A DNA stretch of 64,000 bases from Antedon bifida (Eukaryota; Echinodermata; Crinoidea; Comatulida; Antedonidae): the NCBI GenBank assembly GCA_963402885.1, contig OY727097.1:17546001-17610000 (forward strand), read 5' to 3'. The position numbers and the translations under genes are program-made. Under the pieces are notes generated by a model. The model did not search any database. It was given only the letters and a program-made list of their open reading frames with translations, and was not told the origin of the DNA. This document shows positions 1-64,000 of the stretch, piece after piece. Each line of letters starts with the position of its first letter. Position 1 is the first letter of the stretch.

Positions 1-420
1 GTCCCCCGTCGGGTGGTGATATCCCATCTCTTGCCACTGGCTATGTATGACCAATGTACAGGAATAGTACAGGTAGGAGAACCGAACCTTTGGTACGCCA
101 ACACGCACCATCCCAGTTGACGACGTGAAAGTGAGAACCAAATTAGTACGATGTTCCAAGTACCACTTAATCTATTGTAAAGCCTCGTCTTTGATACCGT
201 AAGGATGCTGTAGTCAAAAGGTATGGCGTGATCTATCGAAGGCAGCACTGATATCGAACATAACTTGGACAAAATCATGGCCTTTGTCCAATAACGCTAA
301 CAGGACATCATTGTTCATTTTCAGTAGCATTGTGTCAGTGGAATAATAAGGCCCGGTAATAAGGACGATAAGGTGATGGTAACTTGGTAAATTTTCCACG
401 TACGTCTCTCAAAAGATCGC
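1..420 (-). mobile_element. Decayed LINE reverse-transcriptase fragment
   Basis: Read on the minus strand, the stretch near 214-399 contains VMFDISAAFD, matching the xLDLSAAFDT block of CR1/L2/jockey-type reverse transcriptases. Bases near 65-120 give a broken version of the downstream GVPQGSVLGP block. Frameshifts separate the two, so this is a dead copy, cut by the window edge. It is separate from the copy at 880-1840 because both contain the same AAFD block. The clade is a guess from the motif wording. Confidence 0.7.
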
Positions 421-518
421 GATATACATGAAAATAACTTTAACGTGAAAAAAACATTAACCACTCCATCGGAGAAACCAGTTCTTGCCCTGTTTCATGT
501 GCGTATGTATCTACTGTA

Positions 519-720
519 TATATAAATTTACGTAAGGGCAAAATTCGGTAAATCGCGAATGTTTACTCGATGGTATATAGGCCTACAGTTACCGATGTAA
601 CCCTGTTTACTTAGAAAATGAGTTATTAAACGAATTAAGGTTAACGATTTGTCACAAATAGGGGTGTTTTCTGATCGTGGTATACACTGTCTAATTAATA
701 ATAATGACCATGACAATGGC
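519..720. repeat. Dispersed repeat family A, copy 1
   Basis: It begins with TATATAAATTTACGTAAGGG and continues through CTCGATGGTATATA and a block ending near ATACACTGTCTAAT. The same order of blocks occurs at 10924-11185 and 33748-33982, with smaller pieces near 10787-10816. No coding potential was seen. This copy is internally shortened. It sits between two LINE fragments. Confidence 0.7.
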
Positions 721-879
721 AATGACAATTACAATAATAAATCTATATATTTATACTGTATATTTATTATAAATTTTAATTTTTAAACATCAAAATACAG
801 CATTATAAAATATTACAGCATCAGAAAAATAAATCAATACATAAGTTCACTGATCATTACGATAGTGAATGACAAAAAA

Positions 880-1840
880 GTGTGTTTTCAATAATTTTTT
901 TAACGTAACTCAAAGGGCAAATCGTCCCAGAGAGTTGGCGCAGCCTTTAAAAAACATCTATCTCCGTAAGATTTCGTTTTGATCATAGGAACGCGTAACG
1001 TGTTAGAGTATTTTGAACAGAGAGGTCTGTTTGGATTGTAATTTATAAGCATTTCTTTAATGTATATAGGCCCCTGTTCAGACAGTGCCTTCAATATAAT
1101 AGTGAGATGCTTTAACTTGATACGTTGGTGTACAGGTAACCAGTGAAGGTCTTTAAAAACAGGAGTAATAATTATGCTTAAATTTAGATTTTTTGCATGT
1201 GATTCGGGCTGCAGTGTTCTGAACCTTCTGTAATGTCTTGATTTTTGAATTTAGGAAGTCCATATAATAACGAATTACAATAGTCAATGCGCGATAACAC
1301 TAATGACTGTATTATTGACTTAGTAGCGTCAACTGTGAGATAGCGACGAATGTGAGAAATATTCCGTAGCTGCATATAACACTGCCTTGAGATAGAAAGA
1401 ATATGCGATTCCATATTTAAGTGCTCATCAAAAATAACACCCAGATTTTTCGCATTTGGTGTATTTTCAATTACAGCATTATCAATAGTTAGCTAAAAAT
1501 TCTGTGTGATTTTATATTTCTTATGACAATTTCAGTTTTGTTATCATTTAGTTTCAGCATATTTAGGCTACCATCATCCACATGTTAGCAGAGGCGGGGC
1601 GTATGTCTGTGTCATCGGTAGGACAAAAGGACACGTACATTTGAGTGTCATCGGCATATAAATGGTTTCGCCCAAGAGTTTAAACCGACTGGTAACAATA
1701 ACTCAAATAAGAATCTATCCATGCATTAGCAATACCGTGTATTCCAAAGTGATTGTGAAGTAAAGCTTTGTGGTCAATCGTGTCGAACGCGGCCGAAAGA
1801 TCGAGCAAGACCAGTGCAACAGCATGACCTTTATCCAATG
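880..1840 (-). mobile_element. Decayed CR1/L2-like LINE, reverse transcriptase to C-terminus
   Basis: On the minus strand, in order: LLDLSAAFDTIDH near 1830-1790; the catalytic block HLYADDTQMYVSF near 1670-1630 (YADD at 1648-1659); a thumb-like NLGVIFDEHLNME near 1450-1405; SRIDYCNSLLYGLPK near 1300-1255; and a C-terminal region near 1094-900. This is the motif order of the CR1/L2 group. Several frameshifts and stops show it is not active. The endonuclease part is absent. It lies upstream of the first visible PIPOX exon, probably inside that gene's first intron. Confidence 0.85.
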
Positions 1841-2124
1841 AATTCGATCCATTTTAACAAATCTTTGACTGCAGAGGTCGGATATAGGTATTGTTTTTAC
1901 AGATATTGACCTGAAGTTTTCAGTCGCCGTCTATATCCGTACAATCAACTTTATTATTGCAGTTCAACCACCACCACCCACACCACCACCCCTTCCGTCA
2001 ATGTCATGATTGACATTTAAAAAAAGATCAGACAGTTAAAATATATAATTTATGCTAATAATACCAGTAGATGTATGAGTAGTATAAAACAAATATATAT
2101 TCAAATCAGACTTTGTTTTCTTAG

Positions 2125-5100
2125 TTTTGTTTACCTCATACGAGGGGTAGCTCACATGGACACACTAGAGTAACTCGCTATGCATATTACGAAGACCAAT
2201 ATATGAAGATGATGCCAGAGAATTATAGACGTTGGGAAATACTGGAACACGAAGTGGGAAAAGAGTTATATATGTGAGTTGTTATTATGAATAGAATACT
2301 AACGAATGTTTAGAATTAAGTTATTATTGCCATTCATTAGAAGATGCTGGACTGGTATAATGTTAGACCAGTTATCAACGAATGAAAATATATTTAATTT
2401 TAATACGTGTCTCACGCTAACTGTCTATTTTATTACGATTATTAGAAAGCGTGGCATGCTTCAAATAGAAAAGAAAGATGGAGTCGAATTTCACAAAACT
2501 CGCAATCTAATGAAAGTAAATAATTTACCGTTTCATGATATGACACCGTTTGAGGTTTGTAAGAAGTGGCCATCTATAAATTACAGCACCGAATTTAACA
2601 TATTCATGGATGAAGATGCTGGAGTTTTAAGGGCTGATCGGTGTCTTACTGCTTTTCAAGTAAGTGCTCATTCGTTTGTTCAATACAGGTAGCCCTATGT
2701 GGCAAAATATAAGCAAGTTCGTTATTTGTCTTTAATAATTTAATAGGACCATGCTGAATGACAGGAATTATGAATTAACATAATTATTTGGTAAACGTAT
2801 TTGTATCGTCACAGAAAATGTTTGAAAAACTTGGCGGTGTCATAAAAGAAAATGAGCAGGTGATAACGATTCTTCCGGGAAAAGAAGTGACAGTTGTAAC
2901 TTCACATAACAGGTACACAGCAAAGAGCATTGTCATTACACCAGGTGCTTGGGCTTCTAAAGTTCTTCGACCTCTTGGAATTGATATTCCTCTTAAGGTA
3001 ATTTGCATGTTTCAGTTTGGTTGCCTCCGTATTACAAATTTATGTTTTCACATGTTATGTATTTATCCTGTGTGACCCCAAAGAATACTAGAGGTGTTGA
3101 CTGGAATCCACAATAACCTCATTCATGCATACATATATATCTAGAGGTTATTTACTGAGTAGCCATCTTTAAATTACATCAGTAAATTTAACATAGACCT
3201 ATTCATGGATGAAGATGCTGGAATAGATTTTTGTTAATAATTTAGAGCAGTTGTCTATAAATATCGACCTTTAGGTGGCCAAGTCAAACAAATAGATTTT
3301 CTTTAAAATGTGCACAATGAAAGAGGTTAGGTTGGAACATGCATAGATAAAATTATTTTTGATATCTGTATCTTGTTGCCATAGTAACGGCCATTTTTAA
3401 AATTACAGCATTTTCTTGTAATTTTTCCTATTGTTTCACTGTCAAATAAGGTAAACGTTGATTTCAATAACTCTTTCACGGATTGTTGAAATTTAATTTA
3501 ATTTTTAATAAAAGATGATGAAAGACTTATGAACAAACTGAAATAAAAAAATTGTTGGTCGGGCATGGATACCATTTATTTTCAATAGTGGTGTTTTTAC
3601 TTGTGGTAAAAAATCCAGTTTTGACCAAAGTTTGGAGCTTCACAACGTCTATGGTAGCACTTGAATTGCGTTGTTCTTGATTAAATATATTCTATGACCT
3701 TGTGTAAATGGATAAAAGGCAAACAATCATTTAATAGTTATCCACTTTGACCAAAACTTGGATTGAAAAAAAAAATATTTACCTGAAAAAACTGTAATTT
3801 AAAGAAAAAAATAGTTAAATTTTGGTTGAATTTAATCATTTATTTTGTTGTTTTTTTTTTCTACGCAATTGATTAACTTGATTAAAACTACAAAATAACC
3901 TATTCAAAGTCTGATGTAATTAATCTTCATTTTTCATGTTTTTGGGGAACAATACATCTTTAAAAAAACATAACCTTATTTCCTTATGTGACGTCATTAA
4001 TTATCTAATTACAATCAACTAACATCAAAATAAAGAGACATTGCTTTATACATTAATGCCAAAAATTATGAGCAAGGAAATCAGATACAGATATTTGTGT
4101 TCCATACCCCAAAATTGTTTAAAACTGTGGAACTGATTGGTATAATTAGAAATGCGTTAAAATCCCACCGTAGGGATGAGAATATTTAATGTTAACATCG
4201 ATTTTTGTGTTCACTGGATATAGGTAGGCATACATAAAGACACCAACAAATGTACGTAGTGTAGACCGCTCATATCCCATGTACTGTATTTTGTTGCTTG
4301 TAACCCGTTTTCCCCTTCACTACTTCAATGCTCAAACTTGTGACCGGCCATGCCAAGAACTTAATCACAAGATGTTAAGGTGTCTCCTGATTTTGTTAAT
4401 CTTCCTCTGGCCAACAAAATAGACCACTTTCATTAATCTAGTGTGCAAGGCTATCAAGCAACTTCATATTACGTTTATAATTTACAGTCCGTTTCTTTTT
4501 TATGCAAAAAATTAAAGAATACTAAAATCAAACATTGAAAAGTAATTTTGTAGTTTTAATCAGGTTATTAAAAAAATAATGATTTAGCTTATAAAAAATA
4601 AGAAACAGTAAATCAAATACAAACCCATTGAATTTCAGACATTGGGCTTCCAATTTACTACTCTTTTTTAATTTATGATTTTATTAGGTTAAATAATTTT
4701 TCGTATCTATCAATTTTTTTGTCAAAGTGAATAACTATTATGACATTAAAATGGCTTCTATATATAAATTATGGTTAATTCTGACATAGGCGAGCACAAT
4801 GGAAAAACTTCGGTAAAAATCTCCTTCTTGGTTGCCTACCTTATCTATCCCAGATGTACCGCGAAACGTAGAATTGATAACATTAGTTTCCACTATTACG
4901 ATATTGTTCCATATTTCTATCTTAGGAAGATATTATAAAGGGTTTTAACACCAAAATTCTGGTTTCATCGGTAGATTTTCAATTCAATTTCAATTGTTCG
5001 CGGTCCAAGTAATTTCTGGGTTCACCGTTCACGGGCGTTCACCTTGCTACTTCCTGGTTTCAACTAAGTTGGCCGTTAGTGGCTATAGCCATTTAAGTTT

Positions 5101-7873
5101 TTTGTTTATTTTCGGATCGGACCGCGCGTGTGAAGGTACAGTAGTTAGAAAATAAGAGTTATACTGCAAATTAATCAAGATAAAATTAAATATACGCAAT
5201 AAAACATCGGAGTATTTTTGTGGAGAGTAGTATTATAAAATTACATAAGGAGATCTGACCTTTTTGTTTAAAATCGAGTGAAATCCCGATAGCCGAGTTT
5301 TATTGAGTAAGCTGGCAGGAATAACTGTGGGATATACGATACGTTTGCCCATTTTGCAAGCCGTCTAAAACGTCTTCCTTCTTGGGCCGTTGGCCGAAAC
5401 GGCCCACTCTGTCGCGGAAGTTTCAAAAGATGTTTAAATTAAATAATGTATTATTTATTAGGATGGTTTTTATTTGAATAAACGCCCAAAACGGCCCCAA
5501 TAAAAAATCACTTTGAATAATAATCACGACCCCCAAAGCTACCACCCCCAACCCATCTATCTAATAGCGTCCACCCACATTTATACACACAATATTGTAT
5601 TACATTTATAACAACACAATTATACTATTTGTAGTAGAATACATCGCACTACAATTTACCAAGCATTTGTCATTCTTTTTTACCACTTTTCATATCTATT
5701 AGAGGATTTTATTTTATTATAAATGTTACCATATTATTAAAACTAAAAAATTAAACATATCCCTCGAATAAGATGTTATTAATAATCTAAGACACTGTGA
5801 AACAGAGTAGGTTTAGTTTTACGAATGTTAAGCATTTTCAATAATGGCAACTGACAGAAAACGTACAAGGAGAACGTCCTTCTAAAACCTTTTTACCCGA
5901 GTCATTAACATTCCGAGAACCATCGTCTACACTTCCTAGAGGAAGCGAGCTCACCCTCTAGTATTCAATATTTTTTTAAAAAAAAGTGTGGGGGTCATTT
6001 AAGCCTTTGACCTTTAGCCGTGTGTCTCCAGAAGAAAGCACAGATTAAATGTTATTTTAAAGCTTTAAGGCCACATTTATATTTGTACCTAATACATTCT
6101 TATTCAAAATACTCAAGTTTAAGATATAAAATAAGTGTATATAGTGTAATAAATTAATCTTTGACCTACAGTAGAATCCAAAGGCAAAATTTAATTAGTT
6201 ATTCTGCATTTTAAGGATAATGTTTGTATGTGTTTAAAACATTCTTTACAAAAAACTTAGTGGTTAAAGAGATAATTAGGGACAAAGTTTTCAAATGGCA
6301 GCCATTTTGAATTTATGGAAAATCATAATGGTAATTACTAATAAACAACCCAGGGTAGATTTTAGATACTAGTATCTATATAGGCCTATATTTTAGTATG
6401 TTTTAACAACAACAACAACAAAACATTTTGGATTATAAAAGCTATACCACCTATTTCTATAGGCCTATTACAAATAACATGAGAAAATAGGTGCCATATC
6501 TAAATAAAGGGCAAAATTCACATGCCAAAATGGTAAAATTTGCGTTTTTTGGGGGGAAAATCACACACATGTTACCATGGCAACCATTTTTTCAACCTGA
6601 AATATTTCAGTTTCGTTATATTTACCTAAAGTGTGATTAATTACCATTTTTAGCATTAGGTCACTTTTTAATGAAAAAGGTTGATATTTGTAGTCAACCG
6701 CTCTTAAATAACGGGAACTTTACTTGCAGGTCTTACGTGTCAATGTTTTTTTTTGGCGCTGGAAAGAATTTTATGAACCAAATGACATGTCTACTTTTAT
6801 CGATACATCTAATGGATACCACATATATGGTTTACCAAGCATAGAATACCCAGGGTTAATGAAGGTAATCATCCAACATCGTAGCGATCTTATTCTTTGT
6901 ATTTTTTTATCAGAAAAGTTTTATATATTTCATATCGTTTACCAACGCAATTCTAACAAAACGATTAAAAGCGAGCAAGGTCAGCCTGTTCATGAATTGA
7001 ATATGGTTTTGGTCCAAACGTATTCATATTTCCACTAATTTGTCATGAAGACAGACAGGAGAAAAACAAGTATTTTTATATTCGCCATAATGGAAACAGG
7101 CCTTAAAATGACCTAAATAAACTTCATTGTAAATAGGTTTTTAATTCCATTGGATGAATCAAATCTAAAATACTCAATTGTGTTATATTAAACAGACCTT
7201 AATTCAAATTCAAATCTTTCATTATATAATTCGTGTATATTATTAGATATGCTTTCATGGTGGAGTTGAGGTTGATCCAGACTCACGTGATATGTGTTAT
7301 GATGATTGCCCAAAAGATGATGTTAATATATTAAAGAGATATGTAAAAGACCACTTTCCAGGACTAGAATCTACACCATCGATTGTAGAAACCTGCATGT
7401 ACACGGTAAACAACACTACGGTTACTATAAATATGATATACAGTATAATTACACATTTGTACCTATTAATTGTTACCTGTATGCATTGTCACAATATTAA
7501 TAGCTGTATTAATAATTTTAGAATACGAACAACTGTGATCCCATCCTCGATGTTCATCCACATTATCCAAACATTGTCATTGGCTGTGGATTTTCAGGTA
7601 AGACATAATTTATTTCAAATTATTGTGTTGTCAGTGGCGACATGTGTCTTATATGTCTTATAACCTTTATTAAAACGGTATAATAATGGCGGTAGACCTT
7701 TCTACATCATCAAACATAATCTAAAAATAAGTATATTTTTTATAGGTCATGGCTTTAAACTAGCTCCTGTTGTTGGATTACTTCTTAGTCAACTTGCTTT
7801 AAGAAAAACACCCGTATTTGATATATCACATAATACATTATCATTTGTTTTAAAAACTAAATCTCAACTGTAA
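2125..7873 (+). CDS. PIPOX: Peroxisomal sarcosine/L-pipecolate oxidase, exons 2-8 (5' partial)
   Basis: FAD-dependent amine oxidase of the monomeric sarcosine oxidase family. It oxidises sarcosine or pipecolate and releases hydrogen peroxide in peroxisomes. Exons: 2125-2273, 2446-2659, 2815-2997, 6730-6864, 7247-7405, 7522-7597, 7746-7873. All have AG/GT borders and the phases match, giving 347 residues. Recognisable blocks are [10 protein letters not shown] (exon 2125), [16 protein letters not shown] (2815), [15 protein letters not shown] (6730), VETCMYT (7247) with the cysteine expected to carry FAD covalently, and [16 protein letters not shown] across 7522-7746. Vertebrate PIPOX is about 390 residues, so roughly 45 N-terminal residues including the Rossmann GxGxxG are missing; no such exon was found in 1-2124, so it should lie upstream. 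The protein ends in SQL, a variant of the C-terminal peroxisomal signal. The 3.7-kb intron 2998-6729 shows no other gene, only an exon-like duplicate at 3160-3226. Confidence 0.93.
3160..3226 (+). pseudogene. Degenerate duplicate of part of a PIPOX exon inside an intron
   Basis: About 65 bases closely match 2569-2625 of the preceding PIPOX exon. The run TTCATGGATGAAGATGCTGG is identical in both. The copy has a six-base insertion (GACCTA) and in-frame stops on both sides, and has no matching splice sites. It is best read as a local partial duplication that decayed. Confidence 0.6.
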
Positions 7874-8000
7874 AGATTATATAGAAAATTCTTAGATTCA
7901 AATATTCCTAAAGATATAAACATTTAAATGAAATCATCAATGACTTTAAAAAAGAAAAAAAAATGATAAGGCCAATATTTGTGTCATAAGACATTTTACA

Positions 8001-8006
8001 AATAAA
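8001..8006 (+). terminator. Poly(A) signal AATAAA for PIPOX
   Basis: First AATAAA after the PIPOX stop, about 130 bases downstream. Another lies about 20 bases further on. Position fits a normal short 3' UTR. Confidence 0.5.
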
Positions 8007-8029
8007 CAATTAAATACAATTTTAATAAA

Positions 8030-10140
8030 CGAGGAATGATAAAATGTAGGCTAGATGAATAGTTCTAGAAAAACTAATGATTCATAGTACATTTTAATTC
8101 TAATAGCTGAGATTGTTTGACACGTGACAATCTATATTCGTGTTTTACAAAACTCTAATATATTATATATAGAGTACCGTAATGTTAATGGCCACAGTAT
8201 TGTATCTTTCTTATTACACAAGCCATGTAGTAATTTATATAATACAGATTAATATTATAGGTCTCATTGGAGTAATTTCATTTCTATAATAATTTTCTTT
8301 GAAACTGCAGTGTGTGTTTCTTATCTTTGTTCCATGTTTTCATTCATCATTTCTCTTATCATTTCCATACGTGAAATTAAAGTTGATAATAGACTAAATC
8401 AATAACTAAAACTATAGTAATAATATTACATAATAGTACAATTTAACTTGTTCCATTTTCGCAAGCAATTTTAATGAATAGTTTAATAATCTCAATATCT
8501 CAAAATACGGATTTAAACTAGGCTTACTTTTGAGTAATTTGAGTAAATAGTGAATTGTGCATGATTGTGTAAATAATATATCTATTAGATTTATTACATA
8601 AATACTTTCTGAAACGAAATATTTTCCTGATTTATACCAATAAATAATTTCATCGTTAATTTCGCCATATTATATTACACGTTTGTACGTTTTTTCTCTT
8701 GTCTATACATGCAGCGGTGATCGGACGACAATGTGCTATGGTTGTAGACTTTGAGTTTCTTGCTGTTACAGATAAATGAGCTACTTCCATATTTAAATTA
8801 CTATTTATTGAATATAGTTCAGATATTATTGACAAGATAAAGGTCTATAACAACAGGTATTCCATCCAAGTACCTCAACAGACCAATCATTTACACATTA
8901 TGAACAGAGAGTTTTCTCATTCGCTGAACCCTGTTTAACAATGATTGGGTTACGTCTGAATATATTCATTTATTTAATGATTATTCGGTATTGCAGAGAA
9001 AACTTTAATCTAGGACCCTCTGCTGATAAAAGAAGCCACCATCTATATTACTGCTAAGAATATAAGTGACGGGACCCCCACCACCTCCACCCAAAATAAC
9101 GAAGAAGACGGCCTAACTAACCGACCAAGATTTAGTAGAAGCTCTAGATACTAGAAGAACTAAAACAATCATTGATTCTATATAATTATAGTCTGTATCA
9201 GGAAAAGAAATGATGAGTCTGAATTAATAATTTAAGTAACAGTATATTGTAAATTGATCATTAGTATCCCTATTATAAGTCTAAAAAGGGCCAATCTGGG
9301 AAAAATTAGAAACAAGTATTTCTCAACTGATTTGTGTTATATAGGGTCTATATATACACCAAATGTTCCAGATCATCTGGCCTGAGGAAAGCCGCCATTT
9401 TGGATTTTTAAAATCTGTGCTCATATATCATCATTTTCATCATGTATTACCCTAACTGGCTTAAAGTTTTCAAATAAAAAAACACTAGAATGTTGAAAAT
9501 GCTAAGAATAAACCATCACTAAGCAATATATAAGGTATAAAAATGAACCAAAACCAAAAATACTTATTAGATAAGTGTAACTACCTTGCTTCAAAATTTA
9601 AAATTCGCTCCATTTCACTACCACTTGAAGGTAGAAAAGAAGCAGGTAAATGGGAATTTCAAAGAAGACTATGACGAAAGTATCAAAATTGCATTAAAAT
9701 GCGTGATTCATTTTTAAAACAATAGTATGTAGATGTATGCGCCATATTTGGACATTGGTTGATGCATTTATTTTATGGTGCAATATTTATGCTGAAATCA
9801 ATATTCGTGAATTTTCGAAAAACTGGAGAAAGGGTTGGAGTATGACTTCTCTACTATGCTGGGGAATAATGGAAGTTATTATTTTCTAAATATTGTACCA
9901 AATATTAATAAGGACCAGTGCATGATATTTTAAACGTGAAAGAGGCCTCTAGCGTGAGGGACTTAGTACGGTAGGTATTAATCAAACACTCATTCCTTCA
10001 TTGCACATTTGTTTTATGGGGGCGGGAGTGGTTTGGATCGCTTGAACCCGCCAATGTAAATGAGCTGAATTGCGCACATACGTGGACGACACATACTACA
10101 ACTTTCTTCTCCCTTTCTTCTCTCCTTCGAGTCGAGTGCT
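8030..10140. other. Intergenic, AT-rich, no gene seen
   Basis: Spacer between the PIPOX 3' end and the repeats before the lectin gene. No exon-like open stretch with splice signals was recognised on either strand. A segment near 9390-9410 (GCCGCCATTTTGGATTT) resembles stretches near 6300 and 3390 and may be part of a low-copy intronic/intergenic repeat. Confidence 0.4.
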
Positions 10141-10144
10141 TCTA

Positions 10145-10222
10145 CAACGATAGGTGCAATACTCCGGGGTAGCCTCCTACTCTTCCGAGAAACGCACTAA
10201 GTTCTTTAACGTGCACACGAGA
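10145..10222 (-). mobile_element. SINE tail fragment
   Basis: On the minus strand this reads GTGCACGTTAAAGAACTTAG followed by a GAGTAGG block. It matches the module downstream of the tRNA-like head in the composite SINE at 38540-38890. Only the tail module is present. Confidence 0.45.
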
Positions 10223-10675
10223 CGAGCCAGATGTATACACCAGACCTCCAGTTTTAAAATCTTTTTGGGTTGCTAGGTGATCAAGTAGGATATGGATAGG
10301 TGAGCAAATACAAGTTTTACCAAAGGAGGAGCTTTAAAATAAGGGAGGAGTGATCTTTTAATGTTTCCAGGAGATATAACGTTAAAAATGACACTAAAAC
10401 TGAGAATTACATAATCTATAATTACAAATATTGTTTTTTTTTCATCACAACATTTTTAATTGTTCTAACCAATGGGTGTATAATCAATTTTTTTTAATAA
10501 TCACAATTTGCTTTTTAAAAAATATAAATCCAAAGGCAAATTACTGAAAATAATGACAATGCTGTGGGTATCAGTGGATAGATCTCAATGGAGATGAAAA
10601 AAAATAAAGAAAATGCTAAATCAAAACTAAAAGTAAAACAACCAGGAAAAAGTAGTAGAGCTTTCGGGTAACACT

Positions 10676-10953
10676 AGACCTTCTTTTTGTATATACAATA
10701 TATATAAATGCCTGTTTCTGACAAAAGTCTTTAGGGTTTTTAAATTACACCGGTTAGTTGTTTTTGCTGGACAGAATAGTCTTTTAATCTATATATAAAT
10801 TTACGTAAGGGCAAAAAACACAAGACCTTCTTTTTGTATATACAATGCCTGTTTCTGACAAAAGTCTTTAGGGTTTTTAAATTACACCGGTTAGTTGTTT
10901 TTGCTGGACAGAATAGTCTTTTAATCTATATATAAATTTACGTAAGGGCAAAA
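10676..10953. repeat. Tandem duplication of about 140 bases
   Basis: Bases 10676-10816 and 10823-10953 carry the same sequence, from AGACCTTCTTTTTGTATATA through CCTGTTTCTGACAAAAGTCT to TACGTAAGGGCAAAA. The second copy lacks about ten bases of the TATA run. Both end in the first bases of repeat family A; only the second continues into a full family A copy, so duplication likely followed insertion of that repeat. Confidence 0.85.
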
Positions 10954-11185
10954 TTCGGTAAATCGCGCGTTATTTCTAGAATGTTTACTCGATGGTATAT
11001 AAAGTTGGTTCGTACTTTCGGTACTGATTTTAACCACCTGATGTAACCCTGTTTACTAATTAAATTGAGTTCAATAATTAGCTATTGACAATTAAAACGA
11101 ATTTAGGTTCAACGATTTGCCCCAAATAGGGGTGTTTTTCGATAGTGGTATACACTGTCTAATGGATGTCCATCTTGAAAAATAC
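10924..11185. repeat. Dispersed repeat family A, copy 2 (fullest)
   Basis: The longest copy. Blocks in order are TATATAAATTTACGTAAGGG, AAATCGCGCGTTATTTCTAG, GGTATATAAAGTTGGTTCG, AACCCTGTTTACTAATTAAA, CCCCAAATAGGGGTGTTTTT and GGATGTCCATCTTGAAAAAT. No open frame or target duplication could be fixed. Confidence 0.75.
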
Positions 11186-12488
11186 CCGCATACAATAATA
11201 CGAGGATGCTTCGCATTTTCCTATCTCCTCCTACGATAATTGTTTTTAATGGCTGAAAACCGGTTGAACAGCTCGAGTACAGCATCATAATGTTGAAGAC
11301 AGGCCGATTTTCTTTAAAAAATACTATTTTGATAGATTTAATATACGTTTATACAAATGTATTGATTTGCGATGAATGGAACATTCCAATCTCTGTTCCA
11401 CAAGTGTCTATTCCATCAGGCGTCGTAAAGGCAAGTACTGTATACTCATAAAGTGTGTACTGAATCGTTTTACATTCACAAATATTATGCTGAATTAGAT
11501 TTTTAGTAAGTTGATACAAATGTTTGCTCAATGGTTTTATTTAGCCTAAATAATGCGGTATCTGTACAGTAGGCCAGAAGAATAACATCTAGGCCCCATG
11601 CTAGGTACGTTATTACCGTCTGTGTTTGGTACAGTACATTGTAAAAAAACACGAAATACAAAATAATCATTTATAAACTTTATTATTGCAGTTGGGAAAT
11701 ATATTTTTATAATAAAGTATGCTACTTTCACGTCAATTTAAATTTACCATGACAATAAGTAATTGTAAACGTAGGCCTATCACTCTAAAAGATGAAAATA
11801 TTTGTTCAAATCTTCTTTCATTTTGTTAATAATCAAATTTAAAAAAAACAAATTAAATGTGTTGTTTAAACTAAACATTTTCCATTCATAATCTTTGCCA
11901 TAATACGTGATGGTTGCTTAATAAACAAAACGCAAAACATTACATATTCATCTTTCAAATCTTAAATAGTTCGATTGATTATAAAAAAAAAACTTAAAAA
12001 GCTTAAATTCTTTTGTTGATGGATAAAAAAAAGTTGACAAAAAAGGCCTATCGCCAATTCGTATGTTCGCCTACCAATTATGTTTCTAAAGTAAATATAG
12101 TATGCATAGTTGTAATTCTTCTGTTTTGTAATGGTTGCTTACCAAATACCTGTAGAATAAAGAAACATACAGTGTAAATCCTTTCATACTGACACAACAT
12201 TGTATTTATTATTTCGGTATCTAAGACAGTCAAACGAAACTCAAAGTAATCGAAATCATGGAAGGTTTACATTACATTGACAATTATTCACCATTTTGTA
12301 TACAATAGCGTAGGACGTCTAAATTCCTCACATTTCCCCACTTGGAATGTGTTTTTATGCTTCTTTATTATGACTATCGATAAATCAGTGACGTCATAAA
12401 AGATTCATCAAATATCGAGTTATCGTATCTTCAAAATGGGCATGAATATTAAATAACACACCCACTGTCGCTCTCTACACGCGCAATT
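11186..12488. other. Intergenic, no gene seen
   Basis: AT-rich spacer downstream of the lectin gene. Only short open stretches without splice context or recognisable products are present on either strand. Confidence 0.4.
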
Positions 12489-12524
12489 TATTATATATTA
12501 TATAATAATGATAATGATAATAAT

Positions 12525-12565
<41 letters not shown>

Positions 12566-12602
12566 CAATGATAATAATAATTATAATGATAATGATAATA
12601 AG
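12489..12602. repeat. Simple repeat, (TAA)n / (TGATAA)n
   Basis: An ATAATAATAA run mixed with ATGATAATGA units, imperfect, about 110 bases, just past the lectin poly(A) signal. Confidence 0.9.
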
Positions 12603-12640
12603 GTTAGGTGTAGTATTATTCAAATTCAATAATACTGCAA

Positions 12641-12646
12641 TTTATT
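12641..12646 (-). terminator. Poly(A) signal AATAAA for the lectin gene
   Basis: The minus-strand AATAAA lies about 150 bases beyond the stop codon at 12793-12795. It supports the exon ending at 12793 as the true last exon. Confidence 0.5.
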
Positions 12647-12792
12647 TTGATTTTGAGTAATTTAATGTGTAAAGAAATAATTATTTCAAATATAAATAAA
12701 CATGCAAATTAATTTACCCTAAGTTAACTTAATTAATAACATATCGACAATTTTGAAGTAAAGTTACAAAGCTGTATAGACCAGAGTTATAA

Positions 12793-15700
12793 TTATTGTT
12801 CATGTAGGACCCGAACGTTGTTTTTCCTACCTGCGTAAACTTCAACTTCACAAATAGTGAGAATCTTTGTTCCTGGGAGATATACAGTGATGTACTGTCC
12901 TGTGATTGGTTTGTTACATACAATTTCGATGGGATTTGACTCAATCATAGTTGATGTTACAGTACTGCCGCATGGGACATTATCAGTAAAAGGGGACTTG
13001 CTTGTGTTGCCAACACGAATTTGAGCATCAATTAACCTGTCAGCTGGTTAGAAAAAATATATAAAGGTATAATTAGAATTTAGCTTATTATTTTCAAATA
13101 AATAAAACATTTACTACTATTCCTGCTAACCACACAGTACCCGTTATAACTAAAAATCTTATTATCATAATGTATAGAGAGATTAAAATATCAAATACAG
13201 TGCCATTTCCTTTCCCAACTTGTTAATACAGTAACCGTAGAGATCAAATCGAATCAAATGATAAAGCAGGAAGTGATGACGTAAGTTAGGACAGTTCCCT
13301 TTATGTCTGTATGTCTAAGGTTTGATTATTATTGTTAACTTAAAGAGTTGTCTTTAGCGATAACATTACTTCAAACGTGTACTTCTATTTTATAAAACCC
13401 ATAGAACTGTGCCTTACCATATTATAGTGAACTATATCATTTCCATGGTCTTACTTACCACAACAGTCTTGTCTGTTATATAAAACAATCTTTGAAATAG
13501 GTTTCGGAGTTCCTAAATCGGCATACCACCAAGGATTTTTGTCACTTTCACCGGCTTTTGAAAAAACCCATCAAAACAGATTTAAACATATTATTGTAGC
13601 ATGGTTGAAGATCGTTCCGATTTTACTTAAATTCACATTCACTACAGCAGTATATTATTCAAATAGGCCTAATATAAATAATAAAATGGTCGTATACATA
13701 CCAGTGTGGGAACATGAATTTTGATTAAATATTGAATTTGTGTTTCCATCAATGGCCCTATTAGCGTCACCTCCTGCGCCACGTGTTGAACTTTGTTTCG
13801 CTCCTACAAAGTGGGTCACTAATACACTCTCTAAAATATTGAGTAAGAAAATATTGGTGCTTTGAGATAAAATTAAATCAAATCGTTGTCCATTAGTTTA
13901 TTTCTATAATTTTTATTTTGTTTATTTTTCTACTTATTTGTTGTATTATTGTTTGCTTTATTATTATATAGTTTAAATACTATATATAGAAAAAAAGGAA
14001 CATGCCTGCAAACGACTCGCATCCCGTTAAAACCACGTTTGTTTGACATGAATATGTTTCAAAATAATTGAGTAGCTGAGTTTAATGAGATGTTTAAAAC
14101 TGCGATTTAGAATATGAATTATATATTAGAAATATTCAGTATCGTTTTATGACAAATATTCCTACCATAAATTTCAACTTCACAGAGAGTAAGACATTTT
14201 TTTCCAGGAAGACGAACACTAATGTACTTTCCTTTGATTGGCTTGTTACATATAACTTCAATGGGGTTTGAACCAATCATAGCTGATGTAAGAGTAGCTC
14301 CACATTGTGCATTTTCATTAAAGGGTGACTTGTTGTCATCTCCAACTCGAATTTCAGCACCAATTAACCTTTCACCTATTTTAAAGAAATTGTCATACAT
14401 ATTTTATAAAGAGTATTACATTTACTATGTTTATTTTCAAAAGCACCTCCGTAATCAGAAGATCAACCGACAAGCATTTCCGTGTGTAAAACTATGGATC
14501 CTTAGTAAAACATGAAAGAACGCTTCGCATTGTTTTTAGTATTAATTGATTTATACATTAAATGTTATACTAGGCTTACATGTACAATTTTAATATTTCA
14601 CATGACTCCAATTTATCACACTTCGACCTGATTTTTTATATTATAAAGTTTGTACCACGTTATATAGTAATTCTGAAAAGAACTGTTGAGTTTCTCGACG
14701 TTTCAATCAATATACTTCGATAGTCCTCATGAGTGAGAATCACAAAATCATTCTCACTCCTGAGGACGCTCGAAGTATATTGATCTAAACGTGGTTTAAC
14801 TTTATATCAAAATATTGATTTTGCCATGCAAACCTTCAAACAATGAATTATATTGTTATTAAAACACGAGCCATGTATGTAATTATTTTTACCACAAATG
14901 TATGTTTACTTATAACTTCTACTTTTTAGAACAGGATGTCTTACCACAACAGTCTTCTCTGTTATATATCACAACTTTAGAAATAGGTTTCGATGAATCT
15001 AACTGCGCATACCACCAAGGATTTTTTTCATCTCCACAAGCTGTTGAATAAAAGTGCATGATAATACTCTTATAGACTATTATGTAAGATAATTTTTATG
15101 GAATTACAGTAGGCCTAAATATGTTCCGGAAACAAAAAAGTCAGTTTCTGTTTTTGTAATATAAACAGTTCCATACATTGGCAAAATGAAAACAATAAAA
15201 CGTTGTCATTGTCAAATAATAACATGAACTATCATGAACAAACATGAACATCAGAAATGTAATTCAAACTAAACAAGGCCAACAGCCATAAGTCGCGTGC
15301 TCTCAGAAAAAAATGAACTTTCAAAAAGTAATGTACTTTAAAACTTTTCTGTACATCAAAACAGTTCAAAAAGTACAGAAAGCGATAAAACGCATAGTGA
15401 TACCGGACCGACAGACCGACAGACCGACCGACCGACATAGTGAACTATAGAGTCGCGTCCACGCGACTTAAAATATTCAAAACCACCTAAACAGTGCACT
15501 GTAGTATATAGTAAGATACTTAAATAAACAGTAATATCAATTGGTATTACTAGGTTAGAATTCAATTCAATCATGTGTGGAATTGGAATAATATGGTTGT
15601 GCCGTTTGGTACGGACAGCCGACATAGATATCAATTTTCTTCGAATCTTAACTTAGGTAACCAGACGTACTGTAAATCATTATATTTCAGCTCTGATTTC

Positions 15701-18364
15701 TTTTTTTGGGATTAATTTATCAATCTTTCATACACAATGAGAGCCCCATAATTATTGTGTAGGCTCTTTTCGGATCCGTTTATGGCTGAGTGCTAAAATA
15801 GAGTAAGCTGGATGCCAGACCGGTACCGGTACATGCATATTTAAGCAAAGGGTGAACAAAACCTGGATAAATACAGTACAAATTTTGAACTGACAAAACC
15901 AAAACGTTTTAAAGTATAAGTAGGAATAATCTACCATTTGCATTCTTAAGGATTATCATCAATGTCAAATCTAAAGTCAAGTCTAAAGTCAAATGATATT
16001 TTTTAACCAGTCTTATCAAATAATGGGTTGAGAATCTAGACGAAAATTAATTGCCTATTATTATGTTGTGGATGTATGATGTGAACACGGCCGTATAGGC
16101 CTAAACTTACCGGTGTGAGTACACGAATGTTTATTAAAAATTCCATTTGTGTTTCCATCGATGGCCCTACTAGCAGCACCACCAGCGTCACGCGTCGAAC
16201 TTTGTTTAGCTTCTATAATTCGAGTTACCGGTACTAATACGCTCTCTGAAATAATCGGATACAAATGCATTCAATTGAGATAAGATAGAAAATGTATGTT
16301 AACAACTGTTAGTAGGCTATTTTTTGTCCATTTAATTAACTTATTTAAAACAAATATTATTGTTTATTATTGAAGTTAATTAATGGTATGAAGGTGTTTT
16401 GTGAGTATTCTAAAATATACATTCTGCATTTGAATGTTTAGTAATCACTAGCATTTTGCTTATTAAATTTCTTCAAACAAGAACCGCATAGTTTGAATAT
16501 GATTAGGGTAAATCTGCCACAAACAAATGGTAGAATTTGTGTCTTAAGTAAATATTTTTAAAAAATGGATCATTTCAAATGACGGCAATTATTTATTTAT
16601 ATATGAACAAAACGTACTTTGATCATAAACAGTTAAATGATCTAATATTAAATGATTTACACTGTCGTTACCTGTTGCTGGTCCGTGAACAAAACTTATT
16701 TCTCCCTCTTCCACTCCAAATCCATTTTCACCGATACCTACACACAAGTACAAGAAATGAAAAAAGCAAATCAATGACATGGTATAAAGTAATGTAAGTT
16801 TTGTATTAACCCTTTATTGGCTCAGACAGAGTGAAGCGAATATATTCTCTAACTAAGTGTAACGTAGGGAGGCATTGAAAGCTTAAGCTTGCTTTTAGAT
16901 CTGGTAATGCAGGGTACGGGTAAACAATTCAAATAACATCATTCTCTTCAACAAGGCCATATACATGGCTGCAGTCGCGTGCTCAAGTTAGTGTTTACCG
17001 ACCAACCAACCAACCAACCAACCGACCAACCGACCAACCAACCGACCGACATAGTGAGCTGTAGAGTTGGGTTGCACGCGACTAATGAAATTCAGCCATC
17101 CGAAAGAGGCGCATCCAATATAATCTTAAATGGTTATGCTGATGACACAACTTTATATCTAAAGCGACACATTTTAGAATGTTTATGCATTCACGATTCT
17201 CAAATAGTACAAACTCTTACTTACATTCGTATGTTACTTGTAGGTACTTGTATGTAGAGACACATGGGTCACCAAACACACTATTACTTGCGTGGACATT
17301 ACATGACGACTGACTCTGACAGAACTGGGTAACCTTTAAGACGGATGAAGATGCAAGACACGAAATGCTAGGTGGCTTTGAGATGGAGGCGTAACATCGT
17401 TCACTGTAAGACACGGAGCGTCCGTAAGCAGCAGAAATCACATTAATCTTTTCATTCCCACAGTTTATCTTCAATGTACTGCCCTCACAAACATATTGAG
17501 TAACAATTTCAGCATCTGTAAATACTTATATTTATCACAAATTCAATTCATAGTTTTGATAATAGTGACTGTTGTATAGTCTGATTAAAACCATAGTTAA
17601 CGTACTTCCACAATCCAACCTACATCAGCGTTGGTGCAAATTAATAGTTGGGTTTTGTGGAAGTTGATTATATTGTTAATTTCCTGACATTTTTATTTTT
17701 TGGTTTGTATGATTTGTATATGAATGTACTATCCGAAATAAAGGAAATGAATGAATTACGGTCAAACGCATACGCGTGGCTTGAAACTTATCTTGCTTAT
17801 AACAGATGACAATATTAAAAACACCAACACATTCTTACATAATATCAAAAATGGGTAAAATGTAAAGAAAAATAAAAGAACATGGACATTTAAAAATATT
17901 GTCAATGGTAATGCACGAATTTTGTAATGTGTGGCGAATACCCAATGGGTCAATATTATTTAATATTAGGATTGATAAGATTTTTTTGTTTTTGTTTTAT
18001 TTATAAACTTATTTTACATGGATGACATTTTCATTAAAAATAATGTTCTTACAAATGGTCCATGATTAAAGAAATGTATGCATAATAGTGAATAGTAATA
18101 AGTTACAAAAGTTACAAAAAATATTTGTTTGTTTTAGATTATAGAAAGACATACAAGTACAATTAAATAATATGTTTCATGTGGATGAATTGAGAAACTT
18201 CATGTAAAAGATGTAAGAAACAGCACTGTAGAAATAGATAGTTAGAAACTCCAAGAAAACATATAAAAACAAAAAGATTGTTATGATATTCAAATTATTT
18301 AATGCAAATACTCACTTGCTGTGAAGAAAATTGCTAAGAGGTAGAGAGAAACAGTGATCTTCAT
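12793..18364 (-). CDS. Secreted lectin: signal peptide, SUEL domain, two fucolectin (FTP) domains
   Basis: Nine exons, read right to left: 18364-18316, 17515-17225, 16737-16672, 16245-16111, 15040-14945, 14375-14166, 13830-13702, 13554-13459, 13043-12793. Together they give 440 residues and every intron is phase 1. Residues 1-16 (MKITVSLYLLAIFFTA) are a signal peptide. Residues 17-113 are a SUEL/rhamnose-binding lectin domain with the diagnostic AAYGR and FGDPC...YKYL blocks and the usual cysteines. Residues 114-135 are a linker in one exon. Residues 136-282 and 283-440 are two fucolectin/tachylectin-4/pentraxin-1 domains. Each FTP domain has RAIDGN, a conserved SC(T/S)HT histidine, NPWWYA, the vicinal cysteine pair in YNR(E/Q)DCC, a following arginine (ERL or DRL) and LCEVE. 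The arginines and histidine are those that bind fucose in the eel agglutinin family. Each FTP domain uses three exons of matching size, so one arose by tandem duplication. Likely role: recognition of rhamnose/galactose and fucose glycans in body fluid, as in immunity; specificity is inferred. Confidence 0.93.
14698..14792. repeat. Near-perfect hairpin, arms about 43 bases, loop about 9
   Basis: The left arm 14698-14740 includes CAATATACTTCGATAGTCCT and the right arm 14750-14792 includes GGACGCTCGAAGTATATTG. The loop is CACAAAATC. It lies in the lectin intron between exons 14945 and 14375. The flank GTTGAGTTTCTCGACGTTTC is reminiscent of tails of Penelope-like retroelements, from memory only. 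Confidence 0.75.
15291..15468. mobile_element. Short non-autonomous element (MITE) with internal CCGA microsatellite, copy 1
   Basis: The ends AGTCGCGTG and CACGCGACT are perfect inverted repeats. TA lies on each side (15289-15290, 15469-15470), fitting a TA target duplication. Near the right end is a run of GACCGACAGACCGACC units. Copy 2 at 16973-17083 shares the ends, the CCGACATAGTGA block and the microsatellite. It lies in a lectin intron. Confidence 0.7.
16973..17083. mobile_element. Short non-autonomous element (MITE) with internal CCGA/CCAA microsatellite, copy 2
   Basis: Ends AGTCGCGTGC and GCACGCGACT. The interior is mostly an ACCAACCAACCGACC run followed by CCGACATAGTGAGCTGTAGAG. 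It is shorter than copy 1 and no clear target duplication remains. It lies in the lectin intron between exons 17225 and 16737. Confidence 0.65.
17093..17200 (+). mobile_element. Reverse-transcriptase palm fragment of a LINE
   Basis: A plus-strand frame reads ILNGYADDTTLYL, with the YADD catalytic block at 17135-17146. It is flanked by RT-like residues for about 30 codons. It lies antisense in a lectin intron directly beside the MITE copy 2. Too short to place in a clade. Confidence 0.55.
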
Positions 18365-18419
18365 GTTTGCAGCAAAATATTATACGGTAACGATTGATGA
18401 GATCATTCGATGGTTCGTA

Positions 18420-18429
18420 CTTTTATATA
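18420..18429 (-). promoter_or_regulatory. TATA box of the lectin gene
   Basis: The minus strand reads TATATAAAAG about 56 bases before the ATG at 18364. Transcription would start near 18395-18400 and leave a short 5' UTR. Assignment is by position and consensus only. Confidence 0.6.
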
Positions 18430-19999
18430 GCTGCAGTTCATGAGTGCATGCAGTATACAAATATTGATAAGATAAGATAAATTCGAAATGAAACTCAAAC
18501 AATTCAATAAAAGTATCAGGGAGCTCAGATACGAAAACACACGTTATCAATTGTACAACAAGTAATATTTGATCGGACAATAATAAGATTAAACATTTAT
18601 TTTAATGAATATGAGTCAGAGAAAGAATATCTTAAAAATAATATTGGTACAAAACAAGATTTATAGGCCTAAACTAACAAAAATTACTAAAATTCGGTTA
18701 TTCGATATTTCGAGACTGTTAGACAGTACACCAACCAACATATTCATTATTTTAATCATGTTTAATCTAAACTACATTTACCTTTTTATTCCAATACAAT
18801 TTTACCTTTTGATGCCCTCTACTACATTATTTCTCTATTCATTTGTATATTATTATGTACTTTGATATTATTGTTTTGCATTTATTATTATATTATACAT
18901 TATTTATTATATATCCCAGTTACTGTGGCATAATTGATAACGTATTTACATTCTCAACATGCAATAAAACAATGTTGATTTAAATACAATATTTGAATAC
19001 AGATTCTTATGTTGCAAGTTTGTTTTGTGCGACATGCCTATGCGTAGGCCTACCGTAGGCGTGATTGATATGATCCAATAAATTAATTAATGGATATTTT
19101 ATGGTCCTCTAGTTCGGAAATAATCTGTGCTACTTGAGGTGTCTCATGCCTGCATCGTGGGTTGAAGATAACATCGATATGTACAACTCATACCAGAACA
19201 AGTGTAATTGTACGTTCTTTAAAATGTCGTTCTTTGAATTTTTCGTTAATTAACCGTTTTCACGTGACCTACAATGTTAACACTAGTAGTAACAAATGTT
19301 GAAGTTCGTTAATTAAGAAGAACAACAAAGTATAGATTTGAACATACAAGATTAATTCAAAATCAAATTTCATCTAATATTACCCTTAACATTCTTATTA
19401 AATGTTCAGCAACACATTGGAAATCCGTATCTCCGTGAAAACAGCGTCAAATATTGTGTTTAAGTTTCAATTTAGGCTCTTAAGAAAAAGTTACTATGTT
19501 TATAAAATTGAATTTTAAGTTCGGATAGTGAATAATTCTAAGTTCAGAAAATAATAACCTCTTACATATATTAAATAATGATGACGTGTAACAACATAAC
19601 AATTTGTATCATTTCATATGCTATGATATCTTGTCTAGCCCATGGTTTTTGGTAATGTGTCTGATTATAACACCCACGTCATCGGATGTATGATTAAGAT
19701 TGCATTATCTCGATAACTTGTGTACATTCAGTCACACGTGGGCCTATGTTATCGCATGTTATTCAATTGGTTTTACCCACTGTAGATTATAATTCACAGC
19801 GTTCGATGACGTTATTGTTCATTTTGGAAATAATCCTGGTAAAAGATTTTATCTATATTTTTTAAGTATGTCCACATCATAACAAAATCGCTTATATAAC
19901 ATAGAGTGATGGCGTAGTATAACAGAGTATATTATAGATTATAACAACTTACAAGAGTATGCCTACAACATGTTAAATAATAATAATCTTTTTCTGTTG
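18430..19999. other. Intergenic, AT-rich, no gene seen
   Basis: Upstream flank of the lectin gene, up to the target-site copy of the 7-kb fold-back element. The 86-codon open stretch at 18605-18865 is low-complexity, rich in I, L, F and Y, with no recognisable family. Confidence 0.4.
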
Positions 20000-20005
20000 T
20001 TTATC

Positions 20006-23000
20006 TATGGCAAGCCTCAGCTGTCTGAAGTATTCAAAATATTATATTATTATATCATTTTTTTATTATATTATATATTGTATTGTAATGAATTATACGT
20101 TTTGCATTATATTACTTGATTTTAGCATTATATTATATCTATTTCTAATATATTATGTGAAAAATGTAACAAATTATTGACTTTTTGTATTATATTATTC
20201 GGTTTTGGCATTATATTATGAACATTTACTATTATATTATTAATAAAATACATTATATTATAATATAATTGTATTATATTAAACCCATTTACCTTACTTT
20301 ATAACATACAACATTATTATATTATACGGATTCGTTAGTTATATTATTATTTTGTATGATGTTTATTATACGTCACGGCTCATTTCAGTTCTTCTAACTC
20401 TTTCTCTCCCTCCCCCTGTTCACTAGCAATCAGCGGCAGAATCTGAATTGTGTGACTGTTGAAGAATAACTATACTACGTACTAGGCCTAGCCTAGGCCT
20501 ACTAGGGGATCTAGCCTAGACGTAGCTAGTTAGACAAGTGACCAAGGACCACCGGACAGCTACAACTAATACTACAATACAATAATACTACTAATGCAAT
20601 AACTACTACTGCTAATACTTAGGCCTAGCTAGTAGAGTACTAGGTAGGTTAGCTACTACTAGGCTCTAGGGGGGTTAGGGCGTATGTATGATGTTAACTA
20701 CTAGGCCTACTAGTACTAGGCCTACTAGTACTAGCCTAGGCTAGGCTAGGCCTAGACTTAAGTTGTAGTAGGCTAGGGCCGGGCCTGCTGCCTTAGGCTA
20801 GGCTAGGCTACTACTACTACTACTACTACTAGGCAGCCAGCCCATGATGGTTACGAGTAAGCCAAAATTTTGGATATAAGTAAACCAAAATTTGGGTACG
20901 AGCGAGTTGGCATGGGTACGGGTTGACCTGTATCCTTCTTTCTAGCTAATCGTACTAGGCCTAGGCCTCAAGTAAGTCTACGCTACCCAGTCCGGCTACA
21001 ATATGGTCTATTTTGTTTCATAGCTTTATTGATAGCTGGGTTCAAATCTGAGTTGGGATGGCTTTTTCTCATTCTAAAACAGAGTTCCTTATCATAATAA
21101 AATAATATATGAATTTATTTGTAATAGTACCTAGGCCCTAATTGCCATTGCATTTATTATTATTAATTATATATTATACGGTTACCCCTTAATTATACTA
21201 TAGTATAATTTCCTTGTTATATTTTACAATATTTTCTTTATAATTCTACAATTTTGTCTTTCACAGCACAAATTTATCATACTGTATTTGTCCAAGCTAC
21301 TCCAGCTACATGGTATTGCCTTGAGGCTAAACTACACGGTATACTGGCACTACCATCATTTCTACCACATAAGCACAGTTTCAGTTTCAGTTTATTTACC
21401 ATTTCAATTTCTGAACATAAGAGATGAACAACTTATATGGATGGATAACCAAAAGAGCGAAGCTCGTTTACCGGTCACCCGGACATTACGGACAACATAA
21501 AGACAGGACAAAGGTGCAATACATAACAAGACATGTGAACACTTGTGTTTGCAACCCCTTGGATAAAATAATATATTTATATAAAGGAGAAAGATAGATA
21601 TTATAATATTTCTTTTTTATCATACAATACATAGTACCTATTGGTATTATATCTAAAAATACAAAGGCGGCTAACACAGATAGTTCCATATATACAGTAC
21701 TCTCTTATAAATAGATGTATCTCTCCAATCTACCTAATCTAATAATAGTACTATTAGCATACTACAATACACTTTGTAGACAAGAAGTAAGTTGTATACA
21801 CCTAGAGGACTTATGGTAGTACAGTCGAACGCCCTCTCACTGGCCCGGTCAACATAATCTATACCTAGATTATTACAGTAATACATTATTACAGAGATTT
21901 TTTTTTTTTTTTTGCAGAAATCAAAGTTATGTGTATAGAAAGCAGTACTCGTATTAAAAACTAAGCAGGTTGTACTCTTGAACGCAAACTGGCAGGATAT
22001 TTTGAATATTTTTTATTGTTGAAATGAATGGAATCCTAACTTCTTTGCAACAACTGGAGACGAAGACATATTATGACCCTTTTATTTAAATTTGTTTGAA
22101 TAGACCTTCATGTAAATTCATTAAAGGCTATATGTTTGTTTTATATTTTAATATGTGATAGTAGAAAATCATTGTGTATAATGAGGACTAAGAATCTGAT
22201 ATTCACTTGCATTCTCATCTTTTAAAAATTTTATTTATAATGCTGGTAATGAGTTTAAAATTTAATTATATTGACTAGTTTTGATAATCATTATTTCTTT
22301 TGTGTAATATAGTTCATATATTATGTATCGAATAAATTGGTAAGGCCCTATACTGTTATTATTTAAGGAAAGTTTATATACACTTATTTTATGCCTACTT
22401 AGTATTAATTGTTTATATAAATATTTTGTCTAATTGCCTTGATTTTTTGTATAGGCCAATGGCATCAATGTTTTTCTCAACGCAAATTAGCCTAATAATG
22501 CCACATTTAAACACATGATTCATTGATTTCTGATATTCTGTACTTGAGTATGCATTACTAAAATAACCAAGTAGTTAATATATTTCATTTGTAATGTATG
22601 TATAAACACTAAGTTTTTTTTCACATTTTTAAATTAAAAAATTATTACAATACCTACCTTTCTGATATTGTTACTATTGTATAATATATTTTGAGGCAGC
22701 AATAAAAAAAAATTAAAACAATTAATTTGACTTATACTGTACTATGTTAGTTCAGGATATGAAATGTGTGTGGGCATCTGGTGTGTTGGAGGTTGGTGGT
22801 GTGAGGTGTATGTTTGTCACTCTAAGACCTAAATTAGATGTTTTCTGAAGAAAAGAAGTAAGAGGATACGCTTTCAAACAATTCCAAGAAGATTCACACA
22901 AAAATAATTACTTTCCAATAAAATAGTATAACAGTGTATATTACAGTACATTGAATAAACTCGAGCGGAAAAATAACGCACATAAAAAAACACTCATATT

Positions 23001-23310
23001 CTTGTCGAAAAGTGCCCTCTATAGTTTTCTATTAATTTATTAATAATTATTATTAATTAATGAGTAATATGAACATATTTTTAACATTCAATGCTGGAAA
23101 CTGGTTCTACTCCTAACAAAGTTTCATACCTCCAAATTTCATCAACGTATTCAAAGCACTTCAATATTAAATATCACATTTAACATAAAAAATTCGGGTT
23201 TTGGATAGAATTTTGCTTAAAAACATATACAAAAAACATCGATAAAAAATACTTTTCGTATTCAAAAACAGATGATACTTGGTATAAATGTTCACTATAG
23301 GTTGCTCTAT
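20006..23310 (+). repeat. Left arm of the 7-kb inverted repeat
   Basis: About 3.3 kb, pairing with 23489-27006. Relative to the right arm it lacks about 35 bases near 21285 and the 157-base segment found at 25218-25374. No protein gene recognised; an open stretch at 21288-21500 recurs on the opposite strand at 25518-25793 only because of the repeat. Confidence 0.88.
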
Positions 23311-23488
23311 TCACAGAAACAAAATTGCATTCATGAACGTTTTTTGTTGGTTGTTTTTTCAAAATAGTTATTAGCTTGAAAAAAATGAGTTGGAATTGTA
23401 TAGTCTTTCATAAGTGTACATTTTGTAAAAACGTAAATTTTAAAAATCAGTGATATGGCTTGATAGTTATTTTTTTTTTGCAATATGG

Positions 23489-26400
23489 ATGGAGCAACCT
23501 ATATTGAACATTTATACCAAGTATCAAATGTTTTTGAATACGAAAAGTATTTTTTATCGATGTTTTTTGTATATGTTTTTAAGCAAAATTCTATCAAAAC
23601 CTGGATTTGTAATGTTAAATGATATTTATTTAAGTGCTTTGAATACGTTGATGAAATTTGGAGGTATGAAACTTTGTTAGGAGTAGAACCAGTTTCCAGC
23701 ATTGAATGTTAAAAATATGTTCATATTACTCATTAATTAATAATAATTATTAACAAATTAATAGAAAACTAGAGAGGGCACCTTTCGACAAGAAAATGAA
23801 TGTTTTTTTATGTGCGTTATTTTTCCGCTCGAGTTTATTCAATGTACTGTAATATACACTGTTATACTATTTTATTGGAAAGTAATTATTTTTGTGTGAA
23901 TCTTCTTGGAGTTGTTTGAAAGCGTATCCTTTTACTTCTTTTCTTCAGAAAACATCTAATTTAGGTCTTAAAGTGACAAATATACACCTCACACCAGATT
24001 CTGCCCACACACACTTCATCTCCTGAACTAACATAGTACAGTATAAGTCAAAATAATTGTTTGTTAAAATTTTTTTTTATTGAAAACAATCTGCCTCAAA
24101 AAATATCATACAATAGTAACAATATCAGAAAGGTAGGTATTGTAATAATGTTTAAATTTAAAAATGTGAAAAAAAAATGAATGTTTATACATACATTACA
24201 AATGAAATATATTAACTACTAGGTTATTTTAGTAATGCATACACAAGTACAGAATATCAGAAATCAATGAATCATGTGTCTAAATGTGGCATTATTAGGC
24301 TAATTTGCTTTGAGAAAAACATTGATGCCATTGGCCTATACAAAAAATCAAGGCAATTAGACAAAATATTTATATAAACAATTATACTAATATTGGTAGG
24401 CATAAAATAAGTGTATATAAACTTTCCTTAAATAATAACAGTACAGGGCCTTACCAATTTATTTAATACATAATATATGAACTATATTACACAAAAGAAA
24501 TGTAAATGAATTTATAAGGACATAATTATTATCAAAACTAGTCAATATAATTAAATTTTAAACTCATTACCAGCATTATAAATAAAATTTTAAAAAGATG
24601 AGAATGCAAGTGAATATCAGATTCTTAGTCCTCATTATACACAATAATTTTCTACTATTAGTATCACATATTAAAATATAAAACAATCATGTAGCCTTTA
24701 ATGAATTTACATGGAGGTCTATTCAAATAAATTTAAATAAAAGGGTCATAATATGTCTTCGTCTCCAGTTCGTAGAAAATGAAGTTAGGATTCCATTCAT
24801 TTCAACAATAAAAAATATTCAAAATATCCTGCCAGTTTGCGTTCAAGAGTACAACCTGCTTAGTTTTTAATACGAGTACTGCTTTCTATACACATAACTT
24901 TGATTTCTGCAACAAAAAAAAAATCTCTGTAATAATGTACTTTAATTACTGCAATAATCTAGGTATAGATTATGTTGACCGGGCCAGTGAGAGGGCATTC
25001 GACTGTACTACCATAAGTCCTCTAGGTGTATACAACTTACTTCTTGTCTACAAAGTGTATAGTAGTATGCTAATAGTACTATTATTAGATTAGGTAGTTG
25101 GGAGTAGATTGGAGAGATACATCTATTTATAAGAGAGTACTGTATATATGGAACTATCTGTGTTAGTTGCCTTTGTATTTTTAGTTATACTGTAATACCA
25201 ATAGGTACTGTGTATTGGGATGCAATTCAACAGTTATGAATAAAAATAGTCCTATGTACTCTGTATGTTGGAGGAAATAAGCATAAGAGCAAGTCTTGAC
25301 CACAGGGTGTAAGTCAGTCACTATTTTGAATCAGTAGTATGACTTCTTAGGATTTAATTAATTTTAAAATTATCATTGTATGATCGAAAAGAAATATTAT
25401 AATATCTAACTTTCTCCTTTATATAAATATATTATTTTATCCAAGGGGTTGCAAACACAAGTGTTCACATGTATTGCACCTTTGTCCTGTCTTTATGTTG
25501 TCCGTAATGTTACTGCACTAACGGGTGACCGGTAAACGAGCTTCGCTCTTACGGTTATCCATCCATATAAGTTGTTCATCTCTTATGTTCAGAAATTGAA
25601 ATGGTAAATAAACTGAAACTGTGCTTATGTGGTCCAGGTTGACGAGCCAGGAATAATGGTAGTGCCAGTATACCGTGTAGTTTAGCCTCAAGGCAATACC
25701 ATGTAGCTGGAGTAGCTTGGACAAATACAGTAGAAATTTATGAGACTTGGTGTGTGATGATTCAGTATGATAAATTTGTGCTGTGAAAGACAAAATTGTA
25801 GAATTATGAAGAAAATATTGTAAAATATAACAAGGAAATTATACTATAGTATAATTAAGGGGTAACCGTATAATATATAATAAATAATAATAAATGCAAT
25901 GGCAATTACTTATATTATGTATACATTACAATATTACAAATAAATTCATATATTATTTTATTATGATAAGGAAATCTGTATTTGAATGAGAAAAAGCCAT
26001 CCCAACCCAGATTTGAACCCAGCTATCAATAAAGCTATAAAACAAAATAAACCATATTGTAGCCGGACTGGGTAGCGTAGACTTACTTGAGGCCTAGGCC
26101 TAGTACAATTAGCTAGAAGGATACAGGTCAACCCGTACCCATGCCAACTCGCTCGTACCCAAATTTTGGTTTACTTATCCAAAATTTTGGCTTACTCGTA
26201 CCCATCATGGGCTGACTGCCTAGTAGTAGTAGTAGTAGCCTAGCCTAAGGCAGCAGGCCCGGCCCTAGCCTACTACAACTTAAGTCTAGGCCTAGCCTAG
26301 TACTAGTAGGCCTAGGCCTAGTAGTTAACATCATACATACGCCCTAGAGCCTAGTAGTAGCTACCTAGTACTCTACTAGCTAGGCCTAGGTAGTAGCAGT

Positions 26401-27006
26401 ATTAGTTATTGTAGTAGTATTATTGTATTGTAGTATTAGTTGTAGCTGTCCGGTGGTCCTTGGTCACTTGTCTAACTAGCTACGTCTAGGCTAGATCCCC
26501 TAGTAGGCCTAGGCCTAGTACGTAGTAAAGATAATTAGTTATTCTTCAACAGTCACACAATTCAGATTCTGTCTGCCGCTGATTGTTAGTGAGCAGGGGG
26601 AGGGAGAGAAAGAGTTAGAAGAACTGAAATAAGTCGTGACGTATAATAAACATCATACAAAATAATAATATAACTAACGAATCCGTATAATATAATAATG
26701 TTGTATGTTATAAAGTAAGGTAAATGCGTTTAATATAATACAATTATATTATAATATAATGTATTTTATTAATAATATAATAGTAAATGTTGATAATATA
26801 ATGCCAAAACCGAATAATATAATACAAAAAGTCAATAATTTGTTACATTTTTCACATAATATATTAGAAATAGATATAATATAATGCTAAAACCAAGTAA
26901 TATAATGCAAAACGTATAATTCATTACAATACAATATATAATATAATAAAAAAATGATATAATAATATAATATTTTGAATACTTCAGACAGCTGAGGCTT
27001 GCCATA
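23489..27006 (-). repeat. Right arm of the 7-kb inverted repeat
   Basis: About 3.5 kb, the inverted partner of 20006-23310. It is longer mainly because of the insertion at 25218-25374 and a short extra block near 25740. Confidence 0.88.
25218..25374. repeat. 157-base insertion present only in the right arm
   Basis: In the left arm the bases matching GTGTATTG and ATTGTATG are continuous. Here they are separated by about 157 bases beginning GGATGCAATTCAACAG. ATTG flanks both sides. It could be an insertion here or a deletion in the left arm. Confidence 0.65.
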
Positions 27007-27599
27007 TTTATCAGCCATCGTAATTATATTATCTCTAACCATGGATTAAAGAATAGAAGGATATGCATCGACGGTGACATCAAACGATTTTACAACGCGC
27101 TTGCCTATACTAAAGCACTGCTGCCAATCAAACAAACACGCTCATTGAACTCCGTGTCTCTAACCGCGGCCCTCTGTAAAACGCTGCGAATCAACTGTTA
27201 CCTTTTTTGAGACCAAAACGTAACCATGTAGAAATCGTATGCGCAGTCTGAATGTTCTATTGACATGTCTGCGTCGATGATTAATTGACAACAACAATAT
27301 ATTGCTGAATAATTCTGTTTTAGTTTCATCACAATCGGACTACGAAAAGTTCACTTTCTTACGACTAGTAATTTTAAGTAGTTAGTAATATTAATAAAAT
27401 ATGCAATTTTTATATTTGAATTATCATTATTTGCCTGCCATCTTCTGTCATTAAAAATTGCGTTAATCTATAGAATATTAAATTATGCATTTGACCATGT
27501 ATGTTGTTAGCGTGGCCGGTGTTCACCCATACAACAATCGTGTTTTTAATATATGGCTAAGCAGTGGTTTCTTCATAAATCTCCTTAATTATCGATGTG

Positions 27600-27835
27600 A
27601 TTATATTTAAATTGTAGTGCCTGGTGATTGGCTAGTGGTTATGTCATCCACACCACATCCAATCATCGGGTCTAATTGAATGAAAACAGCGATCCCTGAT
27701 CCGGGATTGGCTGGCTATGTATAGTTGCGATTCGTTACCTAGCGGTCGTTTTGAAAAGTACACGCAGGGCAAACTTAATCACGAAAAAACGAAGTACCTA
27801 TTATTATTCACACAAGAAGTAAGACAACGGTGAGT
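27600..27835 (+). promoter_or_regulatory. Possible promoter and non-coding first exon inside the 3.2-kb transposon
   Basis: Two GATTGGCT boxes (near 27636 and 27704) are followed by a stretch free of obvious repeats and by AAGACAACG with donor GTGAGTAT at 27830. This could be the residual 5' exon of the parent element or a captured host promoter. There is no direct evidence of transcription. Confidence 0.25.
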
Positions 27836-28165
27836 ATATAGATCATGATTACACGTTGTATCTACTACACTTAAGATTAGCCTAGGCCTACCTAGGCAGT
27901 ATCAATGTCGGCAAATCATATGGTTTACTAGTAAGCCTAGAAGAAAAGGCCTAGGCCTAGTATCCTTGCTGATTTTGTAATTTTACATGTAGTTGTAGGG
28001 CTAGGCCGATACAACAAATACAATAGTTATTGTCTCAGATGTAGGGCTACTACAGGTCATAAAATGCTACTTTAATGTCATAAAAACATTAGCGTAGATC
28101 AATCGCGGCAGAAACCTATACTAATTACAATTATAGCATTTACAATTCCTCATCAGAAAGGTTAT

Positions 28166-29971
28166 TACGGTGGCCCACAACTGTCACGCACACTATAACA
28201 CAGAATCACACAATTGAAGAAAGAATTACACAATTAAAGAAGGAATCACACAATTAAAGAAGAAATCGCACAATTAAAGAAGAAATCGCATATAAACAAA
28301 AGAAAGCATGAAAATATAAAACGAAATGCACAAATAAAGAAGAAACGCGCAATTAAAGAAGAGCTAAGCACAATTAAAGAAGTCCGCAACAAATTCGAAA
28401 GCTCCTCGCACAATTAAAGAAGTCCGCAACAAATTCGAAAGCTCCTCGCACAATTAAAGAAGTCCGCAACAAATTCGAAAGCTCCTCGCACAATTAAAGA
28501 AGTTCGCAACAAATTCGAAAGTACCTCGCACAATTAAAGTACAGTAGTCCGGTATGGAACGCCATCGCTGCCTCCGGCAGCAAACTTTAATTCTATTCGG
28601 CTCTTTTACCATTACGTTCGGCTCTTTCAGCATTCGGCGCATTTCTATTTGGCCCATTTACCATTACGTTCGGCTCTTTTAGCATTCGGCTCTTTTTTAT
28701 TCGGCCCATTTACCATTACGCTCGGCTCTTTTTAATCCGGCCCTTTTTTATTCGGCTCTTTCTGCATTACGTTCGGCTTTTTGATTTGGCCCTTTTTTAT
28801 ACGGCGCAATTAAATTCTAACTTTGGGGTCAAATGGAAGAAAATCAACGGCTGGAAATGAGTCTATGAAAAATTACAAAACATATTATAGATGCAGCATG
28901 TAGAGTGTTTGGTTGGTTGAATTAAATGAATGTGAAGGCTATTTCAATATGACTAATCATTTTATTGACATGATTAATGTGTTTTAGAGAACGTTTTAGA
29001 GCAATTGTCCTACCTTATTGACCATTTTGAGAGAGAGAAAGGGTTTGATTTATGGCCTAGGCTATCTAGGCCTAGCCTAGTGTCAGCCTAACATTTAATA
29101 ATAATAATTTACCCTTTCTCTCTCAAAATTGGTTAAAAGATGAATTAATTTTAGGTTATTCAACACATCTTTAATCGGTTGGCTACTCATGGTTGGCGCC
29201 ATGATGATGAAATGTTTGTAAAGTTTTTATAGACTTATTTCCAGTCGTTGATTTTCTTCCATTTGACCCCATGTCAAAGGTTAGATTTTAATTGCGCCAT
29301 ATAAAAAAAATGCCGAGCCCAACGTAATGCAGAAAGAGCCGAATAAAAAAGGGCCGAATCAAAAAGAGCCGAACGTAATGGTAAATGGGCCGAATAAAAA
29401 AGAGCCGAATGCTGAAAGAGCCGAACGTAATGGTAAATGGGCCGAATAAAAAAGAGCCGAATGCTGAAAGAGCCGAAGGTAATGGTATGGGCCAAATAAA
29501 AATACACCTAATGCTGAAAGAGTCGAACGTAATGGTAAATGGGCCGAATAGAAATGCGCCGAATGCTAAAAGAGCCGAACGTAATGGTAAAAGAGCCGAA
29601 TAGAATTAAAGTTTGCTGCCGGAGGCAGCGATGGCGTTCCATACGGACTACTGTACTTTAATTGTGCGAGGTACTTTTGAATTAATGTTGCGGACTTCTT
29701 TAATTGTGCGAGGAGCTTTCGAATTTGTTGCGGACTTCTTTAATTGTGCGAGGAGCTTTTGATTTTGTTGCGGACTTCTTTAATTGTGCTTAGCTCTTCT
29801 TTAATTGCGCGTTTCTTCTTTATTTGTGCATTTCGTTTTATATTTTAATACTTTCTTGTTTATATGCGATTCCTTCTTTAATTGTGTGATTTCTTCTTTA
29901 ATTGTGTGATTCCTTCTTTAATTGTGTGAATATGATTTATATAGTGTGCGTGACAGTTGTGGGCCACCGTA
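28166..29971. mobile_element. 1.8-kb fold-back element with tandem subrepeats in its arms
   Basis: The left end TACGGTGGCCCACAACTGTC recurs inverted at the right end. GGTTAT flanks both sides (28160-28165 and 29972-29977). The arms extend inward to a centre near 29075. Each arm is built of tandem units: about 20-base units around CACAATTAAAGAAG (28204-28300), four 40-base units with GTCCGCAACAAATTCGAAAG (28369-28540), and units with GCCGAA/GTAATGGTAAATGG (28590-28800, 29290-29600). This is the architecture of Drosophila FB and sea urchin TU elements. No coding region. It is nested in the 27040-30245 element. Confidence 0.82.
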
Positions 29972-30252
29972 GGTTATAACTAAATTTGTCGTATAAATTG
30001 TTCGTCGCCGTTGTTGCTAGCGCTAAAACATCATGCCACCAAAGAACGCGCGAAAGAAGCGTAGCCAACAAGGTTAGATGTCGTTGCACATGTGCAGTAA
30101 ACAATATATTAGGCACGCGACCGTTTCGTTGTTACCATGCGGTTAATTAAACTGATAACATTGTGGGCGGTCCGCGGTCTGTCGGCGAGAGTCAAGGAAC
30201 CCTTGATCTCACGTCGATGCATATCCTTCTATTCTTTAATCCATGCTCTAAC

Positions 30253-31985
30253 CAAGTTTATAGAGTCGGTCAAGCGTGACAATCAAGCAACCAACTAACA
30301 ACGGCTCATTCAAAACCAGAGAACTAGAGATAAATGTCATGTGTTGCGTCTGGCCAGATGAAAGGGGCTACCCATACATTTATAGATGTTGTGCCGCTGC
30401 ACAATAATTAAAAGATGAAGATGTTAGCAAAATGACCAGGTACAATTACTTTGGCTAACATGCAGCGCTTGTTAAAGGCCTGGTGAAGGGATGTCAATGT
30501 ACTGGTGTACATGTCTTGAGCTGTTTTGATGTTGCACATGTCATGTTCCTCCTGTGCGTGGAATATGACTGTTGTTGATGAAGGATTCTGGTGGTGAGAA
30601 TACGGGGAATGCATCCTCTCACCTACTGATTTTGATGTTGGAAGTGAATGTTGGGATAGTGTCTGTACTCACATTGGTCATGTATGTGCCATCGTTGTTT
30701 AGTCTAATAGTGCATCTATCTGTCTGACGGCTTAGTTTTATCAACTATGAACTTGTCTTGATAAAAACATAAGTAATAAAACTCGTCCTAAATACCTAAC
30801 CCTCTAAATATTCTCTCTCAAACTAAAAAAAGATTGTCACGTAGAGAATTATTGCAACCCCCTGGGCAATACCCTCAATACAAGCTCACTGAGCCATCAA
30901 GCTCGTCGCTTCAATAGGGTTTTACTTTGTATATGAATGAATAAAACATATACGTAAGCATTTTAACTGACCAATCAGCATGGTCATTTTGAACTTTGTT
31001 TGGGTGATATTTCCGAACATCCCAATGCTTCCGAAGACGTTGCTTAGTCATGTACAGCGCCACCTACCGGTGGTTCCGAGGACATTGCGTCAAGTGATCC
31101 TTGACAGTTCGTGTTACGTAATTTCCCAAAATACGTGATCCAAGTATAAATGATTTAAATGTATGAAAAACAACCACAATAATATGATATTTGAATACTT
31201 GTGTCTGATGTCAAGATCGTTGATGTATTTGTTCAATTATAAAGTTAAACGGTCGAATTAATTTAAAGTAGGCCAAGTTGCATTACGAATGACCGAATTG
31301 AGAGGCCACGGGTGTCGGTTTACGTCGTAGATCGAACGTAAACGGTTTAAAGGTACAATTGCATTACAGGAGCCTACCTGATGATCGATTTCAAAAACCG
31401 CGTTTGAAAACAAGTTTCTTCTCAAAAGTAGATATAAGTTCCACAATTGTAATAATGTCCTCAGTACTGTCTATTTTAGATATCAGTTATTGAAAAGCTG
31501 CAATTTTATGATATTTTTAAAACAGTAGTATGAGACAAATTGAAACCAACCGCTCAATCACGTCCTCAGGCTATCAAAAAATAAATATATATACATATGG
31601 GATATCAAAATTCCCGCAATTGTCTGGGAAGGATTTAAACTATATTTGAACATTAGTAGCCTAGGAATTTTTAGCATAACTTTCAGACCTGCTAGTGTTA
31701 AATAAAGATAGGACAGAATTTTCAAAAGCCGGCGAGCAGTCATAAAAGTAATAACAAGTAAACTGAAATTGCATTTTCTAGAGAACTGCTCGTCCAAAAA
31801 ACTTCATTTGTGTACAAGAGGCAAGAGTTATAATTTGTTATTTGTAATTTTAAAACATAATTTGATTTAATTTACAGGTCTAGGACTCGCTCATCTTCTC
31901 TTCTTCTTCCTCTTCTTCTTCCATCTGGACACTATTGCGCCAACTTTCAAGTCCTACTAGTTCTTTACACGTCGTTTGACGGCTT
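30253..31985. other. Intergenic, no gene confidently seen
   Basis: The minus-strand open stretch 30408-30614 (68 codons, with HAQEEHDMCN and NKRCMLAKVIVPGH) has a protein-like composition and may be a decayed transposon or gene fragment; I do not recognise it. The rest shows no exon-like signals. Confidence 0.35.
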
Positions 31986-31989
31986 TGAA

Positions 31990-32330
31990 ACATGGCATGC
32001 ATATACTAGGGCAATAGGTGAACAAAGCTATAGAGAGAACATTTTCGTACTTCAACCGGATGCAGAATTATGACGTCATAAACATGGTACCAATCAAAAA
32101 AAATGCGATTTATAAAGTACTTACTCCTTCCTTATTTGTTGTATTATTGAGCTGGGATTTGGCATGGGTATACTACAGGGACATATCCTCAAAGCTATAG
32201 GGCCGGATTTTTTACTTTCAAACCGGATGCAGCCATATGACGTCTCAAAGATGGTACCTTGGCCGAACGGTAATATAGCCGTGTTTGGTGTCTTGACTTG
32301 GAGAATAAGAATATATACAGTAAAACCTAT
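31990..32330. repeat. Imperfect tandem repeat, two units of about 168 bases
   Basis: GGCATGCATATACTA...AAAGCTATAGAG...CCGGATGCAGAATTATGACG at 31993 recurs as GGCATGGGTATACTA...AAAGCTATAGGG...CCGGATGCAGCCATATGACG at 32161. Each unit includes a CRE-like site. Only the first about 100 bases of each unit align well. Confidence 0.65.
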
Positions 32331-32513
32331 TTATGATATTGTGACGTCACTTTTGCTCCCGAAAATAGCAAAAAATCAATTTGAGATTTCATAATTTACC
32401 CTAATTATGCCATTTCCAGTTATGTGACGTAACTTTTCGGAATATAGCAGTATTTGGTAGCGAGGTTATTGATGTGTATGTGACGTTACACCCCACCCCG
32501 TCTTATGACGTCA
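32071..32513. promoter_or_regulatory. Cluster of six CRE/ATF-like sites
   Basis: TGACGTCA at 32071-32078, 32342-32349 and 32506-32513; TGACGTCT at 32238-32245; TGACGTAA at 32424-32431; TGACGTTA at 32481-32488. CREB/ATF proteins bind TGACGTCA. Two sites come from the tandem repeat. No adjacent gene start was found, so regulatory use is uncertain. Confidence 0.4.
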
Positions 32514-32740
32514 TTACTGCTTCTTTTGCTGTACCCCGAGTATCGCACATTCGTGCTTGTTTAATACGAGTAGCTTTAAACCTATTTCTTTTAAAATTCA
32601 CCCGTTTGTTTTTGGCGTTGCTGTCCTATTGTTAGTCAGATACTATTGTTAGTTGAAAGGCTGGTTAACCATTACACCAAATTCGCATACACATGCTTAT
32701 AGTGAAATTAGCCTAAATCACACACAGCATTAAGACACAC

Positions 32741-32765
32741 ACAAATATATATATATATATATATT
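32741..32765. repeat. (TA)n microsatellite
   Basis: An uninterrupted ATATATAT run of about 24 bases. Confidence 0.9.
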
Positions 32766-32959
32766 TTCCCGGAGAAATCTTATGTAGGAGAATTTTACAG
32801 TAGGCGGAGGTATGCACTCTCGGAGTGGCTTTCTTGTTACAATTGCATTTGGTCGTGATCTCATTGTGGAATTTACCATCATGTAAATTTCAGAACAGGG
32901 AAACAGGTTCCAGAGCAACACTCCTATAGACTAGGCAGTATTACAAAACAACCAATTCT

Positions 32960-33480
32960 CGGGAGACCAAAATAAGCAGCATCTGTTGGTGGCAAAATAC
33001 CTTGAGGAAAATGACGATGAACATATTACAATAACTGAGAATGGAAAGTCTTTTGGGTACAGATATTTCAGCCTATTTTGGTGATATTACGATTGCTGAG
33101 GTAAATGGAAAACGAAAAGGTATAACGTTTAGAGGAACAGCTGCAAACATCCTCTATGACTTTTATCAGCATCAGAAAAAATCAGGACCCGTATATGGAG
33201 AAGATTCGAATGATAAGTTCTGTTGCTAAACTTTTGAAGAGTGACATTAAGTCCGTTGATTCAGTGAATGATGTATATCCAAACATATGTCATCAACAGC
33301 GACAGCATTAGCGTTCATCCCAAAGCCCCTAATTACATTGTTAAAGAATTGTTTGTTGGAAAAACAGTGATCTCAAAGTAGCATCAATTGGACAAGCTAT
33401 TGTGTTACCAGGCCAAGATGTCTTCTACGTTGTTGACACACTACACAAGCATGACTTCAGTTGTTTTGTATAATTCAAGT
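32960..33480 (+). pseudogene. Frameshifted fragment of an unnamed multi-copy protein family
   Basis: Several frames together read ENDDEHITITE, then FGDITIAEVNGKRKGITFRG (33075-33135), AANILYDFYQHQKKSG, AKLLKSDIKSVDSVNDVYP (near 33230-33285) and, after further breaks, ALAFIPKPL and a SINWTSYCVTRPR-like block to about 33425. From memory, these phrases match a repetitive protein family common in invertebrate genomes whose function I cannot name. Frameshifts and stops make this copy dead. Confidence 0.4.
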
Positions 33481-33747
33481 ATCATGTTGATCTTCTGTGG
33501 GACGTTGTATTCATTTGCTCTTCGCACTAAAAGGCCTGAGTGTCAGGTCTGATTTAGACCGAACATCATGGTGACTATCCCGGGGAATAGATTTAAACAT
33601 GGCATGCCAGGTGTCTCCTCCACATTCGTGTATGTTTGTAAATAATCTAAGGCTTACTGTACAATGTCACTCAAGTTATTACATTTGCTCAACCACTTTG
33701 TTGGAAAGCTTCGATGATAAACGACTCAGTAATGGGGACTAGGGGAT

Positions 33748-33982
33748 ATATATAAATTTACGTACGGGCAAAATTCGGTTTACTCGATGATATATAAAGT
33801 TGGTTCGTTCTTTCGGTACTGCTTTTAACGATCTGAAGTAACCCTGTTTACAAATTAAATTGATAATTAGTTATATTGACAATTAAAACGAATTTAAGTT
33901 CAACGATTTGCTCCAAATAGTGGTGTTTTGCGATCGTGGAATACACTGTCCAATGGATGTCCATCTTGAAAAATACACGGGG
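33748..33982. repeat. Dispersed repeat family A, copy 3
   Basis: It shows the same block order as 10924-11185, with an internal shortening after AAAATTCGG. It ends at CCATCTTGAAAAATACACGG and directly abuts the first, truncated unit of the U1 array. Confidence 0.7.
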
Positions 33983-34248
33983 GCAATCGCAACAATAAAC
34001 AATTTTAAAATAATAGAAACGGTAAAGCAAAGAAAGCGGATGACACTTTAATGATTTGTCGGTATGAAATTAAAACTTCCAATACTATTACTAGAAAAAA
34101 TGTTTGAGAATAGACTACAGTTACTGTAAGTTACAGAAGATTATATTACCATTTACATTATGACATTGTAACTGAATATAAATACCAGAATGACACTTGT
34201 ACAACAATACCAAGCCAATATTTCAGCTAAGAACGTGGTATGGCGTTT

Positions 34249-34404
34249 GGCACAGGAGCGACTTTGATCAGGAAGGAATGTCCTCCCAAGATGAGGCCTC
34301 GGCATTGCACACACGGCTGCGGTTGACCCTTGCGATTCCCCCAAACGTGGGGAACTCGGGTGTATAATTTATGGTAGCGGGGGACTGCGTTCGCGCTAAC
34401 CCCC
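34249..34404 (+). pseudogene. U1 snRNA pseudogene lacking its 5' end
   Basis: Bases 11-166 of U1 are intact, but 14 bases are missing compared with other units: the last four before the gene (AAGC) and U1 nucleotides 1-10 (ATACTTACCT). Those ten nucleotides base-pair with the 5' splice site, so a transcript could not serve in splicing. A 35-base stretch is also missing upstream near 34102. It is the outermost copy of the array. Confidence 0.93.
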
Positions 34405-37400
34405 AATTCGACATTAATATTAGATAGCCTATGGAGTTCACGATAATCGTTAGGTTAATTAATAACACTTGATATATAACTATTTATGGTTACATTATCT
34501 GTTAAGAAACTTTGTTGGTTTGTAACTATATTTATTTTTCCTTTACAACTGTTGGTATAGAATATTAACATGCATTGAACGCTTCATGATTATTTCGAAG
34601 AATAATATCAATTATAGGCTCAAACTCTAGATTAAACAACATAAAGTAGTCTATTATAGAACTTATACTTATTTAAATACTTTTATTACTTTCTGTTAAA
34701 CGATAATTATATTTCATTTACAATATGTATTAAATGCTATTTAATTATAGATATTTTATTTATTTACATGTCATATTGTTCTTGTCAAAGAAGTTTGGCG
34801 ATAGAAAACCTTTGACATTTTACACTCAATGATGAAGACGTAGTATGTACACCGTTTAATTGTTCTGTTTCAGTTTGTAAGCAATGTTGTTTTGCGCCAT
34901 TTCTATCGCTGCAATTCAAGTGGTTTATGGATTGGAGATCTAGCTCCATCGGTGCATTGCTTGATATCGTATACAGGTATGCCACCCACTCGTTGTAAGT
35001 GTTGGATGTTACGTGGTACTTCGTTCCATTCACTATAATGATATATGGCAGATAGTATTGCCAACCGTCTGTCAATCGATACCTATAACAAGAAAACAAA
35101 CTTATTTATTAATAATGATGATCATGTAAATAAATAATAAGGATGATAATCAATGGTATTTCTGTTAAAATTACAAATGTAGGGCACCCGATTCTCGTAC
35201 GGTTCATGTCTAACAACAAGAAACTGCTGCGCTGTTTAATGTCAAGCAACAGTAACAGGCCCGTCCATATCACGGAAGTGTCACTGTTGCATGTCCACGT
35301 ACTGTACTACTGTATAAACTTTTCATCTAATGTGAAATTATACGCCGCGGGAACCAGACAATGAATAATTTCGATTGGTATATTATCGATTTGTTAACCA
35401 TTACTTTGTTTGTAGGCCTAAATATATTGTAATATCAATTGTATAGAAATTTCATTTATAATTATTAAATGCATTATTATATTTTTGTACTTACCTGACA
35501 TATTATTATCTATTAATTTTTTAATGACAGATAAAATGATATTTTATTTTGAAAATCACGTATCAAAAGGTCATCCTTTGACATAAAAATAATACTTGTA
35601 AACTATTTAAATTAAGTATAACAAATATCCAGTGATGCATTAGCCTAACCTATAATATTATATAAGCTTAGTTATATTAAAACTTAATTGTATAGCAGAT
35701 AGCAAAAGCAATGTAAAACTTTGTTTTAATTCCTTAAAAAAATTCTCGATCCTTCGCCGCCGATTTTTTTTCCGTACGAAAGTCGAGTTCCTCAATCGGT
35801 TCATTTCGGACTCATTCGGCTCTCGGTATAAGCTCTCGGTCTGAGCTACGATGAACCTCCCCCTCCCTCTACCCATCAAAATTTTGTAAACAAACTCAAT
35901 GATGCGTGACGGCATTTAATTCACTGCCCCATGCTCCAATACGCGCCAAATACGAACTTCAATGTAGAACTGTATTACAACATATTAATATTAGTAGTCA
36001 ATACCGGAATTGAAGGGTTTTTTTTATAATTACGGTAAGACTATCAATGTACAGTAATATGACTAGCGTTTAGCAGATATTGTAGGCCTAGCTAGTAGTA
36101 GTAATATACTAGGCCCAACTGAATATCAATTAAATTAATATTATGAAGTATAGAATCTAATAATGAATTATTACAAAAATGACATGTGCTATAAATTATA
36201 ATTACTCATTAGCTATATGTCAAAAATTCTAATTAATTATCGAAGTTTCCCCTATGTTTTATGATTTTTGTGATTTTATTTGTGTTATATAAGCTAGTTG
36301 AAAATAAGCATTTCCTTATCAATGGGGGATAGTTCAAATTGCACAGTAGGGCTACACAAATGTTGTACATAGAGTGGCATTTAAAAAAAAATATGAAAAA
36401 CAAACGGTGTGGTAAAAAAAATGTTATCAGATGACTAAATATACAGTAGGTAATATAACTTGTTTCTGGTATTTTTTTTCGTCTTTATTTTCATGATACA
36501 GCAAAAAATATCCACCGTATTTCCACCATTTTTTTCACCTTCTAGGGAGTCACCAGGACTGTTATTACATTAAGTTAAACTAAATAACTACTGAAAAAAA
36601 AGTCTGGTTTTTATACAGAATTTTGCCAAATTTTGTATTTAACTATTTTAAGAGAAAGTCATGTTTTTTCATCTTGATTACAAATATTTGATTTATGCAC
36701 TTAACCAGATATTGTATTTAAAAGTTCATGCCTGTACCTGAGCTTAGACTGCATACATTTTGTTTTTATTGCTATTCCTTAAACTATGAAAATACTGGGT
36801 CGGTATCCAGGTGCTTAGTTTATAAATTTACTTTTTTTTTAGGATAATAACTGATTGAATAAAGTGTTTTTTATGAGAAAAATAAAATATATTTTAGTAG
36901 TTTTATTTAAACTATAACAAAATTTCAGAATGAAAAAAAAAATTATTTTTGACACTTGACAGGTAATTCTTGTAGTGTAATCACTTTACTTGTTTGCCCA
37001 TGGACCTACAATTAGATTCTACTGTTATTTATAGGCCCACAGTTTTCCTATAAAGGAATATTTCCAGTATAAATGTAAAAAGCATATTAGTATTAGTATA
37101 CAGTGTACATAATAAAGATTTAAACAAATGTTAAAGAATGACTATTTATTCATTACACAGGCTTTTTCCACAAGTCAACATCTTATTCACTACAAAACCA
37201 AAATCAACCACTCATTACAAAATATTTGTAATTTTGCATTCTTATTTTGTAATTTCAAAACAATTGACTTCAAATACTGTAGTTGACATCACTATACAAA
37301 CTTGCTCAGCCTACCCTGTTAAAGTTATCTTCATAGGCTGCAAACTATTTTACAAAATATTTATAATGATCTCAGTTCAGTAATGGGTACACGCTGTTTG

Positions 37401-37519
37401 TAAGTTACCAGACACAACCTTCAAGTATGCTATGGACAGCAATAAAAAGAGTAAAAATGTCTTTGTACAGCTATTTGTCTAATGTACATAGTGCCTACTA
37501 GTACTTTCTGTATAATGGC

Positions 37520-37607
37520 AGTCAGCATAATCTACCAAATTCATTCTGTCTTTCAATGGATTTGAATGGTTTCTTTTCCCACAATGAATCATTTATTTCT
37601 TCAGATA
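37520..37607 (-). other. Exon-like stretch inside the 4.6-kb transposon
   Basis: On the minus strand an acceptor TTATATTTCAG is followed by an open frame of 29 codons including NDSLWEKKPFKSIERQNEFG, ending in TGA. The composition looks protein-like and could be the last exon of a decayed transposase. A minus-strand AATAAA lies about 375 bases further. No family recognised. Confidence 0.25.
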
Positions 37608-38539
37608 ACTGAAATATAATAATAATATTTGTTAAAATTTACAGCCGAAGAATGCACTAAAAAACTACTTAATTTCCAACAATCTTGATGTACGATATTA
37701 TTATACTGTTATTCTTTGGGGCTGAGGTGAACACATTTTAAGACTGTATTAAATAGAAGGACAGATGCTTTCATTGTTAAAGCATGAACACAAAATCATA
37801 TTCTTTACTAGGATGATAACATTTATGTGCATGTGATGCTTTCTGAGATTTTATTTCATTTTTTTGCACTAGAGCAATAAGTTTTAAGTTTTTAATAATA
37901 AATTTAAGAAAATAATTTATGACAACAGAAATGACAAATCAATAATTGAAAAATATAATTTTCTTTTTTAATGTCTGCCAAAGATTATTATAAATGGGTT
38001 AAACGCAAGAAGTATTGACATTTCTGCTACCAAGTTAACAAGTAGTAGGCATAGTTAATCATGGTATTGACTATTAATTGCTTGTTTTAAATCAAGTCTG
38101 TATGACGGTAGCAACCACTAAAGTTTTCAACTTTGTGCAGACCATCACAGTTTACAACCACATGGCAGCACCACATTAATTCTCGTTGCTACAGAAGCAC
38201 TACCCGATAATAGTAGCCTCTGTGCCGGGCTCTGTGCATTGTTGTCACTACTCCAGGACGAATCTTTGACTCTGGTGGAACTAGATGGGTGGGGTGTGAT
38301 AGTACGCAGTAGAATTATACTAAAACATGGTGATGTAAAAATGGTTTATTATTACACTGTTACATTGGATCTTGTGGAAGACGACCATGCATGGCATGAT
38401 GATGCGTGCCGCTGTGGGTGGTAAAAATGTTCAAAAATAAGACAGGGTGAATCAAAATACTGATTGGGAATAGTTGATTGGGAATAGTTAGTAGGATATA
38501 ACAATAAATAGGCTTAGGAAATTCGGATTAGGCCCTCCA

Positions 38540-38890
38540 CAGACCCACGGCAGCCAGCAGTGCAGCGCCTACCAGATCAGCACACCGGGAGACGATCCCC
38601 TACTCTTTTTTTCGATTAGTGTACCAAGTTCTTTAACGTGCACTGTTAAGTACTTTACATCCCATCCGAAGGACGAGGCAATGAGAGTAAAGCATCTTGC
38701 CTAAGGATGCAATTAGTATGGTACAGATAACCTCGAACCCATGCCTATCACATGCTAGTCCGATATAATAGGTCATTACACCATCACTCTCCGGTGTAGA
38801 TATACAGCACCCATCGCTATTTCTAGACAGTCTCCCATCCTTAACTTCGGTGATATGACGAGAACCGGTGTTTCAGAGTATGGCCGTATA
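38540..38890 (-). mobile_element. Composite SINE with 5S-rRNA-like and tRNA-like heads
   Basis: On the minus strand, 38890-38806 reads as a 5S rRNA relative: TACGGCCATACTCTGAA, CGTCATATCACCGAAG, then GGATGGGAGACTGTCTAG and GGGTGCTGTA. About 25 central 5S bases are missing. Next, 38799-38722 resembles a tRNA with a degenerate A box (GTGATGGTGTAATGACC) and a clear B box GGTTCGAGGTT (38730-38740). A body with CGTCCTTCGGATGGGATGTA and CACGTTAAAGAACTTGG follows. Known 5S/tRNA chimeric SINEs such as AmnSINE1 have this layout. The 3' limit is uncertain. Confidence 0.7.
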
Positions 38891-40390
38891 AACCGACTAT
38901 TCTTATTTTATAATAATTATTATATTTATTATTTTATAATGGGTAGCCAAAGGGGCACACGCTACCTGTATTGGATAGTAAATTAGGCCCAAAATAGTTC
39001 ATACTGGCTACAGTACTGACTATATAGCCAATGCTATATAACCAGATATAGTCCAGGTCCTACTAGTTAGAGGCTAGGCACCTAGGGCACCCTGCTGGTC
39101 ATCTCGTAACCAGACCCTGACACCAACCTACCCCACCAACCTACCCCCTGCCTGCCAACCTACCCACTTACTTGTATGGCCTAGGCTAGCTAGCTAGGCT
39201 GGATATTTAATCAGACACAAGGATAGAAGACTTTTGAACAGCACAAACATATAATAATTAATAGGCCTATATTATAATATAAGAATATTAAAACAAAAAT
39301 GTATACTTATCTTGCTTTGGCCCACAAATGCATGGTCTAACTTAATAGATTTAGGCCTAGCACCTAGCCTGATTGTATTACTGTCCGCGCGACGGGCCGG
39401 TCGGTAGTAAGACTTGGCTAACTTGTACCAAATAACGGAGCATATTTTTTTCAAAAAAAAACATTGATCTTTACTGAAGCAGCATTCTAAATTTCATAAA
39501 AAAACTTAAAATAAATCAAAGCTAAAATTACACGTATTTAGATATTTGCATTCTTCGCAAACATACAATGTTACGAATGATTGTACTTCAAGAATTACCC
39601 GAACAAGTTCAATACTACCGCCATAATACTCATACTACTACTACTCGTCTGGTTGCCGGCGTACAGTTTAACGTAAGACGAATGGAGTTATACAGTTTAC
39701 AGTACCCAGACATTTAACAGCGCAACATGCGTGATATGGATAGGCCTGTTAGCGTCACTTAACACTAAACAGCCATGCAGTTTATTGTCTCTAGACACAG
39801 TACAGTACGAGAATCGGGTGTGTAGGGAGCATTATTAAGTAAAATGACAAAGTACTGTAACCGAATAAGTACTGTAAGTAAGTTGCAGGCAGTGAGTTTT
39901 ATTTAAGAAAAGGTTATTACAAATAATGCGTTACCTGTAAAGGCCAACATAGTTATTGCAATGAATAAGTTGGTTTAATAATGTAAATCACATACCTGTG
40001 TCTGTCAACCTTTTCGATATACGGAGATTCACTGAAGATCTGACGAACGCATTCTCTGACATTCCTCATGTTATACATCTCCGGACAAATTGTATCAATA
40101 ATATGCAGCACGTTTAGAGAACCGCTGGTAGTATCTGGACAACGGAGAAGAGCCGCCACAACAAGTTCTTGAAATGATAGAGGCATCATCAATGTATCGG
40201 TGAGATCGGAGAACATCATGCAAGACATATTTAGGTTACTCGTAGTTCGGATAATAGTCGAATGGTAGCTTTTCAGATAATTCAGTTGACTTTAATAGTT
40301 GAATGCCGTAGAAATCAAAGGCACACCATTTTAAAAATGTCTTTGTTGGTTAGATATTAATGAAAGAACAAGAAAAACACAATAGAAACA

Positions 40391-40483
40391 ATGGCTGCGT
40401 TGAGTAACGCGGGCGCAATCGCAACAATAAACAATTTAAAAACAATAGAAACGGTAAAGCAAAGAAAGCGGATGACACTTTAA
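40391..40483 (+). CDS. Possible 30-residue reading frame in the head-to-head spacer
   Basis: ACAATGG context, then MAALSNAGAIATINN and TVKQRKRMTL, then stop. It lies between the protein gene and U1 and is present at the same place in the other units; units from 44051 on (except the one at 47706) carry Phe instead of Leu16, so the frame is kept. Whether it is translated is unknown; it may be a chance frame. Confidence 0.2.
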   Translation: MAALSNAGAIATINNLKTIETVKQRKRMTL

Positions 40484-40711
40484 TGATTTGTCGGTATGAA
40501 ATTAAAACTTCCAATACTATTACAAACAACTAGCATTTAAATTTAGTTGATATAAAATATGTTTGAGAATAGACTACAGTTACTGTAAGTTACAGAAGGT
40601 TATATTACCATTTACATTATGACACTGTAACTGAATATAAATACCAGAATGACACTTGTACAACAATACCAAGCCAATATCTCAGCTAAGAACGTGGTAT
40701 GGCGTTTAAGC

Positions 40712-40877
40712 ATACTTACCTGGCACAGGAGCGACTTTGATCAGGAAGGAATGTCCTCCCAAGATGAGGCCTCGGCATTGCACACACGGCTGCGGTTGAC
40801 CCTTACGATTCCCCCAAACGTGGGGAACTCGGGTGTATAATTTATGGTAGCGGGGGACTGCGTTCGCGCTAACCCCC
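40712..40877 (+). ncRNA. U1: U1 spliceosomal RNA, copy 1
   Basis: U1 small nuclear RNA, which pairs with 5' splice sites in the U1 snRNP. The 166 bases begin ATACTTACCTGGCAC, the invariant recognition end. Stem-loop I follows with GATCAGGAAG in its loop. Stem-loop II has ATTGCAC, the U1A protein site. Stem-loop III contains CCCCCAAACGTGGGG, the Sm site is TAATTTATGG, and stem-loop IV is GGGGGACTGCGTTCGCGCTAACCCCC by position 140-166. Upstream are TATAAATA at -76 and CCAAT at -38. A possible 3' box, CATTAATATTAGATA, lies at 40885-40899. This copy carries A at nucleotide 94. Loop I differs from the usual GATCAYGAAG by G at 33. Confidence 0.96.
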
Positions 40878-41236
40878 AATTCGACATTAATATTAGATAG
40901 CCTATGCAGTTCACGATAATCGTTAGGTTAATTAAGAACACTTGATATATAACTATTTATGGTTACATTATCTGTTAAGAAACTTTGTTGGTTTGTAACT
41001 ATATTTATTTTTCCTTTACAACTGTTGGTATAGAATATTAACATGCATTGAACGCTTCATGATTATTTCGAAGAATAATATCAATTATAGGCTCAAACTC
41101 TAGATTAAACAACATAAAGTAGTCTATTATAGAACTTATACTTATTTAAATACTTTTATTACTTTCTGTTAAACGATAATTATATTTCATTTACAATATG
41201 TATTAAATGCTATTTAATTATAGATATTTTATTTAT

Positions 41237-42055
41237 TTACATGTCATATTGTTCTTGTCGAAGAAGTTTGGCGATAGAAAACCTTTGACATTTTACACTC
41301 AATGATGAAGACGTAGTATGTACACCGTTTAATTGTTCTGTTTCAGTTTGTAAGCAATGTTGTTTTGCGCCATTTCTATCGCTGCAATTCAAGTGGTTTA
41401 TGGATTGGAGATCTAGCTCCATCGGTGCATTGCGTGATATCGTATACAGGTATGCCACCCACTCGTTGTAAGTGTTGGATGTTACGTGGTACTTCGTTCC
41501 ATTCACTATAATGATATATGGCAGATAGTATTGCCAACCGTCTGTCAATCGATACCTATAACAAGAAAACAAACTTATTTATTAATAATGATCATGTAAA
41601 TAAATAATAAGGATGATAATCAATGGTATTTCTGTTAAAATTACAAATGTAGGGAGCATTATTAAGTAAAATGACAAAGTACTGTAACCGAATAAGTACT
41701 GTAAGTAAGTTGCAGGCAGTGAGTTTTATTTAAGAAAAGGTTATTACAAATAATGCGTTACCTGTAAAGGCCAACATAGTTATTGCAATGAATAAGTTGG
41801 TTTAATAATGTAAATCACATACCTGTGTCTGTCAACCTTTTCGATATACGGAGATTCACTGAAGATCTGACGAACGCATTCTCTGACATTCCTCATGTTA
41901 TACATCTCCGGACAAATTGTATCAATAATATGCAGCACGTTTAGAGAACCGCTGGTAGTATCTGGACAACGGAGAAGAGCCGCCACAACAAGTTCTTGAA
42001 ATGATAGAGGCATCATCAATGTATCGGTGAGATCGGAGAACATCATGCAAGACAT
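41237..42055 (-). CDS. Unrecognised 183-residue protein, array gene 1
   Basis: Exon 1 is 42055-41823 (77 codons plus two bases), donor GTATGT. The intron is 267 bases. Exon 2 is 41555-41237, acceptor TTGTTATAG; the join makes Arg78. No signal peptide or membrane segment is evident. Residues about 17-84 (LSFQELVVAALLRC ... NVRECVRQIFSESPY ... KVDRHRYRL) suggest three helices followed by a wing, as in winged-helix domains; this is weak. The rest is polar with several cysteines. The stop codon overlaps an AATAAATAAA run, so the 3' UTR would be very short. The ATG lies 483 bases from the divergent U1 gene. This copy has Met51 and Ala141. Without splicing, the frame ends 13 residues after Arg78. 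I do not recognise the family. An open frame across all complete copies argues that it is or was a real gene, though the copies are young. Confidence 0.6.
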
Positions 42056-42538
42056 ATTTAGGTTACTCGTAGTTCGGATAATAGTCGAATGGTAGCTTTT
42101 CAGATAATTCAGTTGACTTTAATAGTTGAATGCCGTAGAAATCAAAGGCACACCATTTTAAAAATGTCTTTGTTGGTTAGATATTAATGAAAGAACAAGA
42201 AAAACACAATAGAAACAATGGCTGCGTTGAGTAACGCGGGCGCAATCGCAACAATAAACAATTTAAAAACAATAGAAACGGTAAAGCAAAGAAAGCGGAT
42301 GACACTTTAATGATTTGTCGGTATGAAATTAAAACTTCCAATACTATTACAAACAACTAGCATTTAAATTTAGTTGATATAAAATATGTTTGAGAATAGA
42401 CTACAGTTACTGTAAGTTACAGAAGGTTATATTACCATTTACATTATGACACTGTAACTGAATATAAATACCAGAATGACACTTGTACAACAATACCAAG
42501 CCAATATCTCAGCTAAGAACGTGGTATGGCGTTTAAGC
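42056..42538. promoter_or_regulatory. Head-to-head spacer between the protein gene and U1 (one of 13)
   Basis: Probably a shared bidirectional promoter: the protein gene starts leftward at 42055 and U1 rightward at 42539. On the U1 side are TATAAATA near -76 and CCAAT near -38; the proximal sequence element expected near -55 cannot be identified without a consensus for this species. The spacer also holds the 30-codon frame. The same layout recurs before every U1 copy. Confidence 0.5.
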
Positions 42539-42704
42539 ATACTTACCTGGCACAGGAGCGACTTTGATCAGGAAGGAATGTCCTCCCAAGATGAGGCCTC
42601 GGCATTGCACACACGGCTGCGGTTGACCCTTACGATTCCCCCAAACGTGGGGAACTCGGGTGTATAATTTATGGTAGCGGGGGACTGCGTTCGCGCTAAC
42701 CCCC
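42539..42704 (+). ncRNA. U1: U1 spliceosomal RNA, copy 2
   Basis: Full-length, with the A94 variant like copies 1 and 5. The preceding spacer is identical in order to copy 1. Confidence 0.96.
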
Positions 42705-43063
42705 AATTCGACATTAATATTAGATAGCCTATGCAGTTCACGATAATCGTTAGGTTAATTAAGAACACTTGATATATAACTATTTATGGTTACATTATCT
42801 GTTAAGAAACTTTGTTGGTTTGTAACTATATTTATTTTTCCTTTACAACTGTTGGTATAGAATATTAACATGCATTGAACGCTTCATGATTATTTCGAAG
42901 AATAATATCAATTATAGGCTCAAACTCTAGATTAAACAACATAAAGTAGTCTATTATAGAACTTATACTTATTTAAATACTTTTATTACTTTCTGTTAAA
43001 CGATAATTATATTTCATTTACAATATGTATTAAATGCTATTTAATTATAGATATTTTATTTAT

Positions 43064-43885
43064 TTACATGTCATATTGTTCTTGTCGAAGAAGTTTGGCG
43101 ATAGAAAACCTTTGACATTTTACACTCAATGATGAAGACGTAGTATGTACACCGTTTAATTGTTCTGTTTCAGTTTGTAAGCAATGTTGTTTTGCGCCAT
43201 TTCTATCGCTGCAATTCAAGTGGTTTATGGATTGGAGATCTAGCTCCATCGGTGCATTGCGTGATATCGTATACAGGTATGCCACCCACTCGTTGTAAGT
43301 GTTGGATGTTACGTGGTACTTCGTTCCATTCACTATAATGATATATGGCAGATAGTATTGCCAACCGTCTGTCAATCGATACCTATAACAAGAAAACAAA
43401 CTTATTTATTAATAATGATGATCATGTAAATAAATAATAAGGATGATAATCAATGGTATTTCTGTTAAAATTACAAATGTAGGGAGCATTATTAAGTAAA
43501 ATGACAAAGTACTGTAACCGAATAAGTACTGTAAGTAAGTTGCAGGCAGTGAGTTTTATTTAAGAAAAGGTTATTACAAATAATGCGTTACCTGTAAAGG
43601 CCAACATAGTTATTGCAATGAATAAGTTGGTTTAATAATGTAAATCACATACCTGTGTCTGTCAACCTTTTCGATATACGGAGATTCACTGAAGATCTGA
43701 CGAACGCATTCTCTGACATTCCTCATGTTATACTTCTCCGGACAAATTGTATCAATAATATGCAGCACGTTTAGAGAACCGCTGGTAGTATCTGGACAAC
43801 GGAGAAGAGCCGCCACAACAAGTTCTTGAAATGATAGAGGCATCATCAATGTATCGGTGAGATCGGAGAACATCATGCAAGACAT
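43064..43885 (-). CDS. 183-residue protein, array gene 2
   Basis: Exons 43885-43653 and 43382-43064; intron 270 bases. First copy with Lys51 in place of Met51; Pro31 and Ala141 as in gene 1. Confidence 0.6.
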
Positions 43886-44368
43886 ATTTAGGTTACTCGT
43901 CGTTCGGATAATAGTCGAATGGTAGCTTTTCAGATAATTCAGTTGACTTTAATAGTTGAATGCCGTAGAAATCAAAGGCACACCATTTTAAAAATGTCTT
44001 TGTTGGTTAGATATTAATGAAAGAACAAGAAAAACACAATAGAAACAATGGCTGCGTTGAGTAACGCGGGCGCAATCGCAACAATAAACAATTTTAAAAC
44101 AATAGAAACGGTAAAGCAAAGAAAGCGGATGACACTTTAATGATTTGTCGGTATGAAATTAAAACTTCCAATACTATTACAAACAACTAGCATTTAAATT
44201 TAGTTGATATAAAATATGTTTGAGAATAGACTACAGTTACTGTAAGTTACAGAAGGTTATATTACCATTTACATTATGACACTGTAACTGAATATAAATA
44301 CCAGAATGACACTTGTACAACAATACCAAGCCAATATCTCAGCTAAGAACGTGGTATGGCGTTTAAGC

Positions 44369-44534
44369 ATACTTACCTGGCACAGGAGCGACTTTGATCA
44401 GGAAGGAATGTCCTCCCAAGATGAGGCCTCGGCATTGCACACACGGCTGCGGTTGACCCTTGCGATTCCCCCAAACGTGGGGAACTCGGGTGTATAATTT
44501 ATGGTAGCGGGGGACTGCGTTCGCGCTAACCCCC
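44369..44534 (+). ncRNA. U1: U1 spliceosomal RNA, copy 3
   Basis: Full-length, with G94, the form also seen in vertebrate U1 at the equivalent base. Confidence 0.96.
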
Positions 44535-44893
44535 AATTCGACATTAATATTAGATAGCCTATGCAGTTCACGATAATCGTTAGGTTAATTAAGAACACTT
44601 GATATATAACTATTTATGGTTACATTATCTGTTAAGAAACTTTGTTGGTTTGTAACTATATTTATTTTTCCTTTACAACTGTTGGTATAGAATATTAACA
44701 TGCATTGAACGCTTCATGATTATTTCGAAGAATAATATCAATTATAGGCTCAAACTCTAGATTAAACAACATAAAGTAGTCTATTATAGAACTTATACTT
44801 ATTTAAATACTTTTATTACTTTCTGTTAAACGATAATTATATTTCATTTACAATATGTATTAAATGCTATTTAATTATAGATATTTTATTTAT

Positions 44894-45715
44894 TTACATG
44901 TCATATTGTTCTTGTCGAAGAAGTTTGGCGATAGAAAACCTTTGACATTTTACACTCAATGATGAAGACGTAGTATGTACACCGTTTAATTGTTCTGTTT
45001 CAGTTTGTAAGCAATGTTGTTTTGCGCCATTTCTATCGCTGCAATTCAAGTGGTTTATGGATTGGAGATCTAGCTCCATCGGTGCATTGCGTGATATCGT
45101 ATACAGGTATGCCACCCACTCGTTGTAAGTGTTGGATGTTACGTGGTACTTCGTTCCATTCACTATAATGATATATGGCAGATAGTATTGCCAACCGTCT
45201 GTCAATCGATACCTATAACAAGAAAACAAACTTATTTATTAATAATGATGATCATGTAAATAAATAATAAGGATGATAATCAATGGTATTTCTGTTAAAA
45301 TTACAAATGTAGGGAGCATTATTAAGTAAAATGACAAAGTACTGTAACCGAATAAGTACTGTAAGTAAGTTGCAGGCAGTGAGTTTTATTTAAGAAAAGG
45401 TTATTACAAATAATGCGTTACCTGTAAAGGCCAACATAGTTATTGCAATGAATAAGTTGGTTTAATAATGTAAATCACATACCTGTGTCTGTCAACCTTT
45501 TCGATATACGGAGATTCACTGAAGATCTGACGAACGCATTCTCTGACATTCCTCATGTTATACTTCTCCGGACAAATTGTATCAATAATATGCAGCACGT
45601 TTAGAGAACCGCTGGTAGTATCTGGACAACGGAGAAGAGCCGCCACAACAAGTTCTTGAAATGATAGAGGCATCATCAATGTATCGGTGAGATCGGAGAA
45701 CATCATGCAAGACAT
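44894..45715 (-). CDS. 183-residue protein, array gene 3
   Basis: Exons 45715-45483 and 45212-44894. Lys51, Ala141; protein identical to gene 2. Confidence 0.6.
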
Positions 45716-46198
45716 ATTTAGGTTACTCGTCGTTCGGATAATAGTCGAATGGTAGCTTTTCAGATAATTCAGTTGACTTTAATAGTTGAATGCCGTAGAA
45801 ATCAAAGGCACACCATTTTAAAAATGTCTTTGTTGGTTAGATATTAATGAAAGAACAAGAAAAACACAATAGAAACAATGGCTGCGTTGAGTAACGCGGG
45901 CGCAATCGCAACAATAAACAATTTTAAAACAATAGAAACGGTAAAGCAAAGAAAGCGGATGACACTTTAATGATTTGTCGGTATGAAATTAAAACTTCCA
46001 ATACTATTACAAACAACTAGCATTTAAATTTAGTTGATATAAAATATGTTTGAGAATAGACTACAGTTACTGTAAGTTACAGAAGGTTATATTACCATTT
46101 ACATTATGACACTGTAACTGAATATAAATACCAGAATGACACTTGTACAACAATACCAAGCCAATATCTCAGCTAAGAACGTGGTATGGCGTTTAAGC

Positions 46199-46364
46199 AT
46201 ACTTACCTGGCACAGGAGCGACTTTGATCAGGAAGGAATGTCCTCCCAAGATGAGGCCTCGGCATTGCACACACGGCTGCGGTTGACCCTTGCGATTCCC
46301 CCAAACGTGGGGAACTCGGGTGTATAATTTATGGTAGCGGGGGACTGCGTTCGCGCTAACCCCC
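46199..46364 (+). ncRNA. U1: U1 spliceosomal RNA, copy 4
   Basis: Full-length, G94 form; same as copy 3. Confidence 0.96.
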
Positions 46365-46723
46365 AATTCGACATTAATATTAGATAGCCTATGCAGTTCA
46401 CGATAATCGTTAGGTTAATTAAGAACACTTGATATATAACTATTTATGGTTACATTATCTGTTAAGAAACTTTGTTGGTTTGTAACTATATTTATTTTTC
46501 CTTTACAACTGTTGGTATAGAATATTAACATGCATTGAACGCTTCATGATTATTTCGAAGAATAATATCAATTATAGGCTCAAACTCTAGATTAAACAAC
46601 ATAAAGTAGTCTATTATAGAACTTATACTTATTTAAATACTTTTATTACTTTCTGTTAAACGATAATTATATTTCATTTACAATATGTATTAAATGCTAT
46701 TTAATTATAGATATTTTATTTAT

Positions 46724-47542
46724 TTACATGTCATATTGTTCTTGTCGAAGAAGTTTGGCGATAGAAAACCTTTGACATTTTACACTCAATGATGAAGACG
46801 TAGTATGTACACCGTTTAATTGTTCTGTTTCAGTTTGTAAGCAATGTTGTTTTGCGCCATTTCTATCGCTGCAATTCAAGTGGTTTATGGATTGGAGATC
46901 TAGCTCCATCGGTGCATTGCGTGATATCGTATACAGGTATGCCACCCACTCGTTGTAAGTGTTGGATGTTACGTGGTACTTCGTTCCATTCACTATAATG
47001 ATATATGGCAGATAGTATTGCCAACCGTCTGTCAATCGATACCTATAACAAGAAAACAAACTTATTTATTAATAATGATCATGTAAATAAATAATAAGGA
47101 TGATAATCAATGGTATTTCTGTTAAAATTACAAATGTAGGGAGCATTATTAAGTAAAATGACAAAGTACTGTAACCGAATAAGTACTGTAAGTAAGTTGC
47201 AGGCAGTGAGTTTTATTTAAGAAAAGGTTATTACAAATAATGCGTTACCTGTAAAGGCCAACATAGTTATTGCAATGAATAAGTTGGTTTAATAATGTAA
47301 ATCACATACCTGTGTCTGTCAACCTTTTCGATATACGGAGATTCACTGAAGATCTGACGAACGCATTCTCTGACATTCCTCATGTTATACATCTCCGGAC
47401 AAATTGTATCAATAATATGCAGCACGTTTAGAGAACCGCTGGTAGTATCTGGACAACGGAGAAGAGCCGCCACAACAAGTTCTTGAAATGATAGAGGCAT
47501 CATCAATGTATCGGTGAGATCGGAGAACATCATGCAAGACAT
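46724..47542 (-). CDS. 183-residue protein, array gene 4
   Basis: Exons 47542-47310 and 47042-46724; intron 267 bases because of the missing GAT also seen in gene 1. Met51 returns, linked with A94 in the neighbouring U1 copy 5. Confidence 0.6.
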
Positions 47543-48025
47543 ATTTAGGTTACTCGTAGTTCGGATAATAGTCGAATGGTAGCTTTTCAGATAATTCAGT
47601 TGACTTTAATAGTTGAATGCCGTAGAAATCAAAGGCACACCATTTTAAAAATGTCTTTGTTGGTTAGATATTAATGAAAGAACAAGAAAAACACAATAGA
47701 AACAATGGCTGCGTTGAGTAACGCGGGCGCAATCGCAACAATAAACAATTTAAAAACAATAGAAACGGTAAAGCAAAGAAAGCGGATGACACTTTAATGA
47801 TTTGTCGGTATGAAATTAAAACTTCCAATACTATTACAAACAACTAGCATTTAAATTTAGTTGATATAAAATATGTTTGAGAATAGACTACAGTTACTGT
47901 AAGTTACAGAAGGTTATATTACCATTTACATTATGACACTGTAACTGAATATAAATACCAGAATGACACTTGTACAACAATACCAAGCCAATATCTCAGC
48001 TAAGAACGTGGTATGGCGTTTAAGC

Positions 48026-48191
48026 ATACTTACCTGGCACAGGAGCGACTTTGATCAGGAAGGAATGTCCTCCCAAGATGAGGCCTCGGCATTGCACACA
48101 CGGCTGCGGTTGACCCTTACGATTCCCCCAAACGTGGGGAACTCGGGTGTATAATTTATGGTAGCGGGGGACTGCGTTCGCGCTAACCCCC
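48026..48191 (+). ncRNA. U1: U1 spliceosomal RNA, copy 5
   Basis: Full-length, A94 form. Together with gene 4 this unit matches units 1 and 2 rather than its neighbours. Confidence 0.96.
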
Positions 48192-48550
48192 AATTCGACA
48201 TTAATATTAGATAGCCTATGCAGTTCACGATAATCGTTAGGTTAATTAAGAACACTTGATATATAACTATTTATGGTTACATTATCTGTTAAGAAACTTT
48301 GTTGGTTTGTAACTATATTTATTTTTCCTTTACAACTGTTGGTATAGAATATTAACATGCATTGAACGCTTCATGATTATTTCGAAGAATAATATCAATT
48401 ATAGGCTCAAACTCTAGATTAAACAACATAAAGTAGTCTATTATAGAACTTATACTTATTTAAATACTTTTATTACTTTCTGTTAAACGATAATTATATT
48501 TCATTTACAATATGTATTAAATGCTATTTAATTATAGATATTTTATTTAT

Positions 48551-49372
48551 TTACATGTCATATTGATCTTGTCGAAGAAGTTTGGCGATAGAAAACCTTT
48601 GACATTTTACACTCAATGATGAAGACGTAGTATGTACACCGTTTAATTGTTCTGTTTCAGTTTGTAAGCAATGTTGTTTTTCGCCATTTCTATCGCTGCA
48701 ATTCAAGTGGTTTATGGATTGGAGATCTAGCTCCATCGGTGCATTGCGTGATATCGTATACAGGTATGCCACCCACTCGTTGTAAGTGTTGGATGTTACG
48801 TGGTACTTCGTTCCATTCACTATAATGATATATGGCAGATAGTATTGCCAACCGTCTGTCAATCGATACCTATAACAAGAAAACAAACTTATTTATTAAT
48901 AATGATGATCATGTAAATAAATAATAAGGATGATAATCAATGGTATTTCTGTTAAAATTACAAATGTAGGGAGCATTATTAAGTAAAATGACAAAGTACT
49001 GTAACCGAATAAGTACTGTAAGTAAGTTGCAGGCAGTGAGTTTTATTTAAGAAAAGGTTATTACAAATAATGCGTTACCTGTAAAGGCCAACATAGTTAT
49101 TGCAATGAATAAGTTGGTTTAATAATGTAAATCACATACCTGTGTCTGTCAACCTTTTCGATATACGGAGATTCACTGAAGATCTGACGAACGCATTCTC
49201 TGACATTCCTCATGTTATACTTCTCCGGACAAATTGTATCAATAATATGCAGCACGTTTAGAGAACCGCTGGTAGTATCTGTACAACGGAGAAGAGCCGC
49301 CACAACAAGTTCTTGAAATGATAGAGGCATCATCAATGTATCGGTGAGATCGGAGAACATCATGCAAGACAT
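48551..49372 (-). CDS. 183-residue protein, array gene 5
   Basis: Exons 49372-49140 and 48869-48551. First copy with Glu141; also Thr31, Lys51 and Asp179 (unique). Confidence 0.6.
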
Positions 49373-49856
49373 ATTTAGGTTACTCGTAGTTCGGATAATA
49401 GTCGAATGGTAGCTTTTCAGATAATTCAGTTGACTTTAATAGTTGAATGCCGTAGAAATCAAAGGCACACCATTTTAAAAATGTCTTTGTTGGTTAGATA
49501 TTAATGAAAGAACAAGAAAAACACAATAGAAACAATGGCTGCGTTGAGTAACGCGGGCGCAATCGCAACAATAAACAATTTTAAAACAATAGAAACGGTA
49601 AAGCAAAGAAAGCGGATGACACTTTAATGATTTGTCGGTATGAAATTAAAACTTCCAATACTATTAAAAACAACTAGCATTTAAATTTAGTTGATATGAA
49701 AATATGTTTGAGAATAGACTACAGTTACTGTAAGTTACAGAAGATTATATTACCATTTACATTATGACACTGTAACTGAATATAAATACCAGAATGACAC
49801 TTGTACAACAATACCAAGCCAATATCTCAGCTAAGAACGTGGTATGGCGTTTAAGC

Positions 49857-50022
49857 ATACTTACCTGGCACAGGAGCGACTTTGATCAGGAAGGAATGTC
49901 CTCCCAAGATGAGGCCTCGGCATTGCACACACGGCTGCGGTTGACCCTTGCGATTCCCCCAAACGTGGGGAACTCGGGTGTATAATTTATGGTAGCGGGG
50001 GACTGCGTTCGCGCTAACCCCC
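49857..50022 (+). ncRNA. U1: U1 spliceosomal RNA, copy 6
   Basis: Full-length, G94 form. From this unit on, the spacer reads GATATGAAAA in place of GATATAAAA. Confidence 0.96.
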
Positions 50023-50381
50023 AATTCGACATTAATATTAGATAGCCTATGCAGTTCACGATAATCGTTAGGTTAATTAAGAACACTTGATATATAACTA
50101 TTTATGGTTACATTATCTGTTAAGAAACTTTGTTGGTTTGTAACTATATCTATTTTTCCTTTACAACTGTTGGTATAGAATATTAACATGCATTGAACGC
50201 TTCATGATTATTTCGAAGAATAATATCAATTATAGGCTCAAACTCTAGATTAAACAACATAAAGTAGTCTATTATAGAACTTATACTTATTTAAATACTT
50301 TTATTACTTTCTGTTAAACGATAATTATATTTCATTTACAATATGTATTAAATGCTATTTAATTATAGATATTTTATTTAT

Positions 50382-51203
50382 TTACATGTCATATTGTTCT
50401 TGTCGAAGAAGTTTGGCGATAGAAAACCTTTGACATTTTACACTCAATGATGAAGACGTAGTATGTACACCGTTTAATTGTTCTGTTTCAGTTTGTAAGC
50501 AATGTTGTTTTTCGCCATTTCTATCGCTGCAATTCAAGTGGTTTATGGATTGGAAATCTAGCTCCATCGGTGCATTGCGTGATATCGTATACAGGTATGC
50601 CACCCACTCGTTGTAAGTGTTGGATGTTACGTGGTACTTCGTTCCATTCACTATAATGATATATGGCAGATAGTATTGCCAACCGTCTGTCAATCGATAC
50701 CTATAACAAGAAAACAAACTTATTTATTAATAATGATGATCATGTAAATAAATAATAAGGATGATAATCAATGGTATTTCTGTTAAAATTACAAATGTAG
50801 GGAGCATTATTAAGTAAAATGACAAAGTACTGTAACCGAATAAGTACTGTAAGTAAGTTGCAGGCAGTGAGTTTTATTTAAGAAAAGGTTATTACAAATA
50901 ATGCGTTACCTGTAAAGGCCAACATAGTTATTGCAATGAATAAGTTGGTTTAATAATGTAAATCACATACCTGTGTCTGTCAACCTTTTCGATATACGGT
51001 GATTCACTGAAGATCTGACGAACGCATTCTCTGACATTCCTCATGTTATACTTCTCCGGACAAATTGTATCAATAATATGCAGCACGTTTAGAGAACCGC
51101 TGGTAGTATCTGTACAACGGAGAAGAGCCGCCACAACAAGTTCTTGAAATGATAGAGGCATCATCAATGTATCGGTGAGATCGGACAACATCATGCAAGA
51201 CAT
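50382..51203 (-). CDS. 183-residue protein, array gene 6
   Basis: Exons 51203-50971 and 50700-50382. Leu6, Thr31, Lys51, Phe127, Glu141. Confidence 0.6.
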
Positions 51204-51687
51204 ATTTAGGTTACTCGTAGTTCGGATAATAGTCGAATGGTAGCTTTTCAGATAATTCAGTTGACTTTAATAGTTGAATGCCGTAGAAATCAAAGGCACA
51301 CCATTTTAAAAATGTCTTTGTTGGTTAGATATTAATGAAAGAACAAGAAAAACACAATAGAAACAATGGCTGCGTTGAGTAACGCGGGCGCAATCGCAAC
51401 AATAAACAATTTTAAAACAATAGAAACGGTAAAGCAAAGAAAGCGGATGACACTTTAATGATTTGTCGGTATGAAATTAAAACTTCCAATACTATTACAA
51501 ACAACTAGCATTTAAATTTAGTTGATATGAAAATATGTTTGAGAATAGACTACAGTTACTGTAAGTTACAGAAGATTATATTACCATTTACATTATGACA
51601 CTGTAACTGAATATAAATACCAGAATGACACTTGTACAACAATACCAAGCCAATATCTCAGCTAAGAACGTGGTATGGCGTTTAAGC

Positions 51688-51866
51688 ATACTTACCTGGC
51701 ACAGGAGCGACTTTGATCAGGAAGGAATGTCCTCCCAAAATGAGGCCTCGGCATTGCACACACGGCTGCGGTTGACCCTTGCGGTTGACCCTTGCGATTC
51801 CCCCAAACGTGGGGAACTCGGGTGTATAATTTATGGTAGCGGGGGACTGCGTTCGCGCTAACCCCC
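51688..51866 (+). ncRNA. U1: U1 spliceosomal RNA variant, copy 7, with internal duplication
   Basis: 179 bases instead of 166 because GCGGTTGACCCTT is tandemly duplicated at the junction of stem-loops II and III. It also has A at nucleotide 52. The 5' end, Sm site and stem-loop IV are intact. The four-way junction would be distorted, so it is either a variant or a pseudogene. Confidence 0.85.
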
Positions 51867-52221
51867 AATTCGACATTAATATTAGATAGCCTATGCAGTT
51901 CACGATAATCGTTAGGTTAATTAAGAACACTTGATATATAACTATTTATGGTTACATTATCTGTTAAGAAACTTTGTTGGTTTGTAACTATATTTTTCCT
52001 TTACCACTGTTGGTATAGAATATTAACATGCATTGAACGCTTCATGATTATTTCGAAGAATAATATCAATTATAGGCTCAAACTCTAGATTAAACAACAT
52101 AAAGTAGTCTATTATAGAACTTATACTTATTTAAATACTTTTATTACTTTCTGTTAAACGATAATTATATTTCATTTACAATATGTATTAAATGCTATTT
52201 AATTATAGATATTTTATTTAT

Positions 52222-53043
52222 TTACATGTCATATTGTTCTTGTCGAAGAAGTTTGGCGATAGAAAACCTTTGACATTTTACACTCAATGATGAAGACGTA
52301 GTATGTACACCGTTTAATTGTTCTGTTTCAGTTTGTAAGCAATGTTGTTTTTCGCCATTTCTATCGCTGCAATTCAAGTGGTTTATGGATTGGAAATCTA
52401 GCTCCATCGGTGCATTGCGTGATATCGTATACAGGTATGCCACCCACTCGTTGTAAGTGTTGGATGTTACGTGGTACTTCGTTCCATTCACTATAATGAT
52501 ATATGGCAGATAGTATTGCCAACCGTCTGTCAATCGATACCTATAACAAGAAAACAAACTTATTTATTAATAATGATGATCATGTAAATAAATAATAAGG
52601 ATGATAATCAATGGTATTTCTGTTAAAATTACAAATGTAGGGAGCATTATTAAGTAAAATGACAAAGTACTGTAACCGAATAAGTACTGTAAGTAAGTTG
52701 CAGGCAGTGAGTTTTATTTAAGAAAAGGTTATTACAAATAATGCGTTACCTGTAAAGGCCAACATAGTTATTGCAATGAATAAGTTGGTTTAATAATGTA
52801 AATCACATACCTGTGTCTGTCAACCTTTTCGATATACGGAGATTCACTGAAGATCTGACGAACGCATTCTCTGACATTCCTCATGTTATACTTCTCCGGA
52901 CAAATTGTATCAATAATATGCAGCACGTTTAGAGAACCGCTGGTAGTATCTGGACAACGGAGAAGAGCCGCCACAACAAGTTCTTGAAATGATAGAGGCA
53001 TCATCAATGTATCGGTGAGATCGGAGAACATCATGCAAGACAT
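52222..53043 (-). CDS. 183-residue protein, array gene 7
   Basis: Exons 53043-52811 and 52540-52222. Phe6, Pro31, Lys51, Phe127, Glu141. The spacer between this gene's 3' end and U1 copy 7 lacks four bases (TATT), as in gene 10. Confidence 0.6.
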
Positions 53044-53527
53044 ATTTAGGTTACTCGTAGTTCGGATAATAGTCGAATGGTAGCTTTTCAGATAATTCAG
53101 TTGACTTTAATAGTTGAATGCCGTAGAAATCAAAGGCACACCATTTTAAAAATGTCTTTGTTGGTTAGATATTAATGAAAGAACAAGAAAAACACAATAG
53201 AAACAATGGCTGCGTTGAGTAACGCGGGCGCAATCGCAACAATAAACAATTTTAAAACAATAGAAACGGTAAAGCAAAGAAAGCGGATGACACTTTAATG
53301 ATTTGTCGGTATGAAATTAAAACTTCCAATACTATTACAAACAACTAGCATTTAAATTTAGTTGATATGAAAATTTGTTTGAGAATAGACTACAGTTACT
53401 GTAAGTTACAGAAGATTATATTACCATTTACATTATGACACTGTAACTGAATATAAATACCAGAATGACACTTGTACAACAATACCAAGCCAATATCTCA
53501 GCTAAGAACGTGGTATGGCGTTTAAGC

Positions 53528-53693
53528 ATACTTACCTGGCACAGGAGCGACTTTGATCAGGAAGGAATGTCCTCCCAAGATGAGGCCTCGGCATTGCACA
53601 CACGGCTGCGGTTGACCCTTGCGATTCCCCCAAACGTGGGGAACTCGGGTGTATAATTTATGGTAGCGGGGGACTGCGTTCGCGCTAACCCCC
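53528..53693 (+). ncRNA. U1: U1 spliceosomal RNA, copy 8
   Basis: Full-length, G94 form, no internal difference from copy 3. Confidence 0.96.
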
Positions 53694-54052
53694 AATTCGA
53701 CATTAATATTAGATAGCCTATGCAGTTCACGATAATCGTTAGGTTAATTAAGAACACTTGATATATAACTATTTATGGTTACATTATCTGTTAAGAAACT
53801 TTGTTGGTTTGTAACTATATTTATTTTTCCTTTACAACTTTTGGTATAGAATATTAACATGCATTGAACGCTTCATGATTATTTCGAAGAATAATATCAA
53901 TTATAGGCTCAAACTCTAGATTAAACAACATAAAGTAGTCTATTATAGAACTTATACTTATTTAAATACTTTTATTACTTTCTGTTAAACGATAATTATA
54001 TTTCATTTACAATATGTATTAAATGCTATTTAATTATAGATATTTTATTTAT

Positions 54053-54874
54053 TTACATGTCATATTGTTCTTGTCGAAGAAGTTTGGCGATAGAAAACCT
54101 TTGACATTTTACACTCAATGATGAAGACGTAGTATGTACACCGTTTAATTGTTCTGTTTCAGTTTGTAAGCAATGTTGTTTTTCGCCATTTCTATCGCTG
54201 CAATTCAAGTGGTTTATGGATTGGAGATCTAGCTCCATCGGTGCATTGCGTGATATCGTATACAGGTATGCCACCCACTCGTTGTAAGTGTTGGATGTTA
54301 CGTGGTACTTCGTTCCATTCACTATAATGATATATGGCAGATAGTATTGCCAACCGTCTGTCAATCGATACCTATAACAAGAAAACAAACTTATTTATTA
54401 ATAATGATGATCATGTAAATAAATAATAAGGATGATAATCAATGGTATTTCTGTTAAAATTACAAATGTAGGGAGCATTATTAAGTAAAATGACAAAGTA
54501 CTGTAACCGAATAAGTACTGTAAGTAAGTTGCAGGCAGTGAGTTTTATTTAAGAAAAGGTTATTACAAATAATGCGTTACCTGTAAAGGCCAACATAGTT
54601 ATTGCAATGAATAAGTTGGTTTAATAATGTAAATCACATACCTGTGTCTGTCAACCTTTTCGATATACGGAGATTCACTGAAGATCTGACGAACGCATTC
54701 TCTGACATTCCTCATGTTATACTTCTCCGGACAAATTGTATCAATAATATGCAGCACGTTTAGAGAACCGCTGGTAGTATCTGGACAACGGAGAAGAGCC
54801 GCCACAACAAGTTCTTGAAATGATAGAGGCATCATCAATGTATCGGTGAGATCGGAGAACATCATGCAAGACAT
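54053..54874 (-). CDS. 183-residue protein, array gene 8
   Basis: Exons 54874-54642 and 54371-54053. Pro31, Lys51, Leu127, Glu141. Confidence 0.6.
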
Positions 54875-55358
54875 ATTTAGGTTACTCGTAGTTCGGATAA
54901 TAGTCGAATGGTAGCTTTTCAGATAATTCAGTTGACTTTAATAGTTGAATGCCGTAGAAATCAAAGGCACACCATTTTAAAAATGTCTTTGTTGGTTAGA
55001 TATTAATGAAAGAACAAGAAAAACACAATAGAAACAATGGCTGCGTTGAGTAACGCGGGCGCAATCGCAACAATAAACAATTTTAAAACAATAGAAACGG
55101 TAAAGCAAAGAAAGCGGATGACACTTTAATGATTTGTCGGTATGAAATTAAAACTTCCAATACTATTACAAACAACTAGCATTTAAATTTAGTTGATATG
55201 AAAATATGTTTGAGAATAGACTACAGTTACTGTAAGTTACAGAAGATTATATTACCATTTACATTATGACACTGTAACTGAATATAAATACCAGAATGAC
55301 ACTTGTACAACAATACCAAGCCAATATCTCAGCTAAGAACGTGGTATGGCGTTTAAGC

Positions 55359-55524
55359 ATACTTACCTGGCACAGGAGCGACTTTGATCAGGAAGGAATG
55401 TCCTCCCAAGATGAGGCCTCGGCATTGCACACACGGCTGCGGTTGACCCTTGCGATTCCCCCAAACGTGGGGAACTCGGGTGTATAATTTATGGTAGCGG
55501 GGGACTGCGTTCGCGCTAACCCCC
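55359..55524 (+). ncRNA. U1: U1 spliceosomal RNA, copy 9
   Basis: Full-length, G94 form. Confidence 0.96.
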
Positions 55525-55883
55525 AATTCGACATTAATATTAGATAGCCTATGCAGTTCACGATAATCGTTAGGTTAATTAAGAACACTTGATATATAAC
55601 TATTTATGGTTACATTATCTGTTAAGAAACTTTGTTGGTTTGTAACTATATTTATTTTTCCTTTACAACTTTTGGTATAGAATATTAACATGCATTGAAC
55701 GCTTCATGATTATTTCGAAGAATAATATCAATTATAGGCTCAAACTCTAGATTAAACAACATAAAGTAGTCTATTATAGAACTTATACTTATTTAAATAC
55801 TTTTATTACTTTCTGTTAAACGATAATTATATTTCATTTACAATATGTATTAAATGCTATTTAATTATAGATTTTTTATTTAT

Positions 55884-56705
55884 TTACATGTCATATTGTT
55901 CTTGTCGAAGAAGTTTGGCGATAGAAAACCTTTGACATTTTACACTCAATGATGAAGACGTAGTATGTACACCGTTTAATTGTTCTGTTTCAGTTTGTAA
56001 GCAATGTTGTTTTTCGCCATTTCTATCGCTGCAATTCAAGTGGTTTATGGATTGGAGATCTAGCTCCATCGGTGCATTGCGTGATATCGTATACAGGTAT
56101 GCCACCCACTCGTTGTAAGTGTTGGATGTTACGTGGTACTTCGTTCCATTCACTATAATGATATATGGCAGATAGTATTGCCAACCGTCTGTCAATCGAT
56201 ACCTATAACAAGAAAACAAACTTATTTATTAATAATGATGATCATGTAAATAAATAATAAGGATGATAATCAATGGTATTTCTGTTAAAATTACAAATGT
56301 AGGGAGCATTATTAAGTAAAATGACAAAGTACTGTAACCGAATAAGTACTGTAAGTAAGTTGCAGGCAGTGAGTTTTATTTAAGAAAAGGTTATTACAAA
56401 TAATGCGTTACCTGTAAAGGCCAACATAGTTATTGCAATGAATAAGTTGGTTTAATAATGTAAATCACATACCTGTGTCTGTCAAACTTTTCGATATACG
56501 GTGATTCACTGAAGATCTGACGAACGCATTCTCTGACATTCCTCATGTTATACTTCTCCGGACAAATTGTATCAATAATATGCAGCACGTTTAGAGAACC
56601 GCTGGTAGTATCTGTACAACGGAGAAGAGCCGCCACAACAAGTTCTTGAAATGATAGAGGCATCATCAATGTATCGGTGAGATCGGACAACATCATGCAA
56701 GACAT
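55884..56705 (-). CDS. 183-residue protein, array gene 9
   Basis: Exons 56705-56473 and 56202-55884. Leu6, Thr31, Lys51 and a unique Phe74 (Val elsewhere). Exon 1 otherwise matches gene 6, three units away. Confidence 0.6.
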
Positions 56706-57189
56706 ATTTAGGTTACTCGTAGTTCGGATAATAGTCGAATGGTAGCTTTTCAGATAATTCAGTTGACTTTAATAGTTGAATGCCGTAGAAATCAAAGGCA
56801 CACCATTTTAAAAATGTCTTTGTTGGTTAGATATTAATGAAAGAACAAGAAAAACACAATAGAAACAATGGCTGCGTTGAGTAACGCGGGCGCAATCGCA
56901 ACAATAAACAATTTTAAAACAATAGAAACGGTAAAGCAAAGAAAGCGGATGACACTTTAATGATTTGTCGGTATGAAATTAAAACTTCCAATACTATTAC
57001 AAACAACTAGCATTTAAATTTAGTTGATATGAAAATATGTTTGAGAATAGACTACAGTTACTGTAAGTTACAGAAGATTATATTACCATTTACATTATGA
57101 CACTGTAACTGAATATAAATACCAGAATGACACTTGTACAACAATACCAAGCCAATATCTCAGCTAAGAACGTGGTATGGCGTTTAAGC

Positions 57190-57355
57190 ATACTTACCTG
57201 GCACAGGAGCGACTTTGATCAGGAAGGAATGTCCTCCCAAAATGAGGCCTCGGCATTGCACACACGGCTGCGGTTGACCCTTGCGATTCCCCCAAACGTG
57301 GGGAACTCGGGTGTATAATTTATGGTAGCGGGGGACTGCGTTCGCGCTAACCCCC
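57190..57355 (+). ncRNA. U1: U1 spliceosomal RNA, copy 10
   Basis: Full-length, with A at nucleotide 52 as in copy 7 but without the 13-base duplication. Confidence 0.95.
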
Positions 57356-57710
57356 AATTCGACATTAATATTAGATAGCCTATGCAGTTCACGATAATCG
57401 TTAGGTTAATTAAGAACACTTGATATATAACTATTTATGGTTACATTATCTGTTAAGAAACTTTGTTGGTTTGTAACTATATTTTTCCTTTACCACTGTT
57501 GGTATAGAATATTAACATGCATTGAACGCTTCATGATTATTTCGAAGAATAATATCAATTATAGGCTCAAACTCTAGATTAAACAACATAAAGTAGTCTA
57601 TTATAGAACTTATACTTATTTAAATACTTTTATTACTTTCTGTTAAACGATAATTATATTTCATTTACAATATGTATTAAATGCTATTTAATTATAGATA
57701 TTTTATTTAT

Positions 57711-58532
57711 TTACATGTCATATTGTTCTTGTCGAAGAAGTTTGGCGATAGAAAACCTTTGACATTTTACACTCAATGATGAAGACGTAGTATGTACACC
57801 GTTTAATTGTTCTGTTTCAGTTTGTAAGCAATGTTGTTTTTCGCCATTTCTATCGCTGCAATTCAAGTGGTTTATGGATTGGAAATCTAGCTCCATCGGT
57901 GCATTGCGTGATATCGTATACAGGTATGCCACCCACTCGTTGTAAGTGTTGGATGTTACGTGGTACTTCGTTCCATTCACTATAATGATATATGGCAGAT
58001 AGTATTGCCAACCGTCTGTCAATCGATACCTATAACAAGAAAACAAACTTATTTATTAATAATGATGATCATGTAAATAAATAATAAGGATGATAATCAA
58101 TGGTATTTCTGTTAAAATTACAAATGTAGGGAGCATTATTAAGTAAAATGACAAAGTACTGTAACCGAATAAGTACTGTAAGTAAGTTGCAGGCAGTGAG
58201 TTTTATTTAAGAAAAGGTTATTACAAATAATGCGTTACCTGTAAAGGCCAACATAGTTATTGCAATGAATAAGTTGGTTTAATAATGTAAATCACATACC
58301 TGTGTCTGTCAACCTTTTCGATATACGGAGATTCACTGAAGATCTGACGAACGCATTCTCTGACATTCCTCATGTTATACTTCTCCGGACAAATTGTATC
58401 AATAATATGCAGCACGTTTAGAGAACCGCTGGTAGTATCTGGACAACGGAGAAGAGCCGCCACAACAAGTTCTTGAAATGATAGAGGCATCATCAATGTA
58501 TCGGTGAGATCGGAGAACATCATGCAAGACAT
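57711..58532 (-). CDS. 183-residue protein, array gene 10
   Basis: Exons 58532-58300 and 58029-57711. Pro31, Lys51, Phe127, Glu141; matches gene 7, three units away, including the four-base spacer deletion. Confidence 0.6.
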
Positions 58533-59016
58533 ATTTAGGTTACTCGTAGTTCGGATAATAGTCGAATGGTAGCTTTTCAGATAATTCAGTTGACTTTAAT
58601 AGTTGAATGCCGTAGAAATCAAAGGCACACCATTTTAAAAATGTCTTTGTTGGTTAGATATTAATGAAAGAACAAGAAAAACACAATAGAAACAATGGCT
58701 GCGTTGAGTAACGCGGGCGCAATCGCAACAATAAACAATTTTAAAACAATAGAAACGGTAAAGCAAAGAAAGCGGATGACACTTTAATGATTTGTCGGTA
58801 TGAAATTAAAACTTCCAATACTATTACAAACAACTAGCATTTAAATTTAGTTGATATGAAAATATGTTTGAGAATAGACTACAGTTACTGTAAGTTACAG
58901 AAGATTATATTACCATTTACATTATGACACTGTAACTGAATATAAATACCAGAATGACACTCGTACAACAATACCAAGCCACTATCTCAGCTAAGAACGT
59001 GGTATGGCGTTTAAGC

Positions 59017-59182
59017 ATACTTACCTGGCACAGGAGCGACTTTGATCAGGAAGGAATGTCCTCCCAAGATGAGGCCTCGGCATTGCACACACGGCTGCGG
59101 TTGACCCTTGCGATTCCCCCAAACGTGGGGAACTCGGGTGTATAATTTATGGTAGCGGGGGACTGCGTTCGCGCTAACCCCC
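59017..59182 (+). ncRNA. U1: U1 spliceosomal RNA, copy 11
   Basis: Full-length, G94 form. The upstream spacer has two private changes (CACTCGTACA and CCACTATCTC). Confidence 0.96.
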
Positions 59183-59541
59183 AATTCGACATTAATATTA
59201 GATAGCCTATGCAGTTCACGATAATCGTTAGGTTAATTAAGAACACTTGATATATAACTATTTATGGTTACATTATCTGTTAAGAAACTTTGTTGGTTTG
59301 TAACTATATTTATTTTTCCTTTACAACTTTTGGTATAGAATATTAACATGCATTGAACGCTTCATGATTATTTCGAAGAATAATATCAATTATAGGCTCA
59401 AACTCTAGATTAAACAACATAAAGTAGTCTATTATAGAACTTATACTTATTTAAATACTTTTATTACTTTCTGTTAAACGATAATTATATTTCATTTACA
59501 ATATGTATTAAATGCTATTTAATTATAGATATTTTATTTAT

Positions 59542-60363
59542 TTACATGTCATATTGTTCTTGTCGAAGAAGTTTGGCGATAGAAAACCTTTGACATTTTA
59601 CACTCAATGATGAAGACGTAGTATGTACACCGTTTAATTGTTCTGTTTCAGTTTGTAAGCAATGTTGTTTTTCGCCATTTCTATCGCTGCAATTCAAGTG
59701 GTTTATGGATTGGAGATCTAGCTCCATCGGTGCATTGCGTGATATCGTATACAGGTATGCCACCCACTCGTTGTAAGTGTTGGATGTTACGTGGTACTTC
59801 GTTCCATTCACTATAATGATATATGGCAGATAGTATTGCCAACCGTCTGTCAATCGATACCTATAACAAGAAAACAAACTTATTTATTAATAATGATGAT
59901 CATGTAAATAAATAATAAGGATGATAATCAATGGTATTTCTGTTAAAATTACAAATGTAGGGAGCATTATTAAGTAAAATGACAAAGTACTGTAACCGAA
60001 TAAGTACTGTAAGTAAGTTGCAGGCAGTGAGTTTTATTTAAGAAAAGGTTATTACAAATAATGCGTTACCTGTAAAGGCCAACATAGTTATTGCAATGAA
60101 TAAGTTGGTTTAATAATGTAAATCACATACCTGTGTCTGTCAACCTTTTCGATATACGGAGATTCACTGAAGATCTGACGAACGCATTCTCTGACATTCC
60201 TCATGTTATACTTCTCCGGACAAATTGTATCAATAATATGCAGCACGTTTAGAGAACCGCTGGTAGTAGCTGGACAACGGAGAAGAGCCGCCACAACAAG
60301 TTCTTGAAATGATAGAGGCATCATCAATGTATCGGTGAGATCGGAGAACATCATGCAAGACAT
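59542..60363 (-). CDS. 183-residue protein, array gene 11
   Basis: Exons 60363-60131 and 59860-59542. Unique Ala32 (Asp elsewhere); Lys51, Glu141. Confidence 0.6.
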
Positions 60364-60847
60364 ATTTAGGTTACTCGTAGTTCGGATAATAGTCGAATGG
60401 TAGCTTTTCAGATAATTCAGTTGACTTTAATAGTTGAATGCCGTAAAAATCAAAGGCACACCATTTTAAAAATGTCTTTGTTGGTTAGATATTAATGAAA
60501 GAACAAGAAAAACACAATAGAAACAATGGCTGCGTTGAGTAACGCGGGCGCAATCGCAACAATAAACAATTTTAAAACAATAGAAACGGTAAAGCAAAGA
60601 AAGCGGATGACACTTTAATGATTTGTCGGTATGAAATTAAAACTTCCAATACTATTACAAACAACTAGCATTTAAATTTAGTTGATATGAAAATATGTTT
60701 GAGAATAGACTACAGTTACTGTAAGTTACAGAAGATTATATTACCATTTACATTATGACACTGTAACTGAATATAAATACCAGAATGACACTTGTACAAC
60801 AATACCAAGCCAATATCTCAGCTAAGAACGTGGTATGGCGTTTAAGC

Positions 60848-61013
60848 ATACTTACCTGGCACAGGAGCGACTTTGATCAGGAAGGAATGTCCTCCCAAGA
60901 TGAGGCCTCGGCATTGCACACACGGCTGCGGTTGACCCTTGCGATTCCCCCAAACGTGGGGAACTCGGGTGTATAATTTATGGTAGCGGGGGACTGCGTT
61001 CGCGCTAACCCCC
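60848..61013 (+). ncRNA. U1: U1 spliceosomal RNA, copy 12
   Basis: Full-length, G94 form. Confidence 0.96.
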
Positions 61014-61372
61014 AATTCGACATTAATATTAGATAGCCTATGCAGTTCACGATAATCGTTAGGTTAATTAAGAACACTTGATATATAACTATTTATGGTT
61101 ACATTATCTGTTAAGAAACTTTGTTGGTTTGTAACTATATTTATTTTTCCTTTACAACTGTTGGTATAGAATATTAACATGCATTGAACGCTTCATGATT
61201 ATTTCGAAGAATAATATCAATTATAGGCTCAAACTCTAGATTAAACAACATAAAGTAGTCTATTATAGAACTTATACTTATTTAAATACTTTTATTACTT
61301 TCTGTTAAACGATAATTATATTTCATTTACAATATGTATTAAATGCTATTTAATTATAGATATTTTATTTAT

Positions 61373-62194
61373 TTACATGTCATATTGTTCTTGTCGAAGA
61401 AGTTTGGCGATAGAAAACCTTTGACATTTTACACTCAATGATGAAGACGTAGTATGTACACCGTTTAATTGTTCTGTTTCAGTTTGTAAGCAATGTTGTT
61501 TTTCGCCATTTCTATCGCTGCAATTCAAGTGGTTTATGGATTGGAGATCTAGCTCCATCGGTGCATTGCGTGATATCGTATACAGGTATGCCACCCACTC
61601 GTTGTAAGTGTTGGATGTTACGTGGTACTTCGTTCCATTCACTATAATGATATATGGCAGATAGTATTGCCAACCGTCTGTCAATCGATACCTATAACAA
61701 GAAAACAAACTTATTTATTAATAATGATGATCATGTAAATAAATAATAAGGATGATAATCAATGGTATTTCTGTTAAAATTACAAATGTAGGGAGCATTA
61801 TTAAGTAAAATGACAAAGTACTGTAACCGAATAAGTACTGTAAGTAAGTTGCAGGCAGTGAGTTTTATTTAAGAAAAGGTTATTACAAATAATGCGTTAC
61901 CTGTAAAGGCCAACATAGTTATTGCAATGAATAAGTTGGTTTAATAATGTAAATCACATACCTGTGTCTGTCAACCTTTTCGATATACGGAGATTCACTG
62001 AAGATCTGACGAACGCATTCTCTGACATTCCTCATGTTATACTTCTCCGGACAAATTGTATCAATAATATGCAGCACGTTTAGAGAACCGCTGGTAGTAT
62101 CTGGACAACGGAGAAGAGCCGCCACAACAAGTTCTTGAAATGATAGAGGCATCATCAATGTATCGGTGAGATCGGAGAACATCATGCAAGACAT
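61373..62194 (-). CDS. 183-residue protein, array gene 12
   Basis: Exons 62194-61962 and 61691-61373. Pro31, Lys51, Leu127, Glu141; same protein as gene 8. Confidence 0.6.
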
Positions 62195-62678
62195 ATTTAG
62201 GTTACTCGTAGTTCGGATAATAGTCGAATGGTAGCTTTTCAGATAATTCAGTTGACTTTAATAGTTGAATGCCGTAAAAATCAAAGGCACACCATTTTAA
62301 AAATGTCTTTGTTGGTTAGATATTAATGAAAGAACAAGAAAAACACAATAGAAACAATGGCTGCGTTGAGTAACGCGGGCGCAATCGCAACAATAAACAA
62401 TTTTAAAACAATAGAAACGGTAAAGCAAAGAAAGCGGATGACACTTTAATGATTTGTCGGTATGAAATTAAAACTTCCAATACTATTACAAACAACTAGC
62501 ATTTAAATTTAGTTGATATGAAAATATGTTTGAGAATAGACTACAGTTACTGTAAGTTACAGAAGATTATATTACCATTTACATTATGACACTGTAACTG
62601 AATATAAATACCAGAATGACACTTGTACAACAATACCAAGCCAATATCTCAGCTAAGAACGTGGTATGGCGTTTAAGC

Positions 62679-62844
62679 ATACTTACCTGGCACAGGAGCG
62701 ACTTTGATCAGGAAGGAATGTCCTCCCAAGATGAGGCCTCGGCATTGCACACACGGCTGCGGTTGACCCTTGCGATTCCCCCAAACGTGGGGAACTCGGG
62801 TGTATAATTTATGGTAGCGGGGGACTGCGTTCGCGCTAACCCCC
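62679..62844 (+). ncRNA. U1: U1 spliceosomal RNA, copy 13
   Basis: Full-length, G94 form; last U1 in the window. Confidence 0.96.
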
Positions 62845-63203
62845 AATTCGACATTAATATTAGATAGCCTATGCAGTTCACGATAATCGTTAGGTTAATT
62901 AAGAACACTTGATATATAACTATTTATGGTTACATTATCTGTTAAGAAACTTTGTTGGTTTGTAACTATATTTATTTTTCCTTTACAACTGTTGGTATAG
63001 AATATTAACATGCATTGAACGCTTCATGATTATTTCGAAGAATAATATCAATTATAGGCTCAAACTCTAGATTAAACAACATAAAGTAGTCTATTATAGA
63101 ACTTATACTTATTTAAATACTTTTATTACTTTCTGTTAAACGATAATTATATTTCATTTACAATATGTATTAAATGCTATTTAATTATAGATATTTTATT
63201 TAT

Positions 63204-64000
63204 TTACATGTCATATTGTTCTTGTCGAAGAAGTTTGGCGATAGAAAACCTTTGACATTTTACACTCAATGATGAAGACGTAGTATGTACACCGTTTAAT
63301 TGTTCTGTTTCAGTTTGTAAGCAATGTTGTTTTTCGCCATTTCTATCGCTGCAATTCAAGTGGTTTATGGATTGGAGATCTAGCTCCATCGGTGCATTGC
63401 GTGATATCGTATACAGGTATGCCACCCACTCGTTGTAAGTGTTGGATGTTACGTGGTACTTCGTTCCATTCACTATAATGATATATGGCAGATAGTATTG
63501 CCAACCGTCTGTCAATCGATACCTATAACAAGAAAACAAACTTATTTATTAATAATGATGATCATGTAAATAAATAATAAGGATGATAATCAATGGTATT
63601 TCTGTTAAAATTACAAATGTAGGGAGCATTATTAAGTAAAATGACAAAGTACTGTAACCGAATAAGTACTGTAAGTAAGTTGCAGGCAGTGAGTTTTATT
63701 TAAGAAAAGGTTATTACAAATAATGCGTTACCTGTAAAGGCCAACATAGTTATTGCAATGAATAAGTTGGTTTAATAATGTAAATCACATACCTGTGTCT
63801 GTCAACCTTTTCGATATACGGTGATTCACTGAAGATCTGACGAACGCATTCTCTGACATTCCTCATGTTATACTTCTCCGGACAAATTGTATCAATAATA
63901 TGCAGCACGTTTAGAGAACCGCTGGTAGTATCTGTACAACGGAGAAGAGCCGCCACAACAAGTTCTTGAAATGATAGAGGCATCATCAATGTATCGGTGA
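63204..64000 (-). CDS. 183-residue protein, array gene 13 (start beyond the window)
   Basis: Exon 2 is 63522-63204. Exon 1 runs from 63793 to the window edge, so about the first dozen residues are missing. Thr31, Lys51, Leu127, Glu141. Confidence 0.55.

Follow-up and report, generated by a model that had tools for sequence, protein, structure and literature searches.

The U1 tandem array

The window analysed here is a 64-kb stretch of the genome of the crinoid Antedon bifida (C10:17546001-17610000, in a genome of 315.6 Mb and 27 contigs), and from position 33975 to its end at 64000 it is occupied by a plus-strand tandem array of U1 snRNA genes. An Rfam covariance-model search of the window returned 14 U1 (RF00003) matches, all at or above the gathering score, with values of 103.8-128.9 bits against a cut-off of 69.5 bits. 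Thirteen of these, at 113.7-128.9 bits, lie between 40712 and 62845 on the plus strand as units 2 to 14 (40712..40878, 42539..42705, 44369..44535, 46199..46365, 48026..48192, 49857..50023, 51688..51867, 53528..53694, 55359..55525, 57190..57356, 59017..59183, 60848..61014, and 62679..62845), with a spacing of 1827-1840 bp. This bears out an earlier note on this DNA, which had described 13 units of about 1.83 kb, each with a full U1 gene, and had placed one U1 start at 42539. The units follow one another head-to-tail in many near-identical copies (full units are 98.6-99.9% identical to the unit at 42539, taken as the reference), as expected of a tandem array. The 5' end with which U1 pairs with 5' splice sites (ATACTTACCTG) is present in 13 of the 14 window copies, the exception being the one at 34241, and the copy at 51688 (unit 8) carries a 13-nt internal duplication.

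The note had given the extent of the array as 40712..64000. The array does fill that interval, but it is larger, with a fourteenth U1 at 34241 (103.8 bits) and further units past the end of the window. When the next 200 kb were examined, the array was found to run from ~33975 to position 198414, counted from the window start (C10:17744414), for a total of ~164 kb, of which ~134 kb lie beyond the window end. Across its whole length the array has 86 copies of U1, every one in plus orientation; 69 are identical to the consensus and 83 are free of indels, and the three with an indel or 5' loss are the edge copy and those at 51688 and 74354.

The apparent gap between 34241 and 40712 is a single unit, the edge unit 1, in which the intron of the protein gene described below is split by an inserted element of 4636 bp (35185..39820). 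The element has terminal inverted repeats (CACCCGATTCTCGTAC...) of ~175 bp that are 75% identical, and it is flanked by a target duplication of 7 bp (TGTAGGG). The unit-1 gene has its exon 2, with a stop at codon 177, at 34764..35082 (minus strand), and its exon 1 (39996..40228, minus strand) on the far side of the insertion. The U1 of this unit (34241..34405, plus strand) is missing 14 nt, among them the first 10 nt of U1, and is probably non-functional. The promoter stretch of the unit, at 33975-34248, is only 88.4% identical to those of other units, and the left edge of the array, at ~33975, adjoins a repeat that recurs at 10927-11188.

A divergent two-exon gene in the repeat unit

Each of the 12 complete window units also contains a minus-strand gene, all 12 of them open, encoding proteins of 183 aa with 8 distinct sequences. 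The gene consists of an exon 1 of 233 nt, a GT..AG intron of 267 or 270 nt, and an exon 2 of 319 nt, amounting to 183 codons. In the first complete copy (41237..42055), exon 1 is at 42055-41823, the intron at 41822-41556, where the note had put it, and exon 2 at 41555-41237. The other eleven are found at 43064..43885, 44894..45715, 46724..47542, 48551..49372, 50382..51203, 52222..53043, 54053..54874, 55884..56705, 57711..58532, 59542..60363, and 61373..62194, and a thirteenth, in unit 14 (63204..64000), is cut by the window end such that the start of exon 1 lies beyond it. In all 12 complete units the ATG is 483-484 nt from the next U1, and the two genes are arranged head-to-head, exactly the two-exon, 183-residue gene facing U1 across about 483 bases that had been claimed. 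In the one unit examined for it, AATAAA is located directly behind the stop codon of the gene at 43064..43885 (43051..43063, minus strand), probably as its poly(A) signal.

Among 5.8 billion proteins, the only relatives of the array protein found were two homologues (P0001 and P0002), one of which is predicted from the crinoid Anneissia japonica (LOC117100230) and is the only named member of the family. The array protein is 47% identical to P0002 over 98% of the query and 51% identical to P0001 over 92%, and both homologues align across the splice junction (E 7.7e-42 and 7e-51). The similarity to the LOC117100230 family is full-length and colinear and includes a C-terminal LS-KC..FSI..L motif. 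The spliced, open protein gene that the note had proposed is thus upheld by two homologues that align across its splice junction at ~50% identity, and on sequence grounds we regard it as a genuine gene, one of a small protein family. Neither P0001 nor the repeat unit had a match in viral and phage collections.

The fold predicted for the array protein is a winged helix, and its nearest Foldseek matches are forkhead domains, with a best E of 0.039; none of the 482 matches reached E 0.001 or better, and the mean pLDDT of the predicted structure is 47.5. In the predicted model, the N-terminal part of the array protein resembles FOX proteins in fold and in the order of elements. Identity in the structural alignments, however, is 8-23% among the FOX chains listed, and for the C-terminal part no relative was recognised beyond the array protein and its two homologues. 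In P0001 the third helix is four residues short. The Pfam forkhead family gave no row for any of the three members at E <= 10, in a search whose filters drop most matches above 0.1, and the sequence matches in Pfam and PDB were read as chance (the best, PMG, had E 0.0032 in one of the three members, followed by E 0.089 and above). The structural model points, on modest evidence, to a putative winged-helix, forkhead-like N-terminal domain.

The spacer between the two genes, for instance the 483 nt at 43886..44368 between the minus-strand ATG and the plus-strand U1 start, should hold the promoters of both. Seven units have lost the start of exon 1 together with the part of the spacer nearest the gene; in these, 293 nt remain before the next U1, which matches the consensus, and in the units at 188707 and 193812 only 116 nt of spacer are left before a U1 identical to the consensus. 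That U1 is intact after loss of the gene-side spacer in seven units hints at separate promoters for U1 and the gene, where the note had suggested that one promoter region may serve both, and if the U1 copies behind these shortened spacers are active, the U1-side part of the spacer would suffice for U1.

A second U1 locus, at C10:21830379, scores 138.1 bits, higher than the array copies, to which it is 90% identical. No linked gene is present within ~1.5 kb on either side (3.2 kb examined), and a search for a promoter element common to it and the array U1 copies found no more similarity than expected by chance (reached by 223 of 300 shuffles). This locus was the only one outside the array in a genome-wide family search for U1 in which 42 of 3548 candidates were scored, such that the count is a floor; the other 41 were in the array.

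Intact and broken copies across the array

Matches to exon 2 numbered 95; without the relic at 216672, beyond the array, and the two that are additional fragments of rearranged genes, this leaves 92 copies of the gene, full or partial. Intact copies, which keep the start codon, the splice sites and the full frame, make up 65 of the 92 and encode 18 distinct proteins, with one identical protein encoded by 37 of them. The other 27 are broken or partial: the edge copy, one 3'-truncated copy, seven in which the exon-1 start is deleted, three with R177 and two with S68 changed to a stop, six frameshifted near codon 66 (part of exon 2 is also missing in two), one with a larger exon-1 deletion, two without a start codon (one with a further 20-nt deletion), two with a rearranged exon 2, and two fragments. 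Four U1 intervals (77958, 83055, 93627, and 100555) hold two genes, and in two of the four the second gene has the R177 stop. The relic beyond the array (216518-216752) is a decayed piece of the 3' end of the gene with no U1. The note had expected the copy numbers of U1 and the gene to be locked together, and in the strict sense this fails: 65 of 92 genes are intact as against 83 of 86 U1 copies without an indel, and in four cases two genes share a U1 interval. Gene copies are more often broken (27/92) than U1 copies (3/86; Fisher p 2e-6), a difference that is no more than suggestive, since the copies are non-independent and the gene offers three times as much coding sequence as U1 has length.

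Variation among the copies was scored at the codon level in 70 full-length genes, where there were 15 nonsynonymous events, 5 synonymous events and 2 stops, compared with a neutral nonsynonymous share of 0.762 weighted by the non-coding spectrum (two-sided p 0.80). We preferred this to a single-base count (20 nonsynonymous, 6 synonymous, 1 stop), in which a two-base change in codon 3 is counted twice and the S68 stop is read as S68Y. The rearranged units 188707 and 193812 were left out of the variant counts (4 of 108 aligned pieces). Variable sites did not differ significantly in frequency between coding (27/552) and non-coding sequence (43/1112; p 0.36), and U1 itself, with 5 variable sites in 167 (p 0.83 versus non-coding), showed no excess constraint. 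No purifying selection on the protein is therefore visible among the array copies, in a test of low power in which U1 is equally free of signal; the test is weak because U1 too is not separated from non-coding sequence, and for the same reason its outcome cannot be taken to mean that the gene is dispensable.

Origin and meaning of the linkage

The reading we favour, as more likely than not, is that of a U1 array whose unit contains a hitchhiking crinoid protein gene. With many of its copies broken, the gene has more the look of a passenger than of a partner held at a precise dose; against this, 65 intact copies, 37 of them with one identical protein, would also be expected of a functional gene. 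From what was directly observed, namely the array, the gene structure, the homologues, the fold prediction and the decay pattern, the following history can be proposed. The crinoid protein gene would have lain in, or entered, the U1 spacer before amplification, after which both multiplied together, with unequal exchange and gene conversion amplifying and homogenising the whole 1.83-kb unit. The size of the array would most likely be set by the demand for U1, the protein gene being amplified alongside, such that its copy number would follow U1 demand and exchange events and not its own need. With dozens of copies, selection on any single gene copy would be weak, and as a result copies would decay and decayed copies would spread. 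Some copies of the gene are probably still transcribed, and we infer that the two genes use separate promoters within the 483-484-nt spacer.

We give perhaps one chance in four to a selected partnership, in which the protein is needed in bulk alongside array U1, as might be the case in oocytes or early embryos. Selection would then hold the two genes in one unit, so that they are amplified jointly and activated together by a single 484-nt control region. The head-to-head geometry in 12 of 12 complete window units, the 65 intact copies and the conservation of the protein all fit such an arrangement, and the geneless second U1 at C10:21830379 is compatible with a partnership specific to the array. 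U1 isoforms of sea urchins are said to be developmentally regulated (PMC4291461). However, precise dosing sits poorly with the 27 broken or partial copies, with the four intervals that have two genes, one of the two being broken in two cases, and with coding variation that looks neutral.

It is less likely than this partnership, and on the whole unlikely, that the functional gene lies elsewhere in the genome and the array copies are a duplicate of it that is not transcribed, with frames open only through recent amplification. The neutral-looking variation and the 27 damaged copies would be expected of such a duplicate, and the U1-less relic at 216518-216752 shows that copies of this kind rot, but 65 copies have kept everything from start codon to full frame, and in the unit examined AATAAA follows the stop. 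We consider it improbable that the array is switched by its own forkhead-like protein, through binding to the U1 spacer or to the array chromatin; were this so, the locus would be a tandem snRNA array with a self-encoded, self-amplifying transcription factor. A chance open frame is rejected by the two homologues that align across the splice junction (E 7.7e-42 and 7e-51), and an assembly artefact, which near-identical units could in principle produce, is hardly credible when 68 of the 85 intervals between U1 starts differ in sequence and the 264 kb of the window and the following 200 kb are free of N.

To our knowledge, tandem snRNA arrays are usually pictured as consisting of RNA genes only. 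Sea urchins reportedly have tandem U1 snRNA genes (Santiago and Marzluff, 1989; Nash et al., 1989; both as cited in PMC4291461). The array described here resembles theirs in its echinoderm setting, in its many near-identical tandem U1 genes, and in that here too at least one divergent U1 copy (C10:21830379) lies outside the array; we know of no protein gene in the sea-urchin repeat unit. The D4Z4/DUX4 macrosatellite is a long array whose units code for a protein, DUX4, with homeodomains as its DNA-binding domains. The units in A. bifida likewise encode a protein, for which DNA binding is only putative, but the D4Z4 unit has no snRNA and its protein has homeodomains where that of A. bifida has a predicted winged helix. 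In a crustacean, 5S rRNA is linked with U1 (Pelliccia et al., 2001, as cited in PMC3123226), again two gene types in one tandem unit, but there both partners are RNA genes, whereas the A. bifida unit has a spliced protein gene. A search of titles and the beginnings of abstracts in the open-access literature, a scope outside which most early snRNA papers fall, found no protein gene inside an snRNA repeat unit. Linked RNA-gene repeats and protein-coding macrosatellites are thus known kinds, and we found no precedent for a short repeat unit that combines an snRNA with a spliced protein gene.

A protein gene otherwise known from two sequences, one of them a crinoid protein, here rides in nearly every unit of a U1 array, at ~90 copies in this one genome. 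If its mRNA is made together with array U1, the dosage of an snRNA would be tied to a putative DNA-binding protein. The array is a natural experiment on the fate of a protein gene whose copy number is set by a neighbour.

Repeated blocks and an inserted element within the U1 array

Higher-order duplication has taken place within the tandem U1 snRNA array: at two places, region 120922-131267 and region 156869-166906 (positions counted from the start of the window), three consecutive units are followed by an identical three-unit block. One array unit is interrupted by an element of 4636 bp (window 35185-39820) that is bounded by terminal inverted repeats and a 7-bp target duplication, and of which no second copy was found in the 264 kb examined. 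Within the element lies a weak match to 5S rRNA (window 38799-38891, minus strand), which scores 33.3 bits and so falls short of the cut-off (38); this 5S-like piece is perhaps a 5S-derived SINE.

Repeats and open frames elsewhere in the window

The left edge of the array is adjoined by a repeat (window 33747-33979) that recurs at 10927-11188 (81.7%) and at 517-695. A large palindrome spans window 20006-27006, centred near 23.4 kb; its inverted-repeat arms reach 435 nt in length and are 92-99% complementary. A second, smaller inverted repeat at window 28189-29948 carries short tandem repeats in its arms, with spacings of 40 and 52 nt. We also note open frames on the minus strand at window 12796-14403, which have a possible resemblance to F5/8-type-C or fucolectin proteins, and overlapping minus-strand frames at window 903-1492, which may be pieces of a non-LTR reverse transcriptase.

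Related sequences outside the array

About 18 kb past the right edge of the array, a decayed relic of the 3' end and flank of the divergent linked gene (L016:2518-2752, or C10:17762518-17762752 on the source contig) retains 86.8% identity, contains a stop and is not accompanied by U1. A second U1 locus lies at L021:1501-1666 (C10:21830379-21830544); its Rfam score is above that of the array's U1, to which it is 90% identical, its upstream region is unrelated, and a nearby stretch (L021:2605-2665) matches the 3' third of U1. This locus may represent either a dispersed gene whose timing differs or a retro-copy.
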